The notes below the pieces were generated by a model. That model had not been told where the DNA came from, did not search any database, and was given only the letters and a program-made list of their open reading frames with translations. Position numbers and translations under genes: made by a program. From Pengzhenrongella sicca (GTDB lineage Bacteria; Actinomycetota; Actinomycetes; Actinomycetales; Cellulomonadaceae), in assembly GCF_017569225.1 (NCBI RefSeq), contig NZ_CP071868.1, positions 744,001-808,000 of the forward strand: 64,000 nucleotides of DNA. Reading direction: 5' to 3'. Of the stretch, positions 1-64,000 are shown one piece after another; within the stretch, counting starts at the first letter, position 1, and the number at the start of each line of letters is the position of its first letter.

Positions 1-211
1 CGGGCGGGTACCCGTCCTCCATGTAGTACGCCGTCAACGTTCGGGCGGCGGGCCGGTCGCAGTCACCAGACGCCGTGTGGCGCAGCAGGTACTTGTACCC
101 GGCGCCAGCCGTCAACCGGCGCATCGACATCACCGGACACCAACCCGGCCAGGTCGGCGGTGCGCGGTGGTCAGGCTTCGCGCGGCCGGTGGTCCGTTCG
201 GTTCGTGAAAG

Positions 212-259
212 GTCCTCATACCTAGCAGGAGTCCCGCGACCTACGGAAAACAGGGTGGT
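212..259 (+). repeat. Left arm of a 48-bp imperfect inverted repeat
   Basis: Positions 212-259 match the reverse complement of 1945-1992 at 40 of 48 positions by hand alignment, including the shared blocks GCAGGAGTCC and GAAAACAGGGTGGT. The two arms enclose about 1.7 kb carrying the PadR regulator and its partner. They could be ends of a small mobile cassette or duplicated promoter segments. Confidence 0.7.
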
Positions 260-301
260 CGCTCGAAGGTCACGCCATGTGCGGAACCTCGAGAGCCAGA
301 T

Positions 302-351
302 GAGTCCTGCCCCCTCAGCCTTGGATTTTCAGGCATGGAGGGGCAGGACTC
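302..351. terminator. 12-bp perfect hairpin, terminator-like
   Basis: GAGTCCTGCCCC at 302-313 is the exact reverse complement of 340-351, with a 26-nt loop containing GGATTTTC. There is no T tract after the stem, so a transcription-termination role is inferred only from the stem strength. Confidence 0.4.
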
Positions 352-738
352 CTCCGGCGACGGACCGAACATGAAGTGGGCGCCGACGTGACGCTTGCGT
401 CGGTGGTGCGGCACCACCAATGCCGGCATCGACCAGGGCGACGAACGCCGCGGTCATTGACTCTCACGTGGCGGTGTCAGTTCGGGCCGCCTCGACGACG
501 GCAAGGTCGGGTATCGGGCGCAGATCCCGGGTGAGCTGTCGCGGCAAACCTCGCGATCGCCGCGGTCAGCAGCCTCGGCGATACCGGCGGGAATCTCGCT
601 AGGTGGGACATGTCCACTGATGCTCGGACGGTCTGAGCCTCGCCTCAGATCGCGCGGGTAATCGGCCAGGCCGCAGGAGTCCATGGTGGAGCCCCAGAGA
701 GTAAATGGTCCGTAGGTCGGGCGTGTCGCTGCCGCGGG

Positions 739-762
739 CCGACCCTACCTAGGTAGAGTCGG
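739..762. promoter_or_regulatory. Palindromic operator at the padR start
   Basis: The sequence CCGAC-c-CTACCTAGGTAG-a-GTCGG is a 24-bp palindrome with a single mismatched pair, ending 4 bp before the ATG of the PadR-like gene. PadR proteins commonly repress their own operon through such inverted repeats. The position suggests a leaderless or nearly leaderless transcript with the operator over the core promoter. Confidence 0.6.
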
Positions 763-766
763 ACCT

Positions 767-1081
767 ATGAAGGTGACTCACTCGCTCGTCCTCGTGGCGC
801 TGGCACTCCTCGACATGGACCGGGAAGATGACAGTCGCGTGTGGGGCTATGCCCTGTCGAAGCGATCGGGCGTGCGCTCCGGTGTCCTCTACCCGCAGCT
901 CGACCGCATGATGGGCGAAGGCTGGCTGGAGGATCACTGGGAGGAGCACGCCGAGGGCAAGAAGCGCCCGCCCAGGCGCTACTACAAGCTCACAGATCAG
1001 GGACGCCGAGACCTCGGAGCAGTGGTTGCGCGAGCCGAGAGCCAGCCCAGGTTCCAGTCGATGAAGGAGGCCTTCGCGTGA
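767..1081 (+). CDS. PadR family transcriptional regulator
   Basis: This 104-aa protein is a PadR-type winged-helix regulator. The N-terminal helix (VTHSLVLVALALLDM), the recognition segment around GVRSGVLYPQLDRMMGEGWL and the wing RRYYKLTDQG are typical of the family, and the length fits subfamily 2, which has a short C-terminal dimerisation helix. No ribosome-binding site precedes the ATG and a perfect 12-bp palindrome lies 11 bp upstream, so leaderless expression with autorepression is likely. It overlaps the following membrane-protein gene by 4 bp (GTGA). PadR genes are frequently coupled to the membrane protein or transporter they control. The ligand is unknown. Confidence 0.88.
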   Translation: MKVTHSLVLVALALLDMDREDDSRVWGYALSKRSGVRSGVLYPQLDRMMGEGWLEDHWEEHAEGKKRPPRRYYKLTDQGRRDLGAVVARAESQPRFQSMKEAFA

Positions 1082-1656
1082 TCGGCGAGCTGATCAGAAC
1101 GCCCGGCGCGCTCGGAGGCTTCATGCTACTGGTGCTGATCTTCGGCTTCGCCCCCGGCATAGTTCTCGCGGTGATCGTGCGGCTGATCCCCGACCTGGAC
1201 CGCAGGTACGAGCTCCAAGCCGAGCTATACGAGGTGCCGCGCTGGGAGCGGCCGTTCTGGGTCGCCGAGCAGTTCGAGGTTTCGCTGAGGATCGGCATGG
1301 TGCCCCGTGTCGAGTGGGGGTGGGGTCGCTTCGTGTGGCACCGCTGCAAGCTGGAGTCGGGACTGGCCAGCACCCGCGAGTACCCCGACTCGTTCGAGGT
1401 CCCAGATGATGAAGTTAAGACAGAGATTCGCCCCGGTGACCACGTGAAGCTGATGTGGTCCGTCAGGCGGTTCCCCGGCGAGCGCATGTGGGTCACGGTC
1501 ACCGAGCGAACGGGTGACCGGCTGGTCGGCACCCTCAACAGCATGGCGATATACGTCTACATGCATCCGGACGAGGCAATCAAGTTCCACATCGACGACA
1601 TCATCGACTGCGCCCTGGATAACGACGAGCTCGCAATCGAGGCCGAAGCCGCGTAA
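1078..1656 (+). CDS. Small membrane-anchored protein with DUF2314-like domain
   Basis: A 192-aa protein starting at a GTG that overlaps the padR stop by 4 bp; longer in-frame starts would run through padR and are rejected. Residues about 10-37 form one hydrophobic transmembrane helix (GFMLLVLIFGFAPGIVLAVI). The C-terminal half contains GDHVKLMW...RMWVTVTE...GDRLVGTLN, which resembles the DUF2314/YegJ fold of small beta-rich proteins whose function is not established. Translational coupling to PadR suggests the two act together, perhaps as an envelope-stress or drug-response unit. That role is inference. Confidence 0.7.
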   Translation: MIGELIRTPGALGGFMLLVLIFGFAPGIVLAVIVRLIPDLDRRYELQAELYEVPRWERPFWVAEQFEVSLRIGMVPRVEWGWGRFVWHRCKLESGLASTREYPDSFEVPDDEVKTEIRPGDHVKLMWSVRRFPGERMWVTVTERTGDRLVGTLNSMAIYVYMHPDEAIKFHIDDIIDCALDNDELAIEAEAA

Positions 1657-2203
1657 CACGGCGTCGCAGATCCGAGGTCAGGCGCCGGTGCAGACTCTCA
1701 AAGCACGCGCATGAGGCGCGCGAGGGCGTGATATCTCGACCAGTTCCACGTAATCCCGCAGGTCGGCCGGCATCGTGTCCCAGCTCGCGGTCCCCTTGTT
1801 GGTCGCCCAATCATGGGTGCGGTTCTCGACGTCCCATCTCACGTGCCAGTCCCCCTGGAGATTGCCGCCTCGGCCAAGCGGCGGCGCCCAGCTGGCGGCT
1901 GAAAGTCCGGCGTCACGGCGCACGCGCCAGCCACATTTTCGTGAACCACCCTGTTTTCGGTCGTTCGCTGGACTCCTGCGTAGTAGGAGGACAGGAAATG
2001 ACTCGAATCGAGTCGCGACTGCGAAACGCGAATCGTCCGGCCCATCGCGACGACCGTTTTGGCTGATTCCCCTCCCTTCGCGTCGCTGGCGGGCGTTGTC
2101 CACAGATCTCGTCGGTGAACGACCCGGTGGGCGATGCCGTCGCTCACCGTGGACGTCGCACCAGCCTCGTCGGGGTTCCAACGGGGCCACGAGAGGAGTG
2201 GTC
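1657..2203. other. Intergenic region without a gene
   Basis: About 550 bp with no supportable coding frame. It contains the right arm of the long inverted repeat (1945-1992), a short palindrome ACTCGA-a-TCGAGT near 2000-2012, and a GTCCACAGATCTC block near 2100 that resembles the core of the 62-bp repeat found at 55054 and 57123. Confidence 0.5.
1945..1992 (-). repeat. Right arm of the 48-bp imperfect inverted repeat
   Basis: This is the reverse-complement partner of 212-259, with 40 of 48 identical positions by hand alignment. It lies in the intergenic region after the PadR-coupled gene, so the pair brackets that two-gene unit. Confidence 0.7.
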
Positions 2204-2626
2204 ATGACGATGACTTGGAATGCCCCGGCAGCGGTGCTCACCGGCTACGCGCGCGACTGGGACGGGGTGTGGATGCTGGTCTACGCCGCGGGGCACGCGG
2301 CGATGAGTTTGGCCGCAGTACCGGGCGCCGACGGCGATCTCGGGCTGACCTACGCGTCGTTGGACACCTCGTACGCGTTGACCGAGATCGAGCAGCACCT
2401 GGTCGACTTCACCAACACCGGAGTCACGGTCGACCTCGGCCCGGTAGATCTCGCACACCGCGACGCTGCCGTCCAGGTCATCGACGACCTGCTCGCCGCC
2501 GCAGCGACGTTGACGGCTCGATTGTCGGCCGAGCCAGACGTCGGCGCCGCTGACGTGCTGTGCGCGACCAGGGTCGCGATCTTGGTGGCGTCGGCGCGGG
2601 CGAAGGCAACCGGGGGTGCCTGGTGA
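2204..2626 (+). CDS. Hypothetical protein, first gene of an accessory operon
   Basis: A 140-aa acidic, alanine-rich, mostly helical protein beginning at an ATG preceded by GAGAGGAG. I recognise no family. It has no signal peptide or transmembrane helix; a C-terminal helical stretch around DAAVQVIDDLLAAAATL may form a coil. Its stop overlaps the next GTG start by 4 bp (GTGA), so the two proteins are probably made together. Position within the integrase/IS-containing accessory region suggests a mobile-element cargo or plasmid-type function, which is inference. Confidence 0.6.
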   Translation: MTMTWNAPAAVLTGYARDWDGVWMLVYAAGHAAMSLAAVPGADGDLGLTYASLDTSYALTEIEQHLVDFTNTGVTVDLGPVDLAHRDAAVQVIDDLLAAAATLTARLSAEPDVGAADVLCATRVAILVASARAKATGGAW

Positions 2627-4065
2627 GCGGCCCGGCGGCGGCGCCGGCAACGTACGGGGACCTGATTTTGAAGGCGTCGCTCAGCATCCAGGCCGGCGTC
2701 AGCTCGATGCAGAATCTGGGCTTCGAGGACCGCGGCCACGCCCAGGCCGTGATCGGCGACTTCCAGCAGCTACTGCGCGCACTGCTGGAGCACACGTGGG
2801 CGCTGCTCGACCTGCGCCGGGTCGACGGCATCGCGTCGACGCCGACTCCGGACCCACGCGAACGCTCCGCGGTGCGGTTGACCGACGTCGTGCACGACTA
2901 CCTCGAGCCGAGGGCGCCGTCGATCCCGAACCCATCGACGTTGAGCTCGTCACAGTGGCTGGTCGCGGCCAGAAGCGTACGCGCGGCAGGGGATCTGATG
3001 GCGACCCACGCCGACGTCGACGGCCTGGCCCGGACCCCAGACCTCGACGCCGTGCTGCGACATCCCGCAACCCGGCAGGCCGGACTGGCCCAAGTCGGCG
3101 ACATGATCGCGACCCTGGTCTCGGGGGAGGACTACCTCGCGTTGCGTGCCGCGCAGGCCGGGCTCCCGTGGGGGGAGGTCCGCACCCACCTGCCAGGGAT
3201 GAGCGAGATCCGCGCCCACGCCCGCGACGTCGCAGGCACCGGGTCGCTGCCGGCTTGGGCGCTCCTGGACGACCTTACGGTCGCCCGCCCTCCGGTCCGT
3301 ACCGGTGATCCGGCCGGGCAGATCCGCGACCGGATGCTGCGCCTGCGGTTGCGGGCGTGGCAGGACGCCGCGTCGCCGCACCCGTCGACCGGGACGTTGG
3401 AGACTTTCGCCGTCGTCGGCATCGCCGTGCACGCCCACGCACTCGCGTTCCACGGTGTGCTCCCGGGCAAAACGATTTCGGCCGACCGGCTCACGCGAAC
3501 TTTGGTTGAGGTAACGGCTCGAGGTCGGGCGTGGCAAGAGGTTTACCGCGGTCTGCGCGGACTGAAGTCCGCCGAACCGGCCGACCCAGCCGTGACGGAG
3601 GGCCTCGCCGCGGTCGACGGGGTGCTGCGCGCTGTCGCGCCGCTGCGTGGCAGACAGCCCGACCTGGCGGTAGGGGAGCGGCGTGATGTCGGTCAGGCGA
3701 TCGTTGGGGCGACGGCGATGATGGCGGACATCGCCCGTTGGAATCGCACCGCGTTCACACGTATGGCCCGAGCCGAGCAGGTCTACGTTCGCGCGGACGC
3801 GCTTCCGGGCGCGGCAGTGCGGAACTCCGACGTCTTGGCAGGGGCCAAACTCACGGGCCGGTGCGTCATCGCCGCGCCCGAAGCCGTCGACACCGTTGCG
3901 AGCCTGTACGGCCGGGCCGCTCCGCCGAGGAACTCCGCGCTTATCGGCGCCTCAGGACTGACGCTGCGGGCCGAACCTCTGCGGGCCGAACCCCTGCGGG
4001 CCGAACCCCTGTGGGCTCCGGCGACGTCCGCGCATCCTGCCCGCGACCCGATAGAAAGGACCTGA
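2623..4065 (+). CDS. Hypothetical 480-aa helical protein with C-terminal LRAEP repeats
   Basis: Starts at a GTG overlapping the preceding stop; an earlier in-frame start would overlap the upstream gene heavily. The product is a soluble, predominantly helical protein of 480 aa with no recognised domain, signal peptide or membrane segment. Near the C-terminus three 15-bp units (3964-3978, 3979-3993, 3994-4008) encode LRAEP three times in tandem, an evident recent micro-duplication. Its composition resembles hypothetical proteins of actinobacterial conjugative elements, but I cannot assign a function. It forms a compact operon with the genes on both sides. Confidence 0.6.
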   Translation: MSGPAAAPATYGDLILKASLSIQAGVSSMQNLGFEDRGHAQAVIGDFQQLLRALLEHTWALLDLRRVDGIASTPTPDPRERSAVRLTDVVHDYLEPRAPSIPNPSTLSSSQWLVAARSVRAAGDLMATHADVDGLARTPDLDAVLRHPATRQAGLAQVGDMIATLVSGEDYLALRAAQAGLPWGEVRTHLPGMSEIRAHARDVAGTGSLPAWALLDDLTVARPPVRTGDPAGQIRDRMLRLRLRAWQDAASPHPSTGTLETFAVVGIAVHAHALAFHGVLPGKTISADRLTRTLVEVTARGRAWQEVYRGLRGLKSAEPADPAVTEGLAAVDGVLRAVAPLRGRQPDLAVGERRDVGQAIVGATAMMADIARWNRTAFTRMARAEQVYVRADALPGAAVRNSDVLAGAKLTGRCVIAAPEAVDTVASLYGRAAPPRNSALIGASGLTLRAEPLRAEPLRAEPLWAPATSAHPARDPIERT

Positions 4066-4077
4066 CGCCATGAATGC

Positions 4078-4365
4078 GTGCGTGTTCAGTCGCGAGATCA
4101 ACTACCCGGCTGGTCGGCCCAATCCATCTGGGGGTTCGACGCCCTGCTCAAGTGCTACTTGCCAGCTTGTGGGCGTGACGACGACTACGACGACTCGCCG
4201 ACCATCCAGATCAGCTCGTACCACCTGATCCTGCCCCTGAACGCCCTCGCCCGCGTCGTTGCCGCCCACCTGGGCATCACCGCCGACGACGCCCACCTCG
4301 TCCTCATCGGAAACAGCCCGGCGCACCGGATACGAATGCCCCGACGACCGGCGCGGAGGACCTGA
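4078..4365 (+). CDS. Small hypothetical protein, possibly frameshifted at its 5' end
   Basis: The open frame from GTG 4078 encodes 95 aa including an acidic stretch (GRDDDYDDSPT) and a plausible helical core. However, the best start signal is an ATG at 4070 with AAAGGACC upstream, in another frame, reading MNACVFSREINYPAGRPNPSG. Adding one G in the GGGGG run near 4130 would join that N-terminus to GFDALLKCYLPA in this frame. Either the gene is a recent frameshift pseudogene, a sequencing error is present, or the internal GTG is used. It overlaps the next start by 1 bp (TGATG). Function unknown. Confidence 0.45.
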   Translation: MRVQSRDQLPGWSAQSIWGFDALLKCYLPACGRDDDYDDSPTIQISSYHLILPLNALARVVAAHLGITADDAHLVLIGNSPAHRIRMPRRPARRT

Positions 4366-4598
4366 TGGGCGACTCCGCTTCATCGGTCGTCGAGCGGATC
4401 GAGGCAGCACTTCGGGCCTGGGCTCGTGGCTTCTACCCGTCTGGGGCAGCCGTAGAGCTGCTCATCGCCCACGGCGCCTGGCTCAATCGCGCCGACTTCC
4501 GCCGAAGGACCATCTGGATCAGCGACGAAGGGCCGGTGTGCATCGCGGTCGACTGGGTCGCAGCCCGCGACCTGACCGGCCGCGCTAAGCGGCACTGA
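4365..4598 (+). CDS. Small hypothetical protein, last gene of the accessory operon
   Basis: A 77-aa protein whose ATG overlaps the preceding stop by one base, with GGAGG just upstream. It has an amphipathic N-terminal helix (SSVVERIEAALRAWARG) and a compact C-terminal half (RRTIWISDEGPVCIAVDWVAA). No family is recognised. Coupled spacing through the four genes from 2204 to 4598 supports one polycistronic unit. Confidence 0.5.
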   Translation: MGDSASSVVERIEAALRAWARGFYPSGAAVELLIAHGAWLNRADFRRRTIWISDEGPVCIAVDWVAARDLTGRAKRH

Positions 4599-4622
4599 AC
4601 GCGCGATGCTCTCTCGGTGCCC

Positions 4623-4763
4623 GTGAGCCTCGCCGGCCAACTCTGCGAGACCAGCCTCGGCGACCTCCTCACCGGCTTGGACCGAGCGAACATCGACTTG
4701 GTGCTACAACCACTAGGTTGCAGGAACGCCGCACCGCTGCGCTCGACACCGGGACCTTCCTAG
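4623..4763 (+). CDS. Possible 46-aa small ORF
   Basis: From GTG 4623 a short frame encodes VSLAGQLCETSLGDLLTGLD and continues to a TAG at 4761. The first thirty residues look protein-like (regular helix, codon bias toward G/C in third positions), while the tail does not. It may be a truncated remnant of a longer gene. No ribosome-binding site is obvious. The remainder of 4764-4959 shows nothing I can call. Confidence 0.2.
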   Translation: MSLAGQLCETSLGDLLTGLDRANIDLVLQPLGCRNAAPLRSTPGPS

Positions 4764-4959
4764 TCGCGAGAGTCAGCTTCGCGGTCTCGACGTCGCGCCG
4801 GGAACCCACGGGCCACACCACCGGCGCAGGCACTCCTTCCCTCGACCTGACGACATCATCTCGTCCGTACCAGATCGCGACTCGACGGACGCGGCGAGTG
4901 CTGACGAGGACTGACGACGCCGGCACCCGCACTGTGATGTGAGTGTGCGCGGCGACTGA

Positions 4960-5577
4960 CTAGTGCTCAACGTCGCCCGGCAAGACCTCACCCGTGCTAG
5001 ATACCTGCAAGAACGTCCTCGACGGCCAGAAAAACGCGGTCAATCGCCCTCCGGTCGAGCCGCAACCTGTGTCGATATGTGCTGACTTCGGCCCGATCTC
5101 TGGAGTCAGACCGGTGAAGATGTGGGCGGATACTGCGAATAGGTTCGAATCTGGTCGCGGTTCATGGGAGGCAATCCAACCGTCGCCTACAAATTCTTCC
5201 GCCATAGAACGCAGGAACTCTACGTGCGCGCGGGGCACGGCCTGGCGCAAACCGGCCGCTACGTCGGCGCCGACGTTTCCGCCGAGATACGATCTGATCG
5301 TCGGGGCCCCGCCCATTCTCAGTAGACCCGCAATGTCGCTTGTCTCGAGCGCGTGAAGAAGGGCGACCTCGTGGTTTCCGCGCAGAAAGTCGACCGACGG
5401 GCGAGAAGTTAACGTGAGAAGCAATTCAACCACTTCGCGGGAGGCGGGCCCCTTGTTTACAAAATCCCCGAGGAAGATGATCCGCTCCGCACCGACTTTG
5501 TCCAGCTCATCGATGAGCCCTTCGAGAGCCTCGACATTGCCATGGATATCGCCAACAAAAACCGTTTCGAGGCTCAC
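4960..5577 (-). CDS. Calcineurin-like metallophosphatase (ApaH/PrpE type), third gene of a putative defence cassette
   Basis: A 205-aa protein beginning at a GTG that overlaps the stop of the nucleotidyltransferase gene by 4 bp. The dinuclear-metal motifs are complete: GDIHG at residues 9-13, GDFVNKGP at 37-44, GNHE at 67-70, and the C-terminal HIDTGC...GGRLTAF characteristic of the PPP/ApaH/PrpE branch. Family members hydrolyse phosphoproteins or dinucleoside polyphosphates. Coupled to a nucleotidyltransferase and a DUF4062-TPR protein in lower-G+C DNA beside an integrase, it may reverse or complete a nucleotide-based modification; that role is inference. Confidence 0.82.
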   Translation of the reverse strand: MSLETVFVGDIHGNVEALEGLIDELDKVGAERIIFLGDFVNKGPASREVVELLLTLTSRPSVDFLRGNHEVALLHALETSDIAGLLRMGGAPTIRSYLGGNVGADVAAGLRQAVPRAHVEFLRSMAEEFVGDGWIASHEPRPDSNLFAVSAHIFTGLTPEIGPKSAHIDTGCGSTGGRLTAFFWPSRTFLQVSSTGEVLPGDVEH

Positions 5578-6401
5578 AATAGAATCTTCTCCACTTCGAG
5601 GTAGCCTAGAGACGCGCCAGACCCGCCAAGAGCCATCATGGCCATCGAAATTAGGTCCCCCTTTCGTTCCCACTCATTGACGATCAGAGCTTCGAGCGAG
5701 CCGTGGCCGTTCGCCAGAAGCGGACCAATGATCCCCTGCAATTGTTGCATGCAAATTCTCAGATCCGTGATGCTTGGAGGCGACTCCTGGCGCGAGGCTA
5801 GAAGTCGTACGAGTTCGGGCTTCCCATTCCTCCGTGCAATTTCGCGAACTGAGAAACACGGCTCACCATCGGCAATGGCACGGGCGTAGAGGCAGGAACG
5901 AAGCAGGTATCGAGCCTCGCGGAGAAGCCCGCTTAGATACTTCGGCAAGTCTCTATCGAGTGCTCCGAGGACAATGCTCATCCGACGACAGCGCTCAAAA
6001 AGCCGTTCCGTGTCGACATCGCCCATGTTCGCGAGGGCGGCCCCGACCTCGCCGTGCGGGTCCCAGATGACCTTCGAATCCCTGGCCAGATGTGCTCCAA
6101 AGAGAGTCCCAACCCCGGTCCGCAACTGATCTGGGCTGTAGAAACTTAGGCTCAACTCGCCGGAGTGCACGCTCTTCCGAGGCGTGTCGGTCAATGCCAG
6201 GAGATCCCAATCGGATCCTGCGACAGAGTCACCCCGAGCTCGGCTGCCGTAGAGTAGAACCCCTCGATCCGTTTCCTTCAGTGAATTCAAGAGTCCTTCG
6301 AGAACATCTTTCGGCACATCGAGACGCGCAATTGCGAGCTTGAGCTCTTCGCCCCGCGAAGTATCGCTCGCCGGCGCGGGTATGCCCGCGTATTTTGTCA
6401 C
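5574..6401 (-). CDS. Nucleotidyltransferase-domain protein, second gene of a putative defence cassette
   Basis: A 275-aa protein started by a GTG overlapping the upstream stop by 4 bp (GTGA). Residues 52-66 carry the pol-beta-superfamily minimal nucleotidyltransferase signature GSRARGD followed by D64-x-D66, which bind metal and NTP. The remaining about 200 residues are helical and without a family I recognise; they could be a substrate or partner-binding module similar in layout to C-terminal domains of MNT or aminoglycoside adenylyltransferases. Such enzymes NMPylate proteins, RNA or small molecules. Local DNA is noticeably A+T-richer than the chromosome. Translation is coupled to both neighbours, implying a fixed stoichiometry. 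Confidence 0.82.
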   Translation of the reverse strand: MTKYAGIPAPASDTSRGEELKLAIARLDVPKDVLEGLLNSLKETDRGVLLYGSRARGDSVAGSDWDLLALTDTPRKSVHSGELSLSFYSPDQLRTGVGTLFGAHLARDSKVIWDPHGEVGAALANMGDVDTERLFERCRRMSIVLGALDRDLPKYLSGLLREARYLLRSCLYARAIADGEPCFSVREIARRNGKPELVRLLASRQESPPSITDLRICMQQLQGIIGPLLANGHGSLEALIVNEWERKGDLISMAMMALGGSGASLGYLEVEKILL

Positions 6402-7849
6402 GGTTTCGGAGCTTCGCGCAAAGCCGCTATTGCGGACTCAAGAAGTCCCTGTGCTTGATCTGAACCGCTAGTATTTCTCATCTCTCCGTTGAGTCGTACG
6501 GACTCCTGGGCGCACCTAATTGCCTCAAGATAGTTCTTTTGTGCGAGTAGAGCACGCGCTAGAACGAAGTTTGAGATGGCACGACCCAACCCGTTCGCGA
6601 ATTGTTCGTTCAGAGCGAGAGCAACCCGCGCAGCACCCTCGGCATCCGGAAAATTCTTCGCGTACAGGTGCTGCTGCGCAATAAGCACGAACGAATTTGC
6701 ATGAACTGCTGTTGGTGGCAAGCTCTTCAAGCGGGCGGCAGCGGATCGGGCGAAACTCTCAGCCGTCTCCCGCGTTCCGATCGCACGCCAGATGCGTGCG
6801 AGATTGATCTCTGACTGAGCGATTAGCGCTGGGTCGTCGATTTCTATTCGGAGCTCATGTGCCGCTTCGAACGATTTGCGAGCGCTATCCAGGTCGTGCT
6901 GTGCGTGTTGGGTTAAGCCGAGATCATCGTAAACCCTTGCTCTAACTGTACGAGAGTGTACATCTATTCTGTTCAACAGTCCCAGAGCGTGCTGGAGTTG
7001 CGCAGCAGCTTTCACATACTGTTTTTCCCGCCGCCATAGCGTGGCGTCCGCGGCGTACGCTTCGGCAGCCGCCGTGGAGCGCATGTCGCCAGGACCATTT
7101 ACGAAGTGGGATATTGCCTCGCTGACGGCAACGTGTGCTTCAGTAAAACGTCCACTCCTTCCGAGGAAGCGCGCGTACGCAAGTTTCTCTTCCGGCCCAC
7201 CAATTTGCGCTGCTTGCTTTAACTTCGATAGTCCCTGTTCGGCGTAGCCGAGTTCAACTAGTTTTTCGCCGTCTGTTCGCATGCGCTCCGCACCGAGAAT
7301 ATCTATTCCCGAGCTCGGAATCAATGAAACACGCCTGGCCTCTTTGAATTCGAGTTTTGACCAATCCTCTAGCCGCTGGCTGAGTTTGATTCCTAGGTCG
7401 TCTTCGTTTGCGCATGTCTCGAAGTACAATGCGTTCTTGTTGATAATCTGCTGCCGGAATGTCTCGACGGGCGCGGTGACTATGCTCCCCGTATCCATAA
7501 ATGCGACCCAGACATCTTTCATCGGCCTGGCGTCCCGCGCCAGATCAAGTAGTGCCGTGAATATTTCCTCTTCTGTGCCTGAGCTGTACCCCCACGGGCT
7601 GCCAGGTTCGCTTCCCCACGACTTTGCGAAGACAGCGATCAGAAAGTGGCATTCGTGTATCAAGTCGTTAATCGCGGCCTGCGGCCGTCGCGCAGTTCCG
7701 CGGACGCTTTCGTAGCCGACGACTTCATACGTTCCGCTCCGTACGCCACGAGCGTTGAACTGGGCGACACAATCGCGAATGGCTTTGCGTTCGTGCGTAG
7801 CATCACTCGGTGACGCGAGGAAGATGCGGAACGGCAGGGAAGTGTTCAT
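6398..7849 (-). CDS. DUF4062/TIR-like protein with TPR array, first gene of a putative defence cassette
   Basis: A 483-aa protein starting with ATG. Residues about 5-165 match the DUF4062-type TIR-like fold: FRIFLASPSDATHERKAIRD at the start, a conserved E in YEVVGYESVRG, the ECHFLIAVFAKSWGSE strand and the SSGTEEEIFTALLD helix. From about 200 to the C-terminus there are repeated 34-residue helix pairs (for example EAYAADATLWRREKQYVKAA and LGLTQHAQHDLDSARKSFEA) typical of TPRs, probably for sensing or partner binding. DUF4062 domains occur in STAND-type and other immune proteins. Coupled downstream genes are a nucleotidyltransferase and a metallophosphatase. Codon usage and G+C differ from the neighbouring chromosome, pointing to horizontal acquisition. 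Confidence 0.8.
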   Translation of the reverse strand: MNTSLPFRIFLASPSDATHERKAIRDCVAQFNARGVRSGTYEVVGYESVRGTARRPQAAINDLIHECHFLIAVFAKSWGSEPGSPWGYSSGTEEEIFTALLDLARDARPMKDVWVAFMDTGSIVTAPVETFRQQIINKNALYFETCANEDDLGIKLSQRLEDWSKLEFKEARRVSLIPSSGIDILGAERMRTDGEKLVELGYAEQGLSKLKQAAQIGGPEEKLAYARFLGRSGRFTEAHVAVSEAISHFVNGPGDMRSTAAAEAYAADATLWRREKQYVKAAAQLQHALGLLNRIDVHSRTVRARVYDDLGLTQHAQHDLDSARKSFEAAHELRIEIDDPALIAQSEINLARIWRAIGTRETAESFARSAAARLKSLPPTAVHANSFVLIAQQHLYAKNFPDAEGAARVALALNEQFANGLGRAISNFVLARALLAQKNYLEAIRCAQESVRLNGEMRNTSGSDQAQGLLESAIAALREAPKP

Positions 7850-8135
7850 TATCGCAGACTAGTCGCACGGCGCTCATGCGTTCGCGCATCCTGATGCTCA
7901 GGGGCGGATGAACGCTGAGCATGTTCGCGCGGCAGGCCCCGCCGGTGCGAGAACTGTAGAATTTGTCGCAGTCCTCGCGTGTGAGTAGTGGTCGTTTCGT
8001 GGTCGGTTTGTGTGCGGTTGTCCTCTTTGAAGTGACCTCGGCCTTGGGTCGGGATGGTGATCTGTTCTTGCGTCTTCCGGAAGGGCCTGGGGCACGAGGT
8101 GGTGACCGATCGAAAGTCCTCCGTAACGCAAACGG
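7850..8135. promoter_or_regulatory. Leader/promoter region of the three-gene cassette
   Basis: This 286-bp gap separates the cassette from the integrase, both on the minus strand. It contains an 8-bp inverted repeat (ATGCTCAG 7894-7901 and 7915-7922) upstream of the cassette start, and a GATAAT hexamer that overlaps the ATG itself. A possible promoter is suggested by GACAAATTCTACAG on the minus strand near 7955-7970. None of these is conclusive, and no gene is evident. Confidence 0.35.
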
Positions 8136-9299
8136 TCACGGTTGCGGTTTCGTCGCGGGGTCTCTCGCGATGGACTGTGTCTGTCCTTGGTTGAGGGTCC
8201 GGTCGAACGCGGCGAGGTTCTTTTCGTCGGCGTCGGGGAGTGCGTGCAGGTACTTCTGCGTGGTCATGATCTGGGCGTGGCCCATGCGGTCCATGACTCC
8301 TTTGAGGTCGGCACCGCCGGCGAGGAGCCAGGATGCGTGTGCGTGGCGGAGGTCGTGGACGCGGACACCGAAGTCGATCTGCGCGGCTTGGACGGCGGGC
8401 AGCCAGACCCGCGTCCGGAACGTGTTCCGCGACAGTGGGTTGCCGCCTGCGATTTCGCTGGATGGGAAGAGTAGGTCGTCGGGTCCGAGGCCGAGGCGGG
8501 CGATCCGCGCTGACAGGACGTCGAGTAGTCCCTGGCTGATTCCGATGACGCGGGGCTTGTTGCTCTTGGGGTAGGGCTTGACGATCATGCGCTCGCCGGT
8601 GGGGGAGTGCTTCTTGGAGATTTCGACGATGGTCTCCTTGACGTTGATCGTTCGGCGCAGGAACTCGAGGTGTCGGGGCCGGAGCGCGATCAGCTCGCCC
8701 CACCGCAGCCCGGTCTCGATGTCCGTGACTACGAGGTCCTTGAAGCGGTCGGGTATCGCGGCGAGGATCCGCCGGTACTCATCTGGGGTGATCGTTCGGG
8801 TCTGCCGGGGGACCACCTTCGGCAGCTCGGTCTCGTCGCAGGGGTTGAAGGCGATGATCCGGTCGCGCACTGCCCGCTTGAAGATCGAGTGCAGCATCAC
8901 GTGGTACTTCATCGTGCTGCGCGGGGAGAGTCCGTCCGCGATCGCCTTGGTCACCCACTCTTGAATCATGGACGGTGAGATCTTCGCCATCGGTCGGTCG
9001 CCGAACGCGGGGAGGAAGTGCTTGTCGAGGTTCGACCGGTAGGAGACGTGGGTGGTGGCCTCGAGGTGCCGGCTGGGGAACCAGACGTTCTCCACGAAGT
9101 CGCGGAAGGTGATCTTGCCGAACTGCGCGTCGAGCCAGGTGCCGTCGCCGACCTTGACCTCCTCGCGGTTCGCGGCGCGCAGCGCGGCCCTGGTGGAGGG
9201 GAAGGTGCCGGCGGAGCGGGTGCGTCCGTCCGGGTCGCGGTAATATCCACGGAAGGTTTCCGCGCCGCTTGCTGCGACGTGCTTGCGGACCCAGGCCAT
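8136..9299 (-). CDS. Tyrosine recombinase / site-specific integrase
   Basis: A 387-aa integrase. The ATG at 9299 is chosen because TGGAGGTGG lies 3-11 bases before it; longer in-frame starts lack this signal. Residues about 1-60 form an Arm-binding domain, 65-150 a SAM-like core-binding domain, and 165-365 the catalytic domain with R199, H315-x-x-R318, H341 and nucleophile Y350 all visible. It resembles integrases of actinobacterial integrative elements that use tRNA genes, and a tRNA-Met-derived segment lies about 185 bp upstream. It probably mobilised the adjacent cassette region. No excisionase gene is obvious. Confidence 0.9.
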   Translation of the reverse strand: MAWVRKHVAASGAETFRGYYRDPDGRTRSAGTFPSTRAALRAANREEVKVGDGTWLDAQFGKITFRDFVENVWFPSRHLEATTHVSYRSNLDKHFLPAFGDRPMAKISPSMIQEWVTKAIADGLSPRSTMKYHVMLHSIFKRAVRDRIIAFNPCDETELPKVVPRQTRTITPDEYRRILAAIPDRFKDLVVTDIETGLRWGELIALRPRHLEFLRRTINVKETIVEISKKHSPTGERMIVKPYPKSNKPRVIGISQGLLDVLSARIARLGLGPDDLLFPSSEIAGGNPLSRNTFRTRVWLPAVQAAQIDFGVRVHDLRHAHASWLLAGGADLKGVMDRMGHAQIMTTQKYLHALPDADEKNLAAFDRTLNQGQTQSIARDPATKPQP

Positions 9300-9482
9300 G
9301 GGCCACCTCCAGAATGTGCATTTAATTCCCGTGACCGCACGGTGACCGCAAACCTTGCCATACGGCCATGGATAAGCCTGGATAACACCGGACCAGCGAT
9401 AGTGACTCTGACCTGCGACGACGTTGCCAGAGTACACCGATCCACGCTCAGACGGAAGGATCTCAAAAGTGCCTTCGGTCCC

Positions 9483-9510
9483 GCTCATAACCCAGAGGTC
9501 GAGGGTTCAA
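9483..9510 (+). other. tRNA-Met-like attachment core (att)
   Basis: The 28-bp GCTCATAACCCAGAGGTCGA followed by GGGTTCAA matches the anticodon loop (CAT), 3' anticodon stem, variable loop and T-arm of a tRNA-Met. Neither the 5' half nor the acceptor stem is present on either side, so this is not a functional tRNA. Tyrosine integrases typically recombine in the anticodon loop and carry this portion of the target tRNA, and the integrase gene lies directly beside it. I read it as an attachment core. Confidence 0.72.
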
Positions 9511-9582
9511 TAGTTCGCGTTCGCCGCTCGGGACAGAGTCTTTTCTGTTTTTGAGAGGACGCCTCCAACGTGGGCCTAAAAA

Positions 9583-11017
9583 GGCTCATCGCATTCGAGG
9601 GTGTAGTTGGGGTCGGAAGCCACCGGTTTCCAGGAGACTGCGCGCGATGTAGTGGGCGAGGTTCCGGAACCCCAGGGCTGAGCCGCGCAGGTGTTCGAGT
9701 CGGCCGTTGATCGCCTCCGTCGGCCCGTTGCTCGTGCCGGGTCTATCGAAGTAGGCCAGCACGTCGGCGGCTCGCTTCTTCAAGGTCCGTCCGAGGGTGA
9801 TGACCTCGCGCAGCGCGGCGGGGACGCCGGAGCTGACCGAGGCGATCAGCTGTTCCATCAGGGTTCGCCCGTGCTGGCGGTCGGGGTGGCGGTAGGCAGC
9901 GACCATCTGCTGGTAGACGCCCCAGGTGGCTTCGACCTCGACGTGCTCGTCGGCCGCGAACAGGGCCTCGAGCCGGGCCCGCTGCCGGTCGGTGAGCAGG
10001 TCGACGCCGGTGTGCAGGGTGCGCCGCGCCCGGTAGAGCGGATCGTCCTTGTGCCCGCGGTGACCGTGCAGGTCTTGCTGGACCCGGCGCCGGCACCGGT
10101 CCATCGCGTCTGCACCCAGACGCGCGACGTGGAAGGGATCCATGACTGCGACGGCCTCGGGTAGCTCTTCGGCGGCGGCGGTCTTGAAGCCGGTGAACCC
10201 GTCCATCGCGACGACCTCCACCCGCGCCCGCCAGTCCTCGGGGCGCTCGGCGAGCCAGGTCTTGAAGACCTGTTTGGAGCGGCCCGGCACCATGTCGAGC
10301 AACCGCGCGGTCCCGGTGCCGTCCCTGATCGGGGTGAGGTCGATGATGACGGTGACGAACTTGTCGCCGCGGCGGGTGTGGCGCCACACGTGCTCATCGA
10401 CGCCGATCACGGCCACGCCGTTGAACCGGGTCGGGTCCTCGATGAGCCGGCGTTGTCCTTCGGCCAGGACCGCGTTGTTGGCCGTGTTCCACGACACCGC
10501 CAACGCCTCCGCGATCCGCGCGACCGTCAGATGCTGGACCACCAGTGCTTCTAACGCCCACCGGACCGCGCGCCGGGACAGCTTCGCCCGGGGCTCGGCC
10601 GCAGCGTCGGCGTCTTGGCGCCACACGTGTGCGCAGCCTGGGCACCGGTACCGGCGCAGCCGGACTTCCAGCACGGTGGGGCGCCACCCGAACGGCTCGT
10701 GCGCGAGCCGGCGCACGAGCGAGTCCCGCGCAACGCCTTCGGCCCCGCACCGGCGACACCACTGGTCCTGCGCGGCGACCCGGCAGGACAGCACGGCGCG
10801 GTCGGGCTCGAGGCGTTGGCCGACGACGACGAGACCGAGCTCGTCGACGCGAGTGAACGTGGTCAAGTCAGGGTCACCGAAGGTAGTTTCGAACACGTCG
10901 AGGTCTTCCGGCTGGGCTGTGTGAGAACTCCCATCATCGGAAGGCCTCGACCTCTACCCAGACACCGACGCGCCGCCCGCGATCAGACCGCCGCTACACC
11001 CTCGATTGCGAAGAGCC
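9583..11017. mobile_element. ISL3-family insertion sequence, complete
   Basis: A 1435-bp element bounded by 24-bp imperfect terminal inverted repeats (9583-9606, beginning GGCTCATCGCATTCGAGGGT, and the reverse complement at 10994-11017, with 22 of 24 positions matching). Directly outside, the 8-bp sequence CCTAAAAA occurs at both 9575-9582 and 11018-11025, the target duplication length expected of ISL3 elements. A full-length transposase is present, so the element appears intact and its insertion recent. Confidence 0.93.
9586..10896 (-). CDS. ISL3 family transposase
   Basis: A 436-aa transposase filling the insertion sequence; its last codons lie inside the left terminal repeat. The N-terminus has a zinc-ribbon (WCRRC ... 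CPGC, residues about 47-90) and a helix-turn-helix region, followed by a DDE catalytic domain with GVDEHVW, AMDGF, DPFHV and the C-terminal TEAINGR block. No frameshift or internal stop is seen, so it should be active. It catalyses cut-and-paste movement of the element. Confidence 0.95.
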   Translation of the reverse strand: MFETTFGDPDLTTFTRVDELGLVVVGQRLEPDRAVLSCRVAAQDQWCRRCGAEGVARDSLVRRLAHEPFGWRPTVLEVRLRRYRCPGCAHVWRQDADAAAEPRAKLSRRAVRWALEALVVQHLTVARIAEALAVSWNTANNAVLAEGQRRLIEDPTRFNGVAVIGVDEHVWRHTRRGDKFVTVIIDLTPIRDGTGTARLLDMVPGRSKQVFKTWLAERPEDWRARVEVVAMDGFTGFKTAAAEELPEAVAVMDPFHVARLGADAMDRCRRRVQQDLHGHRGHKDDPLYRARRTLHTGVDLLTDRQRARLEALFAADEHVEVEATWGVYQQMVAAYRHPDRQHGRTLMEQLIASVSSGVPAALREVITLGRTLKKRAADVLAYFDRPGTSNGPTEAINGRLEHLRGSALGFRNLAHYIARSLLETGGFRPQLHPRMR

Positions 11018-11025
11018 CCTAAAAA

Positions 11026-11315
11026 ATTGTATGCACGACTTTTTGGTGCACGTTCACGTGCCCGTGTTGGGCCGCCGAGAGTGCCGCATCCAGTCGGGAT
11101 CCCCCGCGCCGCTTGAGCACGCGGGCGTCGCGCAGTGCGGCGAGCTTCATGCGTACGGCTCGCCGGTGGAGGTCAGGTGCTGAGGGTGTCTGTCGGGAGT
11201 CATCCAAACCGCCCGGGCTGAGGCTCCCCGCTCAGTCGTGTGAAATCCCAGGTGACAGATGTGACCCGTATCACATAGGTTCGAATTGTCCCATTCACCC
11301 CCCGGGGGAGTCGCC
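11026..11315. other. Intergenic region upstream of the giant gene pair
   Basis: This 290-bp region starts at the insertion-sequence target duplication. An AT-rich block (AAAAAATTGTATGCACGACT) at its left edge was presumably split from 9574 by the insertion. It holds a short inverted repeat GCACG-ttca-CGTGC near 11048. A 62-codon minus-strand frame (11019-11207) has no convincing start or family. A promoter for the following gene is expected here but I cannot define it. Confidence 0.4.
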
Positions 11316-14300
11316 ATGTCGCTGTGGGACCAGTTGCCCGGGTCGGCCGGCAGCGGCGGCGCCCTGGACACGATCGAGTCCGCACTCACGTCCGTCCCGG
11401 GTGTGCAGCAGGCCGATCTCACCGACGACGACGGCACCTGGCGCATCTACACCGACAGCGCCAGGGTTCCTCAGCTCGGGCTGCCCGGTGCCGGCACCCC
11501 GATCGAGTTCCGCGACCCGAACGTCACACTGACCGTCGGGCGGCACGTCGGCGACGACGGCTGGCGGATCGACCTGACCGCGCCGGTGGTCGCGATCGCG
11601 CTGCCGTTCCTCACCCCGGCCCGCTATGACGTTGCCAACGCGCTGCTGGTGCCGGACACCGCGCAGCGCGGCGTGTTCCTCGTGGTCGGCGGGCTGACCG
11701 TGCGCCTGCAGCAGCTTGAGGGTCAGGACGTGAAGTTCTCGCTGGTGAGCGCGTCGACGTCGGGCAACCCGACGGACAAGATCTACGACCTGATCCGGAT
11801 GGAGCCGGGCTACGCGATCGTCGGGCCCGGCAACGCGGTCGGTTTCGGCTTCCGAGGAGCCGTGCTCGACCTGTCCGACGCGGCCGGTCCGCCGAACCTG
11901 CCGGCGGGTGCGCGCACCATGCCGAACAGCTGGCAGGGGTTCTTCCTGCCGGAGATCCGGCTGTTCGTGCAGCCGAACGGGCTGGACGGGCTGCACGTCA
12001 CCGCCGCCGCGCGGAATCTGTACCTCGGGGTCGGCGCGTCGGCCGGGGTCACCGGCATCTTCGAGGCCGAGGTCGTCAACGGGGCGTCGCTGTCCGTCGA
12101 GGCCTCCTTCCTCACCCCGACCGGTGCCGTGGTCCCCGCCGCCGACGGCTCGGCGACGGTCCCGGCGAGCTCGACGCTGATCGTGAGCACCCACGGCGGG
12201 TCGGGCTCGAACACCATCACGATCACCCCGGACAACGCGACCGCGGTGATCGGCGAGCGCGCGGCGATCACCACCGACGCCGACGGCACCTCGATCGCCA
12301 TCGCCGTGCACGACGCCGCAGCCGGCCTGGACAAGTCCGTCGCCTTACGCACCGCGCTCGCGGCCGGCGCCGTGTCCGGGTCGGGATCCGCGAAGGTCGT
12401 CGGCGTCACTCCCAACGACCCGTCGGCGCAGTGGAAGCTGCAGCTCGGCGCGTTGGACCCGGCGGTCGTGAAGCTGAGCGCGGAGCCGCCGGCCGGGACG
12501 ACGATCGCGTGGACGTCGCCGACGCTCACCTTCGTCGGCCCGACGAACGGCCCGACGGTCACCGTCGACCTGGCCGCCCTGACCGACGCCGCACCCGTCG
12601 ACGGCGACCTGTCGGTGACGTTCTCCGGTGCCGCCGCCCAGGACAGCGACTGCTTCTTCCTCGTCGACCACCCGACGACCGGTGAGTTCAACCCCGCCGC
12701 GGGCGCAGCCCCGTCCGCCCGTGAGCGGGCCTGGGCGCTCGGTCCGGACTCGACGCGCGACGCGAAGTCGCCGTCGCGATCGGGCCTGGCCGCGGCCGGG
12801 ACCTACCTGGCGGCGGCGCGGGCGCTCGCCGCTCGGATCCCGCACGGCACCCACATCGAGGTCGATGGGTACGCGTCGTACGAGGCGACCACCTCCGACG
12901 GGTGGAACAAGGACCTGTCCGCCCGCCGTCAGAGCGCCGCGATCACGATCCTCACCGAGGCGGGCTTCACCGACGTCCAGCCGGGGACCGCGACCGGCGA
13001 CGACACCGCCCACGCGCACACCTGGCCCGCGACGGCGACGGCCAACCCGGCCGGCGCCGCCCCGGCGGAGGGCGACGGGTTCTGGTGGCTGGCCCGCGCC
13101 AGGGTGTCGGCCTTCGCGCCGATCACCGTGGGCGGGCGCCTGCACGCCGAGGTCTCGCACTGGTCGAACGACACGCCCCCGGCCGAGAACACCCCCGCCC
13201 GGCAGCCACCGCCGTCCTGCTTCCGGCGCATCGGCGTGCGCGTGGAGCTGCTGCGTTCGTCGTTCATCCGGGCGGAGGTCTGGGGCGAGCTGGACGTCTC
13301 GTCCGCGGCAGGGCAGGTCGAGCCCGGGCTCGACCTGCCGCCCGGCGGCAACCCGGGCGACGGGATCGTCGACTTCCTGGCGCGGATGCGGATCACCGAG
13401 GATCGCCAGGCCTGGTCGGTCGAGGCCGAGGTGAAGGCGCACGCGGGTGACAAGGACGGCCTCTACCAACGCAAACGCGGCGACGGCATCCCCAACACGG
13501 TGATCGACGGCGTCGGCGCGATGGCGGTCATCGCGCCGCTGACGGCCGCGGTTAGCTCGCTGTCGCCGGCCGCCGGCGGAGCGGTCGCGCTCGTCGGCGC
13601 CGGGCTCGGCGCATCCGGCACGGTCCTGACGACCCAGGCGATCACCCTGTACGGGGTCGACGTGCTGGTCAGCCACGGGATCGTGGGCGCGTCCGGCGAG
13701 GTCGGCGACCCGTCCGCAGGTGACCGGGTCAGCGTGCTGTTCGACGTCGAGACCCAGTTCATGGTCGACGTCAAGATCATCCGCACCACGAAGCCGGTCA
13801 AGGCCCGCTACAAGGCGATCGGGATGGCCGCGACCTGGGGCGCGGCCGGCGCGCCCTTCACCCCGACGTTCGTCTTCGACCCCGACAAGGGCTACACGAT
13901 CGACGCCCCCGACGGGTCGGTCGCGGCTGTGTCCCCGCTGGACGAGATCCTGCGGGTGTTCGGTTTCAAGGTCTCCCGCGACAACCCGATGTTCATCGAG
14001 ATCCAGTTCGGGATCGGCCTGGAGATCGGCATCATCACGATCGACACCGCGACGGTCCGGGCCACCTTCCAAGGTGGTGGCGGCGCCCCGGACATCTCGA
14101 TCTCCCGGCTGCGCGCCACGATCGACGTGCCCGGCACGCTGCACGGCACCGGCGAGGTGTCGATCTCGGAGAACCTGATCGGCGGCGCGTTCGACATCAC
14201 AGTGACCCCGGTCGCCGTCCGGATCGCCGCCTCGCTGTTCATCGCGAAGGGTCCGGACGGCAACGTCGGCGTGCTGTTCGGCGGGCTGGTCGAGCTGCCG

Positions 14301-17300
14301 GTGCCGATCGTGCTGGGCGGCTCCGGGCTGGGCATCTACGGGTTCCTCGGCGGGATGGGCGTCAACTTCGAGCGCGTCATGCCGGACACCGCGCTGCCGG
14401 CGCTGGACTGGGCCAAGCAGCACCTGGCGAACAACACGCTGTTCAGCGCCCCGGACGCCTGGCAGTACTCCGCTGGCCACTACGGCTTCGCCGCCGGGCT
14501 GGTGCTCGGCACCGTCGACGGCGGGTTCACCCTGAATATGAAGGGCGTCCTGCTGATCGAGGTCCCCGGGCCGCGGATCGGTCTGATCATGCTGGCCAAC
14601 GTGCTGTCGCCCAGCCTGCCGGGGGTGACCGGCGACACCAGCGCGACGATCCTCGCCGTCATCGACCTCGACTTCGGCCGTGGCACGATCCTGATCGCGC
14701 TCCGGATCGACTACGACATCGCCGGCCTGATTACCTTCCACGTCCCGGTGACCGCGTTCTTCGACACCAAGACCGACCCGTCGCACTGGTACGTCGAGCT
14801 GGGCAGCTACCGGGACCCGGTGGCCGTCAAGGTCCTCGGGGTGTTCGATGCGACCGGGTACCTCGGCGTGTACGGCGACGGGCAGACCCTGCCGACCGAC
14901 CCGGTGCTCGAGTCGAAGGGCCTGACCTTCGCGGTCGGCTTCCACGTCTCCGCGGTGCTGATGGGGTTCAAGCCGTCCGGGCTGTACCTGGAGGCATCGG
15001 GCGGGTTCGACGCGCTGCTCGCCCCCGACCCGATGTACCTCGGCGGGATCTTCGAGATCGGTGGCGAGCTGCGGCTGTTCATCATCTCGATCTCGGCGTG
15101 GGCCAAACTCGTGGTGATCTACCGCGACCCGGGCGCTCGGCTGTACGTGCACGGCGAGGCGCACGGCAAGGTCGACTTCTTCTTCTTCAGCGTCGAGGGC
15201 TCGGTCGAGCTGACCATTGGCAGCCCGCCCGGCAACGACCCCGGGGAGCCGCCGCCGCTGGTCAGCGGGGTGTCGCTGATCGCCCGGTCGACGCAGGTGA
15301 CGATCGAGGGGTCGGCGTCGTCCGGCCCGGTCGACGGGTCGCTGGGCAAGGCCGCCCCGGGCGGCGTCGGCGTCGTGCCGGTGGTGCCGATCGACGTCGT
15401 GCCGCTGGTTGAGTTCGCGGTGGCTCCCAAGGCCGACGCCGCCACGATCGTCGGCGGCGTGCTCGGACCGTGGACCGCCCAGCCGTACAACCCGTGGGTC
15501 CAGGTGGGCGGGCACTGGTGGCGCTACGACGTCACCGCGGTGCGCCTGACCGGCGGCGCCCTGCTGCCGCCGACGTCGCCCGCACCGGCCGCCTGGTGGG
15601 TGCACGGCGCCGACGGCAACGGTCGCAAGGTCGGGCTCGGCCTGCTCACCTGGGTGCCGGTCGCCCAGCCGGCCGCGGTGCCGTACGGCGAGAACCTGGT
15701 CGACCACGTCACGCACGTCTGGGGTCAGATCTGCTCCGCGCCGGCCGGACCGACGCCGCAGCTGTGGACGTTCGACGGCGAGCCGACCGGGCCGAACCCG
15801 ACCGGATGGTTCCTGACGGGGCTGCCGTGGCCGGACGCGCCGGGTGCGACGCGCTCCACCGCGGTGCGAACCGGGCTGCGCGTCGGCGAGGCGTGGCGGG
15901 TCGCCGCCTCGATCGATCCGCTCCAGGGCACCGCCCCCGCCGTCGTCGTGGGCGGGGCCGTGCCCTGCTTCGACGGCGAGCACGCCGACCCCGCCGACCT
16001 CGGCCAGAGCTGGGCGGTCGCAGGTCCGCACGAACCGACCGGCGCCAGCGGACTGACCCTGCTCGACACCGCCGTCGGCGCTGCGGGGTTGTACGACGCC
16101 GGCGCCCTGCTGCACGCGGCAACCTGGCGGTCGAGCCGGGCCCAGGCGGCGCTGCGCTGCCGGGGGGAGATCCTGCGCAGCCCCGCGCTCGACTCCGAGG
16201 AACCGGCGCCCGGCGCTGATGACGAGACCCGCAAGCTCGTCGAGAACGCCTGGGAGGCGACCGGGTTCCGGCCCGACGAGCTGGCCGACGCCGTCTGGTT
16301 CGAACCGCAGGACCCCGACGACGCCTTCACGGACGTCGGCATGCTCCTGCTGGTCGACCGCCGGGTCGTCGAGGGCGGGCTGTTCGTCGTCGGCCGGGCG
16401 TCCGACGGCAGCGAGGTGCGGCGCCACCCGGTGCGCGGCGACGACCTGCTGTCCGCGCAGAACCGTCCGTCCGACCAATGGTTCGACCCCGATGGGCCGT
16501 GGGCCGACCCGGTGTCTCGCGCCGGGCACCTGGCCGCCCGGATCGGCGCCGGCGACGGGCTGGTGCTGGTCTGGGTCTACCTGAAAGGCATGGACCCGTC
16601 GGCCCGGCGGATCGTCATCGGGTTCGACCGCGCGCGGGCACGCAAGCTGCCGCCGCAGCCGTTCTACGTGGTCGGGGTGGAGTCGGTGCTCGAGTCCGAG
16701 GCGCGCCGCTTCGCCTGGGACGTCACCGTCAAGACGTCGGACCAGACGGCGGTCTCCACCGCGCTGGCCGCCGCCGGGACCGAACCACTGCTCACCCCGG
16801 ACACCACCTACGCCGTCGAGATCGACTGGACCGCGACCGCGATCGCGGTCAGCGGCGACCAGTACAGCCCGCCGGCCGGCCAACCCCCGGCGGCGACGCT
16901 GGACGCGGCGACCGTCGGCGGGTCGCAGGTCCGAGCCCAGACGTTCGCGTTCCACACCGGTGCGGTACCGACCCCGCCGTCGCAGACCAACGACCTCACG
17001 CCGTGGGTGCTGGCCACCGAGCCGGACCGCGGCGAGGACGGCCTGTTCACCCGCGCCGGGATCACCGTGACGTTCTCCAGCCAGCGGGTGACCGCGCTCT
17101 ACGCCGCCTACGGCAAGGAGCTGTTCGTCCAGGTCAGGGCCGCCTCCGGGCACCACCCGCGGCTCGCCGACCAGCCGGACGCGGCCAACCCGCAGGTCAC
17201 CGTCGACCCCGGCTCGCCGTACCTCGGCACCGACCAGGTCTACGGGATCCAGCAGGCGTGGCGCGAGGCGCTCGGCGAGGTCGTCACCGGGCAGCCATGC

Positions 17301-18014
17301 ATCGACCAGGACAACGTCGACCCGCACGACGAGGCGCCCTACTTCCTGCCGTACGTGTTCGACCCGCTGACCGAGTACCTGCTCGACGTGCATGCCCGCC
17401 CGACCGGCACCGCGGGCGACGGCGAGATCGTGTTCCGGGTGCCGTTCACCACCGGACGGTTCACCGACCTGGCCGACCTGGCCCGTTACGTCTCGCCGGC
17501 CCCGATCCAGCACCGCGGTGTGCTGACGCCGGGCGCACTGGCGTCGCTGGTCGGCGACGTCACCGGCGCCGCGCTGGACCAGGCGTTCGAGGACGCCGGG
17601 CTGGGGGCACCGCAGGTGCCGGCGTTCCCGCTGGTCCAGGTGCTCTGGACGACGGACCCGACGCCGCAGCCCGTCGCGGTGGTCATCGAGTCGAACGAGC
17701 GTCTCGTGCGCACCCGGGTGGGACCGCAGAAGGTGCTCTCCGCCGCGACCGACCCCGATCCGGTGCACCACTACTGGGCGCGCGTGCGGTACCGGTGGCT
17801 GAGCGTGGTGCGCTCCGCCGGCGGCGGGGCCGCCGTCGCGCGCATCGCGGTCGGCCCGGGCGGGACCAGGGTCGTGGCCTTCCTGGCCGCGAGCCAGCGT
17901 GGGGCGACGCTCAACCTCGACCTGCAGGTGACCAAGGTGGACGGGACGGCCGGCACGTCGGCGCCCACGCTGTCGGTGCTGCTCGCGCGGGCACCGTGGG
18001 AGGAGGAGGCCTGA
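11316..18014 (+). CDS. Giant protein of unknown function (2232 aa), DUF6603-like core
   Basis: The ATG follows GGGGGAG at good spacing. There is no signal peptide, lipobox or obvious transmembrane bundle. Residues about 450-560 resemble an OmpA-like domain (IEVDGYASYE ... KDLSARRQ). Residues about 700-1310 are rich in alternating hydrophobic beta strands with glycine, for example LGGSGLGIYGFLGGMGVNFE near 1000 and AHGKVDFFFFSVEGSVELTI near 1290, which recalls large bacterial DUF6603-type proteins. The rest is beta-sandwich-like with many Pro/Gly/Thr. It overlaps the next giant gene by one base. The region carries typical chromosomal G+C. I cannot assign a biochemical role; structural scaffold, secreted adhesin or particle protein are possibilities. 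Confidence 0.75.
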   Translation: MSLWDQLPGSAGSGGALDTIESALTSVPGVQQADLTDDDGTWRIYTDSARVPQLGLPGAGTPIEFRDPNVTLTVGRHVGDDGWRIDLTAPVVAIALPFLTPARYDVANALLVPDTAQRGVFLVVGGLTVRLQQLEGQDVKFSLVSASTSGNPTDKIYDLIRMEPGYAIVGPGNAVGFGFRGAVLDLSDAAGPPNLPAGARTMPNSWQGFFLPEIRLFVQPNGLDGLHVTAAARNLYLGVGASAGVTGIFEAEVVNGASLSVEASFLTPTGAVVPAADGSATVPASSTLIVSTHGGSGSNTITITPDNATAVIGERAAITTDADGTSIAIAVHDAAAGLDKSVALRTALAAGAVSGSGSAKVVGVTPNDPSAQWKLQLGALDPAVVKLSAEPPAGTTIAWTSPTLTFVGPTNGPTVTVDLAALTDAAPVDGDLSVTFSGAAAQDSDCFFLVDHPTTGEFNPAAGAAPSARERAWALGPDSTRDAKSPSRSGLAAAGTYLAAARALAARIPHGTHIEVDGYASYEATTSDGWNKDLSARRQSAAITILTEAGFTDVQPGTATGDDTAHAHTWPATATANPAGAAPAEGDGFWWLARARVSAFAPITVGGRLHAEVSHWSNDTPPAENTPARQPPPSCFRRIGVRVELLRSSFIRAEVWGELDVSSAAGQVEPGLDLPPGGNPGDGIVDFLARMRITEDRQAWSVEAEVKAHAGDKDGLYQRKRGDGIPNTVIDGVGAMAVIAPLTAAVSSLSPAAGGAVALVGAGLGASGTVLTTQAITLYGVDVLVSHGIVGASGEVGDPSAGDRVSVLFDVETQFMVDVKIIRTTKPVKARYKAIGMAATWGAAGAPFTPTFVFDPDKGYTIDAPDGSVAAVSPLDEILRVFGFKVSRDNPMFIEIQFGIGLEIGIITIDTATVRATFQGGGGAPDISISRLRATIDVPGTLHGTGEVSISENLIGGAFDITVTPVAVRIAASLFIAKGPDGNVGVLFGGLVELPVPIVLGGSGLGIYGFLGGMGVNFERVMPDTALPALDWAKQHLANNTLFSAPDAWQYSAGHYGFAAGLVLGTVDGGFTLNMKGVLLIEVPGPRIGLIMLANVLSPSLPGVTGDTSATILAVIDLDFGRGTILIALRIDYDIAGLITFHVPVTAFFDTKTDPSHWYVELGSYRDPVAVKVLGVFDATGYLGVYGDGQTLPTDPVLESKGLTFAVGFHVSAVLMGFKPSGLYLEASGGFDALLAPDPMYLGGIFEIGGELRLFIISISAWAKLVVIYRDPGARLYVHGEAHGKVDFFFFSVEGSVELTIGSPPGNDPGEPPPLVSGVSLIARSTQVTIEGSASSGPVDGSLGKAAPGGVGVVPVVPIDVVPLVEFAVAPKADAATIVGGVLGPWTAQPYNPWVQVGGHWWRYDVTAVRLTGGALLPPTSPAPAAWWVHGADGNGRKVGLGLLTWVPVAQPAAVPYGENLVDHVTHVWGQICSAPAGPTPQLWTFDGEPTGPNPTGWFLTGLPWPDAPGATRSTAVRTGLRVGEAWRVAASIDPLQGTAPAVVVGGAVPCFDGEHADPADLGQSWAVAGPHEPTGASGLTLLDTAVGAAGLYDAGALLHAATWRSSRAQAALRCRGEILRSPALDSEEPAPGADDETRKLVENAWEATGFRPDELADAVWFEPQDPDDAFTDVGMLLLVDRRVVEGGLFVVGRASDGSEVRRHPVRGDDLLSAQNRPSDQWFDPDGPWADPVSRAGHLAARIGAGDGLVLVWVYLKGMDPSARRIVIGFDRARARKLPPQPFYVVGVESVLESEARRFAWDVTVKTSDQTAVSTALAAAGTEPLLTPDTTYAVEIDWTATAIAVSGDQYSPPAGQPPAATLDAATVGGSQVRAQTFAFHTGAVPTPPSQTNDLTPWVLATEPDRGEDGLFTRAGITVTFSSQRVTALYAAYGKELFVQVRAASGHHPRLADQPDAANPQVTVDPGSPYLGTDQVYGIQQAWREALGEVVTGQPCIDQDNVDPHDEAPYFLPYVFDPLTEYLLDVHARPTGTAGDGEIVFRVPFTTGRFTDLADLARYVSPAPIQHRGVLTPGALASLVGDVTGAALDQAFEDAGLGAPQVPAFPLVQVLWTTDPTPQPVAVVIESNERLVRTRVGPQKVLSAATDPDPVHHYWARVRYRWLSVVRSAGGGAAVARIAVGPGGTRVVAFLAASQRGATLNLDLQVTKVDGTAGTSAPTLSVLLARAPWEEEA

Positions 18015-21000
18015 TGGCTCGCATCGCGAATCCCTCGGTGTTCCGTGCCGAGGCGGTGATGATCGACTGGAACGCGCTCGGCAGGGCCCAGCAGGAGGCC
18101 GGCGGCCACGTGGGCGACGCGCCGCCGCGTACCCGGGTCAGCTGGGCGTGCCACGGTTCGCTCGGCGTGCCGCACGGGGTGTTCACGGTCTGGTATCGGA
18201 GGCCGAAGGCGGCCAAGCTCGTCCCGTCGCGCAACCCCGTCCAGAGCTACGGCTCGCAGTCGTTGCTGACCTGGACCGGCACCGCCGGCCGGGTGATCGT
18301 GCAGGGCACGGTCTCCGACCCCGGCCGGCCCGTCACGGTCAAGCTGTGCTGGGGCGCCCCGACGCCGGAGTCGGTGGTCGCGGCCACCAGCCGGACCGGC
18401 AACGGCACCCTCTCGATCGACCTGCGCACGTCCGGTGCGACGTGCGCGCTGGTCGACAACCTCACCTCGCCGGTGGTGTCGGTGCAGCCGCTGGCGGACA
18501 TCGTCAACGCGGACGACTGGACGCCGTACGAGCTGATCGGTCTACCCGTGGACGGTCCGCTCGGCGACTACGACGGGGCCAAGCAGGGCATGCTCGCCGC
18601 GCTGACCGACCCGACCAGCGCCGCGTTGGACCGGCTGTCCCGCGGGGCTCCGCCGCTCGGCTGGTTCCCGGTGCTGCCGTCCGGCGTGATCGCCCCCGAC
18701 TGGCTGACACCCGACCTGCCGCGGATGGTCGCCGTGCTGCAGGCCGCGCTGCTCCCGCAACTGGGCGACCTGTACCAGCCGGGGCTGCCCGAGCACGACC
18801 AGAGCTCGATCACCCGCCCGACGATCGTGCCCGGACCGGGCGAGACGACGATCGGGGTCGGCCCGACGACCCAGATCGACGCCGCACCCTGGCCGATGCT
18901 CGCCATTCCCACCCAGACCGACGCCTACCTCAACCTCGCGCTGGGCTTCGGCACCGCGTACCCGCCGATGCCGTCCGACGTCGTCATAGCGGTGCTCCCG
19001 CCCCCCGAGTTCCTGGTCACCGCCACCTACACCGCCGGACCGACGATCGACGTGTTCGGCCAGGTCATCGGAGTCGGCCCGGCCGGGGAGTACGCCGCCT
19101 ACGCGCCGCCGGTGCTGCACGGGGCGACGGCGTCGCCGCTCGGCCTGACCGCGGCCCGCTACTCGCTGAACGCACCGACCGGCATCGACCAGCCGTGGTG
19201 GGAGAACGTCCGGCTGACCTGGCCGCGCCCGATCGTCGGCGCGGGCTGGGGACGCGTGACCGCGCAGGCGTACTGCCGCTACCCGACCGGCGCAGGGCAG
19301 GCCGAGCCCGGCTGCGAGAAGAATGACGACTGGGGCGGCTGGCGGATCGGGTCGGTGCCGAGCGCCGACTCCGCGGGCCGCACGTCGGTGATCGACCCGT
19401 ACGCCGAGATCCCGCTCGGGTCCGGCGGCCGGCACCTCGGGTTTGGAGTCGCGCACGACGACATCTACGGCGTCTGGTCGCCGTGGGTCGAAACGCACCT
19501 GGACACCACCGAACCGGGCGCGGCCCTGCCGATTCTCGCCAACCCCGCACTGACCGCGCGGTACTCGGGCTCGGCGTCGGCCTGCCCGGCGCACCTGCGA
19601 GTGGAGACGATGCTGGAGTGGTCGCAGCGCACCACCACGGGCGTCGAACTGACCGCGGTGCTCTACCCCATGGTCGGCCCGTACTCCCCGACGCCGCCGG
19701 GCGTCGGGCCGGGCGTGGCCCCGGCGGGCTGCCGCACCGCGTCCTGGTCCTACACGTTCGCGGGCGACCTCCCGACCGGCGTCGGCTGCACCGTCACCCC
19801 GCTCGACCAGAACGGCTACGACGCGACCCAGACGGTCCCGCCGGTGCCGATCACGCCCGGCACCGGTCAGGGCGACCCGCGCCGCTTCCGCACCGACGTC
19901 GACCTGGCGCCGCTGGACTTCACCGGCACCGGGCGCTGGGGCGTGGTCATCTGGGCGCGCCGGGCGACCGCGGTCGGACCGTCGCCGACGGGCTGGGTGG
20001 CGTCGGACCCGGACCGCTGGGTGATCGCGACCGCCGGTTCGCCGGTGCCCGTCGTGCCGCAGGTCGTCATCCTGCCCGGCGTCCCACTCGGTTCGATGCC
20101 CGACGCCGCCGGGTCGAGCCACGTCCGGATCGCCTGGGGCGCGCCGCCGAACGCTCCGGTGAAGAACTGGGTGATCTGGGGGACCAGCGAGCAGAACCTG
20201 CGCGACGCCCTAGGGCTGGGCGCCGCGGCGAGCCCGATCCCGGGCGCGCGGCTGCTCGAGCTGCGGGGGGTGCTCGCCGCGCGCGGCGAGCAGGCGCAGC
20301 GTGCGTTCCGCCGGGTGCTCGAGGTGCCGGAGCACCCGGGATCGCCGCGCGCGGCCGATGTCCCACTCGCCCGGGGTGCGTCGGATCTGCAGCTGTTCGT
20401 CGTCACGTCGACGACGCCGACGGGCACCGACTCGCCGTTCCCCACCGTCGGCCTGGACACCCAGACCCAGGTGTTCATCGCACCGCGCGTGGTGAGCCCG
20501 GCGCCGCCGCTGGTCCGCACCGCGATCACCGAGACCGGGGTCGACGTCGACCTGGAGGTCGCCTCGAACGTGCCGGTCGGCGGCTTCCGGCTGTACCGGA
20601 CCCGGGTGTTCGACGCGGCCCGCCGGGCCGACTCGATGGGCGCGCCGACGCTCGTGCCGGCGGCGGCCGTGGTCGACGGCGGCGGCGAGCCGCTGCGTGA
20701 CGTCCGGTCCGGGGCTCCGCTGTACTCCGCCTCGATGACGTTGGCGACCGGCGCGGGGTGGCAGCCGTCGTACCTGCGCGCGGTCGCGGTGCCGGACACC
20801 TCCGGGGTGCCGGAGCAGGCGATCCGCGGGTTGTTGTCCGGCGAGTCGGACATCGTCACGGTCGCCACGCCGCCGCCCGGCGGGCCGGACCTCGCGCCGC
20901 TGGTGGTTTCCGACGGGACGCCCGACCACCTTGTGCTGGTCGCACGGACCTCGACCTCCGCCCCGGACGACACCGCCTGGGGCGCGCACCGGGCGGCCGG

Positions 21001-21655
21001 ATCGGGTGTGACGACGTCGGACGCCGACCTTGCCGCGCTGGCGACCGTCGCGCTCGCCGACGTCGTGACGCTCGGCGACGGCACCCCGGCACCGGCGACC
21101 CTGCCGACGCCCGGCCAGGCGGTGCTGGTCCGCGGCCCGAGGTCGGGTGGTCGGACCCCCCTCGCGGTGTGGTTCGCCCGGGCCGACGCCACGGCCGACG
21201 CCGACGTCGGGCTGCGGCTGGTGGACCCGTTGGGTCGCGCGACCGTGCAGCGGGCCACCGCCCCCGGCGTGCCGGCGCTCCCGCCCCCGACCCTGACGCT
21301 GAGGGGCGTCTCGCACCCGACGCCCACGACGACCCGGGTGACCGTGACGACCTCGGCGTCGGCTACGGACGTGCCGCCGGCGACGCTTTCGGCGTCCGCT
21401 CGGGCCCGGACTATCCGAGGCCCGCGAGTGCGGATCTACCGCGGTTCGGCGGCGCTGCCCGACATCCCGGCGACGAGCGCGGCGGTCGCCCAGCCCGGGC
21501 TGATCGGGTTCGGCTGGCGCTGGCTGCTCAGGCCGTTCGGCGTCCGGCGGATCCGCGCGTGGGATGTCCTGATCCCCGCCGGCGCGCCCCTGACGATCAC
21601 AGTCACGATCATCGCTGGCGACGGCCAGTCCGCCTCCATCTCGACGACCGTCTGA
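18014..21655 (+). CDS. Large protein of unknown function (1213 aa), partner of the giant protein
   Basis: Its ATG overlaps the preceding stop by one base (TGATG), so translation is coupled. The product has no signal peptide or transmembrane helix and is rich in proline, threonine and beta-strand segments. Several stretches look like fibronectin type III-like sandwiches, for example SSHVRIAWGAPPNAPVKNWV (near residue 700) and VPVGGFRLYRTRVFDAARRA (near 860). The N-terminal about 200 residues also appear beta-rich. I recognise no catalytic motif. Pairing with the 2232-aa protein suggests that the two form one assembly. No helper genes such as a protease, chaperone or secretion component flank the pair. 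Confidence 0.72.
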   Translation: MARIANPSVFRAEAVMIDWNALGRAQQEAGGHVGDAPPRTRVSWACHGSLGVPHGVFTVWYRRPKAAKLVPSRNPVQSYGSQSLLTWTGTAGRVIVQGTVSDPGRPVTVKLCWGAPTPESVVAATSRTGNGTLSIDLRTSGATCALVDNLTSPVVSVQPLADIVNADDWTPYELIGLPVDGPLGDYDGAKQGMLAALTDPTSAALDRLSRGAPPLGWFPVLPSGVIAPDWLTPDLPRMVAVLQAALLPQLGDLYQPGLPEHDQSSITRPTIVPGPGETTIGVGPTTQIDAAPWPMLAIPTQTDAYLNLALGFGTAYPPMPSDVVIAVLPPPEFLVTATYTAGPTIDVFGQVIGVGPAGEYAAYAPPVLHGATASPLGLTAARYSLNAPTGIDQPWWENVRLTWPRPIVGAGWGRVTAQAYCRYPTGAGQAEPGCEKNDDWGGWRIGSVPSADSAGRTSVIDPYAEIPLGSGGRHLGFGVAHDDIYGVWSPWVETHLDTTEPGAALPILANPALTARYSGSASACPAHLRVETMLEWSQRTTTGVELTAVLYPMVGPYSPTPPGVGPGVAPAGCRTASWSYTFAGDLPTGVGCTVTPLDQNGYDATQTVPPVPITPGTGQGDPRRFRTDVDLAPLDFTGTGRWGVVIWARRATAVGPSPTGWVASDPDRWVIATAGSPVPVVPQVVILPGVPLGSMPDAAGSSHVRIAWGAPPNAPVKNWVIWGTSEQNLRDALGLGAAASPIPGARLLELRGVLAARGEQAQRAFRRVLEVPEHPGSPRAADVPLARGASDLQLFVVTSTTPTGTDSPFPTVGLDTQTQVFIAPRVVSPAPPLVRTAITETGVDVDLEVASNVPVGGFRLYRTRVFDAARRADSMGAPTLVPAAAVVDGGGEPLRDVRSGAPLYSASMTLATGAGWQPSYLRAVAVPDTSGVPEQAIRGLLSGESDIVTVATPPPGGPDLAPLVVSDGTPDHLVLVARTSTSAPDDTAWGAHRAAGSGVTTSDADLAALATVALADVVTLGDGTPAPATLPTPGQAVLVRGPRSGGRTPLAVWFARADATADADVGLRLVDPLGRATVQRATAPGVPALPPPTLTLRGVSHPTPTTTRVTVTTSASATDVPPATLSASARARTIRGPRVRIYRGSAALPDIPATSAAVAQPGLIGFGWRWLLRPFGVRRIRAWDVLIPAGAPLTITVTIIAGDGQSASISTTV

Positions 21656-21682
21656 CCCCCGACCGCTCCGCGCCCGGGGCCG

Positions 21683-22129
21683 TCACCCCTGATCGCGGCG
21701 GTTCAGTTCCCGATTCCACACCTGGTTCTCGGACCCGTAGTCGGCGAAGTGCTGCCCCCGTGCCGGTCCCTGGGGCATCGCCGGCCCGGGCCGGGCGCGC
21801 CGGAGGCGGTCGCCCCCGACGCGGCTCACGAATCCCGTCGCCAGCAGGAACAGGGCGATCGGGATGCCGATCGTGGTCAGCACGCCGAGGGTGATCCAGC
21901 CGTTCTGGCCCCAGCCGTCGTCGACCGCTCGCCACAACCAGCCGAACCCGCCGAGCCAGCCGGCCGCCGCGATCAGCGCGATGGACAGGAGCGCGCGCCA
22001 CCAGCGGCCGAACATGGCCCACAGGGCGAGTGCCCAGAGTGCGCCCGACAGTGCCAGGAAGATCAGCCCGCCCGCCAGGAGGATCAGGGCGGTCGCCCAC
22101 CACGGCAGCGATGACAGGTCGACCGGCAT
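21683..22129 (-). CDS. Small integral membrane protein
   Basis: A 148-aa protein with about four hydrophobic helices: WWATALILLAGGLIFLALSG, LWALALWAMFG, WRALLSIALIAAAGWLGGF and ITLGVLTTIGIPIALFLLAT, followed by a charged cytoplasmic tail ending in NQVWNRELNRRDQG. It is convergent with the giant gene pair and lies only 27 bp from its end. No family or function is recognised; the tail may mediate interactions. Confidence 0.6.
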   Translation of the reverse strand: MPVDLSSLPWWATALILLAGGLIFLALSGALWALALWAMFGRWWRALLSIALIAAAGWLGGFGWLWRAVDDGWGQNGWITLGVLTTIGIPIALFLLATGFVSRVGGDRLRRARPGPAMPQGPARGQHFADYGSENQVWNRELNRRDQG

Positions 22130-22294
22130 GCTTGAGGGTAGCGGATGTCCGGTTTGTCCCGCAGGTTAGATTGACGCGCGGGCTCACGTTCGGGATGGGG
22201 GACGGATCGTCAACAATCGCGTGCAACGACCGAACGGGACGACGGTTCTCGTCGAGCGCGGGCAGCCAGACCCGACCTCGTCGGTGGGTCGAGG

Positions 22295-23341
22295 CTAAGT
22301 CCTCGAGCGCGCCCCGCTAGCGCCCGCCGTGCTCTCCCGCACGATCAACCGCGTGGGCACCAGCTCCCGGCCGGGCTCCGTCGAGTTCTCCCGCATCTGC
22401 TTCAGCGCCTTGTCCACGCAGCGCCGACCCACCGCCGCGAAGTCCTGGTGCACCGTGGTCAGCGGCGGGCTGAAGGAGCTGCTGTCGGGGATGTCGTCGA
22501 AGCCCACGACGCTCACGTCCTGCGGGACCCGGATGCCCCGCTCGTGGAAGGCCCGGAGCACTCCCAGCGCCATCTGGTCGTTCGACACGAACACCGCCGT
22601 GCAGTCCGAGTCCGCAAGAGACAGCCCGGCCTCGTAGCCCGAATCCGCGGACCAGTCCCCCCGGAGCAGCGGCGGCTCGGTGCAGCCATGTGCGGCGAGC
22701 GTCGTTCGCCAGGCGGTGATGCGCCGTTCGCTCGCGAACGACTCTTCGGGGCCGGCCATGTGCCACACCGTCTGGTGCCCCAGGCTCAGGAGGTGCTCCA
22801 CCGCCATCCGGGAGCCGTTGGCCTGATCGGAGTCGATCACGGTGTAGTCGTCACTGGCATCGGAGTCGACCACCACGGCGTGGACGCCTGGCGGCAGGAA
22901 CATCGTCCCGGCGTCGAGCAGGTGGATCTCCATGATCACGATGACCGCATCCACTGCCAGCTCGTTCAGACGCGAGAAGGCACCCCGCATGCCCGCCTGC
23001 GTGGGCGTGGACACGGGGATCAGCGCGACCGCGTAGTCCTCCTCGGCAGCCCGAAGCGCGATGGCTTCGAGCGTGCGCGCGTTCCCGGTGCTGGAGAGAC
23101 TGAAAAGGATGACGCCGATGGTCCGGAAGCTCCCGCGCTTGAGGGCCCGGGCGGCGCTGTTGGGCCGGTAGCCGAGCTCGTTCATCGCCGCGATGACCTG
23201 CTGCCGCGTCGCCTCGGCCACGCCGGGACTGCCGCTGGAGACCCGGGACACGGTCTGCGCCGAGACGCCCGCGAGCCGGGCGACGTCGGGCATCGAGATG
23301 CGCCTGCCACCGGCGGGGCTGTGAAGAGGTGTCGCGGACAT
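22295..23341 (-). CDS. LacI family transcriptional repressor of the galactoside locus
   Basis: A 348-aa LacI/GalR regulator. The N-terminal helix-turn-helix MPDVARLAGVSAQTVSRV and hinge region RPNSAARALKRGSFRTIGVI are canonical, followed by a periplasmic-binding-protein-like ligand domain. It is divergent from an ABC-transporter/beta-galactosidase operon; two perfect palindromes with CG centres lie in the shared intergenic region, the position expected for control of both directions. The inducer is probably a galactoside or galacto-oligosaccharide, inferred from the GH42 enzyme downstream. Confidence 0.93.
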   Translation of the reverse strand: MSATPLHSPAGGRRISMPDVARLAGVSAQTVSRVSSGSPGVAEATRQQVIAAMNELGYRPNSAARALKRGSFRTIGVILFSLSSTGNARTLEAIALRAAEEDYAVALIPVSTPTQAGMRGAFSRLNELAVDAVIVIMEIHLLDAGTMFLPPGVHAVVVDSDASDDYTVIDSDQANGSRMAVEHLLSLGHQTVWHMAGPEESFASERRITAWRTTLAAHGCTEPPLLRGDWSADSGYEAGLSLADSDCTAVFVSNDQMALGVLRAFHERGIRVPQDVSVVGFDDIPDSSSFSPPLTTVHQDFAAVGRRCVDKALKQMRENSTEPGRELVPTRLIVRESTAGASGARSRT

Positions 23342-23359
23342 GGGGCGATCCTACCGAGA

Positions 23360-23409
23360 TGGTTGCGCAACCAACTGCCATGTTTTCGCTGCTATGGTTG
23401 CGCAACCAT
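23360..23409. promoter_or_regulatory. Paired LacI-type operators
   Basis: TGGTTGCGCAACCA at 23360-23373 and ATGGTTGCGCAACCAT at 23394-23409 are perfect palindromes sharing a 14-bp core, with centres 35 bp apart. Central CG and this symmetry are standard for LacI-family operators. The first lies 18 bp from the repressor start, the second 26 bp before the permease ATG, so autoregulation and operon repression are both expected. Confidence 0.9.
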
Positions 23410-23435
23410 TGGTCCACAGTCACCGAAGGACACCC

Positions 23436-24401
23436 ATGACGACGGCGTCATCACCCCCGGCCACGCTCGGTGTCCAGGCACGGCCAGCGAAGCCAGCGCG
23501 GCCAGCGAAGCGAGCAAAGCCAGCGCAGGAGCACGCCCAGCAGCTGTCGTGGTCCGGCTGGCTCTTCATCGGCCCGTTCATGGCGGTCTTCGCTGTCGTC
23601 TTCCTGGCGCCGATCGCCTACTCGATCTTCCTCAGCTTCTTCCGCAACCAGCTCGTGGGCGGGAACGCGTTCGTCGGGCTCGCGAACTACTCGCAGGCGC
23701 TGCAGGACACTCAGTTCTGGTCGGCCCTGTTCCGCGTGACGCTTTTCCTCGCGGTCCAGGTCCCGGTGATGCTGCTGCTCGCGCTGCTCGTTGCGCTGGC
23801 TCTGGATAGCGGCCGGCTGTACGGGACGTCCTTCTTTCGCCTGTCGATCTTCCTGCCGTACGCGGTTCCCGCCGTCGTCGCCAGCCTCATGTGGGGCTTC
23901 ATGTACGGCACGCGATTCGGTCTGGTGGGCAGCCTCAACCGCGCGCTCGGCACGGACATCCCGAACCCCCTGTCGCCCGAGCTGATCCTCGCCTCCATCG
24001 GCAACATCGTCACGTGGGAGTTCATCGGCTACAACATGCTGATCTTCTACGCGGCGCTGCGCGTGATCCCCAAGTCGTTGTACGAGGCGGCGGAGATCGA
24101 CGGCGCCAGCCAGCTCCGCCTGATCACGGCGATCAAGCTTCCGGCCATTCGCGGGGCCCTCGTGGTGGCCTCGATCTTCTCGGTCATCGGAAGCTTCCAG
24201 CTCTTCAACGAGCCCGCGATCCTGCAGAGCCTGGCGCCCAACTCCATCTCCACGTACTTCACCCCGAACCTCTACGCCTACTCGCTGAGCTTCTCCGGCC
24301 AGCAGTACAACTACTCCGCCACCGTGGCCATCATCATGGGCGTCATCACCATGGTCATCGCCTACGCCGTGCAGCTGCGCGGCATGCGAAATGGGAGCTG
24401 A
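23436..24401 (+). CDS. Sugar ABC transporter permease (MalF/LacF type)
   Basis: A 321-aa membrane protein with a basic, alanine-rich cytoplasmic N-terminus and six predicted transmembrane helices. The EAA loop that contacts the ATPase is visible as LYEAAEIDGASQLRLITAIK near residue 215. The gene is the first of the operon, directly after two LacI-type operators, and is followed after 2 bp by a second permease. No ATP-binding subunit is encoded nearby, so a shared MsiK-like ATPase is implied. Likely substrate is a beta-galactoside or galactan fragment. Confidence 0.9.
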   Translation: MTTASSPPATLGVQARPAKPARPAKRAKPAQEHAQQLSWSGWLFIGPFMAVFAVVFLAPIAYSIFLSFFRNQLVGGNAFVGLANYSQALQDTQFWSALFRVTLFLAVQVPVMLLLALLVALALDSGRLYGTSFFRLSIFLPYAVPAVVASLMWGFMYGTRFGLVGSLNRALGTDIPNPLSPELILASIGNIVTWEFIGYNMLIFYAALRVIPKSLYEAAEIDGASQLRLITAIKLPAIRGALVVASIFSVIGSFQLFNEPAILQSLAPNSISTYFTPNLYAYSLSFSGQQYNYSATVAIIMGVITMVIAYAVQLRGMRNGS

Positions 24402-24403
24402 CC

Positions 24404-25336
24404 ATGAGCGCCGTCGTTGATTCCACCCGCGCTGCCGCGCCCCGGACAACGCCCACCTACGTGCGCATGAGAAGCAGCCGACGCCGCGTCGACAAGCCGA
24501 AGCGCAGCGTGCCGCTGACCATCGTCACTGGCGTCGTCCTTGTCTACAGCCTCGTTCCGCTCGTGTGGCTGGTCATCAACTCGTCGAAGACCCAGGCCAG
24601 TCTCTTCACGTCGTTCGGCCTCTGGTTCAGCGGCGACTTCGCGCTGTTCAGCAACATCGCCGACACGCTCGCGTACGACGACGGAATCTTCGTCCGCTGG
24701 TTCCTCAACACCGTCCTGTACGTGGTGCTGGGCGCCGGCGGCGCGACGCTCCTCGCCGTCCTCGGGGGGTATGCCCTCGCGAAGTTCAACTTTCCGGGCA
24801 AGCGGGCGCTGTTCGCCGTCGTCATCGGCGCGGTGGCCGTTCCCGGGACGGCCCTGGCGGTGCCCACCTTCCTCATGTTCAGCCAGATGGGCCTGACGAA
24901 CACCCCGTGGTCGGTGATCATCCCGTCCCTCATCTCGCCCTTCGGGCTCTACCTGATGTGGACGTTCGCCTCCGAGGCGATTCCCAACGAGCTGCTCGAA
25001 GCGGCCCGGATCGACGGCGCCGGAGAGTTTCGCGCCTTCTTCCAGATCTGCCTGCCGCTGCTGGGCCCGGGGGTCGTGACGGTGTTGCTGTTCACCATGG
25101 TCGCCACGTGGAACAACTACTTCCTGCCGCTGATCATGCTCAAGGACCCGGCCTGGTACCCACTCACGCTCGGCCTCAATGCCTGGAACGCACAGGCGTC
25201 GACGGCGGGCGGCGAGGCGATCTTCAACCTCGTGATCACCGGCTCTCTCCTGACGATTCTTCCGCTCATCGCAGCGTTCCTGCTGCTGCAGCGGTACTGG
25301 CAGTCCGGGCTCACCGCCGGGGCTGTCAAGGAGTAG
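24404..25336 (+). CDS. Sugar ABC transporter permease (MalG/LacG type)
   Basis: A 310-aa permease starting 2 bp after the preceding stop. After a basic N-terminus there are six transmembrane helices, and the EAA motif LLEAARIDGAGEFRAFFQIC appears near residue 200. It would heterodimerise with the upstream permease to form the membrane channel of the galactoside importer. The solute-binding lipoprotein gene follows after 68 bp. Confidence 0.92.
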   Translation: MSAVVDSTRAAAPRTTPTYVRMRSSRRRVDKPKRSVPLTIVTGVVLVYSLVPLVWLVINSSKTQASLFTSFGLWFSGDFALFSNIADTLAYDDGIFVRWFLNTVLYVVLGAGGATLLAVLGGYALAKFNFPGKRALFAVVIGAVAVPGTALAVPTFLMFSQMGLTNTPWSVIIPSLISPFGLYLMWTFASEAIPNELLEAARIDGAGEFRAFFQICLPLLGPGVVTVLLFTMVATWNNYFLPLIMLKDPAWYPLTLGLNAWNAQASTAGGEAIFNLVITGSLLTILPLIAAFLLLQRYWQSGLTAGAVKE

Positions 25337-25404
25337 TCCCCTCCAAGACCGATCTCTCCCAAGACCAACCCCTCCCGATCAACAATGGCGTGAAAAGGAA
25401 ACTC

Positions 25405-26751
25405 ATGAAGAGCAACATCTGCACGGCGGTGGCGCGAGGTTCGGTCCTCGCCCTCGCTGCGGCCCTCGCCCTGACCGCCTGCGGTTCCGGCAGCAACGTC
25501 GGCGGCGCGGCGGCCGAGGCGGTCAGCGCCGACGACGTCACGGCAGCCCTCGAGGAGGGCGGCGAGCTGACCGTCTGGGCGTGGGAGCCCACCCTCGAGA
25601 AGGTCGTCGAGGGCTTCGAAGCCGAGTACCCGAACGTCGACATCGAGCTCGTGAACGCCGGCACGGGTATCGACCACTACGCCGCGCTGCAGAACGCGAT
25701 CGCGGCCGGTTCGGGCGTCCCCGACGTCGCGCAGGTCGAGTACTACGCGCTTCCTCAGTTCGCCCTCGCCGAGTCCCTCACGGACCTCACCGGCTACGGC
25801 GCCGGCGACCTCGAGGAGACCTTCAGCCCCGGCCCGTGGAGCTCGGTCCACTCGGGCGACGGCATCTACGGACTTCCCATGGACTCGGGCCCCATGGCCC
25901 TGTACTACAACGCCGAGGTGTTCGAGAAGTACGGCATCGCGGTCCCGACCACCTGGGAGCAGTACGTCGAGGCGGCTCGTGCCCTGCACGCTGCGGACCC
26001 CAGCATCTACGTCACCAACGATGCGGGCGACGCCGGCTTCCTCACCGGCCTGCTCTGGCAGGCGGGCGGCCAGCCCTACACGGTCGACGGCGCCAACGTG
26101 ACGATCGACCTCGCCGACGAGGGCACCACCAAGTTCGCCGACACCTGGCAGCAGCTCCTCGACGACGACCTCCTGGCGCCCATCACCTCCTGGAGCGACG
26201 AGTGGTACCAGGGCCTTGGCAACGGCTCCATCGCCACCCTCATCAGCGGGGCCTGGATGCCCGCCAACTTCACCTCCGGCGTCCCCGCCGCCTCCGGCAA
26301 GTGGCGCGTCGCGCCGCTGCCGCAGTGGGAAGAGGGCGACACGGCCAGCGCCGAGAACGGGGGCAGCTCGCTCGCAGTCCCGACGGCGAGTGAGAACAGC
26401 GCCCTCGCGTACGCCTTCCTCGACTACGCCAACGTGGGCGACGGCGTCCAGACCCGGATCGACGGCGGCGCCTTCCCCGCGACGTCGGCGAACCTGGAGT
26501 CCGAGGAGTTCCTGAGCTCGGAGTTCGAGTACTTCGGCGGCCAGAAGGCCAACGAGATCTTCGCCGAGTCTGCGCAGAACGTGCTCGAGGGCTGGTCCTA
26601 CCTGCCCTTCCAGGTCTACGCCAACAGCATCTTCAACGACACCGCCGGCCAGGCCTACGTCTCGGACACCACGCTGGCTGAGGGGCTGAAGAGCTGGCAG
26701 GAGGCCAGCGCGAAGTACGGCACCGAGCAGGGCTTCACCATCACGGAGTAG
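25405..26751 (+). CDS. Sugar ABC transporter substrate-binding lipoprotein
   Basis: A 448-aa type 1 extracellular solute-binding protein. The start is at an ATG preceded by AAAAGGAA. The first 29 residues form a lipoprotein signal peptide ending in the lipobox LTAC, so the mature protein is lipid-anchored outside the membrane. Internal blocks such as GVPDVAQVEYYALPQFA and YYNAEVFEKYGI are typical of MalE-like proteins. It should deliver galactosides to the two permeases encoded upstream. A strong hairpin follows the gene and may set expression differences relative to the GH42 gene. Confidence 0.92.
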   Translation: MKSNICTAVARGSVLALAAALALTACGSGSNVGGAAAEAVSADDVTAALEEGGELTVWAWEPTLEKVVEGFEAEYPNVDIELVNAGTGIDHYAALQNAIAAGSGVPDVAQVEYYALPQFALAESLTDLTGYGAGDLEETFSPGPWSSVHSGDGIYGLPMDSGPMALYYNAEVFEKYGIAVPTTWEQYVEAARALHAADPSIYVTNDAGDAGFLTGLLWQAGGQPYTVDGANVTIDLADEGTTKFADTWQQLLDDDLLAPITSWSDEWYQGLGNGSIATLISGAWMPANFTSGVPAASGKWRVAPLPQWEEGDTASAENGGSSLAVPTASENSALAYAFLDYANVGDGVQTRIDGGAFPATSANLESEEFLSSEFEYFGGQKANEIFAESAQNVLEGWSYLPFQVYANSIFNDTAGQAYVSDTTLAEGLKSWQEASAKYGTEQGFTITE

Positions 26752-26764
26752 GACCGCACCACAC

Positions 26765-26800
26765 CGGGCCGGGCGGGAGCTCCGGCACCCGCCCGGCCCG
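26765..26800 (+). terminator. Strong hairpin between binding protein and beta-galactosidase genes
   Basis: CGGGCCGGGCGGG (26765-26777) pairs perfectly with 26788-26800 across a 10-nt loop. No U-tract follows. In sugar ABC operons such hairpins commonly stabilise the upstream mRNA or attenuate transcription into the next gene. Confidence 0.75.
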
Positions 26801-26877
26801 TCTCACACGTCCCAGCTGCACCCGCTGCTCTCGACCAGCGGCGGGGTTGCCGCGCTTTGCCTCGAGGAGCCGTTCCC

Positions 26878-28917
26878 GTGTCCACACCCACCACCCATCG
26901 CTGGCTGCGCTGGCCGTCCGAGCCGAACCGCAAGCGCATGGCCTTCGGTGCCGACTACAACCCGGAGCAGTGGCCCCGCGAGACGTGGGACGAGGACGTG
27001 CGGCTCATGCGCGAGGCCGGCGTCACCGTGGTCTCCCTCGCGATCTTCTCCTGGGCGCGCCTGCAGCCCGAGCGCGACTCCTGGAACTTCGACTGGCTCG
27101 ACGAGGTCATCGACCTGCTGCACGCGAACGGCATCGCCGTCGACCTCGGCACCGCGACGGCCTCCCCGCCGCCGTGGCTCGTGACCGAGCACCCCGAGAT
27201 CCTCCCGATCACCCACGACGGCAGCACCCTCTGGCCCGGCGGGCGGCAGCACTGGCGCCCCACCAGCCCCGTCTTCCGCGAGCACGCGCTGAGGCTCGTG
27301 ACCGCGATGGCCGAGCGCTACCGGGACCACCCGGCGATCTGCGCCTGGCACGTCTCCAACGAGCTCGGCTGCCACAACATCTACGACTACTCCGACGACG
27401 CCGCCCGCGCCTTCCGCGGCTGGCTCACCGCGCGCTACGGCAGCATCGAGGCGCTCAACGATGCCTGGGGCACGGACTTCTGGTCCCAGCGCTACACCCG
27501 GTTCGAGCAGATCCTGCCCCCGCGTCAGGCCGCCGCGAACCCGAACCCCACGCAGCAGCTCGACTTCAAGCGGTTCTCCTCGGACGCCCTCAAGCAGTAC
27601 CTGCGCGCCGAACGCGACATCCTGCACCGCATCACGCCGGGGGTCCCCGTCACCACCAACTTCATGGTCATGCCCGGGATCACGGCCATGAACTACGCCG
27701 ACTGGGCCGCCGAGGTGGACTTCGTCGCCAACGATCACTACGTCGTCCCCGGCCCCCAGGCGAGGGACGAGCTGTCCTTCTCGGCGAACCTCACCGGCAA
27801 CATCGCCGGCGGCAAGCCGTGGTTCCTCATGGAGCACTCCACCAGCGCGGTGAACTGGCAGCCGATCAACACCCCGAAGAAGCCCGGGGCGCTGCGTCGC
27901 GACTCCCTCACGCACGTCGCGCACGGCGCGGACGCCGTCTGCTTCTTCCAGTGGCGGCAGTCCAAGGCCGGCGCGGAGAAGTTCCACTCCGCGATGGTTC
28001 CCCACGCCGGCGAGGACAGCCCGATCTTCCGCGACGTCGTGAGCCTCGGCAGCGAGCTCGGGGCGCTCTCGAGCGTCGTCGGGGCTCGCCGCCGGAAGGC
28101 AGCGGCGGCCATCATCTTCGACTGGGACTCGCTGTGGGCGTCCGAGCAGGACTCCCACCCGACCGAGCGGCTGCGCTACAAGCAGGAGGCCCTCGACTGG
28201 TACTCGGCTTTCCTCGCCCTCGGCATCCGCGCCGACGTCGTTCCGTCCGCCGCGGACCTCGATGGCTACAGCCTCGTCGTCGCGCCCATCCTGTACTCGG
28301 TCCCCGCGGTTCTGAAGGCGCGCCTCGAGACGTACGTGGGCTCCGGCGGCCACCTCGTGACGGGCTACTTCAGCGGCATCACGGACGAGCACGACCACAT
28401 CTGGCTCGGGGGCTACCCCGGCGCCCTCGCGGACCTGCTCGGCATCCGCATCGACGAGTTCGGTCCGTTGGCCGACGGCGACGAGGTCGGTCTGGACAAC
28501 GGCACGACCGCGACGCTCTGGGCGGACCGGGTGCGGCCCGTCGCCGACGGCGTCGAGGTCCTGGCCCGGTACGCGACCGGTGACCAGGCCGGCGATGCCG
28601 CGATCACGCGCCGCGCCGTCGGCGCTGGTAGCGCTGCCTATGTGGGTGCGCGGCTCGGTGCGGAGGGCCTCGAGCCGGTGCTCGCGGACCTCGCTGCTCG
28701 TGCGGGGGTCGCCAGTGAGCTGCCCGTCGGGCTTCGCGGGGCCGTCGAGCAAGCGATCCGTGCCGACGACGACGGCGACTACGTGTTCCTGATCAACCGT
28801 ACGGACGCAGCCGTGGACATCAGCGGGGTCGACGGCGAGACGTTGACCGGAGAGGAGACCACGCTGGCTCCCCGCTCCGTCGCCGTGCGCCGGTACGTGC
28901 GCACTCCGGGAGCGTGA
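26878..28917 (+). CDS. GH42 beta-galactosidase
   Basis: A 679-aa glycoside hydrolase family 42 enzyme starting at a GTG with GAGGAG upstream; a TTG 21 bp earlier is less likely. The TIM barrel carries the acid/base in WHVSNELGCHN (E162) and the nucleophile in PWFLMEHST (E319), followed by the trimerisation domain (from about residue 395) and a small C-terminal beta domain. There is no signal peptide, so it acts in the cytoplasm on imported beta-galactosides, probably plant galactan oligosaccharides or related substrates. It is the last gene of the LacI-controlled transporter operon. Confidence 0.94.
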   Translation: MSTPTTHRWLRWPSEPNRKRMAFGADYNPEQWPRETWDEDVRLMREAGVTVVSLAIFSWARLQPERDSWNFDWLDEVIDLLHANGIAVDLGTATASPPPWLVTEHPEILPITHDGSTLWPGGRQHWRPTSPVFREHALRLVTAMAERYRDHPAICAWHVSNELGCHNIYDYSDDAARAFRGWLTARYGSIEALNDAWGTDFWSQRYTRFEQILPPRQAAANPNPTQQLDFKRFSSDALKQYLRAERDILHRITPGVPVTTNFMVMPGITAMNYADWAAEVDFVANDHYVVPGPQARDELSFSANLTGNIAGGKPWFLMEHSTSAVNWQPINTPKKPGALRRDSLTHVAHGADAVCFFQWRQSKAGAEKFHSAMVPHAGEDSPIFRDVVSLGSELGALSSVVGARRRKAAAAIIFDWDSLWASEQDSHPTERLRYKQEALDWYSAFLALGIRADVVPSAADLDGYSLVVAPILYSVPAVLKARLETYVGSGGHLVTGYFSGITDEHDHIWLGGYPGALADLLGIRIDEFGPLADGDEVGLDNGTTATLWADRVRPVADGVEVLARYATGDQAGDAAITRRAVGAGSAAYVGARLGAEGLEPVLADLAARAGVASELPVGLRGAVEQAIRADDDGDYVFLINRTDAAVDISGVDGETLTGEETTLAPRSVAVRRYVRTPGA

Positions 28918-28999
28918 CGGGGCGCAGGCGTGAACTGCGCGATCTGCGGATGGCACAGGTCGTGCTTGTGGCTCGCCAGTGAGAGAGCATTGCCGCGTT

Positions 29000-29023
29000 G
29001 TGTCGTGATGCGATACACGATAC
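29000..29023. promoter_or_regulatory. Probable HigA operator at the toxin-antitoxin promoter
   Basis: GTGTCGTG (29000-29007) and CACGATAC (29016-29023) form an inverted repeat with one mismatch, ending 9 bp before the toxin ATG. Toxin-antitoxin operons are normally repressed by antitoxin binding to such a site. Close spacing again implies a nearly leaderless transcript. Confidence 0.55.
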
Positions 29024-29032
29024 AGTCTGGTG

Positions 29033-29311
29033 ATGATCGTCAGTTTCCGGCACAAGGGCCTGGAGCAGCTGTACCGCGATGGGTCCAAGCGGGGCGTCCA
29101 GGCCGCTCATGTCCCGAAGTTGGTGCGCATCCTGTCAGCGCTGGACGTGGCCCAGGCGCCCGCGGACCTGGCGATCCCGTCGTTTCGGACGCATCTGCTG
29201 AAGGGCGACCTCGCGGGGCACTGGTCGATCTGGGTGAACGGCAACTGGCGAGTGACGTTCAGGTTCACCGAGAACGACGTCGAGCTCGTCGACTATCAGG
29301 ACTACCACTGA
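29033..29311 (+). CDS. higB: HigB-type toxin (RelE superfamily mRNA interferase)
   Basis: A 92-aa protein with the HigB pattern: SFRHKGLEQLYRDGSKRG at the N-terminus, IPSFRTHLLKGDLAGHWSIW and the C-terminal NGNWRVTFRF...YQDYH. Members cleave mRNA on ribosomes. ATG 29033 is chosen over GTG 29030. The antitoxin gene follows after 16 bp, the order (toxin first) typical of higBA loci. Confidence 0.92.
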   Translation: MIVSFRHKGLEQLYRDGSKRGVQAAHVPKLVRILSALDVAQAPADLAIPSFRTHLLKGDLAGHWSIWVNGNWRVTFRFTENDVELVDYQDYH

Positions 29312-29327
29312 GAAGGAGGAACAGATC

Positions 29328-29615
29328 GTGGCGATGAAGAACCCGGTGCACCCGGGCGAGATCCTGCGCGAAGACGTACTGGCCGACCTCGGCCTGGGCG
29401 TCGGTGAGGCCGCGTCGCGGCTCGGGATCTCGCGGGTAGCGCTGAGCAGGGTCCTGCACGGACACGCACGGATCAGCCCGAACTTGGCGGTGCGGTTGGA
29501 GGCGGCCGGTGTAGGTACCGCCCGCGCGTGGTTGGCGATGCAGACGGCCCACGATCTGGCCCTTGAGCGGGCCTCCGGCTCGCCCAAGGTTCGCCCCCTC
29601 AGCGACGTCGCCTGA
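29328..29615 (+). CDS. higA: HigA-type antitoxin (XRE family)
   Basis: A 95-aa protein with the HigA opening NPVHPGEILREDVLADLGLG and an XRE helix-turn-helix (EAASRLGISRVALSRVLHGH, residues 32-51). GTG 29328 is preceded by AAGGAGGA at 7-nt spacing; ATG 29334 is an alternative. It neutralises the HigB toxin encoded directly upstream and should repress the operon through the inverted repeat at 29000-29023. Confidence 0.93.
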   Translation: MAMKNPVHPGEILREDVLADLGLGVGEAASRLGISRVALSRVLHGHARISPNLAVRLEAAGVGTARAWLAMQTAHDLALERASGSPKVRPLSDVA

Positions 29616-29896
29616 CAAACGACGGTCCTGCCGCTGGCCGCTGGCCGCTTTTCCTTCTCCGACGCTTGGCTGTCGCTGATCGCGGCGGCGTCTACGTGGC
29701 GCGGTGCACCGGAGCTTCCATGTCGCCGAGCGCGCTGGCGAGTCACGATGTTTGCTCGTCGTGGGGTCTTGCTGGTTTGCGCGCATACCGATCGGCGAGG
29801 TAGTCCTCGACCAGGCTTTGCTGCTGCGCCAGCGGGACGAGGCGGGCGGGCACGGCCAGCGCCGGGCACGACGAACCTTAGAGAGAGGCCCCAACG
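29616..29896. other. Intergenic region between higA and the ZIP-like gene
   Basis: About 280 bp without a supportable gene. On the minus strand near 29750-29860 a short frame without start reads LVEDYLADRYARK and then stops, which may be the relic of a gene end. I see no riboswitch-like structure upstream of the transporter. Confidence 0.35.
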
Positions 29897-30604
29897 ATGT
29901 GGGAGGCACTGGCCTGGGGCGCACTCGCGGCCTCCTCGCTCGTCATCGGCGCGCTGCTCGGCGTCGCGCGGCACTGGCGCAAGGCGACGATCGGCGTCGT
30001 GCTCGGGTTCGGCGCCGGCGCGCTGATCTCCAGCATCTCGTTCGAGCTGGCCGAGGAGGGTCTCGCCGTCGGCGGCGCCGTGCCTTTGGCGGCAGGCCTC
30101 GCCGCCGGGGCGCTGGCCTTCTACTTCGCCGACCGCCTGGTCAGGCGCCTCGGCAGCGGGCTGGGTGGCGGTTCGGCCGGGCTGCCGCTCGCGCTGGGAG
30201 CCCTGCTCGACGGCATCCCCGAGCAGGCGGTGCTCGGGCTGGGCCTGGCGCAGGGCAAGGGCGTGAGCGTCGCCTTCCTGGTCGCGATCTTCGTCTCGAA
30301 CCTGCCCGAGTCGATCGGCTCGGCCACCGACATGAGCGCGGCCGGCGAGCGTCCGCGCCGCATCGTCGGGCTGTGGGTCGTCGTGGCGGTCGCTTGCACC
30401 CTGGCCTCGCTCGGCGGCTTTGCGGTCGCGGAGTTCACGGCCGAGCAGTTCGAGGCGGGGGTCGACGGGTTCGCTGCGGGCGCCCTGCTGGTCATGCTGG
30501 TCGGGTCGATGATCCCCGAGGCGACCGAGAAGGCGGGCGACAAGGCCGGCCTGGCCGCCGTGCTCGGATTCGCCGTCGCGGCGGGCCTGTCCTCGCTCGC
30601 CTGA
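29897..30604 (+). CDS. ZIP-family metal transporter-like membrane protein
   Basis: A 235-aa protein with about seven to eight transmembrane helices. The helix IV and V metal-site segments appear as LALGALLDGIPEQAVLG and FVSNLPESIGSATDMS, where ZIP transporters usually have HNxPEG and HxxPE. The usual histidines are replaced by aspartate or asparagine, so metal preference may differ or it may be a ZIP-like paralogue. The ATG follows GAGAGAGG. It is monocistronic, convergent with the LacI gene downstream. Confidence 0.78.
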   Translation: MWEALAWGALAASSLVIGALLGVARHWRKATIGVVLGFGAGALISSISFELAEEGLAVGGAVPLAAGLAAGALAFYFADRLVRRLGSGLGGGSAGLPLALGALLDGIPEQAVLGLGLAQGKGVSVAFLVAIFVSNLPESIGSATDMSAAGERPRRIVGLWVVVAVACTLASLGGFAVAEFTAEQFEAGVDGFAAGALLVMLVGSMIPEATEKAGDKAGLAAVLGFAVAAGLSSLA

Positions 30605-30627
30605 GGCTCACGCGGTTGCGGCGCCGG

Positions 30628-31632
30628 TCAGGTTGACGAGATCGGGGCGGTCGACCCGCGCACGATGAGGTTCGGCTCGAGCCGCACGGTGCGCCCCGGT
30701 TCGCGGCCACCCATCCGTTCGAGGAGCAGGGCGAAGGCCGTCTCGCCGGTGCGCGCTCGCGGCTGGTCGACACTCGTCAGGTCGAACTGCGGCATCGCGG
30801 CCAGTCGCGTGTTGTCGTACCCCACCACCGAGATGTCGCCCGGGATGGCGATGCCGGCCTGGGCGAGCACCCCCATCGCCGCGATCGCGCTGACGTCGTT
30901 GTGGGCGAGCAGCGCCGTCGGGCGCCGGGCGAGGTTGAGGACCAGCCGGGCCGCGTCGCCGTCGGCGGCGATGTCGGAGACGACCGACGTTCGTTCACTG
31001 AGCCCGGCCGCTGCCATGGCCGCGAGGTATCCCGCGCGCCGGTCCAGCAGGAGCGGCTCCTCGACGCCGGCGGCGACGTCGAGGTAGGCGATGTCTCGAT
31101 GGCCGAGCGAGAGCAGGTGCTCGGTCGCGCACCGCCCGCCGGCGGCCGCGTCGTTGTGGACGAAGTCGACGGTTGCGGCGGGCACCGGCTGGCCGACCAC
31201 GACCGTCGGCGCCTGGCGTCCAATCGCCGTGAGCGCCGCGGCATCCTGCAGCGGCGAGACGATGACCAGGCCGTCGACCCGAAGCCGCAGGAACACCTCG
31301 ACCGCCTGCGCCTCGCGGGCCGCGTCGCGACGGCCGTCGTTCAGGAGGGTCGTGAGCCCCGCCGCCTCGGCCGCGTCCTGGATGTGGGCCGCCACCTCGC
31401 TGAAGAACGGGTTGGCGACGTCCTGCAGCACGACGCCGAGGAGCGACGTGCGCCGCCGGGCGAGATTGGCCGCCGGGCCGTTGACGCGATAGCCGATGTC
31501 CCGGGACGCCTGCAGGATGAGCGTGCGCGTGGTCTCGGCGACCTCGGGGCGTCCCGACAGCGCCATCGAGACGAGCGCGCGCGACACCCCGGCGCGTGCA
31601 GCTACGTCCGCCTGGGTCGGGATTCGCCGCAT
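30628..31632 (-). CDS. LacI family regulator, probably of inositol genes
   Basis: A 334-aa LacI/GalR protein: helix-turn-helix TQADVAARAGVSRALVSMAL, hinge RVNGPAANLARRRTSLLGVV and a sugar-binding C-terminal domain. It is divergent from iolG with 175 bp between them; a perfect 14-bp palindrome TTGACGCGCGTCAA lies there across the presumed iolG -35 box. This supports regulation of iolG and itself. Inducer is probably inositol or an intermediate, which is inference. A GntR regulator in the same locus implies dual control. Confidence 0.9.
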   Translation of the reverse strand: MRRIPTQADVAARAGVSRALVSMALSGRPEVAETTRTLILQASRDIGYRVNGPAANLARRRTSLLGVVLQDVANPFFSEVAAHIQDAAEAAGLTTLLNDGRRDAAREAQAVEVFLRLRVDGLVIVSPLQDAAALTAIGRQAPTVVVGQPVPAATVDFVHNDAAAGGRCATEHLLSLGHRDIAYLDVAAGVEEPLLLDRRAGYLAAMAAAGLSERTSVVSDIAADGDAARLVLNLARRPTALLAHNDVSAIAAMGVLAQAGIAIPGDISVVGYDNTRLAAMPQFDLTSVDQPRARTGETAFALLLERMGGREPGRTVRLEPNLIVRGSTAPISST

Positions 31633-31698
31633 GGGCAGATCTTAGGGTCGATGCCACGGGAGCTCGGGTCGACCCGGCGACCTGGGCCTATGAGCGAA

Positions 31699-31741
31699 TG
31701 TCCGAACATGATTTGACGCGCGTCAAGTTGCTGGGTAGAAA
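31699..31741 (+). promoter_or_regulatory. iolG promoter with GntR-type motif and LacI-type palindrome
   Basis: The motif TGTCCGAACA at 31699-31708 sits 4 bp before a -35 TTGACG (31713-31718); 17 bp later is TAGAAA (31736-31741). Overlapping the -35 is the perfect palindrome TTGACGCGCGTCAA (31713-31726) with a CG centre, as in LacI operators. The TGTCCGAACA motif recurs upstream of other genes of the locus. Confidence 0.7.
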
Positions 31742-31807
31742 GGGGTCAGGTTCTCCGGCGAACGTCCGGAGCCTCCGCGCGACCTTCAAGGAAGAGGGGC
31801 ATCGCTC

Positions 31808-32827
31808 ATGCTCAACATCGCCATCATCGGGGCGGGACGGATCGGTGCGGTGCACGCCGCCACCGTCGCGTCGCACCCGCGGGCCCGGCTCGTGCTCGTG
31901 GCGGATCCGTTCGGCACCAACGCCGCCGACGTCGCCGCGAAGTTCGGGGCGCGCTCCACGACGGACGTCGCCGACGTCTTCGCGGCGAGCGACGTCGACG
32001 CCGTCATCATCGGGTCGCCGACCGCGACCCACGTGGACCACATCATCGCCGCGGTCCGCGCGGGCAAGGCCGTGCTGTGCGAGAAGCCCGTCGACCTCAG
32101 TCTCGAGCGGGTCGACGCGTGCCTGGCTGCGATCGCCGGGCACGAGGACTCGGTGATGATCGGCTTCAATCGCCGGTTCGACCCGTCGTTCGCCGAGGTC
32201 CACGCGCGCGTCCTGGCCGGGGAGATCGGTGCGCTCGAGCAGCTCACCATCATCAGCCGCGACCCGGCCGCGCCGCCGGCGTCGTACATCGCCGGTTCCG
32301 GCGGGATCTTTCGCGACATGACGATCCACGACTTCGACACGGCGCGATACTTCCTCGGCGACATCGTCTCGGTCTCGGCGGTCGGCCAGCACCTCGACGC
32401 CGCGATCGAGGCGGCCGGGGACTTCGACGCCGCCGTCGTCACGCTCACCGCCGCGAGCGGCGCGGTCGCGACGATCATCAACTCGCGCCACTGCGCGTCC
32501 GGCTACGACCAGCGCCTCGAGGCGTTCGGCCCGCGGGGCGCGCTCGAGGCGATCAACCACCTGGCGACGTCGGTGCGCTACTCCGGAGCGGCGCAGACCT
32601 CGGCGGACGGCCCGTACCTGGACTTCTTCCTGCAGCGCTACGCCGACGCGTACCGCCTCGAGCTGAGCGAGTTCATCGACTGCGTGACGGCCGGGGCCGC
32701 TCCCTCCCCGTCGATCCTCGACGGGCGCGCGGCCCTGATCCTCGCCGACGCGGCGACGCTCAGCGCGCGCACCGGAGAGACCGTCGCCGTCGCCGCGGCA
32801 CCCGAGCCCGTCGTCAGCGCTCGCTGA
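31808..32827 (+). CDS. iolG: Inositol 2-dehydrogenase (Gfo/Idh/MocA family)
   Basis: A 339-aa oxidoreductase. The N-terminal Rossmann fold carries GAGRIG (residues 8-13), the EKP motif lies in AVLCEKPVDLS near residue 92, and the catalytic/substrate segment GGIFRDMTIHDFD near 165-177 is characteristic of IolG. It oxidises myo-inositol to 2-keto-myo-inositol with NAD+, the first step of the pathway, in the cytoplasm. The gene is followed by an iolE-like gene after 41 bp, with both operator motifs upstream. Confidence 0.92.
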   Translation: MLNIAIIGAGRIGAVHAATVASHPRARLVLVADPFGTNAADVAAKFGARSTTDVADVFAASDVDAVIIGSPTATHVDHIIAAVRAGKAVLCEKPVDLSLERVDACLAAIAGHEDSVMIGFNRRFDPSFAEVHARVLAGEIGALEQLTIISRDPAAPPASYIAGSGGIFRDMTIHDFDTARYFLGDIVSVSAVGQHLDAAIEAAGDFDAAVVTLTAASGAVATIINSRHCASGYDQRLEAFGPRGALEAINHLATSVRYSGAAQTSADGPYLDFFLQRYADAYRLELSEFIDCVTAGAAPSPSILDGRAALILADAATLSARTGETVAVAAAPEPVVSAR

Positions 32828-32868
32828 GCCAGTCCCGCACGTTCGAACCGACGCAAGGAGACATTTCC

Positions 32869-33732
32869 GTGAAGATCGCTGGAGCCCCCATCAGCTGGGG
32901 CGTGTGCGAGGTCCCCGGCTGGGGATATCAGATGGACCCGTCGAGGGTGCTCGCCGAGATGAAGGCGGTGGGGCTCGAGGCAACTGAGTTCGGCCCCCAG
33001 GGCTGGCTGCCGTCGGCGCCCGTGGCGCGTGCCGAGACGCTGCAGGGCTTCGGGCTCGCCGCCGTCGGCGCGTTCGTCCCGGTGGTGCTGCACGACCCGG
33101 ATCACGACCCGCTTCCCGCGGTCAGCCTCGAGCTCGACAGCTTCCAGGCTGCGGGCGGGGACGTCCTCGTGCTCGCCGCGAACTCCGGGCTCGCGGGGTA
33201 CGACGAGCGACCGGTGCTCGACGAGCTCGGGTGGGCGACCATGTTCGCCAACCTGGACCGCCTCGCCGAGCTCGCGGCGTCCCGCGGGATCAAGGCGACC
33301 CTGCACCCGCACGTCGGGACGATGGTCGAGAAGCGCGACGAGGTGCTCCGCGTGCTGGCCGGCTCCCAGATCCCGCTGTGCCTGGACACCGGCCACCTGC
33401 TGATCGGCGGGACCGATCCGGTCGAGCTCGTGGCGGCGTACGCCGGTCGGATCAACCACGTTCACGCCAAGGACGTGCGGGTCGACCTCGCCAAGCGGGT
33501 GCAGGCGGGCGAGCTCACCTACACCGAGGCCGTCCGGGAGGGCATCTACGTGCCGCTCGGCGAGGGAGACGTCAACTTCGGGGCCATCGTCGCGGCGCTC
33601 GATGCCGTGGGCTTCGACGGCTGGTACGTCCTCGAGCAGGACACGATCCTTGCCGCCGAGCCGACGGACGAGGGTCCGGTCAAGGACGTCCGCTCGTCGA
33701 TTCGCTACCTGCGCGGCCTGGCCACGGCCTAG
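32869..33732 (+). CDS. iolE: IolE/IolI-like TIM-barrel protein (2-keto-myo-inositol dehydratase candidate)
   Basis: A 287-aa sugar isomerase/epimerase-fold protein starting at GTG 32869 with CAAGGAG upstream. Visible metal-site elements include GAPISWGVCEVPGWG at the N-terminus, TLHPHVGT, LCLDTGHLLIGG, NHVHAKDVR and YVLEQD near the C-terminus. In this locus the missing step is dehydration of 2-keto-myo-inositol, so IolE is the parsimonious assignment; inosose isomerase (IolI) is the alternative because the folds are indistinguishable by eye. A very strong terminator follows 24 bp downstream. Confidence 0.82.
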   Translation: MKIAGAPISWGVCEVPGWGYQMDPSRVLAEMKAVGLEATEFGPQGWLPSAPVARAETLQGFGLAAVGAFVPVVLHDPDHDPLPAVSLELDSFQAAGGDVLVLAANSGLAGYDERPVLDELGWATMFANLDRLAELAASRGIKATLHPHVGTMVEKRDEVLRVLAGSQIPLCLDTGHLLIGGTDPVELVAAYAGRINHVHAKDVRVDLAKRVQAGELTYTEAVREGIYVPLGEGDVNFGAIVAALDAVGFDGWYVLEQDTILAAEPTDEGPVKDVRSSIRYLRGLATA

Positions 33733-33756
33733 CAGCCGCCACCCGCACCCGCACCG

Positions 33757-33803
33757 GCGCAGGGCGGGGACGTCACGACGACGTCCCCGCCCTGCGCTTT
33801 CCC
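33757..33803 (+). terminator. Intrinsic terminator after the iolG-iolE unit
   Basis: GCGCAGGGCGGGGACGTC (33757-33774) pairs perfectly over 18 bp with 33780-33797 across a 5-nt loop, followed by TTTCCCTTTTCC. This is the clearest intrinsic terminator in the window. Confidence 0.9.
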
Positions 33804-33830
33804 TTTTCCGCACGTGCGGGGACATGACGA

Positions 33831-33872
33831 CGACGTCCCCACCCTGCGTCTTGGCGCTGGGTGGGGACGTCG
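33831..33872 (-). terminator. Second hairpin, terminator candidate for the convergent transaldolase gene
   Basis: CGACGTCCCCACCC (33831-33844) pairs perfectly with 33859-33872 around a 14-nt loop, 28 bp beyond the stop of the minus-strand transaldolase gene. It shares the GGGGACGTCG block with the neighbouring terminator, so the two hairpins may have arisen by duplication. Confidence 0.7.
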
Positions 33873-33900
33873 CGGCCTGAGCAGCGGCGCGCCGTCGGGC

Positions 33901-35016
33901 TCAGGTGAGCGGCGCCGGCACGATGATGTCGCGCACGAGCGAGTCGAGGTCGGCGTCGGCGGCGAGGAACTGCCGCAGCGTGGTGCTGCACGACCCGTAG
34001 TGCTCGAACTCGTCGGTCGTCATCCCGTCGACCTCGTAGGCGCGGACGAAGTCGGGGATCTGCTCGAGGGCCGCGAGGATCCGCGGGTCGACGGGCGTGT
34101 CGATCCGTGCAACCGGGTCGATCCCGCTCGCGTTGAACCGCTGCTGCCAGGCGAACGGGGGAGAGACCACGAGGTCGCCCCCGATGAGCTCGCTCCACTG
34201 CATGTGGTTGCGGAACGCTGCCGACAGGATGCGGCTGCGGAACCCGCGCTCGGTGAACACCTGGTAGCCGCGCTTGAGGGCGGCGACGCCGGCCCACTCG
34301 AGGTAGCCGGGGTCGATGGTGAGCTTGTCGCGAGCGACGACCTTTTTCAACCAGTCGTCCAGGCGCCCGCCCATGATCGTGACGACCGGGCCCATGGTCG
34401 AGACGTCGAGTCCCTCCGCCTCGCGGCGCACGAGGGCGCGCTCGATCGCTTCGCCGACGGCGACCGCCTGCGGAACGGTGAACGAGACGGTCGCGTTGAT
34501 GCTGACGCCGCGGTAGGTGGCCTCCTCCATCGCCGCGATCCCGACCTTCGTGGCCGGGATCTTCACGATGATGTTCTTGGCGAGCGCGTGGAACTCGAGC
34601 GCCTGGTCGACCAGGGCGGCCTTGTCGCGGTGCAGCCGCGGGTCCGTCTGGACCGAGACCCGCCCGTTGCGTCCCTGGTACGTCTCGAACACGTCCTCGA
34701 GCATCGCGGCGGCCTCGACCGTCATGTCCTTGACCGCCTGCCAGCCGATCTCGGCCTCGCCCGCCGTCGGCAGCCGCTCGGCGATCTCCCGGATGCGTGG
34801 CACCCAGATCGCTGGGTTCTTCTTGATGGTGCTGTAGGCGATCACGGGGTTGCACGTCGCCCCCACGCAGCCCCAGCGCATCGCCTGGGCGAGCTCGATC
34901 GGGTCGGCGGAGTCGTTCCACAGCACGGTCGGGGTGTGCTGCGTCATCTCGAGGAGCGGCGAGTCGATGAGCTCGCTGGTGGGGCTCGGCTGGGTGTGGG
35001 TCTGGGTCTGGGGCAC
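33901..35016 (-). CDS. Transaldolase family protein in the inositol locus
   Basis: A 371-aa class I aldolase-type protein. The strand with the Schiff-base lysine is IIVKIPATKVGIAAM, followed by GVSINATVSFTVPQAV, both diagnostic of transaldolases. It is transcribed against iolG-iolE, but its upstream region has the same operator motif next to TTGACA as other genes of the locus, so it is probably co-regulated. A function on a phosphorylated inositol-derived ketose or in pentose-phosphate balancing during inositol growth is inferred; canonical Iol pathways do not need it. Confidence 0.87.
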   Translation of the reverse strand: MPQTQTHTQPSPTSELIDSPLLEMTQHTPTVLWNDSADPIELAQAMRWGCVGATCNPVIAYSTIKKNPAIWVPRIREIAERLPTAGEAEIGWQAVKDMTVEAAAMLEDVFETYQGRNGRVSVQTDPRLHRDKAALVDQALEFHALAKNIIVKIPATKVGIAAMEEATYRGVSINATVSFTVPQAVAVGEAIERALVRREAEGLDVSTMGPVVTIMGGRLDDWLKKVVARDKLTIDPGYLEWAGVAALKRGYQVFTERGFRSRILSAAFRNHMQWSELIGGDLVVSPPFAWQQRFNASGIDPVARIDTPVDPRILAALEQIPDFVRAYEVDGMTTDEFEHYGSCSTTLRQFLAADADLDSLVRDIIVPAPLT

Positions 35017-35110
35017 GCGATCTCCCGGGTGGATCGGCAGTCCCGGATCGTGACGCTCCTCGGTGAGCGAGCGGGGCCGATGTCCCCAGTCAATCCGAGC
35101 TGGCTTCTGC

Positions 35111-35131
35111 TGTCAACCGTATGTTCGGACA
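35111..35131 (-). promoter_or_regulatory. Transaldolase-gene promoter with the shared operator motif
   Basis: On the minus strand TGTCCGAACA (35131-35122) is followed after 5 bp by a -35 TTGACA (35116-35111). The 10-bp sequence is identical to the site before iolG, in the same position relative to the -35 box. Confidence 0.7.
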
Positions 35132-35231
35132 ATCATACAAATGGTAGCGTCGAGCGCGGTGGATCATTCGTTCCATCGCGCGGGGTGTCCACAGGGGCGC
35201 CCGGCGAGCCGCTCGGCCAGGAAGTGTCGGC

Positions 35232-35621
35232 ATGCCTCTCGTCCGTATCGATCTGAACCAGGGGCGGACCGCTGCCCAGCTCCGTGAGATCGCCGACGCG
35301 GTCCAGGAGGTCATGCTCGACGTCTTCGCCGCGCCGCCTGGCGACCGCTACCAGATCGTCACCGAGCACCCGGCCGGACAGGTGATCGCCGAGGGCTCCG
35401 GGCTCGGGATCGAGCGCAGCGACGCGCTCGTGATGATCCAGGTCTTCCACCAGGGGCGCAGCGTCGAGCAGAAGACTCGGGCCTACGCCGGGCTCTCTCG
35501 GATCCTCGCCGAGCGAGCCGGGCTCGCTCCGGGCGACCTCATCGTCTCGATGGTCGAGAACACCAAGGAGGACTGGAGCTTCGCCGGCGGGCGCGCGCAG
35601 TTCCTCACCGGGGAGCTGTAG
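35232..35621 (+). CDS. Tautomerase (4-oxalocrotonate tautomerase-like) family protein
   Basis: A 129-aa protein beginning MPLVRIDLNQGRTAAQLREI: Pro2 becomes the N-terminal catalytic base after methionine removal, as in the tautomerase superfamily. It ends with a VSMVENTKEDWSFAGG segment typical of the longer YrdN/cis-CaaD-like group. It lies in the divergent region between the transaldolase gene and the GntR gene. A role in tautomerising a diketone intermediate of inositol breakdown is possible but unproven. Confidence 0.85.
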   Translation: MPLVRIDLNQGRTAAQLREIADAVQEVMLDVFAAPPGDRYQIVTEHPAGQVIAEGSGLGIERSDALVMIQVFHQGRSVEQKTRAYAGLSRILAERAGLAPGDLIVSMVENTKEDWSFAGGRAQFLTGEL

Positions 35622-35658
35622 CTCGCGCGCCGGTGAGTGGCTCGGCTGCTGCGCGAAC

Positions 35659-36408
35659 CTACTGCGCGAACAGGGTGGTCGAGAAGCTGTACCGCGACGC
35701 GCGGTAGACGTGGAAGCCGTGCTCGATCGGCCGGCCGGCGGAGTCGTAGGCGGTGCGCTCCATGGTGAGCAGGGCCGCCTTCGGCTTCTCCTCGAGGATG
35801 CGGGCCTCGGCGGCCGTCGCCGTGCGGGCCCCGATCTGCTGCTGCGCCATGTGGACCTCGATCCCGCGCGTGCGCAGGGCCGCGTACAGCCCCAGCTCGG
35901 CGAGCTCCTCATACGACGGCGCGATCTCGAGCGACAGCTGGTTCACCATCACCGACAGCGGCTCGCCGTCGGCGTACCGCAGCCGCTGCACCGTGACCAC
36001 CTCGGCCTCGAGCGGGATCTCGAGCGCGTTCGTGACCTCGGCGGCGCCCGGCCCGACCGAGTACTCCAGCACCTTCGTCGTCGGGGTGCGGCCGCTGTCG
36101 GCCAGGTCGTCGAACAGGCTCGTAAGCCCGACCTTGCGGCGCACGCGCACCGGGGCGACCTGGGTCCCGACGCCGCGCTTGCGCACGAGCATCCCGAGCT
36201 CGACGAGCTCATGCAACGCGCGTCGAGCGGTCGGGCGGGAGACCCGCAGGCGCCCGGCGAGGGCGATCTCGTTCTCGAGGCGGGCCCCCGGGGCGAGCTC
36301 ACCGGTCTCGATGCTCTTCTCGATCGCCTTGGCCATCTGGTGGTAGAGCGGGATGGGGCTCGAGCGATCGAGATCGATGCGCAGCGGGGTGATTGAGTCG
36401 CTCGACAT
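35659..36408 (-). CDS. GntR/HutC family transcriptional regulator of the inositol locus
   Basis: A 249-aa protein with an N-terminal winged helix (IPLYHQMAKAIEKSIETGEL ... VSRPTARRALHELVELGMLV) and a C-terminal UTRA effector domain (RLRYADGEPLSVMVNQLS ... ERTAYDSAGRPIEHGFHVYR). Repeated TGTYNGRACA-like sequences upstream of the inositol genes and of itself are candidate binding sites. It is divergent from iolC. The effector is probably an inositol-derived phosphate or acid, which is inference. Confidence 0.9.
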   Translation of the reverse strand: MSSDSITPLRIDLDRSSPIPLYHQMAKAIEKSIETGELAPGARLENEIALAGRLRVSRPTARRALHELVELGMLVRKRGVGTQVAPVRVRRKVGLTSLFDDLADSGRTPTTKVLEYSVGPGAAEVTNALEIPLEAEVVTVQRLRYADGEPLSVMVNQLSLEIAPSYEELAELGLYAALRTRGIEVHMAQQQIGARTATAAEARILEEKPKAALLTMERTAYDSAGRPIEHGFHVYRASRYSFSTTLFAQ

Positions 36409-36429
36409 GGACCTCAGATCTTTCTCGGT

Positions 36430-36472
36430 TGACCGGACATAGGGACTCCGTCAGGGGCTCTCTGTCCAGACA
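36430..36472 (-). promoter_or_regulatory. Candidate autoregulatory sites upstream of the GntR gene
   Basis: TGTCCAGACA (36463-36472) and the weaker TGACCGGACA (36430-36439) resemble the motif in front of other inositol genes. They lie 22-64 bp upstream of the minus-strand GntR start, consistent with autorepression. Confidence 0.5.
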
Positions 36473-36567
36473 TTATGTCTTGAAACCGGCAGCTGGCGCT
36501 AGCGGTCGGCGCGTGCGGCGGGCGCGGGGCCGATGGGCTGATCGCGGGAACGAGTCGGATGTCAGAA

Positions 36568-36588
36568 TGTTAGGACAAAGATTTGACT
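36568..36588 (+). promoter_or_regulatory. iolC operon promoter with the shared operator motif
   Basis: TGTTAGGACA (36568-36577) is followed after 5 bp by a -35 TTGACT (36583-36588); a weak -10 (TGCAGA, 36605-36610) follows. The arrangement equals that at iolG and the transaldolase gene. The start codon of iolC is about 100 bp further on. Confidence 0.65.
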
Positions 36589-36715
36589 CGCACCGCGTCA
36601 GTGGTGCAGAGTCCTCTCCAGAGGCAACGGTCACCGGTGATCGACACGGTCATCGGTGACCCCAGCCGCCGCTGTGGCCCGGCTGGGCAACCCGCAACAC
36701 CAAGGTGGAGGAATC

Positions 36716-37702
36716 GTGCTGTCAGAGGTGGAGGTCGTCACCATCGGCCGATCAGGGGTGGACATCTACCCTCTGCAGACCGGAGTCGGTCTGGAGGACG
36801 TCGAGTCGTTCGGCAAGTTCCTGGGCGGCAGCCCGACGAACGTCGCCGTCGCCGCTGCGCGGCTCGGTCGCTCCGCGGCGGTCCTGACCGGCGTCGGTGC
36901 CGACTCCTTCGGCCGGTTCGTGCGGCGCGAGATGCTGCGGCTCGGGGTTCGGGACGATTTCGTCATCACCTCCCCGCAGTTCGCGACCCCCGTCACGTTC
37001 TGCGAGATCTTCCCGCCGGACAACTTCCCCCTGTACTTCTACCGTCAGCCGAGCGCGCCCGATCTGCAGCTGCGTGCGGCCGACCTCCCGATCGACCTGA
37101 TTCGGGACGCCGGCGTCTTCTGGGTCTCGCTCACCGGGCTCTCGGAGGAGCCGAGCCGGTCCGCCCACCAGGTAGCGATCGCGGCGCGGGCCAACTCCCG
37201 GCACACGGTCTTCGACCTCGACTACCGCCCGATGTTCTGGACCAGCCCGGCCGAGGCGAGCGCGCAGGTCCGCCGGGTGCTGGGGCAGTTCACCGTCGCG
37301 GTGGGCAACCGTGAGGAGTGCGAGATCGCGGTCGGCGAGGTCGAGCCCGACCGCGCGGCCGACGCGCTGCTCGAGGCCGGCGTCGAGATCGCGATCGTCA
37401 AGCAGGGGCCGAAGGGGACACTCGCGAAGACGCGGGACGAGCGGGTCGTGGTCCCCCCGACCCCGATCGAGGTCGTCAACGGGCTCGGCGCGGGCGACGC
37501 GTTCGGCGGCTCGCTCTGCCACGGCCTGCTGAGCGGCTGGGGGCTCGAGCGGATCGTGGCCGGGGCGAGCGCCGCCGGGGCGATCGTCGCCTCGCGACTC
37601 GAGTGCTCGACTGCCATGCCGACGCAGGACGAGGTGGAGGCGGTCCTTGCCGGCACCCCGGTCGCCGAGCTGCACCGGGCGCAGGTCAGGAGCCCGCGAT
37701 GA
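36716..37702 (+). CDS. iolC: 5-dehydro-2-deoxygluconokinase
   Basis: A 328-aa PfkB-family kinase starting at GTG 36716 with GGTGGAGG upstream; an earlier in-frame start lacks a site. The N-terminal FLGGSPTNVAVAAARLG and the C-terminal NGLGAGDAFGGSLCHGLLSG (anion hole and catalytic Asp) are typical. It phosphorylates 5-dehydro-2-deoxygluconate with ATP in inositol catabolism. The stop overlaps the next ATG by 4 bp, forming the start of the coupled iolC-aldolase-iolB-iolD operon. Confidence 0.93.
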   Translation: MLSEVEVVTIGRSGVDIYPLQTGVGLEDVESFGKFLGGSPTNVAVAAARLGRSAAVLTGVGADSFGRFVRREMLRLGVRDDFVITSPQFATPVTFCEIFPPDNFPLYFYRQPSAPDLQLRAADLPIDLIRDAGVFWVSLTGLSEEPSRSAHQVAIAARANSRHTVFDLDYRPMFWTSPAEASAQVRRVLGQFTVAVGNREECEIAVGEVEPDRAADALLEAGVEIAIVKQGPKGTLAKTRDERVVVPPTPIEVVNGLGAGDAFGGSLCHGLLSGWGLERIVAGASAAGAIVASRLECSTAMPTQDEVEAVLAGTPVAELHRAQVRSPR

Positions 37703-38568
37703 TCGCCATCGACGAGATCACGCGGGTCCGCGCCCAGGAGCCCGAGCGAATCGCACAGGCCCTGCGCGGCCGGGTCAGGGGAGCGATGCCCGCCGAGGCG
37801 GACGCCAAGCTCATGATCATCGCGGCCGACCACCCCGCGCGCGGGGCGTTGGCCGCCGGCGCCGACCCGATGGCCATGGGCGACCGGGGTGAGCTCCTGG
37901 CCCGCTGCGTGGAGGCGCTCTCACGCCCGGGGGTGCACGGGTTCCTCGGCACCGCGGACATGATCGAGGACCTTGCCCTCCTGGGCGCACTCGACGGCAA
38001 GCTCGTGTTCGGTTCGATGAACCGCGGGGGTCTCGCCGGCGCGCGGTTCGAGATGGACGACAGGTTCACGGGCTACGACGCCCGCGGGGTCGCCGGAGCC
38101 GGCCTCGACGGCGGCAAGATGCTGCTGCGCCTCGACTACGACGACCGCGGCACGGCCCGGACGCTCGAGGCGTGCGCCCACGCGGTCGACGAGCTTGCTG
38201 AGGCGGGCCTGCTCGCGCTGGTCGAACCCTTCGTCTCGCGCCGGGTGGACGGTCGCGTCGTCAACGAGCTCGCGCCGGACGCCGTCATCCGGTCGATCGC
38301 CATCACGGCTGGCCTCGGGCGCACGTCGGCGTTCACGTGGCTCAAGCTGCCGTGCGTGCCGCAGATGGAGCGGGTCATGGCGGCCTCCACCATGCCCGCG
38401 CTCATCCTCGGCGGCGCCGTCTCCGACGACCCCGACGCGGCGTTGGCGGGGTGGGCCGCGGCCCTGGCGCTGCCGACGGTTCGAGGGCTCGTGATCGGCC
38501 GGTCCCTGCTGTACCCGCCCGGTGGCGACGTCGCGTCGGCCGTCGACGACGCGGTGGGGCTGCTGTGA
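37699..38568 (+). CDS. Cgl0159-family (beta/alpha)8 aldolase, probable IolJ equivalent
   Basis: A 289-aa protein overlapping iolC by 4 bp (ATGA). Its sequence resembles the Cgl0159 family of TIM-barrel proteins related to class I deoxyribose-phosphate/DhnA-type aldolases: IIAADHPARGALAAG, KLVFGSMNRGGLAG and WLKLPCVPQMERV with a lysine in the expected strand. Because the operon has no IolJ of the class II type, this protein is the likely enzyme splitting 2-deoxy-5-keto-gluconate 6-phosphate to dihydroxyacetone phosphate and malonate semialdehyde, which is inference from context. Confidence 0.82.
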   Translation: MIAIDEITRVRAQEPERIAQALRGRVRGAMPAEADAKLMIIAADHPARGALAAGADPMAMGDRGELLARCVEALSRPGVHGFLGTADMIEDLALLGALDGKLVFGSMNRGGLAGARFEMDDRFTGYDARGVAGAGLDGGKMLLRLDYDDRGTARTLEACAHAVDELAEAGLLALVEPFVSRRVDGRVVNELAPDAVIRSIAITAGLGRTSAFTWLKLPCVPQMERVMAASTMPALILGGAVSDDPDAALAGWAAALALPTVRGLVIGRSLLYPPGGDVASAVDDAVGLL

Positions 38569-39473
38569 ACCCGGACGGCGTGAACCCGCTCCTCGTCCGC
38601 GCGGGCGAGACCGCGCACGGCTCGGTCGCTGTCGACGTCACGCCCGAACGCGCCGGCTGGACCTTCTGCGGGCTGCAGGTGGTCGAGCTGAGCGCGGGTC
38701 ACAGTCACGCGATCGCCACCGGCCCGAACGAGGTGCTCGTCCTGCCGCTCGCCGGGAGCTGCGCGGTCACGGTCGAGGGCGTCGCCCATGAGCTCGCCGG
38801 TCGCCCGGACGTGTTCACCGAGGTCACTGATTACCTCTACCTGCCGCGCGACACGGTCGCGACCCTCACCTCCGCGGCCGGCGGCCGATTCGCGATCCCA
38901 TCCGCGCGCGCCAGCCGCCGGCTCGAGGTGTCCTACCGGCCGGCGTCGGACGTCGTCGTCACCCTGCGAGGCGCGGGCAGTGCCTCGCGCCAGGTGAACA
39001 ACTACGCGCTCGGCAACGACCTCGAGACCGATCACCTGCTCGTCTGCGAGGTGCTCACGCCCGGCGGCAACTGGTCGTCCTACCCGCCGCACAAGCACGA
39101 CGAGCACTCCGCGACGGAGCGGGCCCTCGAGGAGATCTACCTGTTCGAGATCCGGCCCGGACCGGCCGGTCCCGGCTTCGCGTTCCACCGGACCTACGCC
39201 CGCGGCGAGCACCCGCTCGACCTCTCCGAGGAGGTACGTACCGGCGACGTCGTCCTGACGCCGCACGGCTACCACGGGCCGTCGATGGCGGCGCCGGGCT
39301 ACGACCTGTACTACCTCAACGTCATGGCCGGCCCCGCGCAGGACGGGCAGTGGTTGATGACCGACGACCCGGCCCACCACTGGATCCGCGAGACCTGGGA
39401 CTCCCAGGCGGTCGATCCCCGGCTTCCCATGACGGCCCCCGTGGCCGCCCCGAGCAGTAAGGACCCCCAGTGA
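38565..39473 (+). CDS. iolB: 5-deoxy-glucuronate isomerase
   Basis: A 302-aa bicupin protein started by a GTG overlapping the previous stop by 4 bp. The metal-binding cupin motifs PPHKHDEHS and the later EEIYLFEI and TPHGYHGPSMAAPGYDLYYL blocks are characteristic of IolB. It isomerises 5-deoxy-glucuronate to 5-dehydro-2-deoxygluconate, the substrate for IolC. Its stop overlaps the iolD start. Confidence 0.94.
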   Translation: MNPDGVNPLLVRAGETAHGSVAVDVTPERAGWTFCGLQVVELSAGHSHAIATGPNEVLVLPLAGSCAVTVEGVAHELAGRPDVFTEVTDYLYLPRDTVATLTSAAGGRFAIPSARASRRLEVSYRPASDVVVTLRGAGSASRQVNNYALGNDLETDHLLVCEVLTPGGNWSSYPPHKHDEHSATERALEEIYLFEIRPGPAGPGFAFHRTYARGEHPLDLSEEVRTGDVVLTPHGYHGPSMAAPGYDLYYLNVMAGPAQDGQWLMTDDPAHHWIRETWDSQAVDPRLPMTAPVAAPSSKDPQ

Positions 39474-41389
39474 GCAACGACGCCACGACCGCGACCACGA
39501 CCACCTCGACCGTCCGCCTGACCGTGGGGCAGGCGCTGGTCCGCTTCCTCACGAACCAGTACAGCGAGCGCGACGGCGTCGAGCAGCGATTCATCCCCGG
39601 CGCCTTCGGCATCTTCGGGCACGGCAACGTGGCCGGGATCGGCCAGGCACTCCTCCAGAACGAGGTCGATCCCGCCGAGGGCGAAGACCGCCTCAAGTAC
39701 TACCTCGCGCGCAACGAGCAGGGCATGGTGCACGCCGCGGTCTCGTACGCCCGGACCCGGAACCGGCTCCAGGCGTTCGCCTGCACCGCGTCGATCGGGC
39801 CCGGCTCGCTGAACATGATCACCGGCGCGGCGCTGGCCACGGTCGACCGGATCCCCGTGCTGATCCTCCCGTCCGACATCTTCGCGACCCGTGTCCCGGA
39901 CCCGGTGCTCCAGCAGCTCGAGGACCCACGGAGCCTGGACATCTCCGTCAACGACGCGTTCAAGCCGGTGTCTCGGTTCTGGGACCGCATCAACCGGCCC
40001 GAGCAGCTCATCCCGAGCGTGCTCGCCGCGATGCGGGTGCTCACCGATCCGGCGGAGACCGGCGCCGTCACGATCTGCCTGCCGCAGGACGTGCAGGCCG
40101 AGGCGTTCGACTGGCCGCTCGAGCTCTTCCGCAAGCGGGTCTGGCACGTCGCCCGTCCCGCGCCCGAGGCCGCCGCCATCGCCCGGGCCGCCGCCCTCAT
40201 CCGGTCCGCGAAGCGGCCGCTGGTGATCGCGGGTGGCGGCGTCGTCTACGCCGAGGCCTCCGCCGCGCTCGCGGCGTTCGCCGACGCGACCGGGATACCG
40301 GTCGCCGACACGCAGGCCGGCAAGGGGGCCATCAGCTTCGAGCACCCCGCGTCCGTGGGCGGCATCGGCTCCACCGGCAACGACGCGGCCAACGCCCTGG
40401 CCGCCGACGCCGACGTCGTCATCGGAGTCGGCACGCGCTACTCCGACTTCACGACGGCGAGCCACACGGTCTTCCGCAACCCGGACGTCACGTTCGTCAA
40501 CCTCAACGTGCTCGCGTTCGACGCCGCCAAGCACTCGGCCGAGATGGTGGTCACCGACGCCCGCGCCGGGCTGGAGGCGCTCACCGCAGCGCTCGACGGC
40601 TACCGGGTCGAGGCCGCCTACGCGGCCGAGATGGTCACCCGGGTCGCGGCGTGGGCAACGGTGACGGACGAGTGCTACCACCGGAACAACGCCCCGCTGC
40701 CTGCGCAGACCGAGGTGTTCGGGGCGCTCAACGACCTCATGGGCGACGACGACATCCTCATCAACGCCGCCGGCTCCATGCCCGGCGACCTGCAGGCCTT
40801 GTGGCGTGCGCGCAGCCCGAAGCAGTACCACCTCGAGTACGGGTTCTCGTGCATGGGGTACGAGATCCCGGCGGCGATGGGCGCCAAGCTCGCGTCCCCG
40901 GCCAGCGAGGTCGTGGCGATCGTCGGCGACGGCACCTACCAGATGCTCCCGCAGGAGATCGCGACGATCGTGTCCGAGAACCTCAAGGTCATCCTCGTGC
41001 TGCTCCAGAACCATGGGTTCGCCTCGATCGGCGGGCTGTCCGAGTCCCGCGGGTCGCAGCGCTTCGGCACGAAGTACCGCATGCGCGACGACGCCTCGGA
41101 CCGGCTCGATGGGGCCAATGTGCCGATCGACCTCGCGGGCAACGCCCGCAGCTTCGGGGCCGACGTGCTCGAGGTCGGCTCGATCGACGAGTTCCGGGTC
41201 GCGTACGCCGCGGCCGCGGCGTCGACCCGCACGACGCTGATCTACATCGAGACCGACCTGGACGGACCCAACCCGCCCGCATCGGCGTGGTGGGACGTGG
41301 CAGTCGCCCAGACCTCACGCCTGGCGAGCACGCAGCAGGCCCACCTCGAGTACCTCGAGCAGAAGGCCGAGCAGCGCCACTACCTCTAG
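39470..41389 (+). CDS. iolD: 3D-(3,5/4)-trihydroxycyclohexane-1,2-dione acylhydrolase
   Basis: A 639-aa thiamine-diphosphate enzyme starting at a GTG overlapping iolB by 4 bp. The N-terminal Pyr domain contains the catalytic Glu region (RNEQGMVHAAVSYART), and the C-terminal PP domain has GDGTYQMLPQEIATIVSENL for Mg2+-ThDP binding. It hydrolyses the ring diketone to 5-deoxy-glucuronate, the ring-opening step. Last gene of the tightly coupled iolC-aldolase-iolB-iolD set; iolA follows after about 100 bp. Confidence 0.95.
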   Translation: MSNDATTATTTTSTVRLTVGQALVRFLTNQYSERDGVEQRFIPGAFGIFGHGNVAGIGQALLQNEVDPAEGEDRLKYYLARNEQGMVHAAVSYARTRNRLQAFACTASIGPGSLNMITGAALATVDRIPVLILPSDIFATRVPDPVLQQLEDPRSLDISVNDAFKPVSRFWDRINRPEQLIPSVLAAMRVLTDPAETGAVTICLPQDVQAEAFDWPLELFRKRVWHVARPAPEAAAIARAAALIRSAKRPLVIAGGGVVYAEASAALAAFADATGIPVADTQAGKGAISFEHPASVGGIGSTGNDAANALAADADVVIGVGTRYSDFTTASHTVFRNPDVTFVNLNVLAFDAAKHSAEMVVTDARAGLEALTAALDGYRVEAAYAAEMVTRVAAWATVTDECYHRNNAPLPAQTEVFGALNDLMGDDDILINAAGSMPGDLQALWRARSPKQYHLEYGFSCMGYEIPAAMGAKLASPASEVVAIVGDGTYQMLPQEIATIVSENLKVILVLLQNHGFASIGGLSESRGSQRFGTKYRMRDDASDRLDGANVPIDLAGNARSFGADVLEVGSIDEFRVAYAAAAASTRTTLIYIETDLDGPNPPASAWWDVAVAQTSRLASTQQAHLEYLEQKAEQRHYL

Positions 41390-41494
41390 GTCCGCTGGAC
41401 CTCTCCAGTGACCCTTCCCCCGTACCTGACCTTCCCCGCGTATCCGACCTTTCACGTTCCAGTCATGTCGACGAGCAAGAGAGCGAGCACCCCG

Positions 41495-43039
<1,545 letters not shown>

Positions 43040-43047
43040 CCCCGGAG

Positions 43048-43083
43048 CCAAGGCCAGCGGGCCTCGCAACCCGCTGGCTTTGG
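43048..43083 (+). terminator. Terminator after iolA
   Basis: CCAAGGCCAGCGGG (43048-43061) pairs with 43070-43083 over 14 bp with one G.U pair and an 8-nt loop. It separates the iolC-iolA transcript from the independently promoted transporter gene. Confidence 0.75.
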
Positions 43084-43138
43084 CGCGCCCGGAAGGCGAA
43101 TCCTGGGTCGGGCCGGCGTCGCCGAGCGAAAGACAGAA

Positions 43139-43191
43139 TGATAGAACAATCGGTTGACAGCCCCTCCAGTTGTGTGTTGAATGTAAGGACA
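43139..43191 (+). promoter_or_regulatory. iolT promoter flanked by two operator motifs
   Basis: TGATAGAACA (43139-43148) precedes a -35 TTGACA (43154-43159); the -10 TTGAAT is at 43177-43182 (17-bp spacer), and a second motif TGTAAGGACA covers 43182-43191 at the expected transcription start. Two sites 43 bp apart could allow cooperative repression by the GntR regulator. The leader to the ATG is about 140 nt. Confidence 0.7.
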
Positions 43192-43331
43192 AACACGTGC
43201 GCACCACGGCTGCCCGCACGGACCCCGAGCTCTCATCGACGAGAATTCGCTCGGCGTGCTCGGGCAGCCGCACTGACACGCACGCCGCTGCCGGGTCCGG
43301 TCACGACCGCCCCGCCTTGGAAAGGACGCCA

Positions 43332-44825
43332 ATGACGGCGATAAGTGATCAGGTGGGGCCGACCCCCGGAGCCGGGCAGATCTCGCCGGCCCAGTTCGAT
43401 GCCTTCTTCACCACGGGCAAACCCGTGAAGCGGCACTCCATGAAGGCGATCGCGCTCGTCGCGACGCTCGGAGGGCTGCTCTTCGGCTACGACACCGGGG
43501 TGATCGCAGGCGCGCTGCCGTTCATGTCGGACACCGTCGCCAACGGCGGCCTGGGGCTCAGCCCGCTGACCGAGGGCCTCGTGACCTCGTCGCTGCTCTT
43601 CGGCGCGGCGTTCGGAGCGCTGTACGGCGGCCGGCTCTCGGACCGGTACGGGCGCCGGCACAACCTCCTGATGCTCGCGGCGGTGTTCTTCGTCGGCGCG
43701 GTCGGCACGGCGTTCGCCCCGTCGGTCGCCGTCATGGTGGCCGCCCGTGTCGTCCTTGGGCTCGCGGTGGGTGGGGCCTCGGCCACCGTCCCCGTGTACC
43801 TCGCAGAGATCGCGCCGAAGGAGCTGCGCGGACGGCTCGTCGCCGTCGACCAGCTCATGATCGTGACGGGCCAGCTGCTCGCGTACTCGACCAACGCCGT
43901 GCTCGCGAACGTCTGGGACGGACACTCGACGTGGCGGTGGATGCTGTTCCTGTGCTCGATCCCCGCGGTCGCGCTCTGGATCGGCATGCACCGGATGCCG
44001 GAGACCGCGCGCTGGTTCGCGTGCAAGTTCCGCTTCGGCGAGGCCGCCGAGGTGCTGCGGGCCACCCGCACGCCCGGGTACGACATCAAGGCCGAGCTGT
44101 CCGAGATGCTCGACGTCGCGCAGGAGTCCGACGCGAGGCGCGAGGGCGGCTGGGCCGACCTCAAGACCCCGTGGATCAAGCGCCTCGTGCTGATCGGCGT
44201 CGGCATCGCGGTGCTGCAGCAGCTGACCGGCGTCAACACGCTGATGTACTACGCGCCGACGATCCTCACCGAGACCGGGCTGGGCACGAACGCTGCGCTC
44301 ACGGCGACGATCGCCAACGGCGTGGTCTCCGTCATCGCGGCCGTCGCCGGGCTCTGGCTCGTGGGTCGCTTCCGCCGCCGCAACCTGCTGATCATCGGTC
44401 AGCTCGGCATCATCGCCTCGCTCGCCGCGATCGCGACCACGTTCGGACTCCTGGTCCAGCCGAGCCTCGAGGCCGGCACCACCCCGCCGACCTCCAGCTC
44501 GTACACCGTGCTGGCCTTCATGCTCTGCTTCCTGATCTTCCAGCAGGGTGCTGTGTCGCCGGTGACCTGGGTGATGCTGTCGGAGATCTTCCCGATGCGG
44601 ATGCGCGGCTTCGGCATGGGCCTGGCGGTGTTCCTCATGTGGATCGCCAACGCCATCATCACGTTCAGCTTCCCGCTGCTGATCAGCACGTTCGGGGGCA
44701 CCGGGACGTTCCTGGTGTTCGCGGTGGTCAACGTCGGCACGATGCTCTTCAGCTGGCGGATGGTGCCCGAGACCTCGCACCTGACCCTTGAGGAGCTCGA
44801 AGGGGAGTTCCGCACCGTCAGCTAG
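43332..44825 (+). CDS. iolT: Sugar-porter MFS transporter, probable myo-inositol/H+ symporter
   Basis: A 497-aa protein with 12 predicted transmembrane helices. Sugar-porter signatures are visible: LFGYDTGVIAGALPF, GRLSDRYGRR between helices 2 and 3, MPETARWF after helix 6, and the C-terminal PETSHLTLEELE. The start ATG follows AAAGGACG. It has its own promoter with two copies of the operator motif, so it should be inositol-inducible. Substrate is inferred from the locus. A strong hairpin follows the gene. Confidence 0.88.
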   Translation: MTAISDQVGPTPGAGQISPAQFDAFFTTGKPVKRHSMKAIALVATLGGLLFGYDTGVIAGALPFMSDTVANGGLGLSPLTEGLVTSSLLFGAAFGALYGGRLSDRYGRRHNLLMLAAVFFVGAVGTAFAPSVAVMVAARVVLGLAVGGASATVPVYLAEIAPKELRGRLVAVDQLMIVTGQLLAYSTNAVLANVWDGHSTWRWMLFLCSIPAVALWIGMHRMPETARWFACKFRFGEAAEVLRATRTPGYDIKAELSEMLDVAQESDARREGGWADLKTPWIKRLVLIGVGIAVLQQLTGVNTLMYYAPTILTETGLGTNAALTATIANGVVSVIAAVAGLWLVGRFRRRNLLIIGQLGIIASLAAIATTFGLLVQPSLEAGTTPPTSSSYTVLAFMLCFLIFQQGAVSPVTWVMLSEIFPMRMRGFGMGLAVFLMWIANAIITFSFPLLISTFGGTGTFLVFAVVNVGTMLFSWRMVPETSHLTLEELEGEFRTVS

Positions 44826-44845
44826 GAGAAGCACGTCGCTCGCCC

Positions 44846-44885
44846 GGTGGGCTACCCGCTGGCTCACGCCAGCAGGTGGCCCACC
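44846..44885 (+). terminator. Terminator-like hairpin after iolT
   Basis: GGTGGGCTACCCGCTGGC (44846-44863) pairs with 44868-44885 over 18 bp with one mismatch and one G.U pair, loop of 4 nt. No U-tract follows. It marks the end of the inositol locus. Confidence 0.7.
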
Positions 44886-44985
44886 TCGGCATCGCCCGCC
44901 CGCGCCGCGCAGGGTTCACGCCCGCGTTCCCTGCCCGACGTCGCGCGCACCCCCGGCGTGCAGGTGACATTGCTGTACTTCGGGC

Positions 44986-46116
44986 GTGAAGGTCGCCGTG
45001 GTGTCCGAGACGTTCCTCCCCGCGATCAACGGCGTGACCGGCTCGGTGCTCCAGGTGCTGCGCCACCTGGGCCGGACGGGCCACGGGGCGCGGGTCTTCG
45101 CGCTGGGTGACACGCCCGCCACGGCCGAGGGCTTCGACGTCGTGAACCTGCCGTCCGTCGGGCTGCCGGGCTACCCCCAGGTCCGCGTCCCGGTGCCCGT
45201 GCCCGCGATCGCCGCGGGCTCGCTGTCCCGCGGGCTCGCGCAGTTCCGCCCCGACGTCATCCACCTCGCCTCGCCGTTCACCCTCGGCGGTCCCGTCATG
45301 CGCGTGGCCGCGACGCTCGGCATCCCCGTCGTCGCGATCTACCAGACCGACGTCGCCGGGTTCGCCCGGCGGTACGGGTTCACCGCGGCCTCCAACTCGG
45401 CCTGGCGGCACATCCGGTCCGTGCACGAGCGGGCCCAGGTGACGCTCGCGCCGTCGCCGTCCGCCGCCCAGGAGCTCGCGCGCCACGACATCCCGCGCGT
45501 CGAGGTCTGGCCGCGCGGCGTCGACACCGCCGCCTTCTCCGCCGCGCACCGCGACGACCGGCTGCGGGCCCGGCTCGCGCCCGCGGGCGAGGTCCTCGTC
45601 GGCTTCGTCGGCAGGCTCGCCGCGGAGAAGCAGGTCGAGGACCTCGAGGTGCTGCTCGGCCTGCCGGGGGTCCGGCTCGTCGTCATCGGCGACGGCGCCG
45701 AGCGCGAGCGGCTCGTGCGGCGCCTGCCCGGGGCGCACTTCCTCGGCGAGCTGTCGGGCCCCGACCTGTCGAGGGCCGTGGCGAGCCTCGACGTCGTCGT
45801 CCACCCCGGTCCGTACGAAACGTTCTGCCAGGCGGCGCAGGAGGCGATGGCGAGCGGCGTCCCGGTGGTCGCGGTGCGCGCCGGCGGCCTGCGCGACCTG
45901 GTCGACCACAGCCGGACGGGCTGGCTCTACCCGCCCGGCGACCTCGCGGCGCTGCGCGCGCACGTCGTCGACCTGGCCGGCGACCAGGCCAAGCGGCAGG
46001 CGATGGGCGCCGCGGCCCACGCGGCCGTGCGGGCCCGGACCTGGCCCGTCGTGTGCGACCGGCTCCTGCTGCACTACGAGCGGGCCGTGTCCCTCGCGGC
46101 GGTCGCGGGGCGCTGA
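44986..46116 (+). CDS. GT4 glycosyltransferase, MgtA/PimB-like mannosyltransferase
   Basis: A 376-aa GT-B fold enzyme starting at GTG 44986. The N-terminal VSETFLPAINGVTGSVLQVL, the central GFVGRLAAEKQVEDL and the nucleotide-sugar site HPGPYETFCQAAQEAMASGV are typical of GDP-mannose-dependent alpha-mannosyltransferases that act on lipid acceptors in actinobacterial membranes. It is directly followed, with no gap, by a second GT4 gene, so the two probably act on one glycolipid or lipoglycan. Donor and acceptor are inferred from family resemblance. Confidence 0.88.
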   Translation: MKVAVVSETFLPAINGVTGSVLQVLRHLGRTGHGARVFALGDTPATAEGFDVVNLPSVGLPGYPQVRVPVPVPAIAAGSLSRGLAQFRPDVIHLASPFTLGGPVMRVAATLGIPVVAIYQTDVAGFARRYGFTAASNSAWRHIRSVHERAQVTLAPSPSAAQELARHDIPRVEVWPRGVDTAAFSAAHRDDRLRARLAPAGEVLVGFVGRLAAEKQVEDLEVLLGLPGVRLVVIGDGAERERLVRRLPGAHFLGELSGPDLSRAVASLDVVVHPGPYETFCQAAQEAMASGVPVVAVRAGGLRDLVDHSRTGWLYPPGDLAALRAHVVDLAGDQAKRQAMGAAAHAAVRARTWPVVCDRLLLHYERAVSLAAVAGR

Positions 46117-47295
46117 GTGCACCTCGTGCACGTCGCCAACGCCTACGCCCCGGGCAGCGGCGGGATCCGCACGACGGCGCACGCCCTCGGGGCGGGCTAC
46201 CAGCGCGCCGGCCACGACTTCACGCTGGTCGTCCCCGGCGATCGCACCCGCGTCGAGGTGCTGCCCTGGGGCCGGCGCGTGAGCGTCCGTGCGCCCCGGG
46301 TCCCGGGGACCGGCGGCTACCGGGTGATGACGGACCTCCGGGCGATCCGCGACGTGCTCAACCGGCTCGAGCCCGACCGCCTCGAGGTGTCCGACCGTCT
46401 CACCCTGCGCGGCCTCGGCCGGTGGGCCAGCGCGGCGGGGGTGCCGTCGGTCGTGCTCGCGCACGAGCGGCTCGACGGGATCCTGCGCGCCTTCACCCCG
46501 CTGACCGGCAGGCAGGCCGAGCGTCTCGCCGATCGCCACAACGCCGGGACGGCGGCGCGGTTCGACCGCGTCGTGACCACCACGCGCTTCGGCGGGCAGG
46601 AGTTCGCCCGCCTCGGCATCCCGACGCACCACGTCCCGCTCGGCGTCGACCTGGCCCAGTTCCACCCCGGGGCCGACGCCGACGCCGGGTCCCTTGGCAC
46701 CGACGCCGGGCACCTCGCCCCCGCCGGTGCCGCGGCCCGCGCGGGGGCCGAGCCGCGCGCCCCGCTGCTCGTGCTCTGCAGCCGGTTGTCGAAGGAGAAG
46801 CGGCCGGACCTCGCGATCGACGCGCTGCGCGAGCTGCGCCGGCTCGGGCGGCCGGCCCGCCTCGTGATCGCCGGCTCCGGCCCGCTCGCGCACCGCCTGC
46901 GGCGCCACGCCGCGGGGCTGCCCGTAACGTTCGTCGGGCACCTGGCCGACCGGGCCGCCGTCGCCGCCCTGCTCGGGAGCGCCGACGTCGTGCTCGCGCC
47001 CGGCCCGGTCGAGACGTTCGGGCTCGCGGCGCTCGAGGCGCTCGCCTGCGGCACACCCGTGGTCGCGGCGAACACGTCCGCGGTCGCCGAGCTGCTGCGC
47101 GGCGATGCCGGCCGCGCCGCCGACCCCGAGCCGCGCGCGCTCGCGGCCGCGGTGGACGAGCTGCTCCGGGTCCCGGCGTCGCAGCGGCGGGCGGCGGCCC
47201 GCCGTCGCGCCGAGGAGTACGGCTGGCCCCGCACGACCGACGCGATGCTCGCGCTGCACGGCCTCGGCTCGGTCACGTCACACCGAACCCGGTGA
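46117..47295 (+). CDS. GT4 family glycosyltransferase
   Basis: A 392-aa glycosyltransferase starting at a GTG immediately after the preceding stop. GT-B features are present: [38 protein letters not shown] and the donor-site [21 protein letters not shown] low-complexity insert rich in Ala, Gly and Asp (about residues 187-215) separates the two domains. It probably works with the upstream enzyme in mannolipid synthesis. Acceptor unknown. Confidence 0.86.
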
Positions 47296-47326
47296 CTCTT
47301 GGCTGCGAGTTGTCCGCGAGGTCGCT

Positions 47327-48505
47327 GTGCGTCCACACGAAGCGCGCCTGGCGCTGGTCTGCTCGAGGCGAACGCAATCCGCCTGGAGAGGAACGATCAT
47401 CCCCGCCCCGAAGCTGCTGACACCCGGCCCGCTGACCACGTCCGACGCGACCCGTCGAGCGATGCTCACGGACTGGGGCTCGTGGGATCCAGACTTTGCC
47501 GCCGTCACCCGTGAGGTCTGCGCCGAGCTGATCGCGATCGCCTCGACCGAGCGCGACGACCTGCGGTGCGTGCCCCTGCAGGGGAGCGGGACGTTCGCGG
47601 TGGAGGCCGCCGTGCGCACGCTCGTCCCGCCGGGCGGCAGCATCGTGGTGCTCGTCAACGGGGCGTACGGGCGCCGGATGGCCGACCTGTGCCGCCGCGC
47701 CGGCCGCGTCGCGATCGTGCACGAGACCGCCGACGACGTCGCACCGGACCCGGCGGATCTCGCGGCCCTGCTCGCGGCGCACCCCGAGGCCAGCCACGTC
47801 GGCCTGGTCCACTGCGAGACGAGCACCGGCCTCCTCAACCCGCTCGGGCCGATCGCCGACGTCGTCGCCGCGGCCGGTCGGCGCCTGATCGTCGACGCGA
47901 TGAGCTCCTTCGGGGTGCTCCCGGTGCACGCCGAGCACCCGGCGATCGACGCGATCGTCGCCGCCTCCGGCAAGGGCCTCGAGGGCGTGCCGGGGATGGG
48001 GTTCGTGCTCGCACCGGAGGGCGTGTTGCTGGCGAGCGCGGGGCGATGCGACTCCCTCGCGCTGGACCTCAGCGAGCAGTACTCCTACCTGACCCGGACC
48101 GGCCAGTGGCGGTTCACGCCACCCACCCACGTCGTCGCGGGTTTGCAGGCGGCGCTCGCGCAGTACCGCGACGAGGGCGGCATCACGGCCCGCCGCCAGC
48201 GCTACCAGGCCAACGGCGACGTGCTGCTCGGCGAGATGACGGCGCTCGGCTTCCGGTCGTTCCTTCCGGCCGAGCTCCAGGCCCCGATCATCTACACGTT
48301 CCACGCGCCGCGCGACGACCGCTGGGACTTCCCGACCTTCTACCGCGAGGTCAAGGCCCGCGGCTTCATCCTCTACCCCGGCAAGCTCACCCGCGCCGAG
48401 ACGTTCCGGGTCGGGTGCATCGGCGCGGTCACCACGCAGGACCTCAAGGCGGCCGTCGCGGCGATCGCCGACTCCCTGGCGGCGCTCGGGGTCGTGCGGA
48501 TCTGA
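47327..48505 (+). CDS. phnW: 2-aminoethylphosphonate--pyruvate transaminase
   Basis: A class V PLP aminotransferase whose family-conserved start is the segment [11 protein letters not shown]. The PLP lysine lies in [12 protein letters not shown] and the cofactor Asp in [13 protein letters not shown]. It converts 2-aminoethylphosphonate and pyruvate to phosphonoacetaldehyde and alanine. The start is uncertain: a strong site GGAGAGG ends at 47390 but is followed by ATC ATC, and no ATG, GTG or TTG lies there. GTG 47327, with GCGAGG upstream, gives a 392-aa product carrying an unusual 23-residue extension. Confidence 0.85.
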
Positions 48506-48588
48506 CCCTGCCGGCCCGCCGCGCACCACGCCCTCACCTCACCCCACCTCACCCCACGTCACCCCACCCCGTACCCCGGAGCTCACTC

Positions 48589-49263
48589 ATGACGTTCGAA
48601 ATCGCAGTGCTCGACATGGCTGGAACGACAGTCGCCGACGACGGGCTCGTCGAGAGCGCGTTCTCGCGGGCCGTCGGCACGCTCGGGATCCAGCCCGCCG
48701 ACGACCAGCACGCCACCATGCTCGACTACGTCCGGGCCACCATGGGCGAGTCGAAGATCGCCGTCTTCCGGGCCCTCCTGCAGGACGAGGCGCAGGCCCA
48801 GGAGGCCAACGCGGCCTTCGAGGCGGCGTACGGCGACCTGATCGACGACGGGTTCTGCACCGCGCTGCCCGGGGCCGCCGACGCCATCGATCGCCTCCGC
48901 ACCGGCGGCATCAAGGTCGCGCTGACCACAGGGTTCTCCCGGGCGACCCTGTCGCGGATCCTGCGCGCGCTCGAATGGGAGCAGGTGGCCGACCTGACGC
49001 TGTGCCCGGCCGACGTCGGCCGCGGGCGGCCGTACCCGGATCTCGCGCTGTCCGCGCTGCTCGCGCTGGAGGGTACGGAGGTTCGTTCCCTCGTCACGGC
49101 GGGCGACACGGGCTACGACATGCGGATGGGGCGCGCGGCGGGCGCGGGGCTCGTCGCGGGGGTGCTCACCGGCGCGCACGAGTCGGACCAGCTCCTGCAG
49201 GCGGGCGCGGACCAGGTCCTCGACTCGATCAGCGATCTCCCGGGGCTCGTCCTGAACCGCTGA
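48589..49263 (+). CDS. Phosphonatase-like HAD hydrolase (PhnX-like)
   Basis: A 224-aa HAD phosphatase. Motif I is DMAGTT (nucleophile D9), a cap lysine occurs in TMGESK (K56), where PhnX has its Schiff-base lysine, and the C-terminal metal site reads AGDTGYDMRMGRAAGAG. It resembles the phosphonatase-like subfamily rather than classical PhnX, which is somewhat longer. Located between phnW and the phosphonate ABC transporter, it is expected to cleave phosphonoacetaldehyde to acetaldehyde and phosphate. The upstream gap contains a short tandem run of ACCTCACCCC-like units (about 48535-48570). Confidence 0.85.
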   Translation: MTFEIAVLDMAGTTVADDGLVESAFSRAVGTLGIQPADDQHATMLDYVRATMGESKIAVFRALLQDEAQAQEANAAFEAAYGDLIDDGFCTALPGAADAIDRLRTGGIKVALTTGFSRATLSRILRALEWEQVADLTLCPADVGRGRPYPDLALSALLALEGTEVRSLVTAGDTGYDMRMGRAAGAGLVAGVLTGAHESDQLLQAGADQVLDSISDLPGLVLNR

Positions 49264-49328
49264 CGCGCACGCACTCGCCTCCTCCACCGGCACGACCCCA
49301 CTCGACCCAGCCCAAGGGATGCACCGCC

Positions 49329-50264
49329 ATGACCTCATCAACCGTCCACTCGTTCGCCAAACCCGCAGCACTGTGCGCGCTGGTCGCCCTTGCCTCCGCC
49401 CTGGCCGCCTGCTCGGGCGCGACCGCCGCGAGCGATGAATCGGCCGACGGCGGCGGGCAGTTCGCGGTCGACTCGAGCACCCTCGTCTTCGGCGTCGTGC
49501 CCGACAGCGTCGAGACCGAGACGAACTATCAGCCCTTGATGGACTACATCGCGGCCGAGACCGGCAAGCAGGTCGAGTACCACGAGTCGACCGACTACGC
49601 CGCGCTCATCGAGGCCGCCGTGGCCGGCAAGATCGACGTCGCCTCGTTCTCCGGGTTCACCTACGTGACCGCGAAGAACAACGGCGCGCAGATCACGCCG
49701 ATCTCGTCGATCGTCACGGCCGAGGGCGGCGAGCCCGGCTACTACTCCGAGGCGATCGTGCCCGCGGGCAGCCCCATCACCTCGATCGACGAGTTCGGGG
49801 GCAAGAAGGTCTGCTTCGTCGATCCGTCCTCGACGTCCGGCTACCTCTTCCCGAGCTACAACCTGATCGAGGCGGGCATCGACCCGGAGCTCGACATCAC
49901 CCCGGTCTTCGTCGGCAAGCACGACGTGTCGGTGCAGAAGGTCGCCCAGGGCATCGAGTGCGAGGTCGGCTTCGCCGAGGACTCCGAGGTCGCCAAGTCC
50001 GACGAGGTGACCTCGATCCTGCGGACCCAGGTCCCCGGCGCGCCGATCGTCGTGTCCGACGTCCTGCCCGAGGACCTCAGGACGCAGCTGACCGACACCC
50101 TGAGCCACGTGACCATCGACGAGATCATCGCCTCCGGCATCGAGTCCGCCGACACCGACGGCTTCCGCTCGGTGTTCTACGCCACCGAGCCCGTGGACGA
50201 CGCGTACTACGACACGATCCGCGACATCTGCGAGGTCACGAACGCCACGCAGTGCCAGGGCTGA
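49329..50264 (+). CDS. phnD: Phosphonate ABC transporter substrate-binding lipoprotein
   Basis: A 311-aa PhnD-type binding protein. The first about 28 residues form a lipoprotein signal ending in LAAC. FGVVPDSVETETNYQPLMDY and DVASFSGFTYVTAKNNGAQI are family blocks, and the phosphonate-contact loop contains FVDPSSTSGYLFPSY. It captures 2-aminoethylphosphonate or related compounds outside the membrane. The ATPase gene begins two bases after its stop. Confidence 0.94.
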   Translation: MTSSTVHSFAKPAALCALVALASALAACSGATAASDESADGGGQFAVDSSTLVFGVVPDSVETETNYQPLMDYIAAETGKQVEYHESTDYAALIEAAVAGKIDVASFSGFTYVTAKNNGAQITPISSIVTAEGGEPGYYSEAIVPAGSPITSIDEFGGKKVCFVDPSSTSGYLFPSYNLIEAGIDPELDITPVFVGKHDVSVQKVAQGIECEVGFAEDSEVAKSDEVTSILRTQVPGAPIVVSDVLPEDLRTQLTDTLSHVTIDEIIASGIESADTDGFRSVFYATEPVDDAYYDTIRDICEVTNATQCQG

Positions 50265-50266
50265 CA

Positions 50267-51136
50267 GTGCTTCCCCGGCGCCAGACCCAGGCGACGGGAG
50301 CGACGTCGTCGGCCGGAGCAGGTGGCCCCGCGGCCGTCGTGGAGCTCGCCGGCGTCTCGAAGTCGTTCGGGTCGACCCGCGCGCTCGACGACGTGAGCCT
50401 CACCGTCGCGCCCGGGGAGATCGTCGTCCTGCTCGGGCTCTCCGGCTCGGGCAAGTCGACCCTGCTCCGGCACCTCGTCGGCCTCGAGACCCCGACCAGC
50501 GGCGTCCTCCGGGTGCTGGACCGGCCGGTGGCGGCGCTTCGCGGCAAGGAGCTGCGCGAGCTGCGCAGCCAGGTGGGCTTCGTGTTCCAGCAGTTCGAGC
50601 TCGTCCGGTCCCTGAGCGTGCTGGAGAACGTCCTGACCGGCGCGCTCGCCCGGATCACGGGCCCGCGCCTGGGGCTGCTGACGTACCGCCGCGCGCTCCG
50701 GCTGACGGCGTTGCAGCACCTCGATCGGGTCGGGCTGCTGGCCCAGGCCTACCAGCGGTCCGACACCCTCTCCGGCGGTCAGCAGCAGCGGGTCGCCATC
50801 GCGCGGGCGCTGATGCAGGACCCGAAGATCCTGCTGGCCGACGAGCCGGTCGCGTCCCTCGACCCGGACTCGAGCGCCCAGGTGATGGCGCTGATCCGGC
50901 AGATCGCAAGCGAGGCCGGGCTCACCGTCGTGTGCAGCCTGCACCAGGTCGACCTCGCGCTGAGCTGGGCCGACCGGATCGTCGGGCTGCGGGACGGGCG
51001 GGTCGTGCGGGACGCGCCGGCGGTCGACTACACGAAGGCGGGCGCGATGGAGATCTACGGCACGCCTCACGCGGCCGCGGCGCTCGGTCCGCTGGCCGCG
51101 GCGGCGCCGCGCGCAGTGTCCGCCCGGGACCGCTGA
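50267..51136 (+). CDS. phnC: Phosphonate ABC transporter ATP-binding protein
   Basis: A 289-aa ABC ATPase starting at GTG 50267. Walker A is GLSGSGKST, the Q-loop lies in FVFQQFELVRSLSVLENVL, the signature is LSGGQQQR, and Walker B is ILLADEPVASLDP. The N-terminal about 25 residues are a Gly/Ala-rich extension. It energises the fused permease encoded next, whose ATG overlaps its stop by one base. Confidence 0.94.
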   Translation: MLPRRQTQATGATSSAGAGGPAAVVELAGVSKSFGSTRALDDVSLTVAPGEIVVLLGLSGSGKSTLLRHLVGLETPTSGVLRVLDRPVAALRGKELRELRSQVGFVFQQFELVRSLSVLENVLTGALARITGPRLGLLTYRRALRLTALQHLDRVGLLAQAYQRSDTLSGGQQQRVAIARALMQDPKILLADEPVASLDPDSSAQVMALIRQIASEAGLTVVCSLHQVDLALSWADRIVGLRDGRVVRDAPAVDYTKAGAMEIYGTPHAAAALGPLAAAAPRAVSARDR

Positions 51137-52836
51137 TGGTGCTGATCGACGCCCCCGCCCCCGCCGGCGCTCCGAGCACGCCCGCGCAGCTGGTCCGCGC
51201 CCGACCGGTCGATCGCCGGCGGGCCGCCGCCGGGGTGGCGCTCGCGGGCCTGGCGGTCGCGGCGGTGTTCGCCCTGGTCCGGGTGGACATCTCGGTCTCG
51301 GCGATGTTGGGCAGCTGGTCGAACGCCACCCGCTTCGTGGGTCGCGTCGGCACGATCACCTTCCCGCCCGCGGGTGAGCTGGTCGGCCTGGTCGGCCTGA
51401 CCCTCGGGCTCGTGATCTGCGGAACCGTCCTCGCCGCGGTGCTCTCGGTCCCGGTCGCGTACCTGGCCGCCGCGAACACGACGCCGGGGCCGTCGTGGCG
51501 GCTCCTCGGCCGTTTTCTCGGGGTGCTCGCCCGCGCGGTGCCCGACGTCGTCATGGCGATGGTCGCGGTGCTGGTCTTCTCGATCGGCGCCCTCCCGGGG
51601 ATCGTGGCGATCGGCCTGCACTCGGTGGGGATGATCTCGAAGCTCTTCGCCGACGCCATCGAGCAGATCGACGAGGGTCCGCGGCTCGCGCTGCGCGCGG
51701 CCGGGGCCACCCGGACGCAGGAGTTCATCTCCGGGGTCCTCCCGCAGGTGCTGCCGTCCTGGGTGGCGACCGTGCTGCACCGCAACGACATCAACCTGCG
51801 GGGCTCGGTGATCCTCGGGTACGTGGGCGTCGTCGGGCTCGGCCTGGAGATGAAGTACGCGTTCAGCAGCCTGAACTACTCCCTCGGCCTGGGCATCGCC
51901 CTCGTCATGTTCGCGCTGTGCGTCGGCATGGAGATCATTTCGTCCGCGGCGCGCAAGGCGATGCTCGGTCACGCCGCGCCCTCGCGCCGCGTCCCTCGCT
52001 GGTGGCGGGGGCGCGCGCTTCCGGCGAGAACGGCGCCCCGCTCCGCGCAGGAGGCGCTGCATCGCCCGTGGGACCGGGAACGGGTGCGCAACGGCGCGGC
52101 CGGCTGGCTCGCCGTTGCCGTGGTGGCCGCGTCGGTCGCGGTCTGCGACATCCCCTGGCGTGAGCTCATCACGTCCTGGCAGCTCATCCCCGAGGTCGCG
52201 GCGAAGTTCTGGCCGCCCAGCTTCGGCAACTATCCGGCCGCCGTGATGGTCGGCGCGATGGCCGAGACCGTCGCGATCGCGTTCGCGGCCACCGGGCTGA
52301 CCTTCGTGCTGTCCGTCCTCGTCGGGGCGCTCGCGGCACGGAACGTCGCGCCCACCGGGCTGGTGCGCGGCGTCGCGCGGTTCGTCCTGGTCTCCATCCG
52401 CGGGATCCCGGAGCTGATCCTCGCGGTCGTCTTGATCATCGTCACGGGGCTGGGTCCGCAGGCCGGCACGTTGGCTCTTGCCTTCTGCGGCATCGGCCTG
52501 CTGGGAAAGCTCATCGCCGACTCCTTCGAGGAGGTTGACGCCGGACCCGAGCGCGCGGTGACGACGGCCGGTGCGACCCGGCTGCAGGTCTTTGTCGCCG
52601 CGACCTTCCCGCAGGGCAGCCGGGCGCTGATCGGGCACACCTTCTACCTGCTGGACACCAACATCCGCGCGGCCACCATCCTCGGCATCGTCGGCGGCGG
52701 GGGCATCGGCTACTACGTGCTCAACGCCGGGCAGGGCTCGAACTACGACCAGGTGACGGCGATCGTGGCGATGATCCTCGTGGCGGTGCTGGTGGTCGAG
52801 GGTCTCTCGATGTGGATCCGTCGCGCGCTGGGCTAA
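51136..52836 (+). CDS. phnE: Fused phosphonate ABC transporter permease (PhnE-PhnE)
   Basis: A 566-aa protein, about twice the usual PhnE length (about 270). The N-half (residues 25-285) and the C-half (300-566) each contain a complete BPD-transporter permease domain with its own EAA-type loop (AIEQIDEGPRLALRAAGATR and SFEEVDAGPERAVTTAGATR). A charged linker around 290-320 joins them. A single polypeptide would therefore supply both membrane subunits. It is translationally coupled to phnC and ends the operon. Confidence 0.92.
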   Translation: MVLIDAPAPAGAPSTPAQLVRARPVDRRRAAAGVALAGLAVAAVFALVRVDISVSAMLGSWSNATRFVGRVGTITFPPAGELVGLVGLTLGLVICGTVLAAVLSVPVAYLAAANTTPGPSWRLLGRFLGVLARAVPDVVMAMVAVLVFSIGALPGIVAIGLHSVGMISKLFADAIEQIDEGPRLALRAAGATRTQEFISGVLPQVLPSWVATVLHRNDINLRGSVILGYVGVVGLGLEMKYAFSSLNYSLGLGIALVMFALCVGMEIISSAARKAMLGHAAPSRRVPRWWRGRALPARTAPRSAQEALHRPWDRERVRNGAAGWLAVAVVAASVAVCDIPWRELITSWQLIPEVAAKFWPPSFGNYPAAVMVGAMAETVAIAFAATGLTFVLSVLVGALAARNVAPTGLVRGVARFVLVSIRGIPELILAVVLIIVTGLGPQAGTLALAFCGIGLLGKLIADSFEEVDAGPERAVTTAGATRLQVFVAATFPQGSRALIGHTFYLLDTNIRAATILGIVGGGGIGYYVLNAGQGSNYDQVTAIVAMILVAVLVVEGLSMWIRRALG

Positions 52837-52894
52837 CCGCCGGGCTCGAGCGCGGGCGCTGCCTCCGTCGTTGTGCGGGTCTTGCCAGGAATCT

Positions 52895-52929
52895 CGGGCT
52901 TCCGGGCTTCCGGGCTTCCGGGCTTCCGG
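52895..52929. repeat. 8-bp tandem repeat
   Basis: CGGGCTTC is repeated four times in tandem (52895-52926) plus CGG, in the gap between the phosphonate operon and the HNH gene. A slippage-prone microsatellite; no function is evident. Confidence 0.85.
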
Positions 52930-53014
52930 AGGCCGACAGCCGAAGTCGGTCATCTGTGCACAGGGCGGGTTGCGGGGTGGGGTGCGTGTGGGTGGTCCGT
53001 CCTAGTCTGTACAC

Positions 53015-54619
53015 ATGTTCGAACCGAGCGATGACGAGGTAACGGGGGCCCCGGCGGGGGCCGGGCCGGCGGTCGCGGGCGCCACCTCGGCGGCCGACAC
53101 GGCGACGGTGACGGCGTTGCCGGTGTCGGTGGATGTGGCGTTCGGGGTGTTGCTCGGGCGGGTGTTTGCGGAGGCGGGGGCGGCGTTGGCGCAGGCCGCG
53201 GCCGCGGGGTCGTGCATCGCGGGGCCGATCGATCAGGTCGCGTTGTCCGCCGCGTTGATGGACCAGGCGCCCGGCTCGCCGCTGGTGGAGCTGCTTGAGG
53301 GCCTGTGCCCGTCGGATGTGCATGATGCGGTGTTGATCGAGGCGATCGCCGCCTGGGAACGCGTCACCTCGCTGGCTGCGGCGCGGCAGGGCGAGATGAT
53401 CGCCGAGCTCGCCCGGCGCCGGGATGCGCAGCGTCTGGGTGAGTTCGTGGGTGATGAGGTCGCGTCGGTGCTGGTGATGTCCCGGTCGGTGGCGGAGGCG
53501 AAGGTCAGCCTCGGCACCTCGCTGCAGGTGTGGCCCGCGGTGCGCGAGGCGTTGGTGGCTGGGGTGATTGATCACCGCAAGGCCACCGCCCTGGTCGACG
53601 GGGTCGGGCACCTCGACGACGACGCCGCAGCGGCTGTCCTGGACGCGGTGCTGCCGGTCGCGGCGGGTTTGACGGTGCCGGCGTTGAAGGCGCGCCTGCG
53701 CAAGGTCGAGCTGACCGTGAACCCGGCCGCCGTCGCCGAGCGGCGCGCCCGCGACGCCGCGGACCGGTATGTGCGGGTCAGCCCGGCGCCGGGGGTGATG
53801 GCGTGGTTGACCGCGTACCTACCCGCCAAGGACGCGATGACGGTGTTCACCGCGATCGACGCCATCGCCGCGTCCGCGGACCCCGCCGACCCACGCGGTG
53901 TGGCGGCGCGGCGCGCGGACGCCCTGACCGACCTCTGCACCGACATCCTCACCACCGGCATCGCCCCCACCACCGCACTGCCCGGCACAGCGGGACCGGG
54001 TCCCGGGACAGCGGGTCAGGCCGGCGGGACTCCGAGGGCCGGCGGGGTCTTGAAGACCGAGCACGGGCGTCGCCCGCACCTGCAGGTGACCGCCGCGGCG
54101 ACCACGTTGTTGGGGTTGGATGAGGTGCCCGGGGAGCTGGCCGGGTACGGGCCGATCCCCGCAGACCTGGTCCGGGCGATCGCGGCGGACGCGACGTGGC
54201 GGCGGATCTTCACCGACCCCGCCACCGGGTGCGTGACCGGGATCGGGCCGCGCGGGTACCGCCCCGGCGCCGACCTGACCGGAACCGTGCTGGCCCGGGA
54301 TAAGACCTGCACGTTCGTGGGGTGCCGGATGCCCGCGTGGCGATGCGACCTGGACCACCGCGACCCCTACGACCACGACCACCCCGACCTCGGCGGGCAA
54401 ACCTGCGAAGAGAACCTGCACTCGCTGTGCCGCCACCATCACCGGGCCAAGACCTACGGCGGCTGGCACCCCGACCTCGACACCTCCACCGGCGACACGT
54501 GGTGGACCTCACCGACCAAGCACCGCTACAAGCGACCCTCCGTCGACGTCAATCCCGAGCCGCCGCCACCCGATCGGCCCTGGTTGCACACGCCCCAGCC
54601 CGACGACCCACCCTTCTAG
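53015..54619 (+). CDS. DUF222/13E12-repeat HNH endonuclease family protein
   Basis: A 534-aa protein with a long N-terminal DUF222 helical domain (through about residue 330) and a C-terminal HNH nuclease domain: CTFVGCRMPAWRCDLDHRDP ... LHSLCRHHHRAKTYGGW. Such genes are multicopy in actinobacteria, often within or near variable regions, and their physiological role is not settled. Its downstream flank contains two copies of a 62-bp repeat with a TTATCCACA core, an arrangement that suggests association with repeat-mediated mobility. The gene is intact. Confidence 0.93.
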   Translation: MFEPSDDEVTGAPAGAGPAVAGATSAADTATVTALPVSVDVAFGVLLGRVFAEAGAALAQAAAAGSCIAGPIDQVALSAALMDQAPGSPLVELLEGLCPSDVHDAVLIEAIAAWERVTSLAAARQGEMIAELARRRDAQRLGEFVGDEVASVLVMSRSVAEAKVSLGTSLQVWPAVREALVAGVIDHRKATALVDGVGHLDDDAAAAVLDAVLPVAAGLTVPALKARLRKVELTVNPAAVAERRARDAADRYVRVSPAPGVMAWLTAYLPAKDAMTVFTAIDAIAASADPADPRGVAARRADALTDLCTDILTTGIAPTTALPGTAGPGPGTAGQAGGTPRAGGVLKTEHGRRPHLQVTAAATTLLGLDEVPGELAGYGPIPADLVRAIAADATWRRIFTDPATGCVTGIGPRGYRPGADLTGTVLARDKTCTFVGCRMPAWRCDLDHRDPYDHDHPDLGGQTCEENLHSLCRHHHRAKTYGGWHPDLDTSTGDTWWTSPTKHRYKRPSVDVNPEPPPPDRPWLHTPQPDDPPF

Positions 54620-54811
54620 CAGTCGGCCCCTTGAGGTCCAGTCGGCCCTTAAGGTCCGAGTCGCAGTTCGGTGCAGCAGTCGGTTGGCGCGGCGAACCCA
54701 TCCGCGGTGGCCTCGCACGACCGACGCGAAGCCTGCGCAACACGGCCGTGGCTCGCTCGAGCGAGCGACGAGGCGCTTGCTCCGGCGGCCGGCGGCCGAC
54801 AGACTGCGGCG

Positions 54812-55045
54812 ATGGAGAACGTCGACGAATCTCAGCTGATCGCGCAGGTGACCGAGCGCCTGCATGGCCGGTTCCCGGACCTCGCGGTCGAGACGGTCCG
54901 GACGGCGGTCCTGCGGGCGCAGCTCGAGCTGGATGGCCGGGAGGTGCGGGCCTTCGTCCCGATTCTCGTGGAGCGCGCCGCCCGCGAGAGCCTCGCGTCG
55001 TATGCGCGCTCCATCCCGGCGCGGACGGCGCGAGCCGGCCGATGA
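54812..55045 (+). CDS. Small three-helix-bundle dimerisation-domain protein
   Basis: A 77-aa protein from ATG 54812. The pattern MENVDESQLIAQVTERLHGR ... RTAVLRAQLELDGREVRAFV ... ERAARESLASYARS resembles the small actinobacterial three-helix-bundle proteins with a HELIX...F/PxLxxETV segment. Function is unknown. It sits between the HNH gene and a 62-bp repeat. Longer in-frame versions starting near 54671 are poorly supported. Confidence 0.65.
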   Translation: MENVDESQLIAQVTERLHGRFPDLAVETVRTAVLRAQLELDGREVRAFVPILVERAARESLASYARSIPARTARAGR

Positions 55046-55053
55046 AGGAGATC

Positions 55054-55115
55054 CGTCGCCGCATTGCCGGCTGACCGCGGCGCGGTTATCCACAGATCTC
55101 TCGCGGCCCGGTTCG
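55054..55115 (+). repeat. 62-bp direct repeat with DnaA-box-like core, copy 1
   Basis: Positions 55054-55115 match 57123-57184 at 59 of 62 bases. The core GGTTATCCACAGATCTCTCG includes TTATCCACA (55086-55094), the consensus DnaA box. It begins 9 bp after the stop of the small three-helix gene. Confidence 0.9.
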
Positions 55116-55327
55116 TGGACGCTGCCCCGTTATTGGCCGGATCTCCTGTTCGAGGAGTCCGCAGGCGATCCAGCTACCGTGCCGGGTCTGTGCCGTCGCG
55201 GGACGCCTATCCGAGGTCGTCGTTGCCCGCCTGGAGACGACGCCGAGGCGACGTGTCCGCACGCGCTGGTGGGTGGGTGCCCGTCTGGCACCCCGTCGCG
55301 GAGGCGGACGGCGTCTCGGTCGTCGTG

Positions 55328-56092
55328 CTACGCGCCTGCCAGGTCGTGCAGGTTGATCGCCGCGACGACCTGGTCGTAGTCGCCGCGGGCCTCGCCGTAG
55401 CGCAGGAACTTGACGTTCTCGACCTGGATCTCCTTCGCGTCGGGCTGGGACTCGATGAGGGTGATGACCTCGGAGATGAACTCGTCGAGCGGCATCGCGA
55501 TGGCGCTGTCCCGTTGACCCGGGAGGAGATCGGTCGCCACCGCCGGCGGCTCGAGTTCGAGGACCTGGACGCTCGTGCCTGCGAGCTGGAGGCGGATCGA
55601 CTCGCTGAGCATGTGGATGGCGGCCTTGCTGGCGTTGTAGCTGGGCGTGGCCTGCAGCGGAGCGAACGCCAGTCCGGAGGACACGGTGACGATCGCGGCC
55701 TCGGCTCGGCTCTGCAGGTGCTCGGTGAAGGCGGCGATGAGCCGGATCGGTCCGAGCACGTTGGTGGTGATCGTCTGCTCGGCAGAAGCGAGGAAGGATT
55801 CCGGATCGGTCCAGTCCTCGACTCGCATGATGCCGGCCATCGGGATGAGCACGTTGAGCTCGGGGTGCTCGGCGATGACCTGCTGGGCGAGTGTGGCGAC
55901 GTTCTCGGGGTCAGTCGTGTCGATCCGGTAGGAGTGGAGTCCGGGGTGCTCGGCGCTGATCTGGTCGAGCAGCTCGGTGCGGCGGCCGCCGATGATGACC
56001 TCGTTGCCCTTGGCCCTGAGGGCGAGGGCGAGGGCCAGGCCAATGCCGCTGGTCGCGCCGGCGATGAAGATGGTATTTCCCGTGATCTGCAT
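55328..56092 (-). CDS. Short-chain dehydrogenase/reductase (DltE-like)
   Basis: A 254-aa SDR starting at ATG 56092; a longer in-frame start adds an unlikely basic extension. The cofactor motif is AGATSGIG near residue 10, the N-x-A-G equivalent is MAGIM, the catalytic Ser is in VTVSSGLAF, and the Tyr-Lys pair in SYNASKAA. Close relatives are annotated DltE-like oxidoreductases of unknown substrate. It is divergent from an XRE/MmyB-like regulator, a pairing often seen with such SDRs. Confidence 0.9.
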   Translation of the reverse strand: MQITGNTIFIAGATSGIGLALALALRAKGNEVIIGGRRTELLDQISAEHPGLHSYRIDTTDPENVATLAQQVIAEHPELNVLIPMAGIMRVEDWTDPESFLASAEQTITTNVLGPIRLIAAFTEHLQSRAEAAIVTVSSGLAFAPLQATPSYNASKAAIHMLSESIRLQLAGTSVQVLELEPPAVATDLLPGQRDSAIAMPLDEFISEVITLIESQPDAKEIQVENVKFLRYGEARGDYDQVVAAINLHDLAGA

Positions 56093-56189
56093 GGTTGGAG
56101 TCTCGGCGCGCCTTCGGCACTGCACCAGGGAGTAGTTGTCGGGGGAGTGGGGATCCCTGGTTGGCGCGGTCGGCCGGGCCGATACTTCG

Positions 56190-57044
56190 ATGGTGGACCG
56201 TGATGCGCTTGCCGACTTCCTCGTCCGTCACCGCGCCGCGCTCAGGCCGGGTGACGTCGGGCTGAGCGCGGGCGTGCGCCGTCGTGCCCCTGGGCTGCGC
56301 CGCGAGGAGGTTGCCCAGCTCGCGGTGATGTCGACCGACTACTACACCCGTCTCGAGCAGCGACGCGGACCGCAGCCGAGCACCCAGATGCTCGGCTCGC
56401 TCGCCCGCGGCCTGAGGCTGACACCTGACGAGCGCGACTACATGTACCGGGTGGCGGGCCACAGCGCGCCGGACCGTGCCGCCATGACGGACTATGTCGC
56501 GCCGGCCCTGCTGCGGGTGCTCGACCGACTCACTGACACCCCGGCGTTCATCATCGACGCGCTCGGCCAGACCCTCGTGCAGAACGACCCCGCTCGCGCG
56601 CTGTTCGGCGACGCCAGCGGACTCGCTGGCTGGGAGCGCAGCGGCATCTATCGCTGGTTCCTTCGCCCCGACCAAGAACGGTGGCGCTACCCGGAGCACG
56701 ACCGGGACCGGCAGGGCCGGGCGCAGGTCGCCTCGCTGCGCGCCGCCTACGCGAGGATGGGACGGCGTTCGCGGGCCGGTGCACTGGTTCGCGAACTCAC
56801 GGCCCGGAGCCCGGAGTTCGCCGAACTCTGGGAAGCCCATGAGGTGAGTCGCCGCTTCGAGGACCACAAGGTGCTCATCCACCCCGAGATCGGATCGATC
56901 GAGGTCGACTGCCAAGTGCTGTTCACCGAGGACGAGTCTCAGGCGCTCCTGGTGCTGACGGCGCCTCCGCGCAGCGAGGCGGAGAGCAAGCTCACGCTCC
57001 TGGCTGTTCTCGGCACCCAGGAGTTCGCGAGCGGTCAGGGCTGA
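56190..57044 (+). CDS. XRE family regulator with MmyB-like ligand domain
   Basis: A 284-aa regulator from ATG 56190. The N-terminal helix-turn-helix is LRREEVAQLAVMSTDYYTRL, and the C-terminal part contains the MmyB-like/PAS-like segment PAFIIDALGQTLVQNDPARA ... IYRWFLRPDQERWRYPEHDR, which binds lipids or small hydrophobic molecules in relatives. It is divergently arranged with the SDR gene (97 bp apart) and probably regulates it. Confidence 0.9.
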   Translation: MVDRDALADFLVRHRAALRPGDVGLSAGVRRRAPGLRREEVAQLAVMSTDYYTRLEQRRGPQPSTQMLGSLARGLRLTPDERDYMYRVAGHSAPDRAAMTDYVAPALLRVLDRLTDTPAFIIDALGQTLVQNDPARALFGDASGLAGWERSGIYRWFLRPDQERWRYPEHDRDRQGRAQVASLRAAYARMGRRSRAGALVRELTARSPEFAELWEAHEVSRRFEDHKVLIHPEIGSIEVDCQVLFTEDESQALLVLTAPPRSEAESKLTLLAVLGTQEFASGQG

Positions 57045-57122
57045 GCCACGTCATCGCGAGCGAGGCCCCGGGGTCCGGCTGCCCCCGCTCAGCCAGACCT
57101 GGCCCTGCCGGGCCACCAACAA

Positions 57123-57184
57123 CGTCGGCGCGTTGCCGGCTGACCGCGGCGAGGTTATCCACAGATCTCTCGCGGCCCGGTTCG
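57123..57184 (+). repeat. 62-bp direct repeat with DnaA-box-like core, copy 2
   Basis: Matches 55054-55115 at 59 of 62 bases, with TTATCCACA at 57155-57163. Copies flank the SDR/XRE module in the same orientation, about 2.07 kb apart. Confidence 0.9.
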
Positions 57185-57214
57185 GGCAGGCGCGGATGAG
57201 AGAGCGTTGCGCGC

Positions 57215-59632
57215 ATGACGCCCGTCCCCGCAGCCCGCCGCGTCGCCGTCGTCGTCCTCGCCGCGATCGCCGCCCTCTTGCTCACCGCGTGCCAGGAGAG
57301 GACGCCCGAACCCGCGCCGTCGGCGGCCCCCGTGCTGGACGTGACCTTCACGCCCGTCGACGTGCCGACCGACATGCGCGCGACGGCGGACGCGCCCGCC
57401 GTCTGGGGGACGACGGCCCTGCCGTCCGACGGAACGCTGCCGCGGCTGGCCGTCGGCCTGGTCTCCCCGGGGCCGTCCGGTCGCACCGCGGTGCGGGTCT
57501 GGTCCAGCGCCGCCGACGCCTCCGCGATGACCGAGCAGGCCACCCTTGACATCGCCGGCACGACCGCTGGCCCGACTGCCGGCCCGAGCGCCGACGCGAC
57601 CGGCGGCACGACCGGCGGCGCGAACGGCACCGCGAGCGACGTCCAGGCCGTCACCGTCGCCGGCAGCGCGGGGATCTCCGCGATCTCCGGGTACGCCTGG
57701 ACCGGCACGACCGACGAGAGCTTCCTGCTGACCTCCGCCGACCGCACCACCTGGACGCCGGTCGAGCTCGACGCGGCCGCGCGCGCTGCGCGCACCCACG
57801 AGTCCGGCGCCGACGCCCAGCGCGTGGTGCTCGCGGGCGACGGCCTGGTCTCGCGGCGACCCGCCGTCGTCGTCCACACGGTCGCGACGGGCGAGACGTC
57901 CACTACCGCGCTGCCGGCCCTCGGCGACGACGAGGCGCAGGTGGTGACGGGCGTGGCGGTGGCGGGCGACGTCGTCGTCGTCACCGCCGAGCGCGGGCCC
58001 CGCGGCGAGCCGGCGACGCCGGTCAGCTACGTGTCCACCGACGCGGGTGCGACGTTCGGTGCCGCGCGGGACGTGACGGCGTCGGCGCGGGCGGACGTCG
58101 CCGGCGTCGTGTGGACGGGCACCGAGTTCGTGGCCACCGGCTCCGACCGGTCCGCGGGCGAGGGCAGCAGCCGGCCCGCCGCGTGGGCCTCGCCGGACGG
58201 CGCGACCTGGACCCCGGACGGCCTCGCGCCGTTCGGAGCGGACCCGCTCGGCTGGGCGGTGAAGGGCGCTCCCGCGCGCTTCAGTCGCCCCACCACCTCG
58301 AACGGTGAGGTCGCGGTGGCGATCACGCAGTCCGCGAACCCGGCCGTGTACCTGCGCTACCGCCGGGCCGACGGCGCCTGGACCGAGCCGGTCGCGACCG
58401 TCGAGTACCCCTCCGCAGACCCGGCGGCCGTCGCGGTGCGGACCGCGGGCGGGCTGGCCGCGGTGATCGAGGCGAACGGCGCGCTCGCCGAGGTCCGCGC
58501 GACGGCGGGCGGGCTGGCGGCGGGCGGGTCGGCGGAAGGCGCGTCGCTCAACGAGTGGCGGCAGGGCTACGGCGTCGACTCGCTGCACGCCCTGCCGGGC
58601 GCCGTCGGCGTGGCCGCCGCGCAGCTCGTCTTCGAGTTCACCGCCGGCGACGACGGCGACGGCGGCAGGTACGGCTTCGTGCAGTTCCTGGCCCCCGCGA
58701 GCTACACCTACGCGGGCGGCCGCCTGCGCGCGGTGGCCTGGGGCCCGCCCGACCTGGTCACGCACAGCGCCCCGGTGTTCGGCACCGACGCCGGGTCGGG
58801 CACGTCCGTGCTCGCCGCGGTCGCCACCGCCGAGGAGGGCTTCCCGATGCACGCCTGGGTCAGTCCCGCCGGAGCCGGCTGGCAGCCCGTCACGGGCATC
58901 GAGGAGCTGGGGTTCCAGCGGCCGCGGGCGGTCGCGATGACCTCGGCCGGCTGGCTGCTTGCCGCCGATGCGGGGACGAGCGGCGACTACTCCGACTCGC
59001 GCGTGGCGGCGCTGTGGACCTCGCCCGACGGCCTCGCGTGGACGCGGGCGGCCGGCCAGTTCCAGACCGACGGCGGCGGGGACTCCTCGATCACGGCGAT
59101 CTGCGACCTGCCGGGCGGCCCGGTCGCCGTCGGCTGGGCCGAGGACGCCGACCGGGTCTCCCACGCCACGGCCTGGACGAACGACGGCGCCGGCTGGGCG
59201 CCGGTCGCCCTGACCGACGCCCCGGGCTCGTTCTTCACGTCCTGCGTCGCGACCGAGACGGGCGCCCGACTCGAGGGCTCGGACGGCGCGGTCGACACCG
59301 TCTGGGAGACCTCGGACGGGGGCGCCTTCGCCGTCGTGGAGCGGCTCGCCGACGGCGTCTCGCGCGGCATCGCGGTCGAGGTCGACGGCGGGGTCGCGGC
59401 GGCCGGGTGGATCGAGAGCGCGGCGTTCACCGGCCCGGTGCTGTGGCTGTCCGCCGACGGCGCGCGGTGGCGATGGGTGCCGATCCCGGCGGCAGGCAGC
59501 ACGGACGACATCGACGTCCAGGCGGTCGGCGCCGACCTGCTGGTGACGGCCCAGGGCGCCGGCACGGCCCAGGTCTGGACGGTGCCCGACGTCGCGGCGG
59601 CGCTCGCGGCGATCCGCGCCGGGGCGCGGTGA
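57215..59632 (+). CDS. Large secreted lipoprotein, probably beta-propeller
   Basis: An 805-aa protein with a lipoprotein signal peptide (lipobox LLTAC at residues about 22-26). The mature part is built of repeated blocks containing S/T-x-D-G-x-T-W-like turns (TSPDGLAWTRAA, ASPDGATWTPDG, LSADGARWRWVP, SAGPRT...), which resemble Asp-box/sialidase-type propeller repeats. It has a low-complexity Thr/Ala/Gly linker near residues 115-135. No catalytic residue set is evident, so a binding or sensory role is more likely than glycosidase activity. Its stop codon lies in the first unit of an 18-bp tandem repeat. Confidence 0.72.
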   Translation: MTPVPAARRVAVVVLAAIAALLLTACQERTPEPAPSAAPVLDVTFTPVDVPTDMRATADAPAVWGTTALPSDGTLPRLAVGLVSPGPSGRTAVRVWSSAADASAMTEQATLDIAGTTAGPTAGPSADATGGTTGGANGTASDVQAVTVAGSAGISAISGYAWTGTTDESFLLTSADRTTWTPVELDAAARAARTHESGADAQRVVLAGDGLVSRRPAVVVHTVATGETSTTALPALGDDEAQVVTGVAVAGDVVVVTAERGPRGEPATPVSYVSTDAGATFGAARDVTASARADVAGVVWTGTEFVATGSDRSAGEGSSRPAAWASPDGATWTPDGLAPFGADPLGWAVKGAPARFSRPTTSNGEVAVAITQSANPAVYLRYRRADGAWTEPVATVEYPSADPAAVAVRTAGGLAAVIEANGALAEVRATAGGLAAGGSAEGASLNEWRQGYGVDSLHALPGAVGVAAAQLVFEFTAGDDGDGGRYGFVQFLAPASYTYAGGRLRAVAWGPPDLVTHSAPVFGTDAGSGTSVLAAVATAEEGFPMHAWVSPAGAGWQPVTGIEELGFQRPRAVAMTSAGWLLAADAGTSGDYSDSRVAALWTSPDGLAWTRAAGQFQTDGGGDSSITAICDLPGGPVAVGWAEDADRVSHATAWTNDGAGWAPVALTDAPGSFFTSCVATETGARLEGSDGAVDTVWETSDGGAFAVVERLADGVSRGIAVEVDGGVAAAGWIESAAFTGPVLWLSADGARWRWVPIPAAGSTDDIDVQAVGADLLVTAQGAGTAQVWTVPDVAAALAAIRAGAR

Positions 59633-59715
59633 CGCGAAGGGGCGTAGTGACGCGAAGGGGCCCAGTGACGCGGAGGGGCCCAGTGACGCGAAGGGGCGTA
59701 GTGACGCGAAGGGGT
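59629..59715 (+). repeat. 18-bp tandem repeat (five units)
   Basis: Units GTGACGCGAAGGGGCGTA-like at 59629, 59647, 59665, 59683 and 59701 (last partial). They differ at one to four positions. The first unit includes the lipoprotein stop codon, so the array appears to have expanded from the gene end. Confidence 0.92.
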
Positions 59716-59770
59716 GCGTGTGTGCCCAGACGGCCACGCGCACCCGCGTGGGGAACGTAAAATCGACCCC

Positions 59771-60457
59771 GTGACCGACCCGGACTCTCTGCGCACCACC
59801 GAGGTCCTTGTCGACCCGGCCGAGGAGGCGGAGCCGACCCGTGCACCCGGTCGCCCGCGCGACCCGATGCTCGAGGAGCGCGCCCTGCAGGCCGCGCTCG
59901 AGGTGTTCGGGGAGAAGGGCTGGGCGGGCCTGACGATCGACGAGGTCGCCACGCGGTCCCGGGTCGGCAAGTCCTCGATCTACCTGCGGTGGGGGGACAA
60001 GGAGTCGCTGCTGACGGCGGCCCTGCGGCGCAACCAGCAGCGCGGCGCGGAGCTCCGCGAGGAGGAGGGCTCGCCGCCGCTGACCGACGAGGGCTCGCTG
60101 CGCGACTTCCTCATCGCGCACGCGACCAGGCGCGCGGAGCTGTACCTGAGCCCGAACGGGCTGCCGATGCTGCGCCTGTATGTCGAGGCACGCGCGTTCC
60201 CGCAGCTGTTCGCGAACATCCGGCAGCGGACGATGACCGAGTTCGTGCTCGAGGAGCGCAGCCGGGTCGAGGAGGCCATCAGGCGCGGGGTGCTGCCGGC
60301 GCACGCCTCGGCCGTGCACCTCCTGGACGCGGTGGAGGGGGCGGTGCTGATGCACGTGCTCGTGACCCCGCCGCACCTGCTCGACCGCGTGCGCAGCACC
60401 CTCGGCGCGTACGTCGAGCAGCTGGTCGACAACCAGCTGCGGGCCGCGGCGTCCTGA
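59771..60457 (+). CDS. TetR family transcriptional regulator
   Basis: A 228-aa TetR protein started by GTG 59771. The helix-turn-helix is LTIDEVATRSRVGKSSIYLR (about residues 55-74), preceded by PGRPRDPMLEERAL. A TAAAAT hexamer ends 8 bp before the GTG and no ribosome-binding site exists, indicating a leaderless transcript. The C-terminal domain belongs to the AefR/YcdC-like type with hydrophobic ligand pocket. Its target may be the acyl-CoA dehydrogenase/CoA-transferase genes downstream, which is inference. Confidence 0.9.
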   Translation: MTDPDSLRTTEVLVDPAEEAEPTRAPGRPRDPMLEERALQAALEVFGEKGWAGLTIDEVATRSRVGKSSIYLRWGDKESLLTAALRRNQQRGAELREEEGSPPLTDEGSLRDFLIAHATRRAELYLSPNGLPMLRLYVEARAFPQLFANIRQRTMTEFVLEERSRVEEAIRRGVLPAHASAVHLLDAVEGAVLMHVLVTPPHLLDRVRSTLGAYVEQLVDNQLRAAAS

Positions 60458-60492
60458 GCCGAGCGGGCTGACGGGAACGGCGCGAGCCGGGT

Positions 60493-60613
60493 GGCCTGAC
60501 TGGAGCGGCCTGACTGGAGCGGCCTGACTGGAGCGGCCTGACCGAGCGACCCGACCGAGCGACCCGACCGGGCGACCCGGACGGGCGACCCGGACGGGCG
60601 ACCCGGACGGGCG
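60493..60613. repeat. Compound short tandem repeat
   Basis: Three 14-bp units GGCCTGACTGGAGC are followed by about six 13-bp units of the type ACCGAGCGACCCG / GACGGGCGACCCG. The two unit types share the CTGACYGGAGCG-like core, suggesting expansion and drift from one seed. Confidence 0.8.
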
Positions 60614-60614
60614 G

Positions 60615-60733
60615 CGCGAATGTGGGCAATCGGCTCCACGCGGCGCGAGTGTGGGCGATCGGTCCCCGAACGGGGTCGTTGACCGGCAGATCTCCCACAC
60701 CCGCTCGCCTGGGAGCAGATCGCCCACACTCGC
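60615..60733. repeat. Nested inverted repeats, REP-like
   Basis: The 16-bp GCGAGTGTGGGCGATC (60645-60660) is perfectly inverted at 60718-60733. Degenerate forward (60615-60630) and inverted (60689-60704) copies lie outside/inside, making a two-by-two convergent array between converging genes. It may serve as a bidirectional terminator or be a repetitive extragenic palindrome. Confidence 0.8.
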
Positions 60734-60752
60734 CCGCGGCGCCCCCAGTCGG

Positions 60753-61904
60753 CTACGCCGTGTGCTGGTGCTCCTTGACGATCTGGCGCCCGGCGATGTG
60801 CACCATGATCTCGTCGGTGCCGCCGCCGAAGCGGTGCCCGCGCAGGTCGAGCCACAGTCGCGAGACCCGCACGCCGACGGTCACCCCGACGCCGCCGAAG
60901 ATCTGCATCGCCTCGTCGGCGACCTCGAACGCGGCCATCGCGCTGTAGCGCTTGCACAGCGCACCCTGGCTGCGCAGCGGCATGCCCTGGTCGAGCATCC
61001 ACGCGGTCCGGTAGACGAAGTTGCGCATGTTCTCGAGCTTGATCGCCATGTCGGTGAGCTTGAGCTGGATGAGCTGGAACGAGCCGATCGGCTGCCCGAA
61101 CTGGACGCGCTGACCGGCGTACGTCGCGGCGTCGTCGAAGGCGCACTGGGCCTGGCCGAGGCAGTTGGCGGCGATCACGAGCCGCTCGAGCTCGAAGTTG
61201 CGCATGAGCTGCTTGAACCCGGCGCCCTTGACCCCGACGAGGCAGGACTCGGGCAGCGTCACCTCGTCCAGGAAGATTTCGCTGGAGTCGCTGATGTGCC
61301 ACAGGATCTTGTCGAGGCGGTTGGTCGTGATGCCGGGGGAGTCCATCGGCACGAGGTACATCGAGATCGCCTCGCGCGGGTTCGCCACCTCCGGGTCCTT
61401 GGCCATCAGGAGCAGGTTCTTGGACACGAGCGCGCTGGTGATGAGCGTCTTGGTGCCCGTGAAGGTCACCATGCCGTCGTGGTGCACGGCGCGCGTCGAC
61501 ATCGCCGACGTGTCCGAGCCGGCGCCCGGCTCGGTGAAGCCGAGGGCGAAGGGAACCTCGCCCGTCGCGAGCTGGCCCAGCACCTCGCGCTGCTGCTCCG
61601 GGGACCCGAACTCGATGATGTCCGTCGCCTGGAGCAGCTCGAGGCCGTAGCCGTTGTTCAGGCCCTGGCGCGCGACGCGCTCGGCGAGCAGCACGAGCGT
61701 CATGGCGTCGCAGGGGGTCCCGCCGAACTCCTCGGGGAAGCCGAGCGAGCCGAAGCCGGCCTCGTTCATCGCCTTGCGGAACGACACCGGCTGCTCGTGG
61801 TTGAGGTCGAGCGCGGCGATGTACGACTCGGAGCACTCGCGCTCGAGCAGCTCATCGAGGCTCTGCAGGAGGAGGTCCTGCTCGTCGGTCAGTCCGAAGT
61901 CCAT
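60753..61904 (-). CDS. Acyl-CoA dehydrogenase, CaiA-like
   Basis: A 383-aa FAD enzyme aligned throughout with CaiA-type crotonobetainyl-CoA reductases/acyl-CoA dehydrogenases: MDFGLTDEQDLLLQSLDELL, GFTEPGAGSDTSAM, ERLVIAANCLGQAQCAFDDA and the catalytic Glu in FGGGTDEIM (E365). It is divergent from a CoA-transferase gene, and the two probably act on the same carboxylic acid after CoA activation. Carnitine-like substrates are possible but other branched or unsaturated acids are equally consistent. Confidence 0.92.
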   Translation of the reverse strand: MDFGLTDEQDLLLQSLDELLERECSESYIAALDLNHEQPVSFRKAMNEAGFGSLGFPEEFGGTPCDAMTLVLLAERVARQGLNNGYGLELLQATDIIEFGSPEQQREVLGQLATGEVPFALGFTEPGAGSDTSAMSTRAVHHDGMVTFTGTKTLITSALVSKNLLLMAKDPEVANPREAISMYLVPMDSPGITTNRLDKILWHISDSSEIFLDEVTLPESCLVGVKGAGFKQLMRNFELERLVIAANCLGQAQCAFDDAATYAGQRVQFGQPIGSFQLIQLKLTDMAIKLENMRNFVYRTAWMLDQGMPLRSQGALCKRYSAMAAFEVADEAMQIFGGVGVTVGVRVSRLWLDLRGHRFGGGTDEIMVHIAGRQIVKEHQHTA

Positions 61905-62021
61905 GGTCGTTCGCCTTTCGGTGCCGGCGTGCGCCCGTGCGGCAGCGCAGCCTCGTCGCTGCGGCCGGGCAGATCCCGTGCCGCGGCTCCATCATCGGCG
62001 CGCCCCGACGGCCCACTCGCG

Positions 62022-62143
62022 GGACGATGGTCCCAATTGCCGACGATCATCGTCCGAAATAGTAAACGCGGTGTCCGCATCGGGACGTCGGGCCTGCAAG
62101 GGCGCGTCCCGATGCCCCAACACTGAAGGCCGAACACCGCGTT
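62022..62143. promoter_or_regulatory. Nested inverted repeats in the divergent intergenic region
   Basis: Three dyads lie between the dehydrogenase and the CoA-transferase: GGACGATG (62022-62029)/62048-62055; GCATCGGGACG (62077-62087)/62105-62115; and AACGCGGTGT (62065-62074)/62134-62143 enclosing the previous one. All are perfect. They are candidate operators for a shared regulator or RNA hairpins in the leader. Confidence 0.6.
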
Positions 62144-62216
62144 CTGAACGACGCCGCACCTCTGCATGACCCGCACCTGCGCATGACCCCGCAACTCCAA
62201 CGAAGGAGCAGTGCTC

Positions 62217-63815
62217 GTGGCAACTGTCATCACGGCGGCCGAGGCGGCCGTACTCATCGAAGACGGGGCCACGGTGGCCCTGAGCGGGTTCGGCCTGGCG
62301 TGCGTCAACGAGGAGACGCTCATCTCCGTCGAGCAGCGGTTCCTCGAGCACGGGGCGCCGCGCAACCTCACGGTCGTGCACTCCAGCGCCGTCGGCGACC
62401 GGCGGACCCGGGGCATGAGCCACTGGGGCCACGAGGGCCTGATCAAGCGCTGGATCGGCGGCATCGCGATCGCGTCGCCCGCCCTGGCGAAGCTGATCCA
62501 GGACGACAAGTGCGAGGCGTACAACCTGCCGCAGGGCGTCATCACCCAGCTCTACCGCGAGATCGCCGCGAAGCGTCCGGGGGTCGTGACCAAGGTCGGG
62601 ACCGGGACGTTCGTCGACCCGCGGGTCGAGGGAGCGCGGATGTCGGCCTGCTCGGTCGAGGACTACGTCCAGGTCGTCGAGCTCGCGGGCGAGGAGTGGA
62701 TGTTCTACCCCTCGTTCCCGATCGACGTCGGGCTGATCCGGGGGACCGTCGCGGACGAGCACGGCAACCTGACCCTGAGCAAGGAGGGCCTCAAGATGGA
62801 GGTCCTGCCCATCGCCCAGGCCGCGCACAACAGCGGCGGCATCGTGATCGCCCAGGTCGAGTCGCTCGCCAAGGCCGGGTCGCTCGACCCGAACGACATC
62901 CGGGTGCCCGGCGTGCTGGTCGACTACATCGTCGTCTCGGAGCCGGCCAACCACTTCCAGACCGAGAACACGCACTACAACCCGTCCTACTCGGGCCAGG
63001 TGCGCACGCCCCTGTCCGGGGTCGTCTCGATCCCGCTCACCGAGCGCAAGGTCATCGCCCGCCGGTGCGCGATGGAGATGACGCCGGGCACGGTGCTCAA
63101 CCTCGGCGTCGGCATCCCGGCCGACGTCGGCTCGATCGTCGCCGAGGAGGGCGCGAGCAGCGACGTGGTCATGACCACCGAGTCCGGCGCGATCGGCGGG
63201 GTGCCCGCGGGGCTGAAGGACTTCGGCCACGCCTACAACCCCGAGGCGCTCGTCGAGATGCACTCCCAGTTCGACTTCTACGACGGCGGCGGGCTCGACC
63301 TGTGCGTGCTCGGGCTGGCGCAGACCGACCAGCACGGCAACGTCAACGTCTCCAAGTTCGGCGGCCGCGTCGCGGGCGCCGGCGGGTTCATCAACATCTC
63401 CCAGGCGGCCAAGACGCTCGTCTTCGCCGGCACGTTCACGGCCGGCGGCCTCGACGTCGAGATCGTCGAGGGCGCGCTGCAGGTGCGCACCGAGGGCCGG
63501 GCCCGCAAGTTCCTCGACCACGTCGAGCAGATCACGTTCAGCGGCCAGTACGCCGCGGGCACCGGTCAGCGGGTCCTGTACGTGACCGAGCGGGCCGTGT
63601 TCGTGCTGAGCGACGGGTCGATGACGCTCATCGAGATCGCCCCGGGCGTCGACCTGCAGACGCAGGTGCTCGACCTGATGGACTTCGCCCCCACGATCTC
63701 CCCGGACCTCGCCCTGATGCCCGCCGGCATCTTCCGCGAGACCTGGGGCGAGCTTGCCGCCCACATCCACTCCCCGCGGCCGGCACTGGCGCCGGCGCTC
63801 ACCGGAAGGCCCTGA
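62217..63815 (+). CDS. Acyl-CoA:acetate/3-ketoacid CoA transferase (YdiF type)
   Basis: A 532-aa fused alpha-beta CoA-transferase. GTG 62217 is chosen because AAGGAG lies 9-14 bases upstream; GTG 62211 is too close. The N-terminal ALSGFGLACVNEE and the beta-half LNLGVGIPADVGSIVAEEG and MTTESGAIGG with catalytic E322 are typical of family I transferases. It would transfer CoA from acetyl-CoA or acetoacetyl-CoA to a carboxylate. The stop precedes the MFS gene by 2 bp, so uptake and activation are likely coupled. Confidence 0.92.
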   Translation: MATVITAAEAAVLIEDGATVALSGFGLACVNEETLISVEQRFLEHGAPRNLTVVHSSAVGDRRTRGMSHWGHEGLIKRWIGGIAIASPALAKLIQDDKCEAYNLPQGVITQLYREIAAKRPGVVTKVGTGTFVDPRVEGARMSACSVEDYVQVVELAGEEWMFYPSFPIDVGLIRGTVADEHGNLTLSKEGLKMEVLPIAQAAHNSGGIVIAQVESLAKAGSLDPNDIRVPGVLVDYIVVSEPANHFQTENTHYNPSYSGQVRTPLSGVVSIPLTERKVIARRCAMEMTPGTVLNLGVGIPADVGSIVAEEGASSDVVMTTESGAIGGVPAGLKDFGHAYNPEALVEMHSQFDFYDGGGLDLCVLGLAQTDQHGNVNVSKFGGRVAGAGGFINISQAAKTLVFAGTFTAGGLDVEIVEGALQVRTEGRARKFLDHVEQITFSGQYAAGTGQRVLYVTERAVFVLSDGSMTLIEIAPGVDLQTQVLDLMDFAPTISPDLALMPAGIFRETWGELAAHIHSPRPALAPALTGRP

Positions 63816-63817
63816 CC

Positions 63818-64000
63818 ATGGCGACCACCGCCGCTCCCACGATCAACCGCTGGGCGGTGCTGTGGGGATCGGTCGCGATCCTCATGTGCACGGGCGCCAT
63901 CTACGCGTTCTCGGTGTTCGCGGGCCCGCTCGCCGCCGAGCACGGCTGGACGATGCCCGCCGTCATGCTCGCGTTCGGCATCAACGGTGCCATCAGCCCC
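63818..64000 (+). CDS. MFS transporter, OFA-type, truncated by the window end
   Basis: Only 61 residues are visible: WAVLWGSVAILMCTGAIYAF forms the first transmembrane helix and FAGPLAAEHGWTMPAVMLAF leads to the second, a start typical of the OFA (oxalate/formate antiporter) family. It is two bases after the CoA-transferase stop and likely imports the carboxylate that the transferase activates. The rest lies beyond the window. Confidence 0.75.
   Translation, partial: MATTAAPTINRWAVLWGSVAILMCTGAIYAFSVFAGPLAAEHGWTMPAVMLAFGINGAISP

Follow-up and report, generated by a model that had tools for sequence, protein, structure and literature searches.

A conserved, patchily spread unit of three genes, encoding in order a DUF4062-TPR protein, a nucleotidyltransferase (NTase) and a PPP-type metallophosphoesterase (MPE), is located on the minus strand of Pengzhenrongella sicca DNA (GCF_017569225.1, NZ_CP071868.1) at positions 4960–7849 of the window, that is, the whole stretch of 64,000 nt analysed here (744,001–808,000, forward strand). 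Our best reading, put forward tentatively, is that this trio is a mobile defence module, in which the NTase would restrain an NADase effector and the MPE would reset or release it. The NTase (a HalB relative) and DUF4062 (reported as a TIR-like NADase) are less unknown than was first stated.

Locus Organisation and Genomic Context

As shown in Table 1, the three genes are joined by two GTGA overlaps, in agreement with the original prediction. The ORF listing placed the MPE start at 5673, which is too early; the start is taken as the GTG at 5577, which runs into the stop codon of the NTase gene. In 500-base windows, the G+C content is 0.546–0.600 across 5001–7750, against 0.63–0.73 over 1–5000 and 0.63–0.72 over 8001–11000 (except for 0.600 at 9251–9750), and the low G+C relative to both flanks described earlier is therefore real. 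However, another part of the same island (719–725 kb) has values of 0.578 and 0.601 per 3 kb, and the trio bin 0.572; because that part is almost as low, low G+C alone is no special mark of the trio.

The trio is situated at the end of an island of about 61 kb inserted at tRNA-Met, adjoining the tyrosine integrase and the att copy that had been noticed at the outset. The att core is real: the pattern CATAACCCAGAGGTC occurs twice in the genome (at most one mismatch; 0 occurrences of a control pattern), at 692515 within the intact tRNA-Met and at window position 9486. The island also contains a TrwC relaxase, coupling-protein and secretion genes, a C5-methylase with Vsr, and matches to MkoA/MkoC. 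The window's copy of the trio sits in a mobile, conjugative-type element that also carries defence-gene matches.

Table 1. Features of the trio and its surroundings (window positions)
Feature	Position	Strand	Remarks
DUF4062-TPR protein	6398..7849	-	483 aa, begins with ATG; putative TIR-like NADase effector carrying a TPR solenoid
DUF4062 domain, residues 8–99	7553..7828	-	Pfam PF13271, 28.3 bits, cut-off 24.7
Glu94-Glu95, candidate NADase catalytic Glu	7565..7570	-	start of model helix 92–104
GTGA overlap, DUF4062-TPR stop / NTase start	6398..6401	-	read from sequence
HalB-related NTase	5574..6401	-	275 aa, GTG start
NTase active-site motif GS-x10-D-x-D, residues 52–66	6204..6248	-	24/24 sequences keep G, S and the two D
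Tail Tyr267, predicted disordered C-terminus	5601..5603	-	8 residues from end
GTGA overlap, NTase stop / MPE start	5574..5577	-	read from sequence
PPP/ApaH/Pnkp-like MPE	4960..5577	-	205 aa, GTG start at 5577
Tyrosine integrase of island	8136..9302	-	Pfam 5.7e-23; start codon uncertain
att copy, 19-bp core GCTCATAACCCAGAGGTCG	9483..9501	+	right end of ~61-kb island; copy of tRNA-Met at genome position 692.5 kb

Conservation and Distribution of the Trio

The tally comprised 29 loci: 23 from one search, together with the window, L005, L006, L007, L008 and L088. Since 28 further loci contain the pair or the trio, the arrangement is not due to chance. All three genes are intact in 21 of the 29 loci (window included); L026 and L035 lie at contig ends and were left out of the intact count. 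The DUF4062-TPR gene is interrupted or cut in three (L008, L018 and L019), with unrelated transposase genes of three kinds inside or adjoining it, and the NTase and MPE remain open. As evidence for toxicity of DUF4062-TPR these insertions are too few: that all three should fall in the same half of the locus has a chance probability of 0.125, which is not significant. Among the remaining loci, L006 has another effector in place of DUF4062-TPR (1/29), L007 has no DUF4062 gene up to the end of the replicon, and L033 is a remnant with truncated NTase and MPE in which no DUF4062 gene was found.

The 4-nt NTase–MPE overlap is present in 27 of the 28 loci with a readable junction, and the three proteins co-evolve (r 0.93–0.98): their distance correlations over 20 loci are 0.976, 0.930 and 0.926, shared host ancestry not being removed, with 0 of 2000 permutations as high. 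No fourth gene recurs; among 26 loci, any other neighbour family is seen at most three times. In the class, the NTase was present in 3 of 394 genomes and a trio-type MPE in the same three, where it scores 305, 270 and 127 bits; 29 genomes were matched in all, and the fourth best reaches 55.6. A phylum-wide profile search (396 genomes, 18 matched) gave, beyond the own genome, partial matches of at most about 40 bits, which were not taken as relatives. The NTase scan of viral contigs returned 19 pattern matches and 0 relatives, and the search of phage records gave no match. Ten plasmid records were matched by the NTase. The tally includes three of them, from Rhodococcus, and leaves out seven (27–41% identity, 29–72% query coverage): in four, the NTase has a WYL partner and no MPE is annotated next to it, another is the L086 record, and H5 and H9 also belong here. 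The MPE of G158, where a DpnII/MboI-type nuclease is the effector, matched 127 plasmid records (best about 30–36% identity), and the NTase was looked for in the Rhodococcus ones only.

In addition to the defence-gene matches in the window's island, a few related loci lie near Thoeris-type or Hma-type genes: three have a ThsA-type neighbour, and L021 has HmaC. The phage-integrase family was found in 8 of the 104 neighbour proteins scanned (104 of 210 listed ORFs).

DUF4062-TPR Protein

Besides DUF4062, Pfam matched TPR_12 in this protein, and the PDB profile search and the structure model agree with Pfam in placing TPRs at its C-terminus; in the model the solenoid consists of 15 helices in about seven hairpins. 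The highest 19-residue mean hydropathy is 1.06, and there is no membrane-like stretch. PMC13174449 (2026) describes DUF4062 as a TIR-like NADase with a catalytic Glu, the killing domain of the abortive-infection system Swarozyc, in a family whose reach extends beyond bacterial defence to the human vault protein TEP1. The catalytic Glu of KpSwz (K. pneumoniae) is given there as E97. In the trio, the pair Glu94-Glu95 is invariant in 20/20 full-length and 23/23 domain sequences, KpSwz itself being outside the alignment.

The TIR link was also sought directly. The PDB profile search with the full protein yielded TPR-type proteins throughout the 60 of 117 matches listed; with the DUF4062 part alone nothing credible was found (best E 0.12, unrelated). 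Comparison by hhalign with a ThsB-type protein and three island proteins that possibly hold TIR_2 gave no match, these comparators being four single proteins of which the ThsB-type one alone is identified, and no TIR domain was named among the first 50 Foldseek matches listed for the whole chain.

The original prediction had taken this protein, with its TIR-like N-terminus, for an infection sensor. The TIR-like family assignment agrees with PMC13174449; since the same paper describes DUF4062 as an NADase killing domain, the sensor-only role was dropped, and the protein more probably acts as the effector, regulated through its TPRs. Its NADase activity is predicted from the family.

Nucleotidyltransferase

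Judged by profile and fold, the NTase is a relative of HalB. Its NTP_transf_2 score is 20.3 bits, slightly below the Pfam cut-off of 21. The HalB model NF051895 matches it with E 6.8e-25 and 87.9 bits, well below the cut-off of 190; two trio relatives score 80.5 and 94.8 bits, and the HalB of L086, a true HalA-linked pair, scores 185 bits, itself slightly below 190. The PDB profile search recovered HalB 9dbh (E 5.4e-14), and Foldseek ranks 1–13 are all HalB (target TM 0.71–0.76).

HalB's poly-dA adduct is reportedly protein-primed on HalB, and the C-terminal tyrosine of the NTase is presumably the priming site in Hailong. The tail tyrosine is invariant in 24/24 trio-type NTases and in 14/14 diverse HalB-like NTases (7 of them trio-type; in L086 HalB it is the very last residue), an alignment favoured by the tendency of MAFFT to align chain ends. 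At the place of HalB's third acid, the trio NTases have S (12), N (8) or H (4), and D/E in 0/24; L086 HalB has Glu there, as does HalB in the alignment with 9dbh, and judging from the motif this Glu is probably HalB's catalytic third acid. Since this residue is S/N/H in 24/24 trio NTases, HalB-like long-chain polymerisation is doubtful. D108 was considered as a substitute and ruled out, HalB also being acidic at that place.

The missing acid would suit a single transfer better than polymerisation, as in a covalent switch, in which the NTase would nucleotidylate DUF4062-TPR itself and the MPE remove the nucleotide, with no free or tail-linked signal. MntA, the small Pol-beta-type NTase of the type VII toxin–antitoxin MntA/HepT, nucleotidylates HepT and shares the GS-x10-DxD motif; a more distant kinship is recognisable from the MntA model (NF047752, 19.9 bits) and the MNT structures (7ae9, Foldseek E 9.9e-4), and a dedicated hydrolase would be sensible for a reversible mark. 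However, the MntA score falls far short of the required 60 bits, HalB is much the closer relative, and the tail tyrosine kept in common with HalB suggests self-priming. The covalent switch is considered unlikely. Unlike in MntA/HepT, no HEPN family was matched in the trio (Pfam, NCBIfam).

Metallophosphoesterase

The MPE scores 40.8 bits with the Pfam Metallophos family (cut-off 21.5), and D10, H12, D38, H69, H138 and H152, which are all six metal-binding residues, are invariant in 24/24. Its best PDB profile matches are 4j6o (titled metallophosphoesterase, E 7.4e-18), RLPH2 and diadenosine tetraphosphatase, followed by PP2A and ApaH chains. It resembles ApaH/PrpE and the Pnkp phosphatase (PPP family) in keeping these metal ligands, but it falls below the cut-offs of all 11 NCBIfam families matched and constitutes a separate group that goes with the NTase. 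The earlier idea of an NTase and a phosphatase as an opposed modify/remove pair stands as plausible.

Comparison with Known Systems

The trio as a named system has no match in PADLOC 2023 or NCBIfam 2026, and no description was found in the literature searched, which agrees with the earlier statement on the combination. A previous sighting is possible, because according to the discussion in PMC13174449 some DUF4062 proteins share operons with enzymes of various kinds (Figure S1 of that paper); its main text contains no words that start with nucleotidyltransferase, phosphatase, phosphoesterase or TPR. Swarozyc shares with the trio the N-terminal DUF4062, whose Glu pair is invariant in the trio; it differs in having a portal-binding HTH/winged auxiliary domain where the trio has the TPR solenoid, and the trio is linked to an NTase and an MPE.

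With Hailong, the trio shares the HalB NTase fold and family, the GS/DxD motif and the invariant tail tyrosine. Unlike Hailong, whose HalA is a pentapeptide/channel protein, it has DUF4062-TPR as partner and adds a phosphoesterase, and its NTase departs from HalB at the third acidic position and in score. HalA is absent at the trio, and the control locus L086 yields it at 266.6 bits (cut-off 250).

In Clover (CloA–CloB), the nucleotide produced by CloB is inhibitory, and mutating the active site of CloB causes toxicity (PMC12265719), which is the same logic of an effector with a partner NTase. Its effector, however, is a dGTPase, the motif [D/E]h[D/E]..h[D/E]h is complete in CloB, and the system is described with two genes (PMC12265719). 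A Clover-type dNTPase (HD-domain) partner is absent from the trio, whose partners by Pfam are DUF4062-TPR and MPE, and the neighbour Pfam families listed (25 of 93) include no HD family.

Proposed Mechanism

In the defence-module reading, DUF4062-TPR would be the effector, whose TIR-like domain is predicted to hydrolyse NAD+ once released, and the TPR solenoid would be the regulatory, possibly also sensing, surface. In the uninfected cell, the HalB-like NTase would restrain it, most likely via a nucleotide product on its own C-terminal tyrosine (protein-primed). The MPE, whose translation the 4-nt overlap would couple to that of the NTase, would hydrolyse the nucleotide product or the phosphodiester link, so that its level is set or the effector released. 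Infection would upset this balance, the NADase would be freed, and the cell would be stopped (abortive infection). Tyrosine priming is suggested by HalB and by the position of the residue, and the inhibitory direction of control by Hailong and Clover; the coupling and substrate of the MPE and phage defence by the trio are likewise presumed.

The opposite direction, following CBASS logic, is that infection would turn the NTase on and its nucleotide would activate DUF4062-TPR, with the MPE degrading stray signal against leak. A write/erase pair plus a separate effector would fit this, and of the 24 loci that have the effector, 22 encode it as a separate, convergent gene; but the relatives and look-alikes of known direction (HalB, CloB) inhibit, and no entry titled CD-NTase is among the structure matches listed, which leaves this direction less likely still than the covalent switch. 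Least probable is that the trio is not anti-phage at all but serves mobile elements in addiction or stress response, or regulates some other process: the window copy lies in a conjugative-type island, three others are on plasmids, and integrases and HTH regulators are frequent neighbours, yet defence-type genes are close by in several loci and both the HalB-like NTase and DUF4062 are kin of defence components.

A more speculative and rather doubtful extension of the defence-module reading is that NTase and MPE form a modular, reversible "guard core", in which the NTase would mark its own tail tyrosine and the coupled MPE erase the mark, and which would serve different killers: the DUF4062 NADase in most of the loci seen, the DpnII/MboI-type nuclease in G158.

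Implications

If the guard-core reading is true, it would be a protein-primed nucleotide guard with a built-in eraser, joining Hailong-type control to TIR-like NAD+ depletion. With the proposed mechanism, inhibitory nucleotide guarding, as in Hailong, Clover and Panoptes, would reach NAD+-depleting effectors and include an encoded eraser, which would let one ask what sets the balance and what infection alters. For the DUF4062 family, the trio offers a plausible regulator of some of its proteins.

Gene organisation and the island around the trio

The trio had originally been predicted as a minus-strand run of three genes, encoding a DUF4062-TPR protein, a nucleotidyltransferase (NTase) and a PPP-type metallophosphoesterase (MPE), joined by two GTGA overlaps in DNA of lower G+C. 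Both junctions are indeed GTGA, and in 500-base windows the G+C is 0.546–0.600 at window 5001–7750, against 0.63–0.73 to the left and 0.60–0.72 to the right. In PADLOC 2023, the NTase and DUF4062 matches were weak and partial (best 3e-5), and MPE was unmatched.

The integrase and att core expected beside the trio were also found. The 15-base att core has two copies in the 4.4-Mb genome, one of them inside an intact tRNA-Met gene, and therefore the trio and the integrase lie at the right end of a tRNA-Met element of about 61 kb. The island scan took in 29 of 44 ORFs passing a simple length and composition filter (1 of the 44 lies just outside the island), and the Pfam matches (29 ORFs) comprise a TrwC relaxase, a TraG/D-type coupling protein, TadE, T2SSE/T2SSF (Tad-type secretion) and DnaB-N, together with a C5-methylase and Vsr, a Schlafen-type helicase and a TIR_2 domain. 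PADLOC matches in the island include MkoA, MkoC and DruM2/type II methylase (best 25 of 67 families). At E 1e-20, the NTase had no match in the other four genomes of the genus.

Coordinates of the trio, its island and the compared features
Feature	Position	Strand	Remarks
DUF4062-TPR	window 7849-6398	-	Pfam DUF4062 28.3 bits (cut-off 24.7) and TPR_12
NTase	window 6401-5574	-	Pfam NTP_transf_2 20.3 bits, slightly under cut-off 21
MPE	window 5577-4960	-	Pfam Metallophos 40.8 bits (cut-off 21.5)
att core copies	genome 692515; window 9486		first copy in tRNA-Met
tRNA-Met element	genome 692.5-753.5 kb (window 1-9501)
34-bp stretch	window 9326-9359		94% identity to DNA immediately downstream of the tRNA-Met (692.6 kb); att or integrase-arm sites may include it
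15-bp unit, three tandem copies	window 3964-4016		near end of ORF 2560-4065 (no Pfam match)
2242-aa ORF	window 11286-18014		immediately outside island
Second DUF4062 domain, same genome	L106:943-1833; genome 1119768-1120016		296-aa ORF; stronger match (68.6 bits)
Thoeris-type genes	L005:6212-7575; L024:2089-3452; L028:6182-7039		few kb from trio
G158 operon	L006:7563-10161
HalA-HalB (Hailong) pair	L086:3874-5672		Sulfitobacter pontiacus plasmid, unannotated record

Distribution and linkage of the three genes

When a four-sequence NTase alignment was scanned against 84,980 species genomes, 50 matched stretches were obtained, 23 of which are relatives; 22 of these 23 records carry actinobacterial taxon names (judged from the names), and the remaining one is titled 'bacterium'. 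Together with the window, the genomes G161 (locus L005) and G158 (locus L006) and the Rhodococcus plasmids L007, L008 and L088, they make up 29 loci. Co-occurrence of the three families, for which a search had been proposed, was found: all three genes are intact, that is, with an open frame across nearly the full length, in 21 of the 29.

Three loci have a DUF4062-TPR gene broken up or cut short next to a transposase gene: its two parts are separated by IS1415 in L008 and by an rve-type transposase in L019, and in L018 the C-terminal part adjoins a DDE_Tnp_1_4 transposase, where the N-terminal part would fall past the contig end. No DUF4062 gene was found in the 605 bases up to the end of the linear replicon L007, L033 is a remnant with both NTase and MPE truncated, the trio locus runs off the contig in L026 and L035, and L006 has a third gene other than DUF4062-TPR. 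The three transposase cases fit a costly effector, but they are too few and L033 points the opposite way. Thoeris-type neighbours occur as ThsA macro in three loci and ThsB in two (PADLOC counts and neighbour clusters).

Of the 24 loci with a DUF4062-TPR gene, 22 have it convergent with NTase-MPE, and only the window and L022 (Promicromonospora) have it upstream and codirectional; its retention despite the changed orientation argues for a functional link with NTase-MPE. NTase and MPE overlap by 4 nt in 27 of 28 loci, the exception being L006 (1 nt), a tally that comprises 25 of 26 surveyed loci with MPE, all 4 nt, the window, L088 (annotation) and L006; the junction of L029 is ATGA, as read in the sequence. 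Class-wide (394 genomes), the NTase is present in three and the trio-type MPE in the same three (305, 270 and 127 bits), the other 26 of 29 genomes matching the MPE profile doing so over part of its length and with no score above 55.6 bits.

Across 20 loci, the distance correlation is 0.976 for DUF4062-TPR and NTase, 0.930 for DUF4062-TPR and MPE and 0.926 for NTase and MPE, and inside one clade (14 loci) it is 0.91–0.95, all values still containing shared host ancestry; none of 2000 permutations reached the observed correlations. In 26 loci a crude gene caller gave 235 neighbouring ORFs; compared by BLAST at E 1e-8, their most widespread family reaches 3 loci, so no fourth component seems required.

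Features of the three proteins

The presumed PPP metal ligands of MPE, D10, H12, D38, H69, H138 and H152, occur without exception in 24/24 sequences, and N68 in 22/24. By profile, the solved structures closest to it are 4j6o, RLPH2, a diadenosine tetraphosphatase, and PP2A and ApaH chains.

The trio NTase is a relative of HalB, the NTase that accompanies the effector HalA in Hailong. The NCBIfam HalB model matches the window NTase at 87.9 bits (E 6.8e-25), well under the cut-off of 190, a profile of 24 trio-type NTases matches the solved HalB 9dbh (E 5.4e-14), and Foldseek matches 1–13 of the AlphaFold model (mean pLDDT 86) are all HalB chains. S53, D64 and D66 are invariant in 24/24 trio-type sequences, whereas the HalB Glu that fits the family motif's third acid gives way to S in 12, N in 8 and H in 4. 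That position is also S or N in the WYL-linked and L006 NTases. The control L086 (Sulfitobacter), a true Hailong pair with HalA at 266.6 bits (cut-off 250) and HalB at 185 (just below 190), keeps the Glu, unlike the trio NTases.

Fourteen columns are invariant across 14 diverse NTases (7 trio-type, L006, 5 WYL-linked and 1 HalA-linked), the last being a tyrosine near the C-terminus. Alignment software readily places chain ends over one another, but a Tyr is present inside the last nine residues in 14/14, with an overall Tyr content of 3.1%; the invariant tyrosine is 0–1 residues from the end in HalA- and WYL-linked NTases and exactly 8 in the trio-type and L006 ones, and residues 261–275 of the NTase model have pLDDT <50. 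HalB reportedly primes on its own C-terminal tyrosine, and Tyr267 is likely the nucleotide attachment site of the trio NTase; since the third acid is missing, the adduct there would more probably be one or a few nucleotides than a long chain.

On plasmids L009, L010, L011, L012 and L087, HalB-like NTases adjoin WYL-domain proteins; CBASS and multiubiquitin/ThiF genes lie divergent to those of L010 and L011, and RloB/ATPase genes convergent to that of L012. Three of four alphaproteobacterial WYL-linked NTases exceed the NCBIfam HalB cut-off, HalA being absent from the neighbour annotation. They may form a regulator in their own right, responding to nucleotides and acting on defence islands, that could be mistaken for Hailong.

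In the DUF4062 domain, R21, R55, Q57, N61, W78, S90, G91, E94 and E95 are kept in 20/20 full-length sequences, and in the five-stranded alternating model, of mean pLDDT 87.5, the helix that follows strand three has E94/E95 at its start. A preprint (PMC13174449, May 2026) reports that DUF4062 proteins form a TIR-like NADase family whose catalytic Glu is conserved, and that the defence system Swarozyc is triggered by a phage portal via an HTH/winged domain. Independent structure and profile comparisons found no support for TIR likeness of the trio DUF4062. The K. pneumoniae Swarozyc protein KpSwz has the HTH/winged portal-binding domain, whereas the C-terminus of the trio protein is a TPR solenoid, so that it would not be expected to bind a portal the way KpSwz does.

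Proposed control core, effector and mechanism

In G158, one of the three class genomes with NTase and MPE, the third gene is not DUF4062: downstream of the HalB-like NTase and MPE (26% and 33% identical to those of the window), and overlapping the pair by 4 nt, comes a nuclease gene of the DpnII/MboI type (Pfam 8.5e-42; PADLOC Aga_Helical-REase 3.1e-24). This one locus, where the pair stands with another third gene, suggests that NTase-MPE serves as a control core, with the effector encoded by the third gene.

In Hailong and Clover (CloA-CloB), the effector is restrained by the NTase product; poly-dA adducts of HalB are described as blocking HalA (PMC13275509), and NTase active-site mutants of Clover are toxic (PMC12265719). 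By this analogy, it is favoured that the trio NTase product would restrain the effector and that MPE would be the eraser of that restraint. Alternatively, the NTase may put a covalent mark on the effector, like MntA of the type VII toxin-antitoxin MntA/HepT, or may make an activating signal, as in CBASS.

In the literature on DUF4062, with or without nucleotidyltransferase and metallophosphoesterase, and on the domain names with defence terms, the trio is in no title or abstract among the matches listed; DUF4062 operons are shown in Figure S1 of PMC13174449, and an earlier sight of the trio is possible. The parts of the trio belong to known kinds, and it appears new in how it combines them, in lacking the third acid and in encoding its own phosphoesterase.
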